Of a stretch of 64,000 nucleotides of DNA, positions 1-64,000 are shown piece by piece (positions within the stretch are counted from its first letter, which is position 1; every line of letters begins with the position of its first letter). The DNA is taken from contig CAIIXF020000010.1 of assembly GCA_903813345.2 (NCBI GenBank), positions 1,975,169 through 2,039,168 on the forward strand, given 5' to 3'. The notes below the pieces were generated by a model. It had not been told where the DNA came from and did no database searches. It saw nothing but the letters and a program-made list of their open reading frames with translations. Made by a program: the position numbers and the translations under genes. Source of the stretch: Owenia fusiformis. Lineage: Eukaryota > Annelida > Polychaeta > Sabellida > Oweniidae.

Positions 1-1330
1 GAAGTTTTCCCAAAGGAACTTCATCAAGAACTTGTAACTATGAAATAAACTGCTACGGCAGAAACTTGTTATGAGCCCCCAAAGGGTGCGAGTGTTAATC
101 AGGTATTCAAGACGGAGCTTGTGATGCTGTTATATGCATACAGCAGCCTCATGTCACTTTGAATTTCAACTCGCCAACTCCCATATCGAATTAGCCCCAT
201 ATCTGCTAAATGTAAAGCGTGGTTAATTCAGTTATTTCAGCAAGGTTGAAACTTAGCAAAAATGATTGGTAGACAAAGTCTGAAAATATTTTTGAAGTGA
301 CCCCACTGAGAGCAGGAACTGTTATTTAGATTTATAGATAGATAGATTAGACCTACCATGCCGTGAATAATATTGATTTGGGCTGCATGTTTTTGTCTAA
401 ATGAAACTGATCCATGGTTATTCAAGACACTATAGATTGATTTATATTTTAGTATGATTTACGTCAAGTGATACTGTTTCTCTTAGTGTGCTCTTAAGTA
501 GCAATTTCAACAGTTTTATGATGTTAATTATTTAATATTTATCTGAACATATCGTTATAGTAGGTTCTGATGACAAATTACTGTTAAAGAAAATTGTCAA
601 TGCAAAAAGCTCTAGGTGATTTCATACAAATATTTATATATATAAAAGTCATATCATTGTCTTTATCACGATGGAAAAAGCCTAGTAATTCAATTGACTC
701 AAATAGGCTGATAAGAGTCTACACGATATCTTAGGTCTTAATTGTCATTTATACCCTCTAGGGAGGAAAATTACCTACATCTTGAGTAAAGCAATCTAAA
801 AATCAATACAGTTTTTAAAGAAGCTTAAGAATACTCCCCCACAATGGCTGAAGAATAGAGTTTGGGAAAGGCCATTGGTTTAGCACTGTGGAATGCATAT
901 TTTAAGAGGTTCTTATAAATTTGTCTTACATGCTTAGGCTCTCCACGATGAACGGATGATGACGTTATGAAAAAGCCATTGATATAGAATATTTATTTGA
1001 GTGGTTTAAGTGGGAGGAGGGGTTTTCTTTTCTCATTTGAGCATGGTTTGGGATAGTTGGGGTTTGTTTTCCATATGAACAATTTTTGATCTTCTCCCTT
1101 GTGCACTTGTGCATATATATTCATAATATAATAAAATTGTATCACTGTTCATGAGTTATAAGAAACAAAGGCACAGGAATGGAATATGTTCCCCTTTGCA
1201 TTTGTTAAAACAAATAAAGAACAGGAGTCTGCATTTAGACTTAAAATATGACATCTTAGTTTAGTAGCACTGTAAACATTGGTCTGACATGAACATTGTA
1301 GAAATATAACAATGTACACTTTAGATTAAA
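1..1330. other. Non-coding stretch, little recognised
   Basis: AT-rich sequence with stop codons in all frames at short intervals. The only item I can name is a weak family A dispersed-repeat fragment near 1008-1130. No promoter, splice-bounded exon or RNA gene could be supported. Confidence 0.5.
1008..1130 (+). repeat. Family A dispersed repeat, decayed fragment
   Basis: The order of blocks (a G-rich run, TTTCTTTTCTCATTTGAG, TGGTTTGGGATA, then TTGTGCATATATAT) follows the better copies at 28431 and 37321. Identity is low and the fragment is recognised mainly by order of blocks. Unrelated AT-rich sequence could mimic part of it. Confidence 0.35.
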
Positions 1331-2472
1331 CTAGAAAAACAGCAACTCCATGGAGTAGCAAATCCCAACGAACAAAACATGTTTTGATAAATACCAGCCA
1401 TATAAAATTTGAGCCAAAGCCATCCACAGGTATTTGAGTATCAGATATTATGTTTTTATGAAACATGGTTGCCATTATGAAATTCAGCTGTCATCTTTAG
1501 ATTTCTTCATTAGCGGAGTTCCTTTGTCCCAAGTTAGTTATCAAGCATCAGTTATCAAGCATTACATGTTTAATGAAAAATGGCAGAGATTTCGATAAAT
1601 AGCAGCCACCTTGAAAATTTCTTCTCAAGCAGAGCTCCTTTATCTTTAGGCATCAATAGGTATATAGAGTTTGAAGTTAATCCGTCTACCGTCCACTAAC
1701 TTTTTTATGAAACATGGCAGCCATTTTGAAATTCAGCTGACGCCTTTGAATTTTTTTCTGAAGCAGATCTCCTTTTTCCCTAAAGACCAGCATATGGAAC
1801 CGAATCCATCCACTGGTATTTGAGTTATCAATGATTACGTTTTTACGAAAAATGGCAGCCGTTTTGATATTCAGTGGCCATCTTGAAAATGTCTTAAGCA
1901 GAAATTCTTTGTCTCTAGGCATCAGCATATAGAATATAAACCAGATCCGTCAATTGGTATTCGAGTTACCAAAGGTTAATTTCTTTTACGAAAAATTTCC
2001 CTATTTTGACATTGAGCTGCCATCTTGAAAATCCCTTCTCGAGCAGAGCTCCCTATGTCTCTAGGCATCAGCATGTAAAATTTGAACCAAATCCATTCAA
2101 TGGTATTTGAGTTATCAAAGATAATGGGGGCCATTTTGCAATATAGTGGCCATCTTGAAAATTTCTTCTTGAGCAAGGCTCCTTTGTACCCAGGCAACAG
2201 CATATAAAATTTGAACCAAATCCATCCACTAGTATTTGAGTTATAAACGATTATATTTTTCCGAAAAATGGCCGCCATTGTTAATTAAGCGGCCATATTG
2301 AAAATTGAAAATTCCTTCCCGAGCAGAGGTCCTACCACATAAGGCATAAGCCTATAAAATTTGAATCAAATCCGTCAACTGGTATATGAGTTATTGCCCT
2401 GACAGATGGACGAATGGAAGAATGGACAACAGTTTTTCTATATCCCCCTTGAACTTTGTTCAGTGGGATAAT
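1331..2472 (-). mobile_element. TGGCxGCCAT-rich repeat element (TGGC type)
   Basis: Read on the minus strand, it begins near 2472 with ATTATCCCACTGAACAAAG, a G-rich stretch followed by GATATAG, and a CATTCTTCCATTCGTCC motif. It then runs through about six diverged units of roughly 130-145 bp. Each unit holds AATAACTC, a TTTGGTTCAAATTTTATA block, GGAGCTCTGCTC and an AATGGC(G/A)GCCATTTT palindrome. It ends near 1331 with GGATTTGCTA, TTGCTGTTTTTCTAG. The same head, unit plan and tail occur in the opposite orientation at 39464-40286, which defines a family. No coding capacity is visible, so it is presumably non-autonomous. The CTAG end recalls the CTRR terminus of Helitrons, but I see no clear terminal hairpin, so classification is open. 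The head lies inside a 2.1-kb tandem duplication and is repeated at 4349. Confidence 0.7.
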
Positions 2473-4348
2473 GGAAGGTATTCCTATAGATGTTAGTGTG
2501 AAACGTCCTTTCTTGAATCTATGACCAATGGACACCATGACATGATTTGGATGTCTATAATAAAACCAATTTTTGGGGAGAATATTGATGTTAGGTTCTT
2601 TTGAACTTCAAGGGTGTTTATCTTATGTTCAACTTGAATTTGAAATAAATTGTTAGTGATGAACATTAAATTGTCCATTGATAATATTATAGGTTTCATG
2701 TTATATTTGAAATATATGTATTGTTCTATGTTCATAATACACATCAGCATTTTAAATATTGTCCATTTGTAAATCTATTTGGGGCAATTGAAACAGTAAT
2801 TTCTCATTACAAGTTTTGAAATAGAGACAATAAAGGAAAATTAAATACAACGCTTTATATAAAAGCTGCCCATCAACCAAATGACTATAACATTAATCAT
2901 TACTGAAGTGTGATCGTTAACAGTTCCCTGTGGACCCTCTTGATTTAAATATTCATGGAACACGATTGAATACTCATGTGGTTGGCTGTACTCTGTTCAC
3001 ACTGGGTTTGTTTTGCCAAGTTGAATAAATTCATCCTGATGGATCTCCACTATTTTCACTCTTCAAAAGTATAATCTGGCCAATGTTGGATAACATAAAT
3101 TTATCTACAACAAACCTCATTTCTTATTCTGATTATCGAAAGGAATATATCTACATACCAGTATAATAAATTTGAACATCAAAAATGTACAATGAAAATG
3201 CAGTATTTCCACTATTGTTTGCACTATTTAAGAATTCTTGATGCAGATTAATGTATTTTTATCAAAAAAATATTTGACTATTGACTAGTAATTAAATGTA
3301 TTTTATAACTCATTGTATTTTTAACTAACATATGTGAAATTGTTGAATAGTTCAATTTCAAGTGATGTTTTTGATCGTTTGTAAGATTTATCAATAGAAG
3401 TCAATAAGAAAATGTTCTTCCATATTAGCTTGATGTTTAAGCAGTGCTGCCTCTTTTGCTTCATGCTGAGTATCATGCAGTAATGCTTGAACCTTGTCAA
3501 TAAATGTTTTTACCAATTTAAAGATGGCATATTTGCATGGAAGTAAATTGCTCTTGTAGATAATTAAGTATATCAAAACTAGTATAACATCAAAGTTAAA
3601 GTGTCATCATATGCACCTGGCCATGATTGGGCTAATTAATTTATAAATATAACAAAGATATGGATATTGATATTATAAATATAACAAAGATATGGATATT
3701 GATATTTAAATGATTTGTCAATTGATTGATTAATTGATTGATTTATTTGTTGATTGTTTTATTGGTTGATTAATTAAATTATTTAATGATCAGATATTTG
3801 ATTGATTGATAGAGGAGAAAAACTATATGGTTGGAATTGTCCATTAGATCTTTATTTAGTCTCCTGAAAGTTATTTTGTACAATGTCATCCATTTCCATT
3901 TTAATTCTTTTCTCAGAAGGTGCATAACTTTGCAAGGATTTATTTTACAGTTTAGCATACAATTTGGTAAAAAAAAATTAACAATTAACTAAAATATTTT
4001 TCTCGTGGATTGTGAAGAAATAATATCTTTCTGCATCTTAAGGCAAATTTTATTAATTTTCCTTCTGCCCAAATGAACAACGTTTAAAGTCGCGTGTTAT
4101 AATATATTGACCATTGCATTATTCAGCACCAGATCTGGAAATTCTCGAGGGATGGGGGCAAATAAATCTGGTTACATTTTCAAAAAGGCCTATATTTTTA
4201 GGTTGTAATTATCTCCCAGTGTAATGGATTGTTAAAATAAGATGTTCTTGATTTAAATTGTCATATGTGTACATATTATGTGCAAGATTGTTAAAGAATA
4301 TATTTTTTTTATTAATATGTTTTGCATTATTATTATATGTTTTTTAGT
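2228..4348 (+). repeat. 2.1-kb tandem duplication, copy 1
   Basis: Sequence starting at ACTAGTATTTGAG is repeated, nearly base for base, from 4349. By eye I find roughly ten substitutions over 2.1 kb, for example near 2811, 3390, 3452 and 4019. This suggests a young duplication or an assembly artefact. The left breakpoint lies inside the TGGC-type element and the right breakpoint in an AT-rich stretch ending TATGTTTTTT. The short reading frames in it are duplicated unchanged but show no protein-like features. Copy 1 carries one unit of a 31-bp motif that is expanded in copy 2. Confidence 0.92.
3717..3776 (+). repeat. TTGA-type microsatellite, copy 1
   Basis: Imperfect TTGA/TGAT tetranucleotide tract, preceded by a roughly 32-bp direct doublet (TTATAAATATAACAAAGATA-type unit) near 3640-3705. 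Both lie inside the duplicated block and recur at about 5855-5990. Confidence 0.75.
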
Positions 4349-4593
4349 ACTAGTATTTGAGTTATAAACGATTATATTTTTCCGAAAAATGGCCGCCATT
4401 GTTAATTAAGCGGCCATATTGAAAATTGAAAATTCCTTCCCGAGCAGAGGTCCTACCACATAAGGCATAAGCCTATAAAATTTGAATCAAATCCGTCAAC
4501 TGGTATATGAGTTATTGCCCTGACAGATGGACGAATGGAAGAATGGACAACAGTTTTTCTATATCCCCCTTGAACTTTGTTCAGTGGGATAAT
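4349..4593 (-). mobile_element. Duplicated head of the TGGC-type element
   Basis: Copy of 2228-2472 generated by the tandem duplication. It contains the AATGGCCGCCATT palindrome and the ATTATCCCACTGAACAAAG head on the minus strand but lacks the rest of the element. It therefore arose by duplication and not by a separate insertion. Confidence 0.75.
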
Positions 4594-5530
4594 GGAAGGT
4601 ATTCCTATAGATGTTAGTGTGAAACGTCCTTTCTTGAATCTATGACCAATGGACACCATGACATGATTTGGATGTCTATAATAAAACCAATTTTTGGGGA
4701 GAATATTGATGTTAGGTTCTTTTGAACTTCAAGGGTGTTTATCTTATGTTCAACTTGAATTTGAAATAAATTGTTAGTGATGAACATTAAATTGTCCATT
4801 GATAATATTATAGGTTTCATGTTATATTTGAAATATATGTATTGTTCTATGTTCATAATACACATCAGCATTTTAAATATTGTCCATTTGTAAATCTATT
4901 TGGGGCAATTGAAACAGTAATTTCTCATTTCGAGTTTTGAAATAGAGACAATAAAGGAAAATTAAATACAACGCTTTATATAAAAGCTGCCCATCAACCA
5001 AATGACTATAACATTAATCATTACTGAAGTGTGATCGTTAACAGTTCCCTGTGGACCCTCTTGATTTAAATATTCATGGAACACGATTGAATACTCATGT
5101 GGTTGGCTGTACTCTGTTCACACTGGGTTTGTTTTGCCAAGTTGAATAAATTCATCCTGATGGATCTCCACTATTTTCACTCTTCAAAAGTATAATCTGG
5201 CCAATGTTGGATAACATAAATTTATCTACAACAAACCTCATTTCTTATTCTGATTATCGAAAGGAATATATCTACATACCAGTATAATAAATTTGAACAT
5301 CAAAAATGTACAATGAAAATGCAGTATTTCCACTATTGTTTGCACTATTTAAGAATTCTTGATGCAGATTAATGTATTTTTATCAAAAAAATATTTGACT
5401 ATTGACTAGTAATTAAATGTATTTTATAACTCATTGTATTTTTAACTAACATATGTGAAATTGTTGAATAGTTCAATTTCAAGTGATGTTTTTGATCGTT
5501 TGTAAGATGTATCAATAGAAGTCAATAAGA

Positions 5531-5654
5531 AAATGTTCTTCCATATGAGCTTGATGTTTCTAAATGTTCTTCCATATGAGCTTGATGTTTCTAAATGTTC
5601 TTCCATATTAGCTTGATGTTTCTAAATGTTCTTCCATATTAGCTTGATGTTTAA
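5531..5654 (+). repeat. 31-bp minisatellite, 4 units
   Basis: Four tandem units of 31 bp built on TTCTTCCATATGAGCTTGAT plus GTTTCTAAATG. The last two units carry TATTAGC instead of TATGAGC. Copy 1 of the large duplication has a single unit near 3412-3436, so the expansion happened after the duplication or was lost from copy 1. It is a likely length-polymorphic locus. Confidence 0.88.
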
Positions 5655-5930
5655 GCAGTGCAGCCTCTTTTGCTTCATGCTGAATATCATGCAGCAATGC
5701 TTGAACCTTGTCAATAAATGTTTTTACCAATTTAACGATGGCATATTTGCATGGAAGTAAATTGCTCTTGTAGATAATTAAGTATATCAAAACTAGTATA
5801 ACATCAAAGTTAAAGTGTCATCATATGCACCTGGCCATGATTGGGCTAATTAATTTATAAATATAACAAAGATATGGATATTGATATTATAAATATAACA
5901 AAGATATGGATATTGATATTTAAATGATTT

Positions 5931-5990
5931 GTCAATTGATTGATTAATTGATTGATTTATTTGTTGATTGTTTTATTGGTTGATTAATTA
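5931..5990 (+). repeat. TTGA-type microsatellite, copy 2
   Basis: Second copy of the tract at 3717-3776, carried by the 2.1-kb duplication. Its sequence is essentially unchanged. Confidence 0.75.
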
Positions 5991-6491
5991 AATTATTTAA
6001 TGATCAGATATTTGATTGATTGATAGAGGAGAAAAACTATATGGTTGGAATTGTCCATTAGATCTTTATTTAGTCTCCTGAAAGTTATTTTGTACAATGT
6101 CATCCATTTCCATTTTAATTCTTTTCTCAGAAGGTGCATAACTTTGCAAGGATTTATTTTACAGTTTAGCATACAATTTGGTAAAAAAAAATTAACAATT
6201 AACTAAAATATTTTTCTCGTGGATTGTGAAGAAATATTATCTTTCTGCATCTTAAGGCAAATTTTATTAATTTTCCTTCTGCCCAAATGAACAACGTTTA
6301 AAGTCGCGTGTTATAATATATTGACCATTGCATTATTCAGCACCAGATCTGGAAATTCTCAAGGGATGGGGGCAAATAAATCTGGTTACATTTTCAAAAA
6401 GGCCTATATTTTTAGGTTGTAATTATCTCCCAGTGTAATGGATTGTTAAAATAAGATGTTCTTGATTTAAATTGTCATATGTGTACATATT

Positions 6492-6860
6492 ATGTGCAAG
6501 ATTGTTAAAGAATATATTTTTTTTATTAATATGTTTTGCATTATTATTATATGTTTTTTATTATCATGGAATATTTCTAATCGCCCAAAACAATTCAATT
6601 ATAACATGAATTATCCTCAATATAGTTTCATATTAGATGAATTCAGATCCTATTCTATTGAACTTGGGATAATTGTTGATGGGCCTCTATTGGCAGTACT
6701 GGTAATGCTCATCATTCATTTTCTCTTTGTTGTATATAAAACAGGAATTGTTAACATTAATATTCTCAGTGGAATAATTATTTTATGTATTAGCAAAGAG
6801 TGCCATCATATATCAAAGCATTATGTAAGTTACCGCCATTGCTGTAATATGATGGTTTAG
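6492..6860 (+). CDS. Unassigned 122-codon open frame
   Basis: This is the longest open frame in the window. It starts in the last 70 bp of duplication copy 2 and continues into single-copy DNA. The predicted product has two hydrophobic stretches (about residues 8-24 and 62-83), then a third (about 86-99) followed by a His/Cys-rich tail. I recognise no family. The hydrophobicity follows from the AT-rich, T-rich base composition, and no upstream promoter or splice sites are evident. It is more likely chance than a gene and is listed because nothing else explains the stretch. Confidence 0.12.
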   Translation: MCKIVKEYIFFINMFCIIIICFLLSWNISNRPKQFNYNMNYPQYSFILDEFRSYSIELGIIVDGPLLAVLVMLIIHFLFVVYKTGIVNINILSGIIILCISKECHHISKHYVSYRHCCNMMV

Positions 6861-6941
6861 ACACCTCATTTTTAACCCTGGGATTTTTACTCAGGAACAA
6901 TGGACAAGAGTTGAAGCATACAAAGATATGAAAATGTTAAA

Positions 6942-7097
6942 CGGTAAAACCTGTTAATCCGATTAATCTAAATATAGATATTTTCTGTTCCATTTTTTTT
7001 TTATCCACCATAGGATTCCATTTAAAGAACAAAAAGATCACCAATCTGAGCACATTTTAGTGGTCCTAGTAGTATTCAGATTAGACAGGTTTTACTG
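6942..7097. mobile_element. pogo/Tigger-like MITE, about 156 bp
   Basis: Inverted ends: CGGTAAAACCTGTTAATCCG on the left, and on the right the complement of CAGTAAAACCTGTCTAATCT. CAGTAAAACC-type ends followed by a TAATCCG-like block are characteristic of pogo/Tigger elements (established knowledge). TA follows the right end; the left flank has decayed to AA. It is far too short for a transposase, so non-autonomous. Confidence 0.7.
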
Positions 7098-8889
7098 TAT
7101 ACAACACAGTATAAAAACTCTTGAATCGGATTTAAGCAAATACAAAAAGCAAATAATTTATTGAGAATTAGAAACAGGTTTGGTTCGGGATAACATATCC
7201 TATTATATATGTGACCCCTTGAATCCCTCATGAATAGAATCGAAGATATTTAATTATAGAACAATCATTATAGCTTCACTCCCGCAGATAGCACATTATA
7301 CTATCTGATATTTTTAATTGAATTTCCTTCAATGTGGCATTTGGCAGTCTAGCTTTAAACGATAATTCACGCTGTTTTATCTCCAGCAATTAATATTCAA
7401 AGCGTGGATTGCTAAAGACCATTTGTGTAAAGCAATCTATACTATTATATCCAACCATGAAGATAGTGAAATCTGGTGTCATTTTATTTGACGGAACAGT
7501 AACAGCCAAATCTGTAATGGACAATTAGTTTTATTTCATACTTTCCTAGATTTCTAGAATTATGTTCCTGCAGAGAGAAGTCTTATTGGTTTACTTGTCA
7601 CATTTTTTAATATAAAGGATACATGCTGTCACAACATGTGTTGTTTATGACATGTAAATTGTCTCTATGTATGAATTTATAATTAATTCTTTATTTGAAT
7701 CAAAATCGTTGGTATTAGACATTTGAGTTTGCTTTTTCTTGCTAAGTTCCATTACAACTTTTGGTCCTTTCCCTTTGACACTAGTGCTTATATATTGTTG
7801 TTTATTCATACACGCATCCCATTGTGAGATTCACAGCCTGTTCTATCACTTTGGGTACAACCTCCCAGGCATTAGATAAATCAAATACATGCATCCATTT
7901 TCCTTCAGTTCATTCATACTAGAATTCTATACTCTCCCTACTATTAATGTCACATTTATGGATATAAGTTTCCCACTTTTCATGGCCTCGTGCATTAAGA
8001 AGTGTCGGCAGTAAAGCAAAGCGGATAATCAAACTGTCAATAATATTTTTACACAGGTCTTTTTAATACGGAATGGGGACTATCCCCGATATTTTATGTG
8101 GGTCATTGAGGTCATATCGTAATTGGAAGATATTTTTGTTTTGAACTTTTGCTATTTTTCCATTGGGTCTCTGACTGTGTGAGTTCAACGCATACTTATC
8201 GGCAAGAAGTTCAGGATTGAAATAATTGAGTTACATTACATTGAGGAATTATTACGCAAGTGAAAATGGCCGAAATCTCGAATCCATAATAATATTACAA
8301 TTCTACCAAAACACTATTCAGCAGTTAGAATGCAGGATTACCATTATCATACCCTTGATACCAAACACATTATCTTACAGCATACTGGCATAATAGTTTA
8401 TTGTGTCCTTTCAAGCGTTTTATATTCATTTGCCATTCATATTCAGCTCTATGGCAAATTCTACTATTTGGATAATTGTGATTCCGGTTATTGGTTCAGC
8501 TTAACCCTATGTGATAGAATAGTGAAAATATACCAAATATGCACTCAACAAATATTTGACAGAAGGTGAAACACCAAGACAACAAATACAAATCATAGGA
8601 AAAAAACCAGAATCCAAAACAATTGTGTCCAATGTTTACCATTCAGGAACCAACTTTATTGAAAGGCACAAGACCATGGTATGTTTCATTCATAAAGAAA
8701 TCATCAAAATTCATGTTGAAAAACAATTAAAGAAACAAACCCCAATTTAATATACATGTAGTGTTTATCTTTGTTATGTGTATCATGTAAAGGGATTTTG
8801 AGGATTGATTGTGTTATTTGAGTCTAAGCACTACTTTGGGGTAAAATTGGATTTTTGAAATACTGTTAGGCTGTCTTATATGATAACAC
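7098..8889. other. Non-coding stretch with one repeat fragment
   Basis: No supported gene. About 7729-7800 carries a family A tail fragment on the plus strand (GCTTTTTCTTGCTAAG, then CCTTTCCCTTTGACACTAGTG and TTATATATTG). Two short open frames at 8330-8569 and 8556-8750 have no recognisable features. Confidence 0.45.
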
Positions 8890-9075
8890 TTAATATTGTA
8901 TTCGCTGAATTTGTATGCACAAGTGCCAAAGGGAAGGGACCAGAAATTGTTACAGAACCTAGCAAGAAAAAAATACATCTAAGTGTATACCAGTCATAAG
9001 AAAAATAAACTATCACAAACCAGAATCCAAAATGAAAAGAGACAATGTCCAATATCCCCTTCCCTATCATGAGCT
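8890..9075 (-). repeat. Family A dispersed repeat
   Basis: Read on the minus strand, it contains GGGGATATTGGACATTGTC, TCTTTTCATTTTGGATTCTGG, TTTTTCTTATGACTGG, TTTTCTTGCTAGGTTC and CCCTTTGGCACTTGTGCATA. These follow in the same order as in the copies at 28431 and 37321. Open frames on this strand are shadows of the repeat. Confidence 0.7.
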
Positions 9076-10735
9076 TTTAAAAATATATATTGTTCCCTTT
9101 GAATGCTATTATCATTCATATCAGAAATAACAGAATAACAGAAAAATATGTTGTCCCTTTTTTCCACTTGGGTATTAATAAACAGAAGCTTTGAGAAACA
9201 AAAATGCAAATATTGTCTTATTGAAATAGAAATTATTTTCTAATTAAGATTAATTTCTAAAAGATTCTCCTTCTATGTTACCTTTTCTCATTTATCCATA
9301 ATAAAATTGTATGCTAATTATTAGTATATATTGTTTTGATAATGCAGTTGAATATTTTCTTGTATGTGAATTGATACTTAGCTGATGAGGATAGAAATTG
9401 TTAAAAAAGTTAATAATAGGTGGTAAAGCATGAATTACATAATATCTGTAAAATTTGAAACAGTCCAGTTTCAACCATAAAACTTGAGCAAAGTCCAAAA
9501 GAGTATAAAATGTATGGATTTGTGTCTGCCAGGCCAGATTTATATTATTTGCGAATGACCTGATGACCAATACCAATTTAAGAGTGCAATTTCTTACTTG
9601 TCTGAAAAATGATGATCATCATGGGGATAAAATCATCAACGTTCTAGATTTTTACTTCAGATGTCTAACCATAAAAACAATATTAAAATCCCTAAAAATG
9701 AGAGAACAAAGGGCAACATTTGAAAGACAAAGCAGTATAGCACCCCTATGAACTAAATTGAGCCAAAATAAAACATAAAGAAAATTTCAATTACTAATTG
9801 TCTATAGCATTAGGACTCTTTAGGTATTTATGTGAGCTTTGGGGCTGTATATTTCTGAATTGTATGACTTCAGTCTAGACCTAAAGCATGATTGCATAAT
9901 AAAAGAATAGGCATTCATAGTGTATCTTACTTATCACATTTTCTGAATATATCTATTTAGATGTTAGTTCACTTTTTGTAACAAAAGATATTCTAATAAA
10001 AACCTAAAACAGAATTCTGGAAACTATATAGTCCTTTATACTTTCTATAATGTCTAAATATTGGTTCAGTTATTTGATATATAATTTAGTTTTTCTATCA
10101 TCTCCACATTCCATTCTAGCAAATTAAATTAAGTGAATATTAATTAGTTATTAATATAAGAATGATAATTTCAGACAAGAAGGGTATACATATTTATCTA
10201 AATGTTATGATGATATCAGTGCTTGAGAAAATATTAAGCATGCTATGTTGTCTTTAATGGTCACTGCATGCAATTATTGCATTTTTCATAAATAAATTGC
10301 ATTATTTAATAGCTTTATTTCTTTGATGTATGATAATTCGTATTGAATGTTGTAATAGGATTGTACCTTTCAGAAATAGTTTCTGTTACATTAATTCACT
10401 CTTGTTCTTGATACACCTGACCATTCATGTAGAATGTTTTTATTTTCATATTTCATCATTATACCTATGTCGTATGTTTAAGGGAAAGATTATCACACAA
10501 AACCTATACATTTTTGACACATGTATAATCTCATGGCGTGACATGTCATAGAAATCAAGCATTTATGTGACAAATTGACATATTAGGTTCAGCTGTAGAG
10601 ATAACCAAAGCCAGTATGGTGTTAAGCACATCGAAATTGAATGCACCATTTTATTACATTTCACACTTATCAATAAAACCTTGATTGTAGGATACTCTTT
10701 GTATTCTGTCAGCAAATAAAGAGAATTTAGTGTAG
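9076..10735. other. Non-coding stretch, nothing recognised
   Basis: AT-rich, with no repeated module, hairpin or coding signature that I can support. Confidence 0.5.
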
Positions 10736-11115
10736 TTGAATAATCCATAAACTACAATATTAAATGGAATAATCCATGAACTACAATATTGAATGGAATA
10801 ATCCATGAACTACAATATTGAATGGAATAATCCATGAACTACAATATTGAATGGAATAATCCATGAACTACAATATTGAATGGAATAATCCATGAACTAC
10901 AATATTGAATGGAATAATCCATGAACTACAATATTGAATGGAATAATCCATGAACTACAATATTGAATGGAATAATCCATGAACTACAATATCAAATGAA
11001 ATGATCTATGAACTACAATAGTGTAGTGGAATGATCCATGAACTACAATAGTGTATTAATGGAATGATCCATGAACTACAAAAGTGTGGTGTAATGATCT
11101 ATGAACTACATTGGT
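10736..11115 (+). repeat. 29-bp minisatellite array
   Basis: About 13 tandem units built on CCATGAACTACAATATTGAA plus TGGAATAAT. Eight consecutive units between about 10750 and 10985 are almost identical; the last four are diverged and slightly longer. The homogeneous core suggests recent expansion or gene conversion. The same motif forms a second array at 12092-13055. Confidence 0.95.
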
Positions 11116-11397
11116 TTGTTTTTTATATGGTAATCTATTTATTTCATAAATCTTATTTTACATCAGTTTGCTTGCCAATCACCAAAATGGCATTATAGGC
11201 CAAGCTTAAAGATAATAATATATCTAACATGAGTTAAAAGACAACTGAAATAGGTTTTCTTAACTTCAAGCTACAAAAATGTGGTTTTCTTCATTGTAAG
11301 CCCAACGTAGAGTTCTTGCGATAACCATTATAAAAGAAATGTTAGATAACTGTTAATGGTCATAAATAACGTAATTAAATAAACTGATCAATCAGAT

Positions 11398-11588
11398 TGG
11401 CCCCCACGTGATTAGTAACGTCATACATAATATAGAGTTTTGGTTTATTGGTTCCTTGGTAATCAAGACGTCACGGCAACTATAGGATTGTTGTGTAAAC
11501 AAATACCAAAACATCTTGGTATTATGGCGTCATGCTTTAATGGACCAAAACTGGCCACGCGGGGACCAGTTAGAGATCACGTGGGGCC
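11398..11588. mobile_element. Small CACGTG-ended inverted-repeat element
   Basis: GGCCCCCACGTGAT on the left is answered by ATCACGTGGGGCC on the right, giving inverted ends of about 13 bp around 190 bp. The interior is more GC-rich than its surroundings and holds GACGTCAC and GGCGTCAT. I see no clear target duplication. It may be a MITE. Two CACGTG boxes in one short GC-richer patch could also be regulatory. It lies in the gap between the two 29/30-bp arrays. Confidence 0.5.
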
Positions 11589-12091
11589 AAAAACATCACA
11601 ACTAATTCGAATATTGCTTATTAAGCAGCTGTAACCATACTATTTCATATCTGCTTTAATTATGAACAACATTAAGTACATTGTGGCTATCTGAGGGAGT
11701 CTGGCTAAGAATAAGAATGAAGAGGTGTCAAGTCATTGGTTCAACGGAGGGGCATTTAGCGGTGAAAACTATGGAAGGGATCTTATTTTATATGGTCTTG
11801 AATAAAGCTTGGCACGTTTATAAAGTGTTCCTTCTCTTGTAAGGGTGAGAGGTCCATACTTCCATATTTCAAGAAATGCGTTATTTGGTTTTCGTTTTTG
11901 ATAGTTTGCGGTTTATATCTTGATAACTTATTGTTATTGTAGCATTGTTCTAATTACAGTATTTTGAGGGCATCTGAATTTGGGTCTCAGGTAATCCACG
12001 CACGCAATTTGGAGTGTTCAATGTAAAATTGTGTGCATATAGTTGTGCTTTAAAAATCAAATCTACTCTGAATCTGTTCATTAGAATTTAC

Positions 12092-13055
12092 TACATAGGT
12101 GAAGTTGAATGATCCATGAACTACAAAAGTGTAGAGAAACGATCCATAAACTGTAACAGTTTTGTTGAATAATCCATGACTACAATAATGTAATTGAATA
12201 ATCCATGACTACAATAGTATAATTGAATGATCAATGAACTACAAAAGTGTTGAGGAACGATCTATTAACTACATTGGTGTCGTTGAATGATCCATGATCT
12301 ACAATAGTGTAGTTGAATGATCCATAAACTGTAACAGTTTAGTTGAATAATCCATGACTACAATAGTGTAATTGAATGATCCATGAACTACAATATTGTA
12401 GTAGAATGATCCTTGAGCTACATTGATGTAGTTAAATGATGCATGAACTACAATATTGTAGTGGAATTATCATCCATGAACTACATTTGTGAAATTGTAT
12501 GATCCATGAACTACAATAATGTAGTAGAATGATACTTGAACTACATTGGTGTAGCTCAATGATCCATGGACTATATTAGTGTAATGGAATGATCCATGAA
12601 CTACATTGGTGTAGTTGAATGATCCATGGACTACAATAGTGAAGTTGAATGATCCATGAACCATAAAAGTGTAATGGAATCATCCATGAACTAGAATGGT
12701 GTAATGGAATGATTCATGAACTACTATAATGTAATGGAATGATCCATGAACTACATTGGTGTAGTTGAATGATCCATGGACTACAATAGTGAAGTTGAAT
12801 GATCCATGCATCATAATAGTGTAATGGAATCATTCATTAACTACTATAGTGTAATGGAATAATTCATGAACTAAAACAGTGTAATGGAATGATTCATTAA
12901 CTAAAATAGTGTAATGGAATGATTCATGAAGTAAAATAGTGTAATGGAATGATTCATGAACTAAAATAGTGTAATGGAATGATTCATGAACTAAAATAGT
13001 GTAATGGAATGATCCAGGAACTACTATAGTGTAATGGAATGATCCATGAGCCACA
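12092..13055 (+). repeat. 30-bp minisatellite array, diverged
   Basis: About 32 units related to the array at 10736, but 30 bp long and more diverged: GAATGATCCATGAACTACA plus a variable (A/T)T(A/T)GTGTAGT. A higher-order repeat is visible: the block starting CTACATTGGTGTAGTTGAAT recurs 150 bp (five units) later, at 12601 and 12751. The 3' third is the most uniform, with GATTCATGAACTAAAATAGT units. Because 30 is divisible by three, the minus strand keeps an open frame with a ten-residue period; I regard that as a by-product. Confidence 0.94.
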
Positions 13056-14868
13056 CCCAGCAAGTTTTGTGAAACAATTTTAATATCGCACAAAAAGGAT
13101 GGCACCACAACATATATAAAATAAAAAAATTCCCTTTGGAATAATAATGAATAACATCATATTGTAAATTGCTAACTTAATGAAGCTACTATGTATGTTA
13201 TTCTTTGAAGTATGCAATCTTAATTTGCCAGATTGACACTTCACCCCGTTGTTATGAACAAACGACATGATGACTTTGAAAATTAGCCTATAACATTTAT
13301 AGTGCCGCAATGGGATAGTACATCCTGATAGTCTGGAACATTATTCACACTGTACACATTGAATTTAGTCCAAGCCAGATAATATATCTTGTTTGCATAT
13401 CTAGTTTGTAAAACGAAAAGACCTAAAAGTGTTACAAAACAATATAAAGCGTCCAACCAGTCTTAAGGAAAACAATCCCAAATATCCCAAACTGATCTTT
13501 TGTGTAAAGAAAATTCACTCATAACAAATTATTCTTCTGAAAATATTGGGTTGACTTATATAAGCACTGAAATTCTGCTGACTTTTAACAATAACATTAG
13601 AATAATCAACCGTGAAATATCACCATGGGTATATGCAAGCTATAGCCTGTCTGTAGAATTTGAGAAGTGATTGGGGAATTGAGACTTCTAATGAAATACT
13701 GGTATACCCAGGTCATGGAGATTACCTCTTCTGAGAATAAAGTGGCCTTGAAATCAAAATCTAGTTCCAACAATATAATTTTATCAACTAATATGTGTTT
13801 TGGTATAAAGAGTTATGTATGATACATGCAGACTGTACATATTCCAAATTTAAGCAATTGCTAGTATAGATTTATGTATTACAATTTCTTTTTTTGAACC
13901 ACTCTTTACTGTTAAGTTTGTTCTTTGGATTATTGATTGAAATTGTATGCCTTCTCCATGGTGCATCCAAATGGGTTTGGTTAAAATGACCATGGATATC
14001 ATTATGACATAAACCTACTCTTGTGTTCATTTGAGTTTTACATCTCTTGTGTTAGTGTGTTCAAAGTATTGAAATATTAGGAAGATAATAGGATTCTGAC
14101 CAAAATATTGGATTGATGGGCTTTTTGACGTTGACATATTTTGTATCAGTATAAAAGCTGTTTTATTTGATTTAGTTTTCACCTTTTGATGCTGTCCTTC
14201 AAGTTTTCACACCAAATTGGGGTTAACTATTCTGACATGGTCTATATCATTCTCAGAAATCCGTTCAGTACTATTTACACCCTTCGTTGCGGATGTTGAA
14301 TTTACCTGGACTCTGAGCCAGTTTTTGTTGCTTGGTTATACTAATGTTGCCATATAAAAGTATTCTGTAGATAAATAAAACCTCTTTGTTAAAAGGGTCA
14401 GAGAAGCACCAAATGAACCGCTACAGAGATGTAAATCAACATAGATAAAAACAGATTGAACCATATGATTTATTTCCAAATAACACCATTAAACTGAATC
14501 ATAAACAAAACCTCACACTTCGATATAACAAGGATGAAAATAAAACATATGTTGAATGTGGGTATAAATCCAGTTTAGTTCTCCATATTAACAAAATTAT
14601 AATTGGAGTCGGTGGCCAGGTAGTCTGACATGATTAATCAACCAAACCTTGATCTTCCAATGGGAATCGAAGAAATGTCCCTAAACTCTAATGATGTAAA
14701 TGAACGAATGAACTTGTGATCGTTCCATTTCTAAAACTTGTACTTGAATAGTATCTTGCTTGATGTGACTTCTTATTTTATGATTTTTTTGCACATTTGT
14801 TGGGAATAATTTAGAACCCATAATATGTTTTAAGAATTAATGCTGCATTATGGTCAAGTGCACACATA
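13056..14868. other. Non-coding stretch with a family A fragment
   Basis: No gene supported. About 13395-13510 matches family A on the minus strand (AACCAGTCTTAAGGAAAAC, CAATCCCAAATATCCCAAAC). The remainder is unrecognised. Confidence 0.4.
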
Positions 14869-14870
14869 TA

Positions 14871-15006
14871 CAGTCTGGGCAGTAAAATGGGACACTGCAT
14901 AATTCTTGAAAAATATGTAAGATAACTCAAAATGTGAACACTTGCCAATCTGATCAATATTGGCTGATCCTCGTGAAATTTCTATTAGTATAGACAGGTT
15001 TTACTG
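14871..15006. mobile_element. pogo-like MITE remnant
   Basis: The right end reads, on the minus strand, CAGTAAAACCTGTCTATAC and is followed by TA, as at 7097 and 61302. The left end is unclear: CAGT at 14871 follows TA, and a second CAGTAAAATGG lies at 14880. It is probably a decayed member of the same family. Confidence 0.45.
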
Positions 15007-15586
15007 TATAAGTAACATATAACATCTACTTGTGAATCAGAGTCAGAAATTTGCAGACATTAATTATTTAAAAATTGCTTGTAATATAATATAAATTAGA
15101 AATATAAACCAATAAAACAATTCAGAATTCCTTACTGTAAATATGGTAATTCAATAAACTTGAGATTTAGTTTAGTAGGATATCTCCAATTAAAGTTGGG
15201 CATTAATGTAGATCTCCTGCACTGATTTGGAATAATGATGATTTGATCCTTGCCGTATATCTTTCTTTGTCTAAAGTGCTCTCTAAATTGTTTAGGTTTG
15301 AGTTGGGAGTTTAGTCCGTAAGGGGTGCAGCTCTATATTTTATCAGGTATTATGTCGTGTATAAGTATGTTACCTTTGGGGAAAAATAGAGTTAAGAACA
15401 CTGAAAACTACAACCAGTCATAAAACCATCCATTCATCTGCATCCATTCATCTGCAAGTACATCTTCAAAATATTTGGGTAAGGGTTTGTACTTTAGATT
15501 TAGCTTATTTTGTGTTTCAGTTTCAAGCGTTAAAGAAGGACAATGAAAACCTTGTCAATCAATTAACAAGAGCTGCCCTGTCAACC

Positions 15587-15840
15587 CTCACGCATTAGGC
15601 GTGATTGTCACGCATTGGCTGGAAAAATAGAAATCACACATCAATTTAGCGTATATGATCAAATATCACGCAAATCACGCATTTTGTTGATATTTTTAAA
15701 AATCGTTTTTTGTGAAATGCCGACATGGTGAAAAACTGAACGGCGAAAAAAAACGAACGCATTCCGTTCTGTCTTTGCACGCGATTGCTGTTTATGTCAC
15801 GCATTTGGTACAAAATATGTGTATATATCACGCATTTGTT
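15587..15840. repeat. TCACGCATT motif cluster
   Basis: Six to seven occurrences of YCACGCAWT or close variants lie within about 255 bp (near 15588, 15608, 15664, 15673, 15797, 15827), in sequence otherwise poor in CpG. One is preceded by its inverted partner GGCGTGATTGTCACGC. The spacing is irregular, so this is not a simple minisatellite. It could be a dispersed-repeat fragment or a cluster of binding sites; I cannot tell which. Confidence 0.5.
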
Positions 15841-15849
15841 TTGAAAATA

Positions 15850-17711
15850 TATACACCCCCAGGTATTATGTTATCCACTGTGTGTCTTGTTCATTGAAAG
15901 AAACCACAAGGATAGAGATGAATTGAGGGTACATTTTGAAACAATTGTTACATTTTTTGAAATATTCATTCCTCTCATCAATGTTTGGCATATTTTCTAA
16001 AAGGTCCAACAATGACTACTTTATTTGATCGAATCTGTCAGTTCTTAGTTCAGAAAATATAATTAAGATTTGAAGGGAAACATTGGCATAATCTTTTGAA
16101 AAGATCGCTTCCTGCATTTTACACTTTCTATTCCTATTATACCTCTAAAATTGCATTGCGTAATTGGATGATGTGTCACTTAAAATGGGAACAAATAGAG
16201 GAAGAGGACTAAAATACAAAGGTTATGAGCAAGTAACAAAATAAAAATTCCTCTGGGCAACATTTTATACTGATTTGATTTAAGCTAATTCAATGTGTCC
16301 ATTTAGGTCTTGAATTATTTAAACATCAGAAGTGAAGGTCAGTGCCATGATCAAATATTTGGATGTCAATGCCTTCACATTTGTTACATGTTTGTTCTGA
16401 AACTTAAATAATTGACAACAATATTTAAAAGTCAATACTCAATAATTAGGATGAATGAGCGGTAATGTAATTGTCACTTTGCTGATTTCTCCATGGTTAG
16501 CTTCTGTCTTAGTTCTGTGTTATTTTTTCAATTGTGGATGTTGGTTTTAACTCAAGTTTCATATGATATATTGGTCTAGCATCATCCTTTATGCGGTGCA
16601 AGTTAGAATGCCTCAACATTATGGTAAAGTGTATCATCTTTAATAAAACCTGATCCCTATTCTAGTTTTATATCCATTCATAGATCATCCTTCTTTAATT
16701 AACTAGTTTACACTCATCTATTTAATAATTAATCATTCAATTATCATTATATTGCGCTATTATAAGATCTGGGTTAATTATTTGTAGATTATGAGAAATT
16801 GCCTGATTGTTTGAGTGAATAGAACAGAGTACAGTATATCATAATGATTTTTGCCATGCATGACCTGTGATTTCTTGGTTTTCTGTTTCACCATCTGTCT
16901 AATGTTTGTCAGCCAAATATATATGTACAAGTGCTAATGTGGAAATACCAAAAGATGTTAAACAGAGCAAGAAATTAAACATTTACAAGTACAACCAGTC
17001 AAAAGGAAAGCAAACCCCAAATATCCCAAATCTTGAACTAACATGTTAGGAAACAATGTCTCATACCCGTTGAAGTATAACTTATGATTGAAAACATTAC
17101 TCTTAATATCAAAAACAGTTGTAGAACATTTCTACTAGAATCCGTTTTGATTTGCACATATATTATGCACACACACATTATTATTTGTAATGCAAAGTAA
17201 TAAAAATTATATTAACCATGCAATTTCACACCAATGACCGTTTTCGAGCATTGCATTAGGCTGCTGAGATTTTGAGATTTAAAACAAGTTGATGAGAAGA
17301 TTGAGACAATAGAAGAATTTAATCCATTTCCCTGAAATATTTGCCAAATCTGCAGGGATCAGAGTTGATTTGCCTATTTTGTAAAAGCAGTACAAATGAC
17401 ATGTCATTGTGGCAAATTCCCTGGTAAAAGAGAAGCTTATGTAATAAGTAGGACAAGGGACTTTTACCTAAACTAACTGTGAAATAAACACTCACTTCAG
17501 AATGTAAATTTTTATTGGGTGGACTTTTTTAAAAGATAATCCTGGTGGTTGTTAGTAAGATTGCAAGTGATTTTGAACAAATAACAAACATTTCTTGTTC
17601 ACATTATTGAGTGAACTCTTTGGCCAGCTCTCTGTTAAAATTCAAATTTGCATCCTGCATGCATCATTTGTTTATCAGTAAACGTTGCCTTCATTGCATT
17701 TCACTTTCTTA
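15850..17711. other. Non-coding stretch with a family A fragment
   Basis: No gene supported. About 16915-17060 matches family A on the minus strand (ACAAGTGCTAATGTGG, CCAGTCAAAAGGAAAGCAAA, CCCCAAATATCCCAAAT, ACAATGTCTCATACCCGTTG). Confidence 0.45.
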
Positions 17712-17714
17712 CAT

Positions 17715-18056
17715 CACTTGGTGAAATCAATAAAATAATATATAAAAATATGTTTTATTTTCGGATATTTGTGTAAAAAGATGCGTAATAATACAGTATT
17801 TCCATTCAGTATTGTAATTATTATATTATATTATGAAGGAAAAAAATATAATTAGCAAAATATACTCTATTATATAGAGATTAATATAATATAATTAGAA
17901 ATAAGCGAGATCCAAATATGATGATTGCAGTTTATTTAGAATTTTTTTCTATTCTAAAAAATATTATTTTCTTGTATTTTCCAATCTGAACAGAATATAT
18001 CAAATTATATTGTATTATTTGGGTTCTAAAAAATATTATACGCGATTATTCTCGCC
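17715..18056 (+). repeat. Left inverted end of the 3.3-kb element
   Basis: Pairs with 20717-21027. The outer 45 bp and the inner end (ATTATACGCG, TTATTCTCG) are the best preserved parts. The middle is AT-rich and diverged, so base pairing is patchy there. Confidence 0.72.
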
Positions 18057-19129
18057 CAACTTAATGTACAATCCATCTGGTTAATTACTTAACCAAACAA
18101 AACAAAGAATGCACAGCATGGCAGTTAATAGGATTAACCGTTCTACTGGCCTTCTCATCTCCATTACTTACAAATGTCACACATACATTTTATTTTGATT
18201 GTTCTATTTCTATTTGAATCATATTTACAAAATAAATATTTAGAAGAAATTAATAAATTTAATTTGATTAAAATTAATGTTAACAATGGAGTAAACATGT
18301 GAAGAAAAGTCATCAATTAAAAATCAAAAAATTAACTTTCCGATGAGTTAATCAATTCAATCCAAATTTTAACACAATGTTAATCATAGAAAGAGGGACA
18401 CTATACCATCAAATAAATATGAAAAACTTAATTTGCAAATTATTATTTTTTGTGGAAATTAGAAGAATCAGTTCTAGATATTAATCCATTAACTCTAACA
18501 AACGGATTAGTTATCAGTGAACAAAACTCATTTCATAGAAATTGAAAAAATTTAGGGATTAAGGTATTATTTATATTGCTCTGACATCAATACATGTAAT
18601 ACTATGTGAATGGTGAAAATCTGCATGATTTTGAAAGAATTGTTGGCCAAGGGGAGGGGATCGTTACTCGATAGGTACGGGCCTGTATAAAATGCGTAAT
18701 GTACTTGTATTTAACTGAAAAATTGAGCAGTTCTGTGTCAAGACTATTTTTGTGGTTGGCAAAGTGAATACAGGTGGTTGTTTGTGTCTCACTCTGTGTA
18801 AGAGGGGGCCTTAAATGTTGTTTGTTGTAAACTTAATGTGGCAGAGAAACAATGGAGTGGAAACCCATTGATTAAAACTTAACTTTCCGTTGAGTCAATC
18901 AATTAAATCCAAATTTTAACACAATGTTAATCATAACATAAGGGGCATTATACAATCACATAAATATGAATTTTCAAATAATTTTTTTGTGGAACTCAGA
19001 ACTGTTAGCTGTAGGAAATTAATCCATTGCCTCCAACAAACGGATTAGTTGTCAGTGTTAATGAAGCTCATATTAAAGAAATTAAATAATTAGGGATTAA
19101 CATTTTACTTATCATATTGCTCTGACATG

Positions 19130-19664
19130 CTGTATGTCAATATGTTATTTACATCAGTTTGTTCTTCCATGCACCAATTTGCTCAAAGCGTACTCATTGC
19201 TTTCTCAGATGAAACATTAAATTGTGCCCACTTCTTTATTTTCATTATCAAACAACTAAACATACCGAATCTCGCACCCTTTGAATATATATATTTGGAA
19301 ACGGAAAACAAAGAAAGTTGTAATAAAAAGAAATGATCCAATTGTAGTAGAAACAAATGTATAACATCATGTACTAATCTGATGTTTATGTCCCCCCTCC
19401 CGGGATATCCCCGGTTTATATCTCAGATATTATATGGATAACAGAAAACACACGAATTGTGAAATGTGAGAGAATACAAGATCTTATTTTGTTTTAGCAT
19501 GGATTAACACCACTTGTATCGGTTAACCTAATGGACGTTTCCTTATTTATTATCAGTGATTTGTCAGAAAAATCGGAGCAAAACATACAATATATTACAG
19601 GCTTGTAATAAGTTTTAGCCAAGGGGATCAATTTTCAAAACATACCAAGAGTTCACAATTGATA
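19130..19664. other. Insertion inside unit 2 of the internal array
   Basis: Units 1 and 3 pass directly from ATTGCTCTGRMAT to GAAAGAATYGTTGGC. In unit 2 about 535 bp of unrelated DNA separates these landmarks. I see no clear inverted ends or target duplication. It contains CCCCTCCCGGGATATCCCC. A 69-codon open frame at 19127-19336 has no recognisable features. Confidence 0.6.
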
Positions 19665-19720
19665 ATAGGATTTTGAAAGAATTTTGGCAAGGGGGAGGGT
19701 GATTTACTCGAACCCAACGA

Positions 19721-19732
19721 CCCCCCCCCCCC
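19721..19732 (+). repeat. Poly-C tract
   Basis: Run of 12 C residues immediately after the interrupted unit of the internal array. It is a likely length-variable site and a place where assembly length is uncertain. Confidence 0.85.
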
Positions 19733-20716
19733 TTCCTTGCCATGGACCTGTATCAAATTCGTAATGTATTGATATATAGCAGTTTCGTGTCATCAATGTT
19801 TTGTGTTGTTTGTGAAGTGAATAAAGGTGTTTGTGTCTGTGTGAGAGAGGGCTTTAAATCTTGTTTTGACAGAGAAACTATTGATTTAAATTGTGAGGAA
19901 ACCAAATGGAGTAAAAATGTGAGGAAAGCCATTGATTAAAAATTAACTTTCCATTGAGTCAATCAATTAAATCCAAATTTTAACACAATGTTAATTATAA
20001 CATAAGGGACATTATACGATCAAATAAATATGAAAAACTAAATTTGCAAATTATTTTTTGGTTGAAATTAGAACCATCGGCTGTAGAAATTAATCCATTA
20101 ACTCTAACAAACAGATTATTTATCGGTGTGAACAAAACTCAAATCATAGAAATTGAATAATTAGGGATTAAAGTTTGACTTATTATATTGCTCTGGAATG
20201 TCAATACATGTATGTGAATGTTGAAAAACTATATGAATTTGAAAGAATCGTTGGCCGGGGGAGGGGGGTCCTTAACTATGGTTCTGTATAAAATGCGTAA
20301 TGTGTTTATTAATTATTGAGCAGTTCTGTGTCATGACTGTTTTTGTTGGCAAAGTGAATACAGGTGGTTGTTTGTATCTGTGTAAGAGGGGGATTTAAGA
20401 GTTGTTTGCCAAAAACCTAATGTGACAGAGAAACAATGGAATAAAAATGTGAGGAAAACCAATTAATTAAAAATTCAAAAATTAACTTTACAATGAACTA
20501 ATTGATTGAATCAAAAATTTAACACAATGTTAATCATAACATGAGGGACATTATACAATCAAATATATATGTAAAAACTTATTCTGCAAATTATTTTTGT
20601 GGATTTTTTTAGAGCCATCAGCTGTAGAGATTAATTCATTAACCATAACAAACGGATTAATTACTTAAGTATAAGTATGAATGAAACTCATTTCATAGGA
20701 ATTGAGTAATTAGGGA

Positions 20717-21027
20717 TTAACGGCTCGAAAATAAACGCGTATAATCGGTTTTTGATTGCAGATGCCAACATATTATTTGCTCCTGACAAAAATATTATTC
20801 TATATTATATGGTATTATATGTTGTTCCCTTTAAATAATACACGAATAATATTATTAAATCAAAAATAATTCTTCAAAATTCGTATTATATTTTTTTCCG
20901 CTATAATACAAAAAATAACTGCCTATTATACTGGAAAAAATATTCTCTATGATTCTCTCTTAATGCAACTTATTTTGCAGTATAATAAACATTTTATTCT
21001 ATATTATTTTTACATTTTTACCAAGTG
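20717..21027 (-). repeat. Right inverted end of the 3.3-kb element
   Basis: On the minus strand it starts CACTTGGTAAAAATG and ends near GATTATACGCG, TTATTTTCGAGCC, mirroring 17715-18056. Confidence 0.72.
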
Positions 21028-21139
21028 CATGAAGCTTGTAATATTGGTCACATGGCTGGTTGATGATTGACACAATATCAAGATCCTTGAGCTTAGTCAT
21101 TATACAAAATTATTTGTTTATTTAGTTGTTGATGGGACA

Positions 21140-21460
21140 ATGACAGACAATGTGCATCATATTTCAAGAATCCATTATGAAAGGTTGTATATGTTATCCA
21201 TGTTATCCATGTATATCAAGATTTTTTGTTTGCTATCACAAATCTACTTCATGGCTCTAACCTTACAGCAGAGCGAGGGAGACATCGAAAGAGATATGAA
21301 TAAAAATGAGTCACATTGTAGAAGCCTTAATGAACCCGTTGAGACCCCCATAGTGCGTTTTCAGTGTCATATATTTTCTGAACAATCCAAATTATCCTCT
21401 TTTCAAGACAAAATGCAAATTGAACTGGATTCAGGCAATGGTAGTATAAGAATAAGTTAA
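21140..21460 (+). CDS. Unassigned 106-codon open frame
   Basis: An open frame just outside the 3.3-kb element. The first half is hydrophobic; the second half is polar, with a more protein-like composition (ESHCRSLNEPVE, DKMQIELDSGNGS). No family is recognised, and neither clear splice sites nor a start context are seen. It could be a decayed exon or chance. Confidence 0.18.
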   Translation: MTDNVHHISRIHYERLYMLSMLSMYIKIFCLLSQIYFMALTLQQSEGDIERDMNKNESHCRSLNEPVETPIVRFQCHIFSEQSKLSSFQDKMQIELDSGNGSIRIS

Positions 21461-21654
21461 CCTTATTCGAACAATCACAAAAGGGCTGTCACAGACCAGA
21501 ATAAAATGTCCGAACCATACAATTTTACCCTTGAAAACAGATTTTCGGAACAGCTTTCTCATATTCCAATTTTTTAGAACATTTTTTTCCTTTAAGAACA
21601 TACACCAACTCGCTATAACGCTAAACTTATGTTTAAATATTGAAAATATGTGTT

Positions 21655-21735
21655 GTTAGAAATGTTTTATTATTCAATTGCCAACAATAAAACTGATCGG
21701 TCCAGGACAGTATGTGAGTTGTGCATACCTTTCAT
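21655..21735 (+). repeat. First unit of the 79-bp satellite, displaced
   Basis: Contains CAACAATAAAACTGATCGGT, CCAGGACAGTATGTGAGTTG and TGCATACCTTTCAT, matching the satellite unit. It is separated from the main array by the 245-bp retro-insertion that follows. Confidence 0.85.
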
Positions 21736-21980
21736 TTCATGTGCAATTGTTAAAAAAGAAGATTTACTTAAAACATTGGTAATTAAAAAAGCTATACATG
21801 ATTTAAAAAAAAGGGTCAATACAGCTAGTAATGTAAAAGCTATTTTTGATAATGAAATAATGATCAGAAAGATGTAATGTAACTTGAAATTTCTATAATT
21901 GTATTTTATCTTATTGTATGCATGTAATGTAAAATATGTTTATTAATAAAGCTTGATTTTATAAAAAATAAATAAAAAAA
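21736..21980 (+). mobile_element. Truncated retro-insertion with A-rich tail
   Basis: The insert is flanked by direct copies of TACCTTTCAT (21726-21735 and 21981-21990), a 10-bp target duplication. It ends in an A-rich tail after an AATAAA signal near 21948. An open frame reads through it to a stop at 21877, with a Lys-rich C-terminal end (DLKKRVNTASNVKAIFDNE). Target duplication plus 3' A-tail is the mark of LINE-machinery retroposition (established knowledge). Whether this is the 3' end of a LINE or of a host mRNA I cannot tell. Confidence 0.8.
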
Positions 21981-23120
21981 TACCTTTCATGTATCAAGGA
22001 CTTTCATGAACTGTGCATACCTTATCAAGGACTTCCTGTGCTATTCTATTGTCAACAATAAAACCAATCGGTTCAGGACAGTATGTGAACTGTGCATACC
22101 TTATCAAGGACTTCCTGTGCTATTGTATTGTCAACAATAAAACCAATCGGTTCAGGACAGTATGTTAGTTGTGCATACCTTATCAAGGACTTTCTGTGCT
22201 ATTGTATTGTCAACAATAAAACCAATCGGTCCAGGACAGTATGTGAACTGTGCATACCTTATCAAGGACTTCCTGTGCTATTCTATTGTCAACAATAAAA
22301 CCAATCGGTTCAGGACAGTATGTGAACTGTGCATACCTTATCAAGGACTTCCTGTGCTATTGTATTGTCAACAATAAAACCAATCGGTTCAGGACAGTAT
22401 GTGAACTGTGCATACCTTATCAAGGACTTCCTGTGCTATTGTATTGTCAACAATAAAACCAATCGGTTCAGGACAGTATGTGAACTGTGCATACCTTATC
22501 AAGGACTTCCTGTGCTATTCTATTGTCAACAATAAAACCGATCGGTCCAGGACAGTATGTTAGTTGTGCATACCTTATCAAGGACTTCCTGTGCTATTGT
22601 ATTGTCAACAATAAAACCAATCGGTTCAGGACAGTATGTGAACTGTGTATACCTTATCAAGGACTTCCTGTGCTATTGTATTGTCAACAATAAAACCGAT
22701 CGGTCCAGGACAGTATGTGAACTGTGCATACCTTATCAAGGACTTCCTGTGCTATTCTATTGTCAACAATAAAACCAATCGGTTCAGGACAGTATGTTAG
22801 TTGTGCATACCTTATCAAGGACTTCCTGTGCTATTGTATTGTCAACAATAAAACCAATCGGTTCAGGACAGTATGTGAACTGTGCATACCTTATCAAGGA
22901 CTTCCTGTGCTATTCTATTGTCAACAATAAAACCAATCGGTCCAGGACAGTATGTGAACTGTGCATACCTTATCAAGGACTTCCTGTGCTATTCTATTGT
23001 CAACAATAAAACCAATCGGTCCAGGACAGTATGTTAGTTGTGCATACCTTATCAAGGACTTTCTGTGCTATTGTATTGCCAAGAATAAGACAGATCGGCT
23101 CAGGACAGTATATGATTGAT
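21981..23120 (+). repeat. 79-bp satellite array, about 14 units
   Basis: Tandem units of exactly 79 bp: TGCATACCTTATCAAGGACT, TCCTGTGCTATT(C/G)TATTGT, CAACAATAAAACCAATCGGT, TCAGGACAGTATGTGAACTG. Units differ at a few diagnostic sites: CTATTC/CTATTG, CCAATCGGTTC/CGATCGGTCC and GTGAACTG/GTTAGTTG. These are shuffled between units, which suggests exchange or conversion. Because 79 = 3x26+1, each unit shifts frame, and short overlapping open frames are produced in series with no biological meaning. The last unit (from about 23041) is degenerate. Confidence 0.96.
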
Positions 23121-23599
23121 ATGGCTTTTCTAAAATGTTGATTCTGTTGAGACTGTTCTGATTATTAAAAAATGTTATTCCTTTCAGGCCACACATCAGG
23201 GATGTTGAAAGACATCACCAAAAAACATCCAGGGGCTTATCCCAAAGGACAGTAACCTCAATGTTGAATCTGCTACCTCTTAGTCCTTGACGTAGACATG
23301 ACACATATTAACTTATTTCTCTGTGTTGTAGCCTAGCCTAGTTGCAGCTTACAATGACATTAAAATATTGCCCAAACATTCCTTCAAGATGAAATGCACC
23401 CACAAAAATGTTTTTCTGCAGACTGGATCACTATTCATAATTCACACACACACAAGGTTTAAATGCAGTCTAGGTCTAATTAAAGGAATTAGAAATGAAA
23501 GAGAGTGTTGGAAGCAATTTCTTCCAAAATCAATTTAATGTTTTCCTTATTTTGTGCAAAATGATGATATGATCAAGTACAGACATTATTGAAATTTAA
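23121..23599. other. Non-coding stretch
   Basis: Follows the satellite. It has a short CA run near 23448-23456 and nothing else I can name. Confidence 0.45.
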
Positions 23600-24890
23600 G
23601 ATGGATTGATGTCCAAAAAGGCAATGTGTACCTTTTACCCCCACCATACAAGTTCTTATATCAAAAACCAGGATCATAACACCAAGGGACATTTATACAG
23701 AAGCCATTACAATATTTATTGAAGAATAAATATAAATTGATCAACCAATACTCATAAAATCAAAAAATAGTTGTAGATACTAGTATTCATACTAGATAGG
23801 GCATTTAGTCTTAGATGATGTAGGAAAGACAATTGTCAGTGTCAAAAGTCCATAAACATATCAGAAGGTCAACATCCATCCGCAAAGCCAAAGTCATAAT
23901 CCATAAAACACAAAATTTTACTATGGTCATCAGAAGAAAACTATGGCTGGCTTCAATCCCTATTTCTCAACCATTAATAACATAGCCGGAATCCACCTAA
24001 AAAGATCACCTAGAATAGGCATGTCATGGAATGAGTGCAAAAATATTGTAAACTTGCACTTACTTTTTAAGCTTACTATGAACTTTTCTTTATTCCGCAT
24101 GGTATATTCAAGTTACAAAGGATTTTTGCAAGATCAAGTTACATTTTGGACATTTATCACTTATCGCTACTCTACTCGTACAACTGATTTTTTGATCCAA
24201 GATCAATAATTAGGAAATCTGATCACAATAATGAACTGCATCCATCCAAACACCGTTTTAGCAATTTGGTATATTTATGTATGTTGGTACAACCAGCTTT
24301 AGGTAAAGATTTACTGAATTGTATGATATAGGATAAAACCAAATCAGGACTGTGGACAAGATCTATAATAATTAACTTATCAAAAATGGCCAACCAAAAG
24401 ATAATCAAATATTTAGATTGCCAGTACATGTAATATTCGTAAGTGCCAAAGGGGAATGACAAAATAGTATTAAAATAAAGTAAGAGATGGGATTTTAAGA
24501 TACTGGTTATTCCTAGTAACAACTTCAGTATTCCAAACAACAATGTTAAACAATTTGGAGAAACGGTGTCTAATGCCCTCCCCAACCACCGATCATAAAT
24601 CCCACCATGCTATTATCACAAGCCAAGACCACTAAGACCATGGGATATTTCAATCATTCTGAGGTCAACACAATACCTCTTATAAAAGATTGATAAAATT
24701 AAACCATGAAATATGTATATGATACAAGCACTTGTGCAAGATTGAGCATTTACCCCCAAATGATGTGGGACAGAAAAAATCAAGTTTCAAAATCCATACA
24801 TCTGTCAAGGGATGAAAACCATTCACAAATCCACTTAAGGGCATCAGAAGAAAACTTGATAAAAACATTTTAGTGATCATATCACAAATC
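23600..24890 (-). repeat. Two decayed family A-related copies
   Basis: About 23612-23700 and 24590-24670, read on the minus strand, give TGTCCCTTGGTGTTATGATC and ATATCCCATGGTCTTAGTGG, matching the start of family A. About 23815-23950 and 24758-24860 match each other (GATGTRGGA, TCCATACA, CATCAGAAGAAAAC). AAGTGCCAAAGGGGAATGAC near 24441 matches the family's other end. The 120-codon minus-strand open frame at 24223-24585 lies across this repeat and is not convincing as a gene. Confidence 0.5.
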
Positions 24891-27800
24891 CGAAAGGAGA
24901 ACCTCTATAGATTCAAAAGATCAAAGGGACGAATTTATCATATCTGCTTTCATTCATTCACTTTATTCACTAGGTTTTACCTGACTGACTAACATCAGTT
25001 TTATTGATAAAATGATATTAATACAGGGGATTGTTCATTTTTGATTACATTAGAGTTATCTAATTTCATTGATGCTTTGATGATACATACCATGGGAAAA
25101 CATGTGACTAACCTTATTTGATCAATCACTCCATCACTACTACATGTTTGTGAACAATTTTACTTAAAACAACACTTTTAGAAATGTCTGATTTGGAGTA
25201 AAAGAACACTGTGAGAGCATGTTAAAATATAATCAAAAAGTAATGGTTGATAACAATTTCTACACTACATATATAAGATTACTTTTGTGTAATGAAGGAT
25301 GGTATGATGTGTTTTAATAAGAGATGTGTGTTCTGTGTTGTTGAAAAAAGATTGACTAATATATTCCTCTGTGGCCAAACTTCAAGAATACCTAGGTTTA
25401 TTTGCATGTATTAGTACCCAAAGGGCTCTGTGGAAAAGTACTCACCCAAAAATATCATCTGTTTAATAAATTCTGGAAGAAGTTCCATTTTGGAGTTTGG
25501 ATATACTATCCCTCTGGTAATGGCTTCCTGGAAAGTTTAAACCCTATCATTTATAAGAAAATACCAATTTTATGTATTTTGGTATCTCTTTTTGTGAAAT
25601 GATTGATACTGAGGATATTTCGTATATGAACACAATACATTTGTATGTTCAATAGTTTCAATAATGTCATGTCAAATTGACTTTTGATTACTTGGATACA
25701 ATTTATAGGGCTACATTATAAAATGTTATATTATGTTTCTTTGAAATTGTTTTGTATGTTTGCAACTCACATAATAAATCTTATAGGTCCGTAAACAATC
25801 TATATTATAAGGTTATGATATCTATAGATTATCAATACAAGTCAAATGTTAAGCCAAACCTTTTAATGAAAATGATTAAAATCCATTGGTGGTGGTCTAA
25901 TATTCCTTGTATACATGTGGTTCCATCGATGTATGTCTTTCCATAATATACCAGTTATAAATCAGCGTAAGTGGAGATGTAGAAAAAGTTTCATTATATT
26001 GCAATCATGTCCCTGGTTGTTTTTGCTTCAGACTTTCAATATTCTTTGCTTATTTAAATAATCCTCTCTAAACAGTGGCACTTCCCAATGTCTACATCCA
26101 ATCGGAGTCACAGTTATTATTAATTAGTATTGCTGGTTTAATTACTATTATATTGTACCTCATTGCAGCCATAAACCTATAATCTGTAGTGGAGATAATT
26201 CTCTCCTGGATCACACGCAGTGTGAATAGTAATACAATTGGATCCCATTATACGCTGATCAATTTAGTTACCCCTCAATATGTATTATTTCATGGATGTC
26301 TTAGTTTGTGTCACTCACTGGCATATGAGGCATGTCTAGCTGAGCGTCAACTGTTTCTGCTACTTAAGCTGTGGCAAATTCCTATTTTGACACATTAATG
26401 TTACCCTTCATAGAAATATTAACTGGGGACATTTGGTTCTCTTGCAAGGGTACATCATGTCAAAGTCAGATTTTCTCTTCACTTTGTATAAAGTATGTAT
26501 TCATTAGACATACAGTTTGTTATATGATTGGAGTAGTTTAGAAAGCACTTTACGAGGATGGACACAAAAGCCGCAATATATCCTAATACTATTGTTCAAT
26601 TTAGGTTAAACGTTCAAGGAGCAAGAAAAACTGTGACCATGCTTTTATGATGTTCCTCTCAAATTTTCCATAAAATTCTTCTACATTTGAATGACTGAGT
26701 ATGTAAAAATCATCAACCTAAAGTCCTTTCTACTGCTAATCAGACCTGTCTTTGAATTCCATAAGGTCGTATTAGCTTTCAATAACATTTTCTGCAAAAC
26801 AAACACCTAATAGGTAGTGTATACATAAAATGTTTAATAATTGATAGTCTTGTTAGTCACTGGGGATACCACTTGTCTCCGAGATGCTACATTTTAAGAA
26901 TTATGTTGCTGTTGCTATGGTAAAATGTAAAAATGCAGATTTCTGGGTAGCAGCTTAATGCACTGTTTTCTTTTTGGAGTAATTTCGGTTTGCCTAATTG
27001 GATAGGTTTCTAGCTAACAGTGATATGTCAATTGACTGTATTAGTTTTTGGATATGCTCTACTTAAGCTCTTGTTTTTTGCCTTGCTTTTAAGCAGATAC
27101 AAAATTACTCCTTTGGGTTTTTCAGTAGAAATGTTTTATACATATTTTTCAATTTTAAGAAGTAAAAAATTATTGCAAAAATTCTTAAAGTGGTAATGTA
27201 TGATACTAAGTTAATTCTTATACAATCATGATATTTTTTAGCATGAATGACAAAGGGGGTAATAGATGCCTCTTCTTCATGGCGATCAAAATTTTGTTTC
27301 ATTAGCAAAAATTTGAAAATTTCAGGGAATATGTCAGCTTTTCCTCACAAAGAAGGTCAAAAGTTTGAGCTTTATTGATCCTTTACTTTTCATCTATCCT
27401 CAATTTAAAGTATAAGTACCCACTCACTTGGTTTTTAAACCAAATTCTGTTATTTATCTTTGGCTTGAGCTCTATTGAAAATGGCGGCCATATCAGGCAC
27501 ATATTCTTCTCATCCTAGATATAATACCAACCATGGATCATTTATTCATTTTGCCACTCTCAAATTGTATTTATGGCATTCATTCAAGGTGTTATGTGTC
27601 CTTGAGTACAATTTGATAGCCTTTCTTTATACAACATGTAGTAGGTGATCATAATGTTCTTCGGTTCTTTTTATCCTTGCTTTGGTAAATACCTGATCTG
27701 TATCATTAAGTTAAATTGGGATCACAAATGCACAATGCTGTGTTTGTTGAATGTACGATAATCAGTAGATATTTGGCAAGGGTCTATTTAGTAGGACTTA

Positions 27801-28430
27801 AAGTCATAAAACATTTGTCTGTTGAGGGATCTAATTTGCATCTTACCAGAACTGATGTATTCTCACCATGTCTGCATTCACGAAATGAAATATGAACCAA
27901 GTTGCAGTTAACTCCCCAAGTTAATATGGTTGATAGTTTCACAAAAGGTGATCCTCTGATGAATGTAATGTTCAGCTTCAGATTATTTGAATCAGAAATT
28001 GTTTTTTGCCAGAGCTTAAGAAGCACCTAAATCATTGAATAATTACCCTGGTAACTTCATGCATGCAATACTAATATTTTTAATCTCAGGAATTTTGTCA
28101 CCATCACAGTTAATGGCATTGGTTGCTGCCTCGCCGTAATCTTTTATGCTTTAAACAGTGATTTGATAAAAATCAATTTTGTGATCTGCCCAATGTAATA
28201 CACACCCACATTGGCGCATTTAGAGACAATGAAACACATCACCTCAAAGTAGATTAATGAGTTACAAATAACTTAAAATTGTAACAGATGATGTAGCAAT
28301 TCACTTAAAATAAAATCTCAGGTGTCTCTTAGCAATGTTTTAGTAAATGGATGTTCACCCTTTGACATTTTAATGGACTTTTGAATGTGTGTTGTATGCC
28401 TATATCATTTGAGGCTACATGCTCCATCTT
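24891..28430. other. Non-coding stretch, nothing recognised
   Basis: About 3.5 kb without a supported gene, array or inverted-repeat element. One isolated ATGGCGGCCAT-type motif lies near 27481; by itself it is not enough to call the TGGC element. Confidence 0.45.
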
Positions 28431-28830
28431 ATGACTTCAGTATGAATGAAATGTCCCTTGGTGTTCTGGTCCTGGATTGTGATATTGGTTCTCGATTGGA
28501 GGGGGGAGGGGGATGTTAGACATTGTTTCTTTTCACCTTAGATCATGGTTTTGGGATATATATGGTCTCCTTTTCTTATGACAGATTTACACTTACAGTT
28601 TGCTTTTCTTGTTGGGTTTCCTTAAAGTTTTTAGTCACCCTTCCCTTTTGGCATTTGTGCTTATATATTATATCAAATGTCCCAATGGTCTTGTGGATTT
28701 ATTAATGTCCCGTGGTCCTGTGATTTTCGATTATGATATTGATTCATGAATGGAGGGGGAGGTTATTATTAGGCATTGGATCAGACTTTGCGATATTGTG
28801 GATTTGCTTTTGATTGGCACTGTTCATTTT
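28431..28830 (+). repeat. Family A dispersed repeat, best copy
   Basis: Begins ATGACTTCAGTATGAATGAA and runs with a copy at 37321 at over 90% identity by eye for about 240 bp. A second partial unit follows from about 28675 (TGTCCCGTGGTCCTGTGATT, GGAGGGGGAGG, TTAGGCATTGGATC), so the family can occur in tandem. Fragments in both orientations occur at 1008, 7729, 8890, 13395, 16915 and 23600-24670. No poly-A tail, inverted ends or pol III boxes were identified, so its class is unknown. Confidence 0.85.
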
Positions 28831-31008
28831 CTTGATGTGTTTTGCTTTGTTCTTTTTCATTTTGACACTTAATTATTTTGTTCTCGTGTTGAAACATTAT
28901 TGAAAATTGGTAGCGTATATCTGCAGTTGTTGAACAACAATGTCCTGACAGTATATCTTCGTAACGAGCTGAGTAAGGTTTATCACTGACTCATTTATCA
29001 AACACCTTCCATTGCATTAATGTTTCTGTCTCACTACTTTATTTATGATCATAGATTCAAAATTAGTTAAATTGTCACTATAGAGGACAAGTTTTACCAT
29101 GCGATTATGTATTTATGAATAAGTAGAAACTCATCTTAAATGAAACAATAGCACCAAAAAGTCCAAAAAGTAAAACAATCAATAAACATCTTTCTTTTTT
29201 CAACGTAAATTGTAAATGTTTAGAACTGTCTATTATATACATGAACTTTGTCTTTAAGGGAGGTCTATCATCTAATGTAAAATAGTGGGGGGTTTGAAAA
29301 AACACCTTCTGATAAGAACATAATCTGATCATGCTAGTCTTAAACAAGACTTACTGATCATACAAAGCTTGCATCTTCATCAGAACATACAGCTGTGTTA
29401 TCAAGTTGTAAAACAGCTAGCAGTAGAAAAATCAACACTGGTCTGATCGGTTTATAATAATTATATTGATTGTTATGCTTCCTATAAACCCTCATTTCAA
29501 CAGTATCATTTTTCATATTAACGCACTGGGACATTTTTTACCAGTAATGTAGTTTCCTGAATTCCTTCCAGAAAATAAAAATGAAATTTTAGCCATTAAT
29601 CCATTTACAGTATTATCTAAAATTCAATCAGATGCTACGTGTTAAGATTTCTCAGTGTTCACATGATTTATCACATTTATACTGCAAATCTTCTTCTGAT
29701 GATAAATAAAGATTATGTATTCAAGAAGGATTTATGTTTTATCTTTGGTATCAATACTATAACTGATGGAGTTCCGAAGGGAACTAAATGAATGATAAGC
29801 TGTGATATGCCCATATACAATTTCAACTACATTATCTGAAAACAACATACATGGGCGTTTCAAATTTTCACACATGGTTCATTGTAAAAAGTTCTAGAGC
29901 TGATTAACTTTTCAGTGGCCATCTTGCATTCTGGTGGCCATTTTGGAAGTTCTTAGATTAATCTTGTCATCACGATTCCAGGAATACTCCCCAATTATTT
30001 CTTATCATATGTTGATACATGGAATACAGTGCTTCTTAATTTTAACTACATGGCCTTTCTCATTTCAACATTTAATTGACATTTAAGGCTTTAACATAGA
30101 TATCTATTATAGCAGTAGATCATAAGAATAAAATACAAAAGATGGAAATTAGTACATTGAAATGTTCTTCAGCTCAAACCAATTAATACAGAGTAGTTTA
30201 TTTCATTTTCCAATATCAAACTGAAGAACTTCGGCAAAATACGTCGGTTTGTCAAAATTAAAGCCTCCAAGACAACTTTTGACATTAATGCTCTATTGAT
30301 TCAGTTAGATTTTCTCTTTGAGATGTTTTCACTGTGATAAGCACATACAACTATCATCTAACTATATTTTATATACAAATTAGAGAGAGTTGCATATATA
30401 AGTTGAATGTGAAATCAAAGTAATTGGAGGCCCAGCAGTATGTTTTTTAATTACATTATCTGTTCATTGTTGCTTCATAGTAAGAAATTCATGTTATTGG
30501 AAAACTCAAAGGAGACAAAAATATATCAGTGAGACTCATATTACGTATGTGGAGATCATATGTCCTCAAGAAAACCGAGATGCTGAAATTCTGATAAGAT
30601 GTTCAGATCATTTTACTAAAATTTACTAAAATGTACATGATCTTTAGAAACATACATCTTAATGCTTTTTAAACCATCACTAATTAAGGTTACTTGGTTT
30701 TTCTAGGAAACTTAATCCAAGGTTTGTTTTTTTCTTTTCAATATTATTTAACGGTATAACATTTGCATAGAAGAAATGAAATCCATATCCTTTTTCCGTA
30801 ATAAGGATAATGACATATAAAAAAATCAAATCAGGATTATGAGAAAAATTACCTTAACAGTACAATGAAATATATGGATCTCAAGTTGTATTCTATCTGA
30901 AACGCTATTATTAGTTATTGTAGAATAAAGATAGGTTTCATTTTAACCAATCTTACATAAAATTGAGTGCACCCACTCACCTTTTTGATTGCAGTGATGC
31001 ATTTAAGG
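28831..31008. other. Non-coding stretch, nothing recognised
   Basis: No supported feature. A TGGCCATCTTGC, TGGTGGCCATTTTGG pair near 29935 may be a small TGGC-element remnant. Confidence 0.4.
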
Positions 31009-31165
31009 AATAAATAATGATAGGCCATTCAATATGGTGAAATTCAGCACGAGTTGGACAGAATGTTGTACAAAGCACGAACCGAAGGTGAGTGCATTTG
31101 TACTAACATTCTGTCCAACGAGTGCTGAATTTCACCATATTGAATGGCCTATCATTATTTATTCC
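31009..31165. repeat. Near-perfect 66-bp-arm hairpin
   Basis: The arm at 31009-31075 (GAATAAATAATGATAGGCCA onward) is answered by its complement at 31099-31165. About 43 bp match perfectly from the outer end, then there are two mismatches and one indel. The loop is about 23 bp. The transcript would form a strong stem. An open frame at 31034-31348 runs through it and is a by-product. Confidence 0.93.
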
Positions 31166-31573
31166 GATTCAAACATAAAAATTAGTAAAAGCCGTGTCTG
31201 TGGAACGGGCATGAAGGAAGAATACGCATGCTGTCAAGATTCTGAAGTCGGCCGGAAAAATTTTAGAATTTGTTTGGGCTGTTCTATTTTACTCCCCGTT
31301 TTAGATTTTATACGGTGTATAAACTTGAAGTCAGCCATAGTTAAATAGTTACAGTAGTTACGGAGGGAGTAAAAAAGAACAGCTATCCCCGGACAGAGCC
31401 CCAGATGTGCAGCTGAGATGTGACGTCACTCAAAACAATGCAAATTGCAGATTGAATAGAGCATGGTCGTGCATCTATGGAGAATTAGAGAACGTTCTAT
31501 ATTGGCTATGCTGCATTCTGATTGGTTGAGAAATTCGAATAAAGCACGGTCATGTTTGAATATTAAATAATGT
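31152..31573. mobile_element. Inverted-repeat element, about 420 bp
   Basis: CATTATTTATTCCGATTCAA on the left and, on the minus strand, CATTATTTAATATTCAAACA on the right form inverted ends of about 25 bp with small gaps. The left end overlaps the outer tip of the 66-bp hairpin, as if part of the element had been duplicated in inverted orientation. It includes ATTCTGATTGGTTGAG near the right end and a full TGACGTCA. No target duplication was established. Confidence 0.5.
31421..31428. promoter_or_regulatory. Full CRE-type palindrome
   Basis: TGACGTCA within GTGACGTCAC, the consensus for CREB/ATF-type bZIP factors (established knowledge). There is no gene nearby to regulate, and it lies in a presumed MITE, so function is doubtful. 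Confidence 0.25.
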
Positions 31574-34486
31574 AAAAACTATGTGATTTGGCATGTTGTA
31601 GTATTCAAGAATGAACACCCTATGGAATGTGAGAAACTCATTCTCATTTATCAACTTTCCTCTTTATCTAATGCTCGTGAGGGCAGAGATAGTACAGCCT
31701 GTTGATCCCGCAATGTGAGAAACTGCATTAATATCTGTCTATTGTTTTAAAGTAAATGGCACTGTAGCCTTGTCTATGTGTATTAGTGATATCATTATTC
31801 CAAAGAGTAATACACTACCAGACTATTGGTGATATACAATCTCCTCAATAAGTTTAACGACCAGAATTTTCGAATTTCTTATCAAAGCCGGGTTCATATT
31901 TAGCGACTTATTAAAGGGCCATTCTCGGGTTTGGAGAACAAAGTTCATCACTCTAATTAAGCGTTATCCCTGCTTGGGAGAAATTTAATTTAATATAGAT
32001 TCGAATGTCTCCTTTTGAATAGTCATAATTTAATTTAATTTGGGTGATATTTCTAGAATTTTTATAAAAAAATTATTAGCACAGTAATCGAAAATCGAAA
32101 AATCAAAATTTTATTGAATCGGTCTACTGCACCATTATCCCTGCTTTGGACAATTGTGATATTATTATATCTTATAGATTTAAATATATACGTATCTCTA
32201 TTGAGATTTCTTCAAACCGAGGCTTGTCCTTTGCCTTAAATGTCTTAACTACATGTATTGTATTTAAGAATTTGGATTCAAACTGCCATTTGCCAAACTA
32301 ATAGAGGGAAGTGTACATATATGTCTGTGCAGTTTCCATGTAGAAGATAATGAGTGAACCACAAATACCTATGAGGGCAAATAATTTAATGAAGCCAATT
32401 TTTCTACAGAACACACCAGAAAAATTACAAAACCAATACAGATAAGAGCAATTTAGTCAACTGTACCACTGTCAATGTTCTAAAATTATTTAGACAATAT
32501 TGGTTTGGGTAACATAGGGATTTTGGAATGAGTTGAATTGATTCTACTATTGTAGAATCTTTAGAATAATTTAGTGATGATACATTTGGGCATCCTCTGT
32601 CTAATGTAATAGATCCCAGAACACCACAGAACATAAAACTGATAGATGATTTACCATAAAATGCATCTTTATTTGCAATTTTATGTCACACATTAAGCAT
32701 AGAAATGACAGGATTAAGCAAAGGAATTAACATGGTAATAGTTTAATCTTTTTATGACCCGAAAGGTTGTGTTGTCAAGGTGTCTTGGTGCATTTATAAA
32801 TTAATGATTACAGGTTAAACAGAACAGATTCATAAGCTTCATTGACAGCTCTCAAAGTTTTTTGAACTATTGAGGCATGCTCTGTTGATTGAAAGTAGTT
32901 TTCGGTTTTAATGCACGAGTAAGTTTCTCACACATTCCTTTAAAGATATCTCACCAGTTCCCCAGTATTAAGTGAAGACATTTCTAGTAACTTTTTACAT
33001 TTTGTTGGACTTTGGGACATTTGGAAACATCAAATCACATGAGACAATATGTATTCAGTTCAAACAAGCTCAAAACAATTAATTAATCAGACCATTTAAT
33101 TAACTGACTCTGTACAATTCTACTACTTTCCCTAATCTAAGCATAACAGATGACTCTTACAAAAATGTTGGAGCCTTAATAAAATACAAAAAGTAGTAAT
33201 AAACTTGTAGAAATACTATTTCTGAAGGAGAAATTGTTGCCAGAGAAAAATTCATGCTGTCAAATTAAATCGTATCCATCATGACGAACAAATTCGAGAG
33301 ATATAGAGACGCTTTGATTTCAATTCATTCAAGAATGCTGAATGATTCAGGTTATGTCAAAATTATATTACATTCTGATTTGAAATTTACATCAACCTTC
33401 AAAAATTCACATTTTGAAACATATATGTTTATTACATGTATTTTATTTTTTGTTAAAAAGCCATATTTAAATCTTAGATATGAGGTATCACAATTAATTG
33501 AAGAAGACATATTTTTCACTGGGATTTGTGTGAATTTGCAATTGTCTGTTATTCATTCTTGCCTTTAGCATAACTGTGTGAACCCAATATCTAGAGCATT
33601 TTCTTTACTTTTCAAGTGTTCTTTAGTTATTGAATTTCAGTGTTTATCAGTGACTTCAACTTCCTCTTTTTATGAAAGTGCTTTAACTTGTTCTTTACAA
33701 TAAAGACATGCTATAGATCTTTGAAAACAATACATTTGATCAATGTACATGTAGGCTTGTTTTTAATGCATTGACATCACTTTATCTACATGAATATAAG
33801 TGAGGAAGAATACAGGATAAATGATTTTTGGTTCCCACAGTGAGCCTTTAGATAACTTAGGCATCCATCCAGTTGTCCATCCATTCATCTGTGTGTCTGT
33901 CCATCAGTCCATACATCAACATGGTGGTGGAATAAAGTATTTCATAATAATTTCATAATGTTCTGTCTTTAGACAGAGCATGATAGTAGTATTAATCTAC
34001 AAACACCCTCATGTAGCATCTAATTTGTTATATTTTAGACCCAGCTTACGAGAGACTATTGCAGTGTTGTATATTGGAACTGGGAAGACAATTGTGTGTA
34101 TAATGCTTTTGTGATACAGCATTATTAGAAAGTGTACCCAATTTCATTCTTCCATCTTTAACATTAGCAACATTTACTGTCAATTCAGTTTTCTGCATGC
34201 TGTGGTCGTTACATCAATATATCCTCATTGGTTTCAATCCCAAGTCCAATTAAGGCATTCACAATCAATCAAATGTACATATATCTATCTTATTCTTATC
34301 ACATATCATTGTTATTGGACTTCTGGGACATTTTTGTTCACAGCAGAAAAAGGGTATTCACTCGTTGGAAGGATTTATTGTAATCTTTTTTTTCGAATAG
34401 CATAAAAGGACTTAATCTCAGCCTTGCTAGTAAGTTAAAAAGCGTTCAAAATTATGCAAATAAATAAAACTTACCGTGTAACCTCC
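31574..34486. other. Non-coding stretch, nothing recognised
   Basis: About 2.9 kb without a supported feature. A 95-codon open frame at 33281-33568 (MTNKFERYRDALISIHSRML start) has an ordinary composition in its first half but no recognised domain and no flanking splice evidence. Confidence 0.4.
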
Positions 34487-34665
34487 ATAAAAACTGATTT
34501 ATTTTATGGTAAATAATGGACATCATACCGTACAAGAAAACTTTTTATAAAAACTGATTTATTTATGGTAAATAATGGACATCATACCGTACAAGAAAAC
34601 TTTTTATAAAAACTGATTTATTTATGGTAAATAATGGACATCATTCCGTACAAGAAAACGTTTAA
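34487..34665 (+). repeat. 59/60-bp minisatellite, 3 units
   Basis: Three tandem units starting ATAAAAACTGATTTATTTAT and containing GGTAAATAATGGACATCATA, CCGTACAAGAAAACTTTTT. The first unit has one extra T. They are almost identical, so recent. Confidence 0.93.
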
Positions 34666-37320
34666 TTTTACAACATTAAAATTGTGGTGTTGCCAGTTTT
34701 TATCACTGACATAATAGTGATGTAACTATGTTAAAGTTCAAGGTCAAGGGGAGTAGGTCCTCCAAGCCATTATTTTGGCTAAAAAGATTAACAACCATTA
34801 TTGTCAGAAAATATTGTTGTTTGGAATTGTATTCTTTTTTATTTCCATTCAATATCCATGAAGATTATATCATATAAAATGTTTGGATAATCCTATAATA
34901 ATCCTTGAATGTTCATGCTCACTTTATATTCAAATGGCCAAGATTCCCTTGTGAATACAGTGATAGAATAGAGTGCTTTTATAAAATCAATGTTGACTGA
35001 TAATCACATACTTGTTGGGTATATCGGAGTTGATATAATACCACTTACTTCATGCTGGTAAAATTTCTATTCGTTTTCATCAGAGCTAGGTTCAGGCACA
35101 TAATGTGTCTCAATGGTCGCATCTTGTTTTAAGTAATGATTACTGGAATTATTCCATTAGGTTTCATTGTTAAATAAACATACAAAAAAGGAACACGGGA
35201 AATGTTTACTCCATAAATATTTCATTATGTTACTTAAATAAATTTCTAGAATAAACTGACTCAAAAAGTATGGCATTTATATGTGATCTTTATTTTATTT
35301 TGTTTTATTAGTTGAATAAAACATTCAATTATTTTCATTGTAGTATATCATCTGCAAATCAAAAAACATTTTGGGAATCATTTGATAAAAGCAACAGTCA
35401 TTGGGCCAGTAAATAATACTATAACACTACATAATTGTTACTTCCAAAAAGTGAAGACAGTCTAAATTAGCTGTTAGCATTTAGTTTAAGAAAATCAGTG
35501 TAGCGGAAACATAGTGGTATAACGAATGAGCTGACAAGTCTAGGCGCAAAGACAGTACTTTTAATGATAAATTAGAGGAAGAATTGACTATTTATCATAC
35601 ATGGTTGGTCATCTTTAGAGAAGCTGACATAAACATGCAGGACTTGTTACCATTGGGAACATTTTGAGACATTGATCAATACAGGCAGATTTCCTCGACA
35701 TTTTTTACAACCTCGCTTAAGCTTGCTAATTAGCAAGGAGTGTAGAGAAGATGAGACTCACAAATTGTTTGGTGTTACATTTCTGCGGACCGCTGTGAGT
35801 ATAGTAAAACAATGGATGTCAGAAGAGACCGCATATGGGAAAATAAAGAGACAGGCCATTAATAACCTTTTTACAATCAGCCCAATTATTTTTATAAAAA
35901 TCCCTTTTCCTACCAAAAAATCCTAGCAATTATTCTTATTTTTTTCTTTTGTCAACAGAACGCATCCTCTGTGTAATTTCGCTGTTATAAAGAACAACTC
36001 AAAATACATTTATTGTTTTACAACAATGTAAAATTGATTTAAGTTCTTTCTTAAGGATAGTTTTATATGTATTTATTTTTGAAACCTATGTATACCTGTG
36101 TTTGTGAGAGTATCTGAATGCATTTTGATTATTTAAATGCCATTGTCTTATTGCTTGTTGTCTTCATCATAAAGTTTCATAAAAACATTATAGATTTGAG
36201 ATCATGACAGCAATTATGAGTTATCGAGTTACATAATCAATGAAATATGTTATAAATTCAAATATATTATTCATACGCCAATGTATATTTTGAGTTGTTA
36301 TTTCATTTGCTCTCATTTGACAGTGTTACCTGATGATAATCATCAAATATGTATACTCAAGTGCCAGATTGACAACTTTATCAATAGTTCTTGTTGAAGA
36401 GTCATTCAGGTGTGAGATAGCATATGTCTTATAGATCTATTAATATACAGCAGCTAATCATTGGATGAGTCAACACGTCAAATAGGACTAAAAGATATAA
36501 GTGACATCTATTCTTATAGACTGAGTTTAAGTAAAATTTAAATCCTCATCCTTTACAACAATGTACTGGAAATTATCTTTGTATATAGTATTTTTGAATT
36601 ATACTATTGTTGTTCATCAATTTTATGTAATTATTTGGTTTATAAACAAAATAAAATGTTGAGATTTACATTTTCGATGTATTCACTGATGAAGATTTAA
36701 CACTTATAAACATATTACGTATATGGTTTATGGTATTTGCATTGTTTTCTCCAGATGACTTCCTTCATGTTTCTTTTTCATGGTAGCAAATAATCATTAA
36801 AACTACTACAAGATAAATGACCTACAGCCTCCAAATGGTCATTTTTAATCCATTGAATCATTAGATCAATGTCCAGTCTTACCAAAAAAGAAGAATCAAA
36901 TATAAAAAGGAACCTTTCCATGAATCTATTATTCTGTGAAAACTAAAGATGGCTCCCGCATTTACAATTTACAAGTTTTGGCCCTTTGTGAAAGAAGTAA
37001 ATCAAATATTTGATTTTTCACTCACTTTATCTCTGCCTACAAGTTTTATTGTTTTTCTTGCAACAATTGTTGATGACTAAAGTACATTGATATGTATCAT
37101 TGGTCCACTGATCAAACATCAGTACATTGAGCCAACACAACAGATCATGTTATTTTAACCAAACTTCAAAACATCCAAATATAAAACTATCTTTCGTTTT
37201 TATCCCACATCATTTGAGACTGAATACTCTATCTTTTATGAGTTCTAGTATCTACAACTATTTTTGATGTTATGAGTATTGGCTATCAATTTTTTCAATT
37301 TTTCTTCAACATGTATTGTT
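34666..37320. other. Non-coding stretch, nothing recognised
   Basis: No supported gene. An 84-codon open frame at 35672-35926 shows no recognisable domain. TTCAAGGTCAAGG near 34737 matches a nuclear-receptor half site, but a single match is not informative. Confidence 0.4.
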
Positions 37321-37565
37321 ATGACTTCAGTATGAATGAAATGTCCCTTGGTGTTCTGGTCCTGGATTGTGATATTGGTTCTCGTTTGGAGGGGGGTGAG
37401 GATGTTAGACATTGTTTTTTTTCACGTTAGATTATGGTTTTGGGATATATAAGGTCTACTTTTCTTATGACAGATTTACACTTACAGTTTGCTTTTCTTG
37501 TTGGGTTTCTTTTAAGTTTTTAGTCACCCTTCCTTTGGCATTTGTGCTTATATATTTACATATAA
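37321..37565 (+). repeat. Family A dispersed repeat, second good copy
   Basis: Matches 28431-28670 nearly base for base: ATGTCCCTTGGTGTTCTGG, TTGGAGGGGGGTGAGGATG, GACAGATTTACACTTACAG, TGCTTTTCTTGTTGGGTTTC, CATTTGTGCTTATATATT. The shared left limit is sharp at ATGACTTCAG; the right limit is at TTATATATT. The high identity indicates recent spread. Confidence 0.85.
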
Positions 37566-39463
37566 TAAATAAAGGACAGACTACGAAATGGTCTCAGTCA
37601 CTCAACATTAGAGTAAAGACATGATCACCAAAGTATATTAAATCAAGGATATTTTAATGCATATATTTTAAATGCTGGTGCAGAATGGGTCTCTGCAGCA
37701 TATAGAAGTGTCCCCAATATGTCTTTTCGGAGAACTTTTATGATTAATAGTCATCGCCAGGGTGCATCAAACCTTGGAACAAAATTACACCAAACTTATA
37801 TAAGTGTTTGGCTATGTAACATTAAAAGCTAAGTTGCGACAGGTTCTTGGGCATAAAAGCATAGTTCCATATAAAATTCTAAATATATTACCTCCATTTA
37901 TCTTGAATAGATGTTTTTTTCCTAATGGCCTAATCAAAACACTCTCAAGAGAATAAAGTTTGCGTGTGAACCTTTTTGAATGGTTATATTTCATCTCCTT
38001 TTAATAGTTATTACTATATGGAAAAGGTGCGAATCTCCTTCACCTTGTTACTGAAGAGATCCCAAGGGGTTACAAATGTGACTCAAGCTCCGTGAAAATG
38101 GGTAATAATGTCATTTCAACAGGATATTTCTAGTTTTATAATAAAGCCTGCAGTAGGTAGCGAGAACCAGAGAACAGTAAGTGCATATAATTGCATGTTA
38201 AGTAGTCTAGAAAGTTTTTATTATCTTCCGGCATTATAAATCCTTATCACTTTTTTCATTTAAAATTGTTCATACAAAGAAAATAAATCGAAGTTATGAT
38301 GCTATAACATGGCAAAATGACAGTATAACAATTGTAGTTAAAGCAGTCCTGACTAAAAATTTTGAAATTCACTTGCACAGTCATTGTTTAGTACCCCATC
38401 TATTTTACGATACATTTATCAATTGCTCTTATCCAAAGGCCTATACAGAGTGTAATTAATATCGTTTGACTTAACATCAATGGTTATCAAAATCTGCTCT
38501 TTTGGGTGATTTGATAAAAAATACTATCATATTTGCATATTTCAGAGACATGAAGCTGTAAACAGTGAAAATGCTTTTTGGTTTAACCTGATATGACAGT
38601 ATATTTATTGAATTAATTTATCAGAGCTAATTCAAGACCTTGATTAAATGGCACCATTAAATGGCAAGATGATAAGAAAGTCACAGCTAAAAGATTGGGA
38701 AAATCTGTTCCTTAATTTTGGAAAAGCTTTTGGACAAATATCTTTAGTAGATATGATATTAAGGTTTATATCCTTATTAATGGTTATATATTTTCTAACT
38801 GTATTTGTAACACCTTCAGCATGGTTCCTCATTGCACTCATAGCACTTGATATTAAACCATGCCAAAATATTTGTCTCTCAAGGTATTTCTTTTAATCTG
38901 GGGAGTTGACTACCTCTGGATGATAAAGTTATCCTATGCTTATAAGAATAATCACAATCACATTTCAAACTTCAATGATTGGCTGTAATTGGTCAATTCA
39001 TGTCACATGACCAGTTGATAATTCAATCTAAGACATTGCAAGCCTTGAATGTCCTCTGTGATATTTAAATTGTATATAATGTAATCTGCATGCATGGCAA
39101 CTACCTTAGAATGCTTTCAGGCGAGTGGTTGCTGAATTTTTCAATTATCAAAAGTCGGCTTCAATCACAATCACGATGTCAGTTGTCACACTATGATGGC
39201 ACAATTGTCATTAAAAATTCATGACAAGCCAATTATTTTTCGTTGCGAGCTGGTGTTATTCTGGCAGAGTATTGTTCAAGCTTGCTGTTTATGGAGACAA
39301 CATGACAGTATTTTATCAAGCCTCTTCTACTAGTCACCACATTGTGCATTTTCATGGATATTTTTGTGGCATGCACTTTTGACCAATATTTCTACATAGA
39401 TTGGTGGGCTGTTTTCTTTAACCTTTTTTGTTTGTCTAGCGTTAATTGCCCTTCATATTTCAA
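37566..39463. other. Non-coding stretch, nothing recognised
   Basis: No supported gene. Open frames at 38648-38896 (plus) and 38644-38841 (minus) overlap each other and show no recognised domain. Confidence 0.4.
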
Positions 39464-40286
39464 ATTATCCCATCGAACGAAGTTCGGAGGGATATAGGGA
39501 ACGCCTCTGTCCGTCCGTCCAGGCAATAACTCAAATACTGTTGGCCCGATTTTGTACACATATACCCTATGGGGGTAGAAGTTCTGCTCGAAAGCCAATT
39601 TTCAAAATGGCCGCTCATTTAAAAATGGCGGCCATTTTAGTGCCAATTTTACAGTAATTCAGGTGCAATGTGTAAAACTGTAATTGCAATATGTTTTAAA
39701 TGTAAAAAAATTATATAGGACATTAATAAAGCTAGAAATGTAGATATCAAAGAAGCACATGGCAGCCATCTTGAATAATGGCGGCCTTTACTCGTTATTT
39801 TACGATTTTTGCTGTAACTCGAAAAGTAGTGGAGCGATTTTGTTCATATTAGGTATGTGAATACTATAGGCATGGCACACTGTCTAATGACACTTTTGGT
39901 CTAAGGTGGCCATTTCGAAAAATGGATGCAATTTTAACGTATTTTACTATTACTCAAAAAATAGTGGAGCAATTTTGTTCATATTTGATATGTGAATACT
40001 ATAAGCATGGCACACTGTCTAATGACACTTTTGGTAGAAGGTGGCCATTTTGAAAAATTGACGCCATTTTAACGTATTTTACTATTACTCGAAAAGTAGT
40101 GGAGCGATTTTGTTCATATTTGATATGTGAATACTATAAGCATGGCACATCTGTCTAATGACACATTTGGTAGAAGGTGGCCATTTTGAAAAATGGCTGC
40201 CATTTTTGCCATATACTTTGTTTGTAAAAAAGCCAGCCATGGCTGTTCGATGGAATTTGCTACGCTTTGGCATTGCTGTTGTCTAG
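39464..40286 (+). mobile_element. TGGCxGCCAT-rich repeat element, plus copy
   Basis: Head ATTATCCCATCGAACGAAGT, TCGGAGGGATATAG, then CTGTCCGTCCGTCC and CAATAACTCAAATAC. Next come three units of 134-136 bp, marked by GTAGTGGAGCGATTTTGTTC at about 39827, 39961 and 40097. Each unit includes CATGGCACACTGTCTAATGA and ends with a TGGCCATTTTGAAAAATGG-type block. The tail is GAATTTGCTACGCTTTGGCA, TTGCTGTTGTCTAG. Head and tail match 1331-2472 (minus) and the tail matches 46370-46467. No coding capacity is visible. Confidence 0.78.
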
Positions 40287-40827
40287 TTTAACTATAAATC
40301 TTCAGATTAAAAAATGCTCAGATTGCATCAAATAACATCTTCAAAAAATTCCCAGGGAGCATACCATGACCCCCATGGCCTTAGGCCATGCAATCAGACA
40401 TCTCCAAGTCAATGTACCAACTCAAAATAAAGCCCCATGCCCATGGTTTTACAGCAGTTGACCTTTTATTAAATATTTCTGTATCTGCTCCATCTTCACT
40501 TCATGTCATCAACTGCAATTTGTTGTGCTCTTAGTGTATATTTTATGAGACATTCAACTTTTATGGATACTCATTATTCAAAATGTTACTTGGTGTGATA
40601 TAATTTCTTACCACTACTCTGCTGCTGCTGATTTTCAGGTTATTTGCAGTGCATTACTTCCTAATATGCTTCCATATACTTACATTTTGCTCTTTTAAGT
40701 ATCTGGTAAAAGGTCAATGGTAACTCCAGGAAATGCTGATATTTACTCATGCAATACATTTCCATATTTTTTCTCAAAGTTTCTGGACAACACTGGAGTT
40801 GACCTCTTACACACATGCCTTCCTACT
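40287..40827. other. Non-coding stretch between elements
   Basis: Nothing recognised apart from a CCCATGGCCTTAGGCCATG palindromic patch near 40372-40390. Confidence 0.4.
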
Positions 40828-41755
40828 GGGTTTACGGAAAAGACCGACCCCACCAACCACCGACCGGTCGGTACCGACCAGTCGGTGTTTTCCACTGGTA
40901 GCCTCAAAACAGGGTTTGAAGAAAATGTGTAAAAGACCGACCATATCATGTAAAAGACCGAACATATTTGTAGCAATTTGATTTTGAATGTCAATCGTTG
41001 GACTAGGCAACGTTTTTTACCGATTTTGTACCTTGCAACGAATGGCAAGCAAACAAATTGGTCATGACCGTCTCCCCTCGATTCATTGTCCTGCCTTAGG
41101 TCCTAACCTATCATTAACCAACCTATCGTTTCTACGGGAATCTATCCTAATTTTTTACTGAAATTTAACAATTTCGAAACAAAAATGATTTGTTATCGTC
41201 ATAGCCTACTGAATACTGAACACGATATAATGTTACATGCGTTCTCTTATCGGGATTAAAAGTGACTTACCATTTCAGTACACCATTAGAAAGCTTTTTT
41301 TGTCATATCAAATGTAGTTTTTACCAGTTGACGTTTAACAACTGAGAAATCAAACATAACGTTACAACGTCAACATCGACGATGTTTGTGTGTTTTTGTT
41401 ATTGCGTTTCATATGAATGAAGAATGAACTTAATGCAATGCTACGTGCGTTTTTTCCAAAGTGACTAACCAGGATGAAATTGGTCTTCTAACAACTGAAA
41501 CATCACTTAAAAATATGACATTACACACCACGACGATGTAACGTTTTCATCGTGATTTGAAATGATAATTATACGTTTTTAAATCACGACCTAGTAAAGG
41601 TACTATAGTCATTGGATTCCCAGTTTTAGTTTAACTTCTAATTTTGCATTTTTTCATCTTTATGTAAAAGACCGTCAGCCGACCACCGACCACATGTACC
41701 CAACTGTGGAGAGTGACTGGTCGGTGGTCGGTGGTCGTTGTTTTACGTAAACCCC
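40828..41755. mobile_element. hAT-like non-autonomous element, ACCGACC-rich
   Basis: Ends are GGGTTTACGGAAAAGACCGA on the left and, on the minus strand, GGGGTTTACGTAAAACAACG on the right. The 8 bp outside are TTCCTACT (left) and TTCGTACT (right), seven of eight identical, as expected of an 8-bp duplication in the hAT superfamily (established knowledge; assignment inferred). Subterminal regions carry repeated ACCGACC / GGTCGGT, including ACCGACCGGTCGGTACCGAC, in both orientations. Inside, two diverged segments (about 41240-41400 and 41450-41560) share AAAGTGACT, ACAACTGA and CGACGATGT. The overlapping short open frames at the left end are by-products of the repeats. Confidence 0.72.
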
Positions 41756-43356
41756 TTCGTACTTTATTTTGTACAAGAAAATAACATGTGCAGTTATAGC
41801 AATTTTTCAATAATGTTTTCGTTCCACAAGTCCCTTTAGTTGTCATGACTACTACAAAATTATCACTGTCGTTGCTGTTACAATAAATTATTTACTTCAA
41901 CTGATGTTAATAATTTCACTTAAATGTTGTTTCTTAATTTATTTACTTCATTTGTTTATTTATTTTATGTTGTTACTGAATTCATGTACTTTAAGTGTTG
42001 CTACTAGATTCATCCCAAACTCTACATTCTAATTGTTGCCATTTATATTATATTTTCTGCACACCATTTGGGACCTTATTATTTCAAATACAATTTAACT
42101 TTCATTAGAACTTCCCGAAGCATCGGATACCAAATTTCCCAAGTGCCCATCTCCCACGTGTTATTGACTTTTTGAACCTACTGAGATTTTCAAACGAATT
42201 CGGCTGGTATTACAATATTACAATTGACTTTTTTTCCAACATCTCTACCATCAGGATACTCCAGATTGACAGGCTGTATAGATAGGTGTTATCACCTAAT
42301 GGATGAAAGGTGTAATATGTGTTGAGTAATATATCACTTTTATATGTATATTGAGTGTTCATGCTCCATTCTCTGAGTTCCATAGTGCCTGTAGTAGGAA
42401 ATTTAGATGGTTCAGTAACCTGGATGAACAAATGAATGGTGATATAATACAGAATAAATTAACCACTTAGTGAGCTCTTGCTGTGAAATGTATTTTCATT
42501 ATAATCTGCTTTTTGCTCTATTCCTTATTGGAATTTTTTGTCACTAAATTTGATCAGTCTTGACAAGACAATCGGGTAGTGGCTGTTATGTATGAGTGTT
42601 CATTATGGTATCTTGTAACCCAAGGTTCTTTTGAAGCAAAAGAAACTTCCTATGAACTATATGTAGATTGCAAATGCAAAAGAATACTGACATCAACAAC
42701 AAAAACATGACAAACAAAAACAGCATGTATATTGTAGAACAAAACTGAAGAATAGTATTGGAAAAATAGGAAAGATAAGGACATTTTAAAGGTTCTTGAG
42801 AAGGAACAACCTCAGGTTCATCTCCCTGAATTATTCTGGAGATCTTACTGTTGCCCTGGTGGTTACTTTAAAGATGATGGTTTTTATCTATTTAATATTG
42901 TAATTCATGTATGACATGCAGTATATATTTCCCTGTGTACCTCAAAGGTTAATTATGAAGAAAATGGATAAACCTACATTAAATCTTTATTAACTTGTTA
43001 TATTTCCTTCTAAGAGCCCATCAAATGAAATAATGACACACTAATTCTGATGATGAAAACGAATAGTACAATGTTGAAACCAAGTCATATTGTAAGACCT
43101 TCCTCACTAAATATGAAAATCAATTTCGCCATAAGATCCTCATTTACTGCGGCTGAGCCATGTGATCTTTCAGAATTCTACTTCCTCACTTAATGTATTT
43201 TGTTCAATTATCTGTAATAATTAAATCAATATTAGAAGCTTTTTAACCAGAATAGAACATAACCATTTGTCTCATACAGGGAAAAATGAAACATGAACAG
43301 GGGCAATGTCACGTAACACAAAGTATCATATTCTTAAATCTAGGAATTTTAAGATA
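41756..43356. other. Non-coding stretch, nothing recognised
   Basis: No supported gene, repeat array or inverted pair. Confidence 0.4.
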
Positions 43357-43564
43357 CAGAGTGAGCGAAAAAAGGTAACCCAAACAAAATAATAGTAGTA
43401 AGGAAAATGGCCATCAATTAGTAACCATTTGGAATAAACTAATGAAACTTGGTAGAATGAAAGAACATTTAACAAGGCTTATTTGTGGTAAATACGACAG
43501 TAAACCTATACTGGATGACTGATATATTAAGATTTGTTTGGGTTACAATTTTTGGCCCACCCTG
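43357..43564. mobile_element. mariner-like MITE, 208 bp
   Basis: Ends are CAGAGTGAGCGAAAAAAGGT on the left and, on the minus strand, CAGGGTGGGCCAAAAATTGT on the right. Both continue into AACCCAAACAAA, giving inverted ends of about 33 bp. TA lies directly outside both ends (43355-43356 and 43565-43566). CAGGGTGNNCCAAAA-type ends with a TA duplication are typical of Tc1/mariner derivatives. Confidence 0.88.
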
Positions 43565-43928
43565 TACATCTAAATATCTTATTCACATTGTCAGTTTAAT
43601 TTTGATTGAAATACCTCATAATCTGCATTTTCTACCACCAACTCTTGACTAATGTTTATTCTCACTTTGCCTAATTGAGATTTCACTTCATTTCTGAAGT
43701 TAAGTCCATAGTTGTTATGGCATATTTTCATGAGTGATAGTTGATCTATGTTATATTATTTATTCTCGGATATCAATATCAAGGCATGATATATCATCTT
43801 GACCAATCAGAACACATACCATTATACCATTTCATATCTAACAACAGATGAAGGGCAGACTCATAGCCAGTTTTTCACCATTCTAAGCACTTTTTAAGTG
43901 ATTTTGGACTAAAATTGTCACAAGTGAA

Positions 43929-43959
43929 CCCCCCCCCCCCACCCCCCCCCCCCCACCCC
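43929..43959 (+). repeat. Poly-C tract with two A interruptions
   Basis: About 30 bases of C broken by two A residues. It is a potential quadruplex or i-motif former and a weak point for assembly. Confidence 0.9.
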
Positions 43960-44081
43960 TAGGCAAATCCTGGCTATGGGCCTGAAGGTTAACAGATAAA
44001 CCTGTAATGAGGGAAAGTTTGTGTTGACCTTGCAGAAACCATTGCAAAAATGCTATAAATTGTGGGTGATTTCATGCACTT

Positions 44082-44125
44082 CCCTTATAAAAAATTCAAC
44101 CTTGAAAGTCCGAATTTAAACCGTT
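44082..44125 (+). repeat. Left 44-bp inverted end
   Basis: Exact inverted match to 46883-46926. Perfect identity points to a young insertion. Confidence 0.93.
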
Positions 44126-45150
44126 TCCATCAATCATTGAATACTGATTGTTTCAACTACTAAGATCAAAGGAAAAACCATTGTACGGTGATAAGCAATC
44201 ATTGTGCAACCATTGCGTTCAACCAAACAAAGTCAACTCTTTTTCAATGACTGCGCAACCATTTCTATACAATCATTGTAATCTGCAACCATTGTAAACT
44301 GCAACCATTTCACATTGAAATGTAAATGGTTGCAATACGTTTTGTTCAATGATTACATAGTTCAAGCCCTGCAACCATCCTGAATTGGTATCGTTCCAAA
44401 AAAGTAATCATTTTACTTGAATTAAAATTATCTTTAAGTAAGGATTTGAATCTACCTCTATTCAACAACAGTATATTAGGATATTTTTTCTGCAAGCATA
44501 CATGCATGTTTATTATAGTAAATTACTAAATTCATGTTCATATGTTTCTTTCTCCAGTACGGATTTAGGAATGCGATACCAGACTAGTTTTCCACTCAGT
44601 GGCATATGATAATTTATGTTCTCTGTCATTTACATTATTTACACAATTAAAAGTACCATATCTAGTGTTTATTTCCTGTTATCTGGTATTACCAAAATAA
44701 TGTATCTTTGATGTTATTTATGAAAAGAATTGAGCAAAAATTTGGTTAAGAAATTGACCAAGGAAAATCTTAAGATTTCCTTTAAACTTAACAAAATCAT
44801 AAGATGAGACACCATTGTTTTTGTTCATGATTAGACTGATATACATGTATGATCAAAAGAAGCAGGATATGATGTACAAAATAATACAAACATGTAATCA
44901 CAAGTTGATTGCTTTATTTAGTGAAAATGTTTTTATAGTAATAATGCATTCAGGCACCAAAGACTTTAATTTTCACAGTTTCAATGGAAAACATCTGAAT
45001 AAATAATTTCAGTAAAATTTTGTCAAGGTAGATGGATTATTGCTACACCCATGATATACAAATAGATTGGTATGGGAACATATTGATATTGGAGGGTTTA
45101 GCTTAGGACCCCCGCAAAAGTTTATATACAATGAACAGGCCAGTAGTCAG

Positions 45151-45164
45151 CCCCCCCCCCCCCC
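45151..45164 (+). repeat. Poly-C tract
   Basis: Run of 14 C inside the 2.85-kb element. Confidence 0.88.
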
Positions 45165-45410
45165 AGCAAAATGGGTCTTCAAATGTATCCATGTGTAGTT
45201 AACACCAAATATCAAGAGTATGACTCACTAAAATTTAAAAAATACAAACAAGAGGACTATTTTGATATTGACTGTATATTATGTGTGAAACACATTATTC
45301 ACAACAGATTTAATTACCATGTTCTTTCTTGGCAAATATTTTTTATAACAATGCTCAACACAACAATACCTACTACATATTGATATTCTCATGGGTTTAA
45401 GAAAATCAAA

Positions 45411-45504
45411 ATGCTTGAACAGCCAATTAAAACGGTTGAACAGCTAATTAAAACGGTTGAACAGCTAATTAAAACGGTTGAACGGCTAATTAAAATGCTT
45501 GACC
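45411..45504 (+). repeat. 21-bp minisatellite, 4.5 units
   Basis: Units of ACGGTTGAACAGCTAATTAA plus A; the outer units begin ATGCTTGA instead. It lies inside the 2.85-kb element. Confidence 0.93.
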
Positions 45505-46369
45505 AGAAAAAGGGTTCATAGTCCAAGTTTCTGTTATATCTATTTTCATCTTGTGTTATACTATATATTTATTTTAATTATCTATTTCATGCAGAGGGGG
45601 GGTAGTTAAAATTTAAAAGTGTTTTCAGATTTTTGAGGGTTTATTTCTTTATTTAAATACTTCATTAAGTGCTGAGAAATCTCAAATAGCAAGTCTATGA
45701 AACTGCAAATAATATTTTCAGAATGTTTAGTTTGTTTTACCATAGGCATTCAATAGATTGAAAGTCCATGGTTTTACTTTATTCATTAGGGCAGAGCATT
45801 TGTACTGAAAAGTGTTTTCAGTTTAAATAATATGTGTTGATGATTAAAAAATAAAAACCAAAAACAGGGCTTATTTTTCAAAACTCTAAACTTGGAAAAA
45901 TCTGGAGGAAAATATGGGAGATTTTCTTTGGCAAATTATTTATCAAGTTCTGTGTATGGAATAATTTAAATTACATAGGATGCTTCCTTTATAGCAGACT
46001 CTAATCAAACTGATATAATAAGGTTTGTTTTGCCTTGCTGAATTATTTTTGTTTTGTTTATGGATTAATGGATTAATAAAGTTTCTTTAAACACATCTTT
46101 CAAAGCAGACTCTAATCAAATTAGATAGACTGAGTCTAACTGTAATCAGAGTTTTTTAAGTTATGCTTATCGACTTAATTATTTAAAACACATCCTGTAA
46201 TGTCTGATTGCATTTTCTCTATCAAATCAAAAATATCAAATCAAAACAGATTATTTTCCCATTGAAGGGTTTCTTCCTTCCAGACACATCTTCCTTCCTT
46301 TATAATTGCGATGATTGCAAGGTGAAGTGTAAAATCTAAGACTTGACCCAATCAAATTTTTTTCAAATG

Positions 46370-46467
46370 ATTTTGCAATAACTTAAAAAGTAGTGAAGTG
46401 ATTTTGTAAAAATGATAGTCATGACAGCGAGGGGGATTTGCTATGCCAAAGCATTGCTGTTATCTAG
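46370..46467 (+). mobile_element. Solo tail of the TGGC-type family
   Basis: TTTTGCAATAACTTAAAAAG, TAGTGAAGTGATTTTG and the end GGATTTGCTATGCCAAAGCA, TTGCTGTTATCTAG match the last unit and terminus of 39464-40286. The head is missing, so the fragment is 5'-truncated or rearranged. Confidence 0.65.
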
Positions 46468-46882
46468 ATAATATACATGTAAGTTAGATCACCATCCTTC
46501 AAAGTTAGATGAAAATTGGTTCAATATATTTTCATTCACAAGACAAGTTTACTTAACTATTTCAATACTTTAAATATCTTTTTGATCAAACCATTTAAAT
46601 TCTGACATGTACAGTATGCATGAATACACACATTTGAAATATATTTTTTAAAAAGCAAGATAATTATTTTATGTTGTATTGAGATAAAATTGCCATAGTT
46701 TTAAAGGGTTGCATTCGATTGAAACGGTTGCAAGAAATGCAACCAAAATTGTCAAGCGTTTACAATGGTTACATATGATTGAAACATTTCAATGAGTTTA
46801 CAACCAAAATTGTAATGGTTGCATCGTAACGGTTGGCATGGTTGCATAAATGATCGGATCAATGATTGTACAATGATTGTGC

Positions 46883-46926
46883 AACGGTTTAAATTCGGAC
46901 TTTCAAGGTTGAATTTTTTATAAGGG
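46883..46926 (-). repeat. Right 44-bp inverted end
   Basis: Exact inverted match to 44082-44125. Confidence 0.93.
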
Positions 46927-48414
46927 TTGCGTCATATAAGCTAGTCTCGGGCTCCTGCGCGTGTCCAGCTTTGTGCTTTGTGGATGAATCATCCATAATT
47001 CATTTAACACTGGATTTAAAACCTTGATAAGGAGTCAAAGCCTATTCAGTCAAAAGCTTTGAAATTTTGCATTTCTAGTTCTTGACTACAGTGATCAACA
47101 TCATAAAAGTAAAAATAGTAAAATAGTGTTAATTTACAATTCTTAATGACTTCTACAATGCCATGAAATCATAGATTATCCCTGGATTATCAATCACATA
47201 AAGTACTTTTTTATTATATATTTTGATGTAAGAAAATTTGAAAGTAAATTGAGACTTCACATTGCATTAAAAATGACTCTATATAATTAACCTAATGACA
47301 TTGTGTTACATCAATGTTACAATCAATTAAAACAACAGAATATATTATAATCTTGGTGAAGATGTTTTTATATCTAAATTATGTCTGTTAGGTTCAGCTG
47401 TAAGGTTTCCTGGATTATAATATCAACCCAGGGCATTATATTTTCATGGCCGATATCGTAGAATAACAAATTTTAAGCTAATACCTGAACATGTATGTTT
47501 AGGCTAGTAAGAATTAGACTTTTCCAATTAATTATTCAACTCAACAAATACTCAAGGAAATGAGATCAATTCATTACACAAAAATTCCCTATAGTTATTG
47601 TTGCTCATTATTCTTTCTAATTTATAGTTGTTCCTCTGTGTACATATGTCCATACCATCCTCTGGCTAGCCTTAAGGGGTCAATCATTAGATCTTGTTTG
47701 AGACTTTCCTTTTCTCATTAATTAAGATTCAGAAGCTTGATATTTGCCTTTGTGACCTGGTTGTTCATTGCAAGTTATTAAGACTTTGGATTGATGAGAG
47801 AAGTGAAAATAAATTCCCTTTCCCTCCATTTTAGAGAAAAAATTGGTCAATATGATTAATTAACTCCATCTTCCGAAAGTCAACTTAATTTGGTACTATT
47901 TAGTTTAACAAATTTGGCACAATTGGAAAATTAGGGTAAATAATGAAATTTGACAAGAGTGAGCCATAGTTATGAATTAACGGTTGTCATTAAAATAAGC
48001 AAGGTGTATAAAAATTGAATAAAGAAAGCAGATGTTGCGAATGGAATTGAAGCAATGTGTATTTATACTCCATTTCATTCAGAAAATAGTAGAAATTTTT
48101 TTATTTTAATGGGCACAATAAAAACAATTTCATTGGACAAAAAAATGTCCAGGGATTTTGAAAAATAGATGATATGAATAGGTGAATTTTTGCAATTGGC
48201 CAAATTAAATTGACTAAAAGTATGATTCACTCCTTGAACTTCTTTTGTCATTATATGAAGAAATGAACCAGTGGGGTTATAATTGTGTCATTCATGATAT
48301 TTATGGTATTTGACAGCTGAATTTATGTATTTTACTTTCTTTATGACTTATGTCACTATCATCTGACACATGTATTCACACCTGTGTTCAGTAATAGCTT
48401 CAGTGAAGCCATTG
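46927..48414. other. Non-coding stretch, nothing recognised
   Basis: AT-rich with no supported feature. Confidence 0.4.
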
Positions 48415-49274
48415 AGACCAGCCATACCATGTTTAAACGTAAACCATGATACCATGGTATACCATGGTTTACCATGGTCTATCATGATCGGCAATGAAAT
48501 TACCATCAACTCTGACCATGGTGGCAATGATGTTTTTTTGGTCAATTTTTGACCATGGTATACCATGGTATATCATGTTATACCATGTTTCATGGTATTT
48601 CATGTCCAAAGTTTGCCATCAAATACCATGGTATTTCATTGCCATGTTCCTGACCATCATTTACCATGGTATTACCATGGTATATCATGGTTGATTGCAT
48701 TTCATGGCATTTCATTGTAAGATGTGACAATCAAATACCATGGTATTTAAATGCCATGTTCCTGACCATAATTTACCATGGTATATCATGGTTGATGGCA
48801 TTTCATTATAAGATGTGACAATCAAATACCATGGTCATACCATGGTATTTCATTGCCATGTTCCTGACCATCATTTACCATGGTATTACCATTGTATATC
48901 ATGGTTGATGACATTTCATGGCATTTCATTGTACCGTGTGACAATCAATTACCATGGTCATACCATGTCATTTCATTGCAAAAATCATAACTCTCATTTA
49001 TCATGGTTTTATCATTGCATTTCATGGTTGGTGGTATTTCATGGCATTTTATTGTCAAACCTGACCATCAAATACTATGGTCATACCATGGTATTTCATT
49101 GCCATAATCATAACTATCATTTATCATGGCATATCATTGCATTTCGTGGTTGATTGTATTTCATAGCATTTCATTGTCAAACCTGACCATCAAATACCAT
49201 GGTTATACCATGGTATTTCATTGCTAAAAAGAACTCTACAAGAGTCTCAAGTCTGAATTTGGTCAGAGTTGAGA
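48415..49274. repeat. CCATGG-rich tandem block, left part
   Basis: Diverged tandem units of very roughly 100-150 bp: TGACAATCAAATACCATGGT, ATTTCATTGCCATGTTCCTG, ACCATCATTTACCATGGTAT, ATCATGGTTGATGGCATTTC. The 16-bp palindrome CCATGGTATACCATGG occurs intact near 48443. The block is bracketed by inverted ATCAACTCTGACCA (about 48508) and TGGTCAGAGTTGAGAT (about 49259). Open frames rich in His, Trp and Tyr on the plus strand are produced by the repeated TACCATGGT and are not genes. Confidence 0.85.
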
Positions 49275-49400
49275 TGGATCATGAAATGCAATGAAATACC
49301 ACGTTTAACCATGAAATGCAATGAAATACAATGATTGATCATGATATGCAATGAAATGCAATGGTCTTTCTTGCAATGCAGTGAAATACAATGAAAGACC
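49275..49400. repeat. ATGAAATGCAATGAAATAC repeats
   Basis: Several units of (C)ATGAAATGCAATGAAATAC, which is the inverted form of the GTATTTCATTGCATTTCAT segments to the left. The two parts could therefore pair. Confidence 0.75.
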
Positions 49401-49779
49401 ATGTTCAAAAAGTAATTTTTACATGAAATATCTTTATTATTAATGTTAATTAGATAACCAAATTATTATAATTAGTGATTCTGATATTCATCAAAATCAC
49501 AAATTTATATACTTTTGTTCCTTTATTTAATAAATTAATTTCTATTATGAATAATTAAGTTAATAACCCTAGAAACAAATTTTTTTTGTTAAACAAATAT
49601 GCTTTACTTTTATTTGACTGTTGTCAGATAAATAGGAGATCAACTTAATACATTGTAAGTCAAACCTCCAGTCTTCGATTAAACATCTTGACTGTACTTC
49701 ATTGCATTTGATGGTTTGCAACCATGAAATACTGCAAAATAGCAGTATTTTTAAATGCAAAATTTTAAGTATAGTTTCC

Positions 49780-50360
49780 ACAGTATTCCATGGTAGATCG
49801 TGATAATTAAATGGCTCCATTGCATATCATGGTTAAATGTCTAGAACATGATATCACTGCATTTGATGGTATTTGACCATGAAATACTGTGAAACGGTGG
49901 TATTTTTTAGATACAAAATTACATGTTAATTGACCATGGTATACCATGGTATATCATGATCGTTAAATGGCACCATTGCATTTCATGGTCAGGAGCGTTT
50001 TTTTAACATGGAGTTTCCCATTGAAAAAATACTGCCGTTTCACAGTATTTCATGGTCAGAAACCATCAAATGCAATGATATCATGGTCAAGAAACCATCA
50101 AATGCAATGATATCATGGCCGAGAACTTGACCATGATATCATTGCATTTGATGGTTTCTGACCATGAAATACTGCGAAACGGCAGTATTTTTTCAATGGA
50201 AAACTCCATGTTAAAAACGCACTGTTAACAATGAAATGCAATGGTGCCATTTAACGTTCATGATCGGCCATGGTATTACCATGGTATTTCATTGCATTTC
50301 ATGGCCATATACCATGGTATACCATGGTCATACCATGGTATACCATGGTATGGCCATGGT
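49780..50360. repeat. CCATGG-rich block, right part, palindromic
   Basis: Contains the large hairpin at 49935-50290 and ends in a run of five CCATGG sites within about 45 bp (50310-50355). It is built from the same motifs as 48415-49274 (TACCATGGTA, ATTTCATTGCATTTCATGG). A 380-bp non-repeated spacer lies between the two parts. Confidence 0.85.
49935..50290. repeat. Hairpin with about 160-bp arms
   Basis: The left arm 49935-50091 runs from CCATGGTATACCATGG through GGCACCATTGCATTTCATGG, GCGTTTTTTTAACATGGAG and AAAATACTGCCGTTTCACAG to GATATCATGGTCAAG. Its complement lies at 50125-50290. The 33-bp loop is itself a second copy of the arm tip (GAAACCATCAAATGCAATGA). Arms differ by a few substitutions and small indels. 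Confidence 0.92.
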
Positions 50361-51897
50361 CCATTTCAACATGGTAGTGTAGGAGTGGGACTGAGTGAGT
50401 CAATAAATACTGAAGAACTCAGAAAGACATGAATCCCAAAAGACAACATCATCAGATAAGATCAACAATCGAAGCTGAAAATCATCCATTTAGGAATAGA
50501 AAAGTAATAAATAACCAGATTGTAAGTTCATTCAAAAATGATGTAGTCACATGAGATTTGATTAAAACAGATTTAGAATAGTCCCCATTGATAACTCAAT
50601 AGCATCACACCTAAAAACACTACTAAATACAAAAAAACATTTAACATCATAAAACACAAATTCCATTCTGTTTTCAGGGTGAGTAATTCTGATTATTGCC
50701 CATTGTTTATTTGCGTATTGTCTGTGTGTCACTTGATTAATAGACAGATCACACATACAAAAAGGAGATCCCAGCTTCCATTACACACCAAAGGCACGAT
50801 AATGTGACAATGAGGTGTCAAACATACATAACAATACTTTTTAATAACCATTAGTTCTATATTAGGTCACATTTTATTTTGATGCATGATTTGTGTGATA
50901 TATTCTCTCTTGTGTAATGAATAATTTGAATGTTACCAATGTCAAATGATTTATTGATATGTGCTAATTTTGTACTGAATTGCTCCATCATGTATTATTT
51001 CACTAACAACTTAGTCACACCTGCTCAATGAAGGTTATTTCTCTACATAAGTACTATATAGTTAGGCTGAATCACTTAAAAAACCCTCCCGATAATTCTT
51101 TTTATGATAGAAGCACCAAAATTGGTACAAGTGTAGCTGATTGTAATTGAAAAAAAAATGGCTCGAGGCAGCAAGTGATCCGGAGCCTCGTTTTGGAAAA
51201 AAATCAAAATTGCCGCCAGTCTATTTGTGATTTTGCCGATTTCTATTAAAATCTCAAGATCCTCTGACATATTAATGAAAACTGTATAGAAACCTCAAGA
51301 AGTGGCTTTGAAATGAATCTTTATTGATGAACTGACATTTAACTTGAGTTTCAAATATAAAATGGCGTAAAACAAGGTTCGGTATTATGACCTGTACTAT
51401 TAAGTTCATAAATTACATATATTCATCAAAAATTGTTAACCAAATACGGAGTACTTACATAATAGGATACTGAAATAATTATATTGTATTGATTATAAAA
51501 TAAGTGTTCTTGATATTTGATATTGTTGTTGATATAATTATGAAATACTGTGAGCTGATAACCTGCAGTAAACAAGCATAATATTACGGTTAGTATACAT
51601 GACAGTATGTAAAGATTATTTAGAATACAAAACCTGTCAAATCGGAACACCATAGGGACTCTCCAAAAGTGTTAGGGGTCCACCTTTCAAGGTTTTTTTC
51701 AAAAAGTGTTCAGATTAGGGAGATGTTCGGGGTACTATAATAATTTCAATTGAAATATGTTGATATATCTGTGTATCATACATATTTTTGTATGACTTAT
51801 GTTTTAAGATTGTTAACATTTATTCATTTCTTTTGATTATGTGTAAGGAGACATTTAATTCAGATTTACTGCCTCGTGTTTACTAAATTGTATGTTA
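50361..51897. other. Non-coding stretch, nothing recognised
   Basis: No supported gene. About 51076-51270 is slightly more GC-rich, with a 64-codon minus-strand frame, but no family is recognised. Confidence 0.4.
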
Positions 51898-52885
51898 AAC
51901 AGGATCTTAAGAGGTTCTGGACAAATCATTTGATTCTGGACTTGTCATATTTTTTTTTCAACGAAATCACATCCAAGGGTTGAATTTTTATTAGCTATTT
52001 AGAGAGTGAGTCCTGCCTAGTATTAATTTCAATAAAAAAGTTAAAATAGAACCCTATTTGAGAGTCAATCTAATACTTACATTACATTGATAAATTAAGG
52101 CAAATCCTGAAATATTTTTAAAGTGCGTTTTTTAATGAAATATTATCCAGCAAGTATTTAAATGAAACGGTCTTATTTAAATACAAATCATAACATGATA
52201 TTTTTCATGAAACATTTTTCAATGAAATTCAATTGAAGGGTCAAGATAAAACGAGCTAATTTAGGTGAAAACCCTTACATGATGATGTGTTTTCATAACT
52301 TCTTTCATAAAATTCCATCAAGGGGTGAAGATAAAATGATCGAATTTAAGTGATTTAGGATCACGAGAATATGTTTTCTTTGATATTTTCTATGAAATCC
52401 CATCCAATGGTCAAGGTAAAATTTTGATTTTGATTTTGATTTGGTCACGTGTTCGAAAGATCCATATAAGGCCCATAGAACCATATAGGAACGTCATTTT
52501 GAATGTCACGTGATAGATCCATATAAGGCTTTTAGAACCATTTATGGAAAGATGAGGGAAGCCCCTGACACCTGTTTCACGATTTTTATGCACTTCATTA
52601 TTGTACCGAAGTTTGCCGATTCGATTCGTCGTATTTCGGAATCCTGGTGACAATTTTATACTCCATTGGAGTATTTTTGACCTACTTCTTATGACGGAAA
52701 TTCCCGAACCTTGTTCGGATTAATCCGGATTTTCTGACCTACTTTATCTACCGAGATTTCACGAGTTAACATTCGTCTCATTCCGGAATCCTGGTGACAA
52801 TTTTATACTCCATTGGAGTATTTTTGATCAACTTTTTCTGGATTTTGCCCTACTTATTATATCTTGACAACAAGCAAATCAAAAA

Positions 52886-52970
52886 GTTCGACATGAACGG
52901 GTCTCGATCAACTAACCTAGACTATGGAAGCCAGGCACGCTAACCATGAGGCCAACGAGCTACCGATATG
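52886..52970 (-). repeat. tRNA-like sequence in left arm
   Basis: On the minus strand it reads TAGCTCGTTGG (A-box-like) and, about 43 bp on, GATCGAGACCC (B-box-like), preceded by GGTTAG. This suggests a tRNA-derived SINE head or a decayed tRNA. Stems are imperfect, so I do not call a functional tRNA. Mirror copy at 57194. Confidence 0.5.
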
Positions 52971-53054
52971 AAAGAACAAAAGTATTATATATTTATACCA
53001 AGCGTCAATTCAAAATGATCCTCACTTAAATACGACTCGTCAGTTGTATCCAGA

Positions 53055-53120
53055 ATAGTAGAACGCCTATGGCGCTAGTGAATAACCAAGTCCCAGGTGA
53101 GTGGTTCGTATCCCTCCGTG
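53055..53120 (+). repeat. Second tRNA-like sequence in left arm
   Basis: TGGCGCTAGTG (A-box-like, 53070) and GGTTCGTATCC (B-box-like, 53103) at tRNA-like spacing. It faces the opposite way to the first tRNA-like unit. Mirror copy at 57043-57110. Confidence 0.5.
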
Positions 53121-53242
53121 TTATACTATTTTTGTTTTATTAAATACGACAGAAAGGAGCAAGGTGTAGGTTGAAAACAAGACGTTAGTTTGTTTCAAAA
53201 CAGTTTGGAAACATTAATCTCTGGAACATTATTTTTTCAACA

Positions 53243-53405
53243 CTGATACAAATTTCCCTGACATTTCCCTGACATGTCTACCGTTTCAAAATTCCCGGTC
53301 ATCTTTGGCCCTTTTGACCTAATTTTAAAATTACCTGACATTTCCAGCACTTGGAAAATCAAGTCAATTTCCCTGACATTTCCAGGTGTGTATGAACCCT
53401 GGAAA
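53243..53405 (-). repeat. TTTCCCTGACATTTCC-type dispersed repeat
   Basis: Three to four copies of TTCCCTGACATTTCC and variants, ending CCAGGTGTGTATGAACCCTGG. On the minus strand a short open stretch repeats a MSGNF-like peptide. Similar low-complexity reading frames are common by-products of dispersed repeats in marine invertebrate genomes (recollection, not checked). Confidence 0.5.
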
Positions 53406-53945
53406 TATCCCACTGGCTCGCCCTATGAATTGCTAGCACAGATTGGATTGATTAGTGTTTCAAAATGGTGGACGAAGTGTTTGATTAGATAATTTACATA
53501 TTAAGCTTCTTAAAGGGGCAACAAGGCCTGTACATAGAAAATTCGAATTTTTTTACATTTTCTGAATTTTTAGGGCAACATTTGGCTTTAACATCTTTTT
53601 TTATACATTTTTTCTTAAAATGTATGGATAAACAATAAAATTTCAGCATTAAGCAGTGCAAATTCAGTTCAAAGCTTCTATAACTTATAGATTTTGAAAA
53701 TCCGACTCGTTTAAAGAAGAATATCAGCAGCTTAAATCACGCCTTGTGATCATACAAAATGGATGGAGGGGGGAAGGCGATTTCTGCAAGAAAACTCAAC
53801 AAATTTTGAAGATTTATTTTTTTCAAGATAAAATTTACAACTGAATTGCCAAATGAATAGGCGCAGTGCATGGCAAAATATGTAAGGTCTTCTAGTATTT
53901 TTTGAACTGATACGCTTCTAAGATATGAGATCTATTATAAAAGGC

Positions 53946-53968
53946 GCATCATCATCATCATCATCATC
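53946..53968 (+). repeat. ATC trinucleotide microsatellite
   Basis: About seven ATC units between GCGC and AACG. On the minus strand this gives a Met run in a short open frame. Confidence 0.88.
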
Positions 53969-54045
53969 AACGTGCAAAAGTCAATGTTTTTGCTATAAAT
54001 CAGGCAACAATGGTCTACACGACCTGTAAAAATAGGTATGAGGGG

Positions 54046-54860
54046 TGTTATTAGAGAATTTTCGTTATAAGTTTTTTTAAAACTTATACGTATACTTATA
54101 CTTATAAACCCAATAAACAAGGTGTTTCATAATTTCCTAATTCGTCGGGAAATATCTCCTAGGACGGTAATAAAAAGGGCCAATGGGATACCATCCGTAC
54201 CCCCTTGATGTAAAGCATGTTTAGTTGTGTCATATGTGTTTTCTAGAATCAAATAGGCTGATATAGCACACGGGTTTTACAGATTTATCTACTCTCAAAT
54301 ATATTTTTTGTAGATGATCGTTTTGAATCACCTTGTAGAAATAACGAAGGGAGAATTAGTTCAGCTAATGAATGAGTCAAGCTATTTGATTGGATACTAT
54401 GCCTATTCAGCCGATTAATTTTAATAAGCCATTCTGGTCAGTAGGTCCACACATATACTATGCAGAGATCCAACTCTGTAAGTTTATAATCTGCGTATAA
54501 AGGCCCTTTTATACGTAAAAACTTAAAAATTGACCTTATAATTTCATGAGAACTTTGAAATGATCGACTCGTTCGTGTTGTGATTCACTTTAAAGGGTCT
54601 TGTTTATCGTACACTACAAGGACCCATCAACTAGAATCTAGTTTATCGTGTTCATAATTGACACTAGCAAAGGACATTGTATTCGCAGTCCCTAGTTGAT
54701 GATGAAGCTTGACTATATCGGGAATAGTTATGCCCCACTTGGTACAGATTATGAAAATCAATTTGAATTGATTTTAGTTCGACAAGACCCTTTAAACTAT
54801 AAGTATACATATAAGTTTTTGAAACAACTTATAACGAAAATTCTCTATTATCACAACACT
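54046..54860. mobile_element. Inner inverted-repeat element, about 815 bp
   Basis: TTATTAGAGAATTTTCGTTA followed by TAAGTTTTTTTAAAACTTAT on the left pairs with the complement of about 54792-54860. A second inverted pair, TTTAAAGGGTCTTGTTTATC (about 54590) and GACAAGACCCTTTAAA (54781), lies inside. The right arm overlaps an 87-codon plus frame at 54696-54959 that I cannot assign. Confidence 0.6.
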
Positions 54861-56236
54861 GACATTGCTCACTTTTTAAAGTTGTTTCAAAGCGTTATAT
54901 GTAAATGGGCGTGTGGAAGGCCCGTGGGTGGCAATAAGATAACTCGAACTTCAAATTAAAATATATATAAAATAGTATATTTCAAACTTCAATGTTTAAA
55001 ATACAATGCTCTGTAATGTACAACATGAACTCTTACAACAACTACTGACAAGCCAACACCCAATGCAAACTCAGCTACATGTGAGTGAGAAAGACCATAT
55101 AGGGGAACAATAGATATATAAAACTGACACAGTTTGCATAGTTGAATAACTCAAGGTGAAAAGTGAACATGGTATTAAAAGAGTAAAACTGCAAACAACC
55201 TACTTAGGGACCTGTTATATTGAGATGAATAGGGATTGATTAATATGAACAGTAATAATATAAAATGTGAAAATGACCACGTTACATATACAAAAAATAA
55301 CCCCATTGTTACAAAATCACAAAAAGTGAAATATCTATTCTTGTATTGCATTTTCGTTCACTGGACATATTTTAATTGCATTGCTATTAGATACATTTTA
55401 AGGGTGATATGAAAATTGAACCACGAAAACAGATGTACTTTAAGTTAAAGGGAACTTTCTACCATACCCGCCATGCTATCTGACCCGAACGAGCCACCTT
55501 GTGGTGAGATTGGTAACTACCTGCTCGCATCTGCGTTATTACGCAGAGACATAAACGTATACACAAGGAAACGATAGGAGATAACCTATTTTATCTCTGT
55601 ATACATTTTAACTTTAATACATCGTTGAATCGAATTTGTCCAAAGGTCTTGAAACGTAAAATACCTAAATATTTATCTTAGACCTTGGGATGACCTTGTA
55701 CAAGAAACATTAATGTTGACCTCGGTTCATCTAATTTCTGAAGACAATACTCAATCGGCCGGGCGCCGTAGTGAAAATCGGAGCAAATGTGACGAAGACA
55801 TAAAACAATTGAATAATACTGTATCAGTTTCACATTTACAGCGGTCAAAAGCATTTACAAAAAAACCGCCAGAGTTGGCAATCATATAAAATGAAACCAA
55901 TCCCGCTGTGATTCATAGAAATAACTAATTTACTGCATTGAGTTCAATGTTATAACCATGTCGATTTACATGAGTGTCCGATTCATTGTACCAAATTTAA
56001 ACCTTGACTGTTCTCCAGAAAGCAATAAGCTGACATATATCATATTTTACATTTTAATACAACTGAAAAGATAATAAATGTTTTAATATAAAGTTGACGT
56101 AGTTATAAATGTTTTCAGCGTAAAATCAAAGCACAACCATATAATTAAAAACATTACGCTGGGATTCCAACTGGATACAACTGACGAGTTTAGTATTTAG
56201 GTGGCCTAAAGTGCTGCTTATTTTTTCGTGAAGCCA

Positions 56237-56368
56237 CTCAGTAAAATTACGATTTCTCTCAACCCTGATGTTCAATCAACATCATTCGAGTATCTATATG
56301 TTCCTGACACGTTCGGGCATCCGGTTATGACAACGTCTACCCAATGTTTGCACGAGAAATTGACGTAA
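56237..56368 (+). pseudogene. Coding remnant with PDVQS and VPDTFG motifs
   Basis: Translates to LSKITISLNPDVQS, then SFEYLYVPDTFGHP before a stop. The minus-strand frame 56698-56898 has LSKNTISLQPDVQS, then SFKYICVPDTFGRP. Both DNA and protein are conserved across the two inverted copies. Downstream AACTATTTACAAAAACGTTC matches the other copy as well but in a shifted frame. Family not recognised. Confidence 0.4.
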
Positions 56369-56697
56369 TTCATGACTGAAATCGGGAAGACAAAAATATG
56401 TGATATTCTTTCAGAATTGTTTATAATAACTATTTACAAAAACGTTCCCGAGACACAATCCATTTAGGTAGGGTTTGTTTTAAAGTCGAAAAGCCCCAAT
56501 AAGACCATACAAACCCAGATTAAACCCAGAAGAATGCAGATTTCATGTAATGATTTACGTTCATGTAAACAAGGAAAGTACATATAATCCCCATATAAAA
56601 CACTGGCCTACGTGACATGTAAACACAGGTTCAAATTGAAATATAGAAAATTTTCAACATAGCATTTGCTTCTGTGTTCTGTATGCCCCTCTACCTG

Positions 56698-56898
56698 CTA
56701 ATAAGGCAATGTATCTTCAAATAAAACCTTAGCCAAGTAGATAAGGGTCTCTGGAACACTTTTGTAAATAGTTTTCACAAGCAATTTTATTCCCGGACGC
56801 CCAAACGTGTCAGGAACACATATATATTTGAATGATCTTGATTGGACATCAGGTTGCAGAGAAATCGTATTTTTACTGAGTGGATTATTGAATTTCAT
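56698..56898 (-). pseudogene. Inverted partner of the VPDTFG coding remnant
   Basis: 66 codons from an ATG in the context GATCTATGAAATTC to a stop. Shares 25-30 alignable residues with the plus-strand frame at 56237-56368, including PDVQS and VPDTFG. It is intact longer than its partner (continuing IYKSVPETLIYLAKVLFED). It lies 40 bp inside the right 1.3-kb arm. It may be a transposase or accessory-gene fragment, or an exon of a captured host gene. Confidence 0.35.
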
Positions 56899-57042
56899 AG
56901 ATCTAGAGGCCCTTCAGGAGTGGAAAACCTTAAATTATCAGAGATTAATGTTTCCAAACTGTTTTGAAACAAACTAACGTCTTGTTTTCAACCTACACCT
57001 TGCTCCTTTCTGTCGTATTTAATAAAACAAAAATAGTATATC

Positions 57043-57110
57043 ACGGAGGGATACGAACCACTCACCTGGGACTTGGTTATTCACTAGCGCCATAGGCGTT
57101 CTACTATTCT
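57043..57110 (-). repeat. Mirror of second tRNA-like sequence
   Basis: Complement of 53055-53120; same A- and B-box-like motifs. Confidence 0.5.
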
Positions 57111-57193
57111 GGATACAACTGACGAGTCGTATTTAAGTGAGAATCATTTTGAATTGACGCTCGGTATGAATATATGATACTTTTGTTCTTTCA

Positions 57194-57276
57194 TATCGGT
57201 AGCTCGTTGGCCTCATGGTTAGCGTGCCTGGCTTCCATAGTCTAGGTTAGTTGATCGAGACCCGTTCATGTCGAAC
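57194..57276 (+). repeat. Mirror of first tRNA-like sequence
   Basis: TAGCTCGTTGG at 57200 and GATCGAGACCC at 57253. A TTTT run follows soon after (57277), as a pol III stop would. Confidence 0.5.
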
Positions 57277-58263
57277 TTTTTGATTTGCTTGTCAAGATAT
57301 AATAAGTAGGGCAAAATCCAGAAAAAGTAGATCAAAAATACTCCAATGGAGTATAAAATTGTCACCAGGATTCCGGAATGAGACGAATGTTAACTCGTGA
57401 AATCTCGGTAGATAAAGTAGGTCAGAAAATCCGGATTAATCCGAACAAGGTTCGGGAATTTCCGTCATAAGAAGTAGGTCAAAAATACTCCAATGGAGTA
57501 TAAAATTGTCACCAGGATTCCGAAATACGACGAATCGAATCGGCAAACTTCGGTACAATAATGAAGTGCATAAAAATCGTGAAACAGGTGTCAGGGGCTT
57601 CCCTCATCTTTCCATAAATGGTTCTAAAAGCCTTATATGGATCTATCACGTGACATTCAAAATGACGTTCCTATATGGTTCTATGGGCCTTATATGGATC
57701 TTTCGAACACGTGACCAAATCAAAATCAAAATCAAAATTTTACCTTGACCATTGGATGGGATTTCATAGAAAATATCAAAGAAAACATATTCTCGTGATC
57801 CTTAAATCACTTAAATTCGATCATTTTATCTTCACCCCTTGATGGAATTTTATGAAAGAAGTTATGAAAACACATCATCATGTAAGGGTTTTCACCTAAA
57901 TTAGCTCGTTTTATCTTGACCCTTCAATTGAATTTCATTGAAAAATGTTTCATGAAAAATATCATGTTATGATTTGTATTTAAATAAGACCGTTTCATTT
58001 AAATACTTGCTGGATAATATTTCATTAAAAAACGCACTTTAAAAATATTTCAGGATTTGCCTTAATTTATCAATGGAATGTAAGTATTAGATTGACTCTC
58101 AAATAGGGTTCTATTTTAACTTTTTTTATTGAAATTAATACTAGGCAGGACTCACTCTCTAAATAGCTAATAAAAATTCAACCCTTGGATGTGATTTCGT
58201 TGAAAAAAAAATATGACAAGTCCAGAATCAAATGATTTGTCCAGAACCTCTTAAGATCCTGTT

Positions 58264-59597
58264 GTTTACACTTTCAAATAAACAATTTATCGCAGAATTG
58301 GTTGATTTTTTGTTTTTGACTTTTTGTATATCCATGTAAGATGGGATCCCCAAAAACATGTTCATACACCAAAATGACAATACATGTTCATTGACCAATT
58401 AAAACATTCACTCCTATTTCTTATCCAAACAATTCATGAAACTGAAGCAAAAATCTCTGCATGAAATTATATTTTAGCTTCAAATGCCAGGTACAGGTTG
58501 AATGACCCCAATTCCAAGGGAAATGTGGAATATGACAATGCTTTAGTATGTACAATCACAGTGTCAGTGTCACTATATCAACCAGTGATCAGCTGCTAAT
58601 ATTTATGTTCCAGAGAATATCTTCACATTTGTGACATGTTATTTGACAATTCTAAGATCAATTATTTTGATATATGAACTAATATTCTCTCTTATGAGCA
58701 TCTAATGCCAACCATATAACAATGTGCAACAGTAATTGGAGTATATTATAGATAAATTAATATTTGATTGATTAATTTCCTTAAATCACTAAGCTTTTTG
58801 AGGAAATTAATCAATGCAATTAGTAAACCTAAATGATGAACACATTTGAACAAATTAAAATTTGGTTCTTTGAATTAAAATCATTTACATTTCATCTTAA
58901 TAGCATTTGTATATCTTGTTCTTACTGGTATTAGCCCTTTACCAATATAACTGGCTAGGGTTATATTAAAAATTGAAGTATGTACATATTTATTCTTGAT
59001 ATATCTTGTGACTTGATGCAATAAAAATCCTGGAATAAAATGGTTCAAAATGTTCCAAACATTTTGAAAATCTGAAATTTTCCTAGACCCTCTAGTTGAC
59101 TAGACTGAAATATAGTCCTGCACCCATAATCATGAAAGGGTTGAAGGAAATGTTAGTATTCTAGTATGAGTATAGTAAAGTGTTTTTTGACTGTCCTTAA
59201 ATACTACAAGTATGTTATGTACTCTAATGTTAATTACATGTACATCAAGAGTTAATAATTAATCAAAATACACATTCACATTTGTTTGATTTTTTTTTTA
59301 ATGTGATGAACTTACCTTTAACAAATGTTAAAATTGTGCTGACAACAGCAAAGTTCACAGTTGCATTTCCTCTCTCAACTGGTCCAACCAACATCTTGTC
59401 TGGAAAATCCTATTTTATTGTATATTTTATATATATATTACAATTTCAGAATAAACAATACACTGTTGTTATGTGACTTGTTTAACCATATATATTAACC
59501 AGAGTGGGTAGAGACCACTTTCTTTTCCAAATGTAGAATAATTACATAATTGCACAGTAGATCCAGAGATAGTAAAGGGATTTCAATGTGCAACTAA
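58264..59597. other. Non-coding stretch, nothing recognised
   Basis: AT-rich; no supported feature. Confidence 0.4.
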
Positions 59598-59907
59598 GGG
59601 ACCATCTCAAAAACTTCTGACCTTTTTTATTATAATTTTTTCGTCAACTTGATACCAGATCATGAATAAGCAACATGGTCTTGGAAAAGGCCAATAGAAG
59701 TTAGAGGCTATCAAATGGTGTACCCTATCAAACCTTGTTCAAGTATATCTTCTAATATATTTTCAAGTGGAAATGGAATACTCCGTAGTCGATTTTGTGT
59801 AAAGCTTAAGACTTAATGATTAACAATATGATAAATTATTAGATTGAGTAGGAGGATTTTATGAGATGTCATATTTGAAAATGACAGTCTGCTTTTGAGA
59901 TGGTCCC
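59598..59907. mobile_element. Small inverted-repeat element, about 310 bp
   Basis: GGGACCATCTCAAAA at 59598 is answered by TTTTGAGATGGTCCC ending at 59907, perfect for 15 bp. No target duplication was established, although TA lies near both ends. Probably a MITE of unknown class. Confidence 0.65.
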
Positions 59908-61301
59908 TATATCTTGTGGGTATTGAAAACCCAATACAGCCTTGATAACCTGAAGTGATGAAATCTACTTATTTCATTAGATACAATCTATGGACTGCTT
60001 GGGCAACTGTAATTTACCTTAATTAAAGAAACAATGTTCAATGGAAACAATTATCATAATAATCTCATCTTAACAACTGGAAATTGATCTTATGAACAAT
60101 GTTGATTAATTTGAATTGATCAGTAGTGGACTTACTGTCGATTGTCACTCAAATATGTGTAGAGTGTTGTCTCTGTCAGATTGGTATAGATTTTTAGCTT
60201 CAAGCGCCTGTCTTTGTTTCCTTTCAAGTTTATTATGTACACCGATCTAAGTCAGCCTCACTCCTGTTCTCATGTGTTCTCTCGTGTCAATCTTTTAAGG
60301 TCTGATGAAAGAATTTGTTTTTATTTACCTTGGTTGACACCAGCCAAATTTCATAAATATTTGTATTCAAATTGGTAAAGTTCAATGCACCTTTTTTTCT
60401 TTACAGAGGGTACTTTATTATCTCCATGAATTTTGCCCCATGTTTTGTTTTTGTAGACTCCTGTTGTTTTTGTTTTGTTTGCCCGTCAGTCCACTTGAGG
60501 CTTTTCGTAAGTGCTGTGTATGACTATAACTTGCAGACTTTCTGTTGTTTCCTTGTTCTTGTTGTTTTAGTCACTGCCTTGCCCTAGGTAAAATACAAAA
60601 AGATTGGTTATTACTCTCTTGAGAGATTTTCATCATTTTACCCAAAGCTGTTTTTATTAATTTATATGGTATCAAACTAGATATTCAGTACATTTCAGAA
60701 GAACATTATGACATAAGTTTGTCATATGTGAGATTAAAATCATAATCACTTAGTGAAAATGAAGTATTGAAAATCAATCAAGAACAACTACAATGAAAAG
60801 TCAATATAAAAGTTGTAATATTGTAACATTGGTACATCTTTGTACGCTTGGTCTTCGCGGCAACTGAAGGGAGCTGAATAAATGAAGATGACATCGATAC
60901 ATTGATACATATTCATAACAAACGAAATCGAAATCATGAGAACATTTTATCATTTGCAGCTTTTGATTAGCATTAATTAACGTTTGAGAATGTCTGACCA
61001 AGTAGGATCCTTTAGTATAAATGATTAGTCAACATTTTATCTTCATATTTAATTTTTACCATGTTACTGCCTTAGTTTAAGAGCAAATTGATATTACATA
61101 TACATACAAAACTGTATTAAATTAGAATCACAATACAAAATACATCCCACAAAACAACCCAAATGATGTCTAACTAAAAAAATCATTAATCAAATGAAGA
61201 TATTGGCTGCATCTGAGACACTATTATATAATTATAGCACGTCTGTACATAGTCTGTATAAGTGCCATTTGTGTAGATGTTATTAGTGGCCATTATGTAT
61301 A
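59908..61301. other. Non-coding stretch, nothing recognised
   Basis: No supported feature. Confidence 0.4.
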
Positions 61302-61505
61302 CAGTAAAACCTGTGTAGATGGAACACTCTTTGCTGTCTAATATTGTTTATAGTAGACACGCACTTGTTACAGTGAGGGTTCATTAAAATGTTAGTCAAT
61401 ATGGGGCTTTGGTCTTATTTGTCATATTTGATAGGCTCTTCTGAAAACTGTTCCATATGGAGAGGCAATCCTACAGAGAGATGTCTCATCTGATAGGTTT
61501 CACTC
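61302..61505. mobile_element. pogo/Tigger-like MITE, 204 bp
   Basis: Left end CAGTAAAACCTGTGTAGATG, right end on the minus strand GAGTGAAACCTATCAGATGA, both continuing to GGAACA/GAGACA. TA flanks both sides (61300-61301 and 61506-61507). It belongs with 6942-7097 and 14871-15006. Confidence 0.75.
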
Positions 61506-63050
61506 TATGTTAAAGACAGTGACCCGTGATTGGATATTTTCTTTAAGCCTGCTTCTTAATCATTAGGTTCCTTATATGCTAGAAATGATGTTTTAATCTT
61601 GTCAAAGCACCTGCTTTACTGACACAACCATCAAAAATACTTACCCATAGTTATTTATTGTCTCTCTCAATGCAGATGTTGTTTTGACCAGAGTTCAAGA
61701 ATTTTTTCATTTTGTTACATATTCAAAAGGAAAAGGTTTAATTAGAAAATGTGTGAACAACAGCAGCAAAATGGTTATAATATACAATATTTGGAGTTTG
61801 AAGATACAAATTAGAGTCAGTTAATAGAATCTGAAGATTTTGGCCAATTTGATTGATTTGCATTAGGTGCAATTTTTTTATAAATAGGCCATTCAGTGTT
61901 AGAAATATCTAGAAATTAATGAATAATATTATGATGCAACAATGAGCTTGCGTTGATTAATGTTTTAGGCATGAGACTTTCTTGTAGAAAATGAGTGATA
62001 TCATGATAAGTCTATTCTAGGTTAGACCTATCAATGTATTCAATTATTCAAGACAATGTATCAGGGGTTATGAAAAGCAAGTGCATTTGGCATTAGGTTA
62101 GCGTAAAACCTAACTGAACTAGTAAGATTAAATTACACATCTTAGATAATCTAGGCTTCGCATCTAAGTCTTGCCCTTTGTTCTGTGGTTCTGTCATTCA
62201 AATCATCATTTATTATTATCATTCATACTTTTAATTTTGACTCAATTGCATTTTTTGTATACCATTGTCTATTAATCTAAAATTGCCTATTTATGAAAGT
62301 TTGCAAAAATTCAGTTTATTTGTAAATCCTCCTTAGCTGCTTGATGAAGTTCAAGTAATTGGAACCTTGTCTAAGAAGACTACATTCTAACTTGTCACAA
62401 AATATTGACCTAATTACATTGAAGCAGACAATGTTGTGAGAATAATATAATTCCATGTGGGGTGCTTGTATACTAATTAATGAACCATTAATTGATAATT
62501 GATTAGTGTTAAGTGTCTGTCCATACTACTGAAGTGTGAACACAAACGGTGTAAATTATTATAAGCATGACTGCTTCAGTTGTTACTGTAAATGTTGATA
62601 TAATGATCAACTAATCAGCATTTCCTGTTGATAGAACGATATGTAATTGGTTGTGATGCTAGATGCGGATAAGTTAGGGGTTTTCTCTTTGAGAGCTCAA
62701 TGGGATTATCGGTCCATTGTGAATTATGTTACTATGATATGACAGCTAGCAAACATGTTAAACATTTTATAATACTGTAGATAGGACTTGGGCCAAAAGG
62801 TCAATGAATCCTTGTGCATGATATTGACCCATTAAATGGTTCCATCCTTAAAAACATTCATGGTCACGAAAGACATAAACCCCCTGCCATACCATATTTT
62901 GAAGATTAAGTTTGATTCTAATATGATATGTGACGTCACAATAGGGAGAAAAATTGATTTACTGGTCTATATTGGAGTAGGTATGACCGCTAAAATTCAT
63001 AAATGCAAATAGTTTTTTTTCTTGTCTGTTTATCATATTAGAATCTTAAC
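61506..63050. other. Non-coding stretch, nothing recognised
   Basis: No supported gene. A full TGACGTCA lies at 62931-62938 without nearby coding sequence. Confidence 0.4.
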
Positions 63051-63211
63051 AAAGACCTCGATTTTATGATTTATGTCAAATATATGATCTCAAATTTTAT
63101 TCTGGCCATTGCCAAAGACCTCAATCGCTACACGATTTCAGTCTTTTAACAATGAACAGAATAAAAATTTTGGTCATATATTAGGCTATAAATCATAAAA
63201 TCTCGGTCTTT
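63051..63211. repeat. Foldback repeat with about 62-bp arms
   Basis: The left arm 63051-63112 (AAAGACCTCGATTTTATGAT, TTATGTCAAATATATGATC, AAATTTTATTCTG) pairs with the complement of 63149-63211 (AAAGACCGAGATTTTATGAT and so on). Identity is roughly 80-85% by eye and the loop is about 36 bp. Probably a foldback MITE. Confidence 0.82.
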
Positions 63212-64000
63212 ATTCCTTAATTAGTAGAAATTCTATTCTAGAACAATTTACTTCTCCAATCTTGAACAGAAGTATGTATATATAGCAGATGATTAGACTT
63301 ATAAATTATCAATGTGTTTGTTTTTAATCATGTATGGATCTTATTCGCACTAAATGACCCAAACCATAATATTATTCTATTGATGAACCACAATCTGATA
63401 TAGTTATTGAAAATACTTTATGAAACAAATCAACACAACAAAAAAGATTCACTGCAATTGCAGCATTATAAAAATGAATAAAAGTAGGCCTATCGATTCC
63501 ATACTATTAATGTGCGCTAATTGACTCTATTCTTGTAAGAGTTATGACAGTAATAAAGCCCATCATATTGGGAATATCAACCCCTTAAATAACCAATAAC
63601 ATGTATTTTATCTCTCAAAGGTTTGACAAGTGTATCCCATTTTGACCTATCCCTGCAATGCCAGAGACTTAATTAAGACACCCTGTGCCCTAAGAGGATT
63701 ATTATCCACTTTGCATGTGCAGTACCCTGCAATACTCTTTGATTAGTACCACCTCTTAGGATAAGAACTTGTCTCTTAGCAAGATGTAATTACATAAAAT
63801 ACACACAAGACTTCATATGATCCGAGGGCCAACAAAAGTAGACATTATCACATGTGAAAGCTCTAAAATAAGAAATATTGGAGATACATGAACATGACCT
63901 TGTAAACATTTTTATTGAAATTTTAGATGATAATTATTGATATTAAAACATGCGATATCCTCCTTCATTATATTGGATTATCAGTTTTATACGAGTTTAT
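63212..64000. other. Non-coding stretch to window end
   Basis: AT-rich; no supported feature. Confidence 0.4.

Follow-up and report, generated by a model that had tools for sequence, protein, structure and literature searches.

A bounded block of CATG-centred decamers with inverted ends as a candidate foldback/MITE-like element

In this work, we analyzed a 1952-bp block of short palindromic repeats within a stretch of 64,000 nucleotides of DNA (hereafter, the window). Judged from its anatomy, the block would work like a foldback element, and we assign a probability of about one half (0.52) to its being a single old and degenerate non-autonomous insertion of foldback/MITE type, grown by slippage and fold-back copying and once mobile in trans. 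The odds are about even against a local satellite and several lesser rivals, and the block is put forward as a candidate only. A foldback/MITE-like insertion is what (i) the inverted ends, (ii) the sharply bounded block of motifs, (iii) the lack of protein domains and (iv) the composite repeats point to, and the direct and inverted copies, together with a hairpin whose arms are more alike towards the tip, make slippage and fold-back copying the probable mode of internal growth. The block looks like an old mobile-element insertion, not like a new kind of genetic system. Its features are collected in Table 1.

Table 1. Features of the block, with positions counted from the first nucleotide of the window
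Feature	Position	Strand	Remarks
Whole block	48425..50376	.	1952 bp of CATG-core decamers; foldback/MITE-like reading
Left terminal inverted repeat	48425..48500	+	outermost bases TACCATGTTTAAA; aligns inverted with 50296-50376, score 75
Further, very degenerate unit	48439-48550		54-58% to the other tandem units
Tandem array	48551..49244	+	six units of 102-123 bp; TRF periods 112 and 123; 14 of 28 CCATGG
30-bp tandem array	49273..49394	+	about 4 copies; decamers with CAATG/CATG cores; TRF
AT-rich spacer	49403..49698	.	GC 0.22; zero CCATGG
Segments a and b, direct order	49699..49932	+	aligned: a 49685-49784, b 49785-49840, a 49841-49932
Large hairpin	49933..50285	+	b (+), a (-) // a (+), b (-); 353 nt; arms about 160 nt
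32-bp tandem duplication at large-hairpin tip	50058..50121	+	copies 94% identical; second copy in weakly paired tip
Right terminal inverted repeat	50296..50376	-	reads inwards TACCATGTTGAAA
Second hairpin	50300..50360	+	five CCATGG at 10/11-bp spacing; closes block

The excess of CCATGG and CATG is real and large. A previous inspection of the letters alone (the sequence-only reading) had counted by eye about 28 CCATGG sites in 48415-50360, where chance would give about one or fewer. The exact count is indeed 28, against 0.15 per 1946 bp expected from base composition and 0.56 per 1946 bp outside this interval (18 sites in 62,054 bp of the window), and the richest 1946-bp tile outside the block holds six (tiles every 100 bp). 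The several 16-bp palindromes that it mentioned were also recovered: CCATGGTATACCATGG is present in five exact copies (at 48452, 48553, 49934, 50312 and 50333) and, allowing up to two mismatches, has 11 matches in the window, all inside the block, versus 0.02 expected. CATG occurs 69 times in 48415-50360, where its frequency elsewhere in the window predicts 10. Its density, 35.9 per kb in 48425-50376 versus 4.0 per kb in the flanking kilobase on each side, changes sharply at both borders, and 48425-50376 are better limits of the block than 48415-50360. By parts, the left end holds four of the CCATGG sites, the left tandem array 14, the two stretches of the right half one and four, and the right end five. 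The view that the palindrome is the unit under amplification holds in part: the decamer described next looks like the founder of the block, but 19 of the 28 sites (14 + 1 + 4) belong to larger duplicated segments, the other nine lying in the two ends.

Neighbouring CATG cores, of which the block has 70, are 10 or 11 bp apart in 21 of 69 cases, versus a mean of 3.5 and a maximum of 10 such spacings when the cores were placed at random (2000 trials), and lag 10 shows the strongest autocorrelation of lags 1-159 (0.382 versus 0.279 expected). Both results argue that the basic unit is a decamer similar to ATACCATGGT and self-complementary about its CATG. Such phasing on one helical turn would also suit a dimeric DNA-binding protein whose sites form an array maintained by selection, which is a reading that we consider very unlikely. 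If dyads bound by a dimer were under selection, both arms of each site should change together. Around the 70 cores, symmetric pairs numbered 34 versus 32.7 expected at the first position (p 0.41) and 43 versus 42.0 at the second (p 0.40), and fell below expectation at the third (29 versus 33.5) and the fourth (21 versus 28.2); at the fifth position from the core they numbered 30 versus 24.0 (p 0.06), in favor of the array. The CATG/CATT columns of the tandem units are slightly more conserved (0.919 versus 0.849; 6 of 122 circular shifts reach the difference), a weak signal, perhaps due to the 10-bp period, yet for the CCATGG columns (0.927 versus 0.861 elsewhere) 20 of 122 shifts do so, and no Pfam family reaches the cut-off in 45001-59999 to mark a regulated gene. 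The binding-site array, one of three readings offered from the sequence alone, is therefore not favoured, as the arms of the palindromes vary independently and the CCATGG columns are not clearly more conserved. Under the foldback reading, the palindromes would be a by-product of element growth and not kept by selection.

Tandem units had been claimed as well and were detected by TRF with periods of 112, 123, 30, 156, 32 and 10 bp, among others. The six units of the left array share 65-86% pairwise identity, which drops with distance (means of 81, 79, 73, 74 and 65% at distances 1-5), as expected of units that would have arisen by stepwise local duplication long ago. Parts of the 30-bp array, when inverted, match segments of the units at 48551-49244 (77-78%), and the lag-10 autocorrelation of the AT-rich spacer is 0.269. 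The decrease of identity with distance would equally be left by a local satellite or minisatellite that was never mobile and expanded where it stands from a single palindromic decamer, through slippage, template switching and unequal exchange. This explanation, which we hold to be rather unlikely, is further favored by the absence of a target-site duplication of at least 6 bp, by the richness of the window in tandem arrays (39 TRF rows, the block's own included) and by a 29-bp array at 10738-11110 that is worded like the block's 30-bp unit. It does not predict, however, inverted ends matching better than all 328 internal windows, and the block is split by an AT-rich stretch without the motif. 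For comparison, satellite DNA comes in long homogeneous arrays at several loci, and the array at the one locus looked at here is short and heterogeneous.

The arrays at 10738-11110 and 12107-13049, with units of 29 and 30 bp, respectively, belong to the same minisatellite family (about 80% alike). In a comparison chosen by eye, the scores of their likeness to the block's 30-bp unit were reached by 3 and 2 of 1000 shuffles, respectively. The six best of 1237 overlapping tiles (scores 29-36) fall in the first array, whereas the best listed tile of the second scores 26, level with unrelated places. Kinship of the two arrays with the block's 30-bp unit may be regarded as a lead.

In the right half, a segment a of about 90 bp and a segment b of about 55 bp are ordered a b a b a' a b' over 49685-50285 (the prime denotes inversion), with direct copies lying next to inverted ones of the same segment. 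The large hairpin is predicted to fold with -160.4 kcal/mol versus a shuffle mean of -42 (z -28.7; none of 100 shuffles as stable), and the tile 49951-50250, within it, is the most stable 300-nt tile of the window (tiles every 150 bp, plus strand). The second most stable tile contains a 159-bp palindrome at 31007-31165, in which 73 of 77 aligned arm columns are identical (90.7% by BLAST of the whole). The arms of the large hairpin differ in 14 of 160 columns, 12 of 80 in the outer half versus 2 of 80 in the inner half (Fisher p 0.009). The inner half would be younger or homogenised, and the gradient could come from arm-to-arm conversion instead of growth at the tip. It is tempting to speculate that the 10-bp self-complementary decamer itself replicates, as a palindrome-driven satellite growing without a transposase, a view that we regard as unlikely. 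A hairpin primed at its tip would then extend by copying its own arm, the inverted copy left by each round would be younger than those next to it, and the growth record would be kept from old outer to young inner arms.

A 353-nt hairpin far more stable than 100 shuffles would also be accounted for by a transcribed long hairpin RNA serving as a source of siRNA or piRNA. In a hairpin kept as RNA, G-T should exceed A-C mismatches on the transcribed strand. The mismatches of the large hairpin comprise 3 G-T and 4 A-C, with no clear plus-strand G-T excess, those of the neighbouring inverted pair 49840-49929/50003-50092 comprise 5 G-T and 3 A-C, and the fold is of similar stability on the two strands (-160.4 and -163.1). 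Having found no clear strand-specific wobble bias, and no Rfam match in the window at the gathering threshold, we rejected this explanation as highly improbable.

The outer ends align inverted over 76 and 81 nt with a score of 75, versus 60 when aligned direct, and most of the match stems from the decamers of which the block is full. Of 328 internal windows, none reaches 75 (largest, 52), none of 130 internal controls reaches the inverted match of the terminal 25 nt, and the 60 bp outside each border have little mutual similarity (scores 14 and 11). With these ends and the very stable hairpin, a foldback-type element is the best supported of the three readings offered previously. Another of them, amplification by slippage or cruciform, fits the internal growth, given the 10/11-bp spacing, the copies in both orientations and the greater likeness of the hairpin arms at the tip. 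The accompanying claim that the two halves are built from inverted forms of the same segments describes correctly the outer ends and the inversion within the right half (151-nt arms, 91%), but fails for the left arm as a whole, whose match to the right arm is about as good inverted (local score 77) as direct (81), in line with building blocks that are self-complementary.

A TA is present at both borders, which would fit Tc1/mariner and could be a TA target duplication. Such a TA is also supplied by the motif itself, as TACCATGGTA is self-complementary, and no Pfam family lies over the block. A scan with the left border at 48405-48444 and the right border at 50345-50394 found no exact target-site duplication of at least 6 bp (40 random pairs of places averaged 5.7), and none of 8 or more bp with one mismatch or of 10 or more bp with two. 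The right border is not seen in the lag-10 autocorrelation, which is 0.326 in 49999-50376 and 0.338 in 50377-50676, and in a scan for larger terminal inverted repeats around the block the longest exact inverted match between the flanks was 13 bp. Close to the block, inverted arms of 1.3 kb at 51898-53223 and 56939-58263 are 99.5% identical (1323 aligned columns) with 3.7 kb between them. This pair is possibly a young terminal-inverted-repeat transposon, its arms giving no Pfam family at cut-off and one sub-threshold match, in the right arm.

A coding block was considered and rejected: a six-frame Pfam scan of 45001-59999 gave no family over the block at E 0.05, and the longest stop-to-stop frame of the block, 113 aa, lies within the repeat array. 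The lone sub-threshold match of that scan, TetM_leader (15.5 bits versus a cut-off of 25), is at about 57472-57537, outside the block. Across the window, 20 of 30 chunk-frames (two of six frames for 1-14998, six of six each for 15001-29999, 30001-44999 and 45001-59999, none of six for 60001-64000) gave no family at the curated cut-off and five sub-threshold matches (TetM_leader, Cation_ATPase_C, DUF3980, DUF5688 and FERM_N). No stop-to-stop frame of the window exceeds 129 aa (frames running off its ends left aside), ARAGORN found no tRNA in it, and its AT content is 68%. The window fits intergenic DNA of a eukaryote, and the host genome is probably that of an invertebrate, perhaps a marine one, judging by the motif at 39471-39491, which is presumably one known from marine invertebrate repeats. 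This motif had no match in viral contigs, and a 14-base piece of it had none in the open literature. Other repeats of the window are a tandem duplication of about 2.1-2.2 kb at 2228-6563 (2228-3438 versus 4349-5559, 99.7%; 3410-4349 versus 5624-6563, 99.3%), fourteen copies of a 79-bp unit at 22007-23115 (94% match) plus an isolated partial copy at 21671-21750, and about three copies of a 135-bp unit with GGCCATTTTGAAAAATGG-type inverted motifs at 39817-40206.

No further copy of the block was found in the 64-kb window (E 1e-8). Relatives were likewise absent from viral contigs, GTDB contigs and plasmids, collections that are not of animal genomes, so that this negative carries little weight. 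In the viral contigs, an idealised decamer run of 23 bases, absent from the window itself, had no match and the 16-mer occurred in four contigs, at one place each, with 2-4 CCATGG; a 26-base piece of segment a had no match. A 20-mer matched one TM7 record with two CCATGG among the GTDB contigs, taken as chance, and the plasmid collection gave no match. Searches of the open literature with the 16-mer, a 13-base piece with the word 'satellite' and six motif variants were negative, which is no proof of novelty since sequence strings are rarely printed in papers. Nothing on point appeared among papers on palindromic satellites, as far as titles and the beginnings of abstracts tell, and none among those on subterminal repeats. 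Palindromes and tandem arrays are often misassembled, and a chimeric or collapsed repeat might thus be suspected. The copies differ (54-97% identity) and the assembler did therefore not simply duplicate one stretch, and we find an assembly artefact hardly credible.

Altogether, the foldback/MITE-type reading suggests the following course of events. The self-complementary decamer would fold back on itself during replication or repair, and slippage across it would have produced direct runs at 10/11 bp and, later, the 102-123-bp tandem units. Hairpin-primed template switching would have generated the inverted copies of the right half. As to former mobility, a transposase supplied in trans may have recognised the ends, perhaps inserting the element at TA. 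Should further copies exist, differing hairpin tips among them would form a ladder of growth steps on which fold-back copying could be tested. Even as a single copy, the block would be a well-resolved example of a decamer-based foldback-like repeat, showing how palindromic satellites might start.

Among known systems, the oyster Crassostrea gigas offers a further alternative. Non-autonomous Helentrons (HINEs) with a central satellite array are common in oysters, and in the available text the arrays of Cg_HINEs consist of 138-181-bp monomers in an average of 2.3-5 copies (PMC7492417). The block resembles them in carrying a short satellite-like array, here of six 102-123-bp units, with palindromes after it and near the right border, and on the minus strand a CTRRT (48421) stands 4 bases beyond the left border. 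Cg_HINEs are, however, described in that text with sub-TIRs and with the array preceded by a microsatellite and followed by a palindrome, not with long inverted ends like the block's of about 80 bp (PMC7492417); a pre-array microsatellite was not identified in the block, and the right border has no CTRRT, the nearest on the plus strand being at 50689. A HINE carrying a central array thus has little probability here, and it would be incompatible with copies ending at TACCATGTT on both sides.

MITEs provide two parallels to the reading as a foldback/MITE-like insertion. For the zebrafish Angel element, Izsvak et al. proposed fold-back copying of the nascent strand as an amplification step, with in vitro folding of the element cited as support, according to the available part of a review (PMC12628747). 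Strands that fold on themselves liken Angel to the block by description alone, and the block differs in being a 1.95-kb composite with tandem units. The same text presents miDNA4 of Xenopus as a Tc1/mariner MITE carrying a satellite (PMC12628747); it shares with the block an internal array, variable in copy number in miDNA4, the block being assigned to no superfamily.

Among foldback elements, Tetris of Drosophila virilis is, in the available text, like the block in having no coding capacity, tandem repeats in its inverted ends, a middle domain and a satellite-like array (PMC4079207). Its terminal inverted repeats reach 1,735 bp with repeats of about 220 bp, its target-site duplications are of 8-10 bp, and three structurally complete copies are reported (PMC4079207). 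The block, in contrast, has far shorter inverted ends at its two borders (76 versus 81 nt), 102-123-bp and 10-bp units, no duplication of 6 or more bp and one copy seen. Tandem repeats do occupy its arms, as 10-bp runs at both ends and 102-123-bp units on the left, the arms being asymmetrical as wholes. The Mutator/foldback family Tm1 of root-knot nematodes shares with the block composite terminal inverted repeats with a short tandem motif in variable number, of 13-15 bp versus 10 bp here (PMC3169594). Unlike the block, Tm1 shows duplications of 9 bp, some of its members carry a putative transposase, and self-complementarity of its motif, a property of the block's decamer, is not described in the available text (PMC3169594). 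A target-site duplication of about 7-10 bp is absent from the block, which is therefore not classed as a proven foldback element, given the 8-10-bp duplications reported for Tetris and Tm1. Notwithstanding, Tetris is the closest published anatomy that we found, as is Tm1 for short motifs in composite ends.
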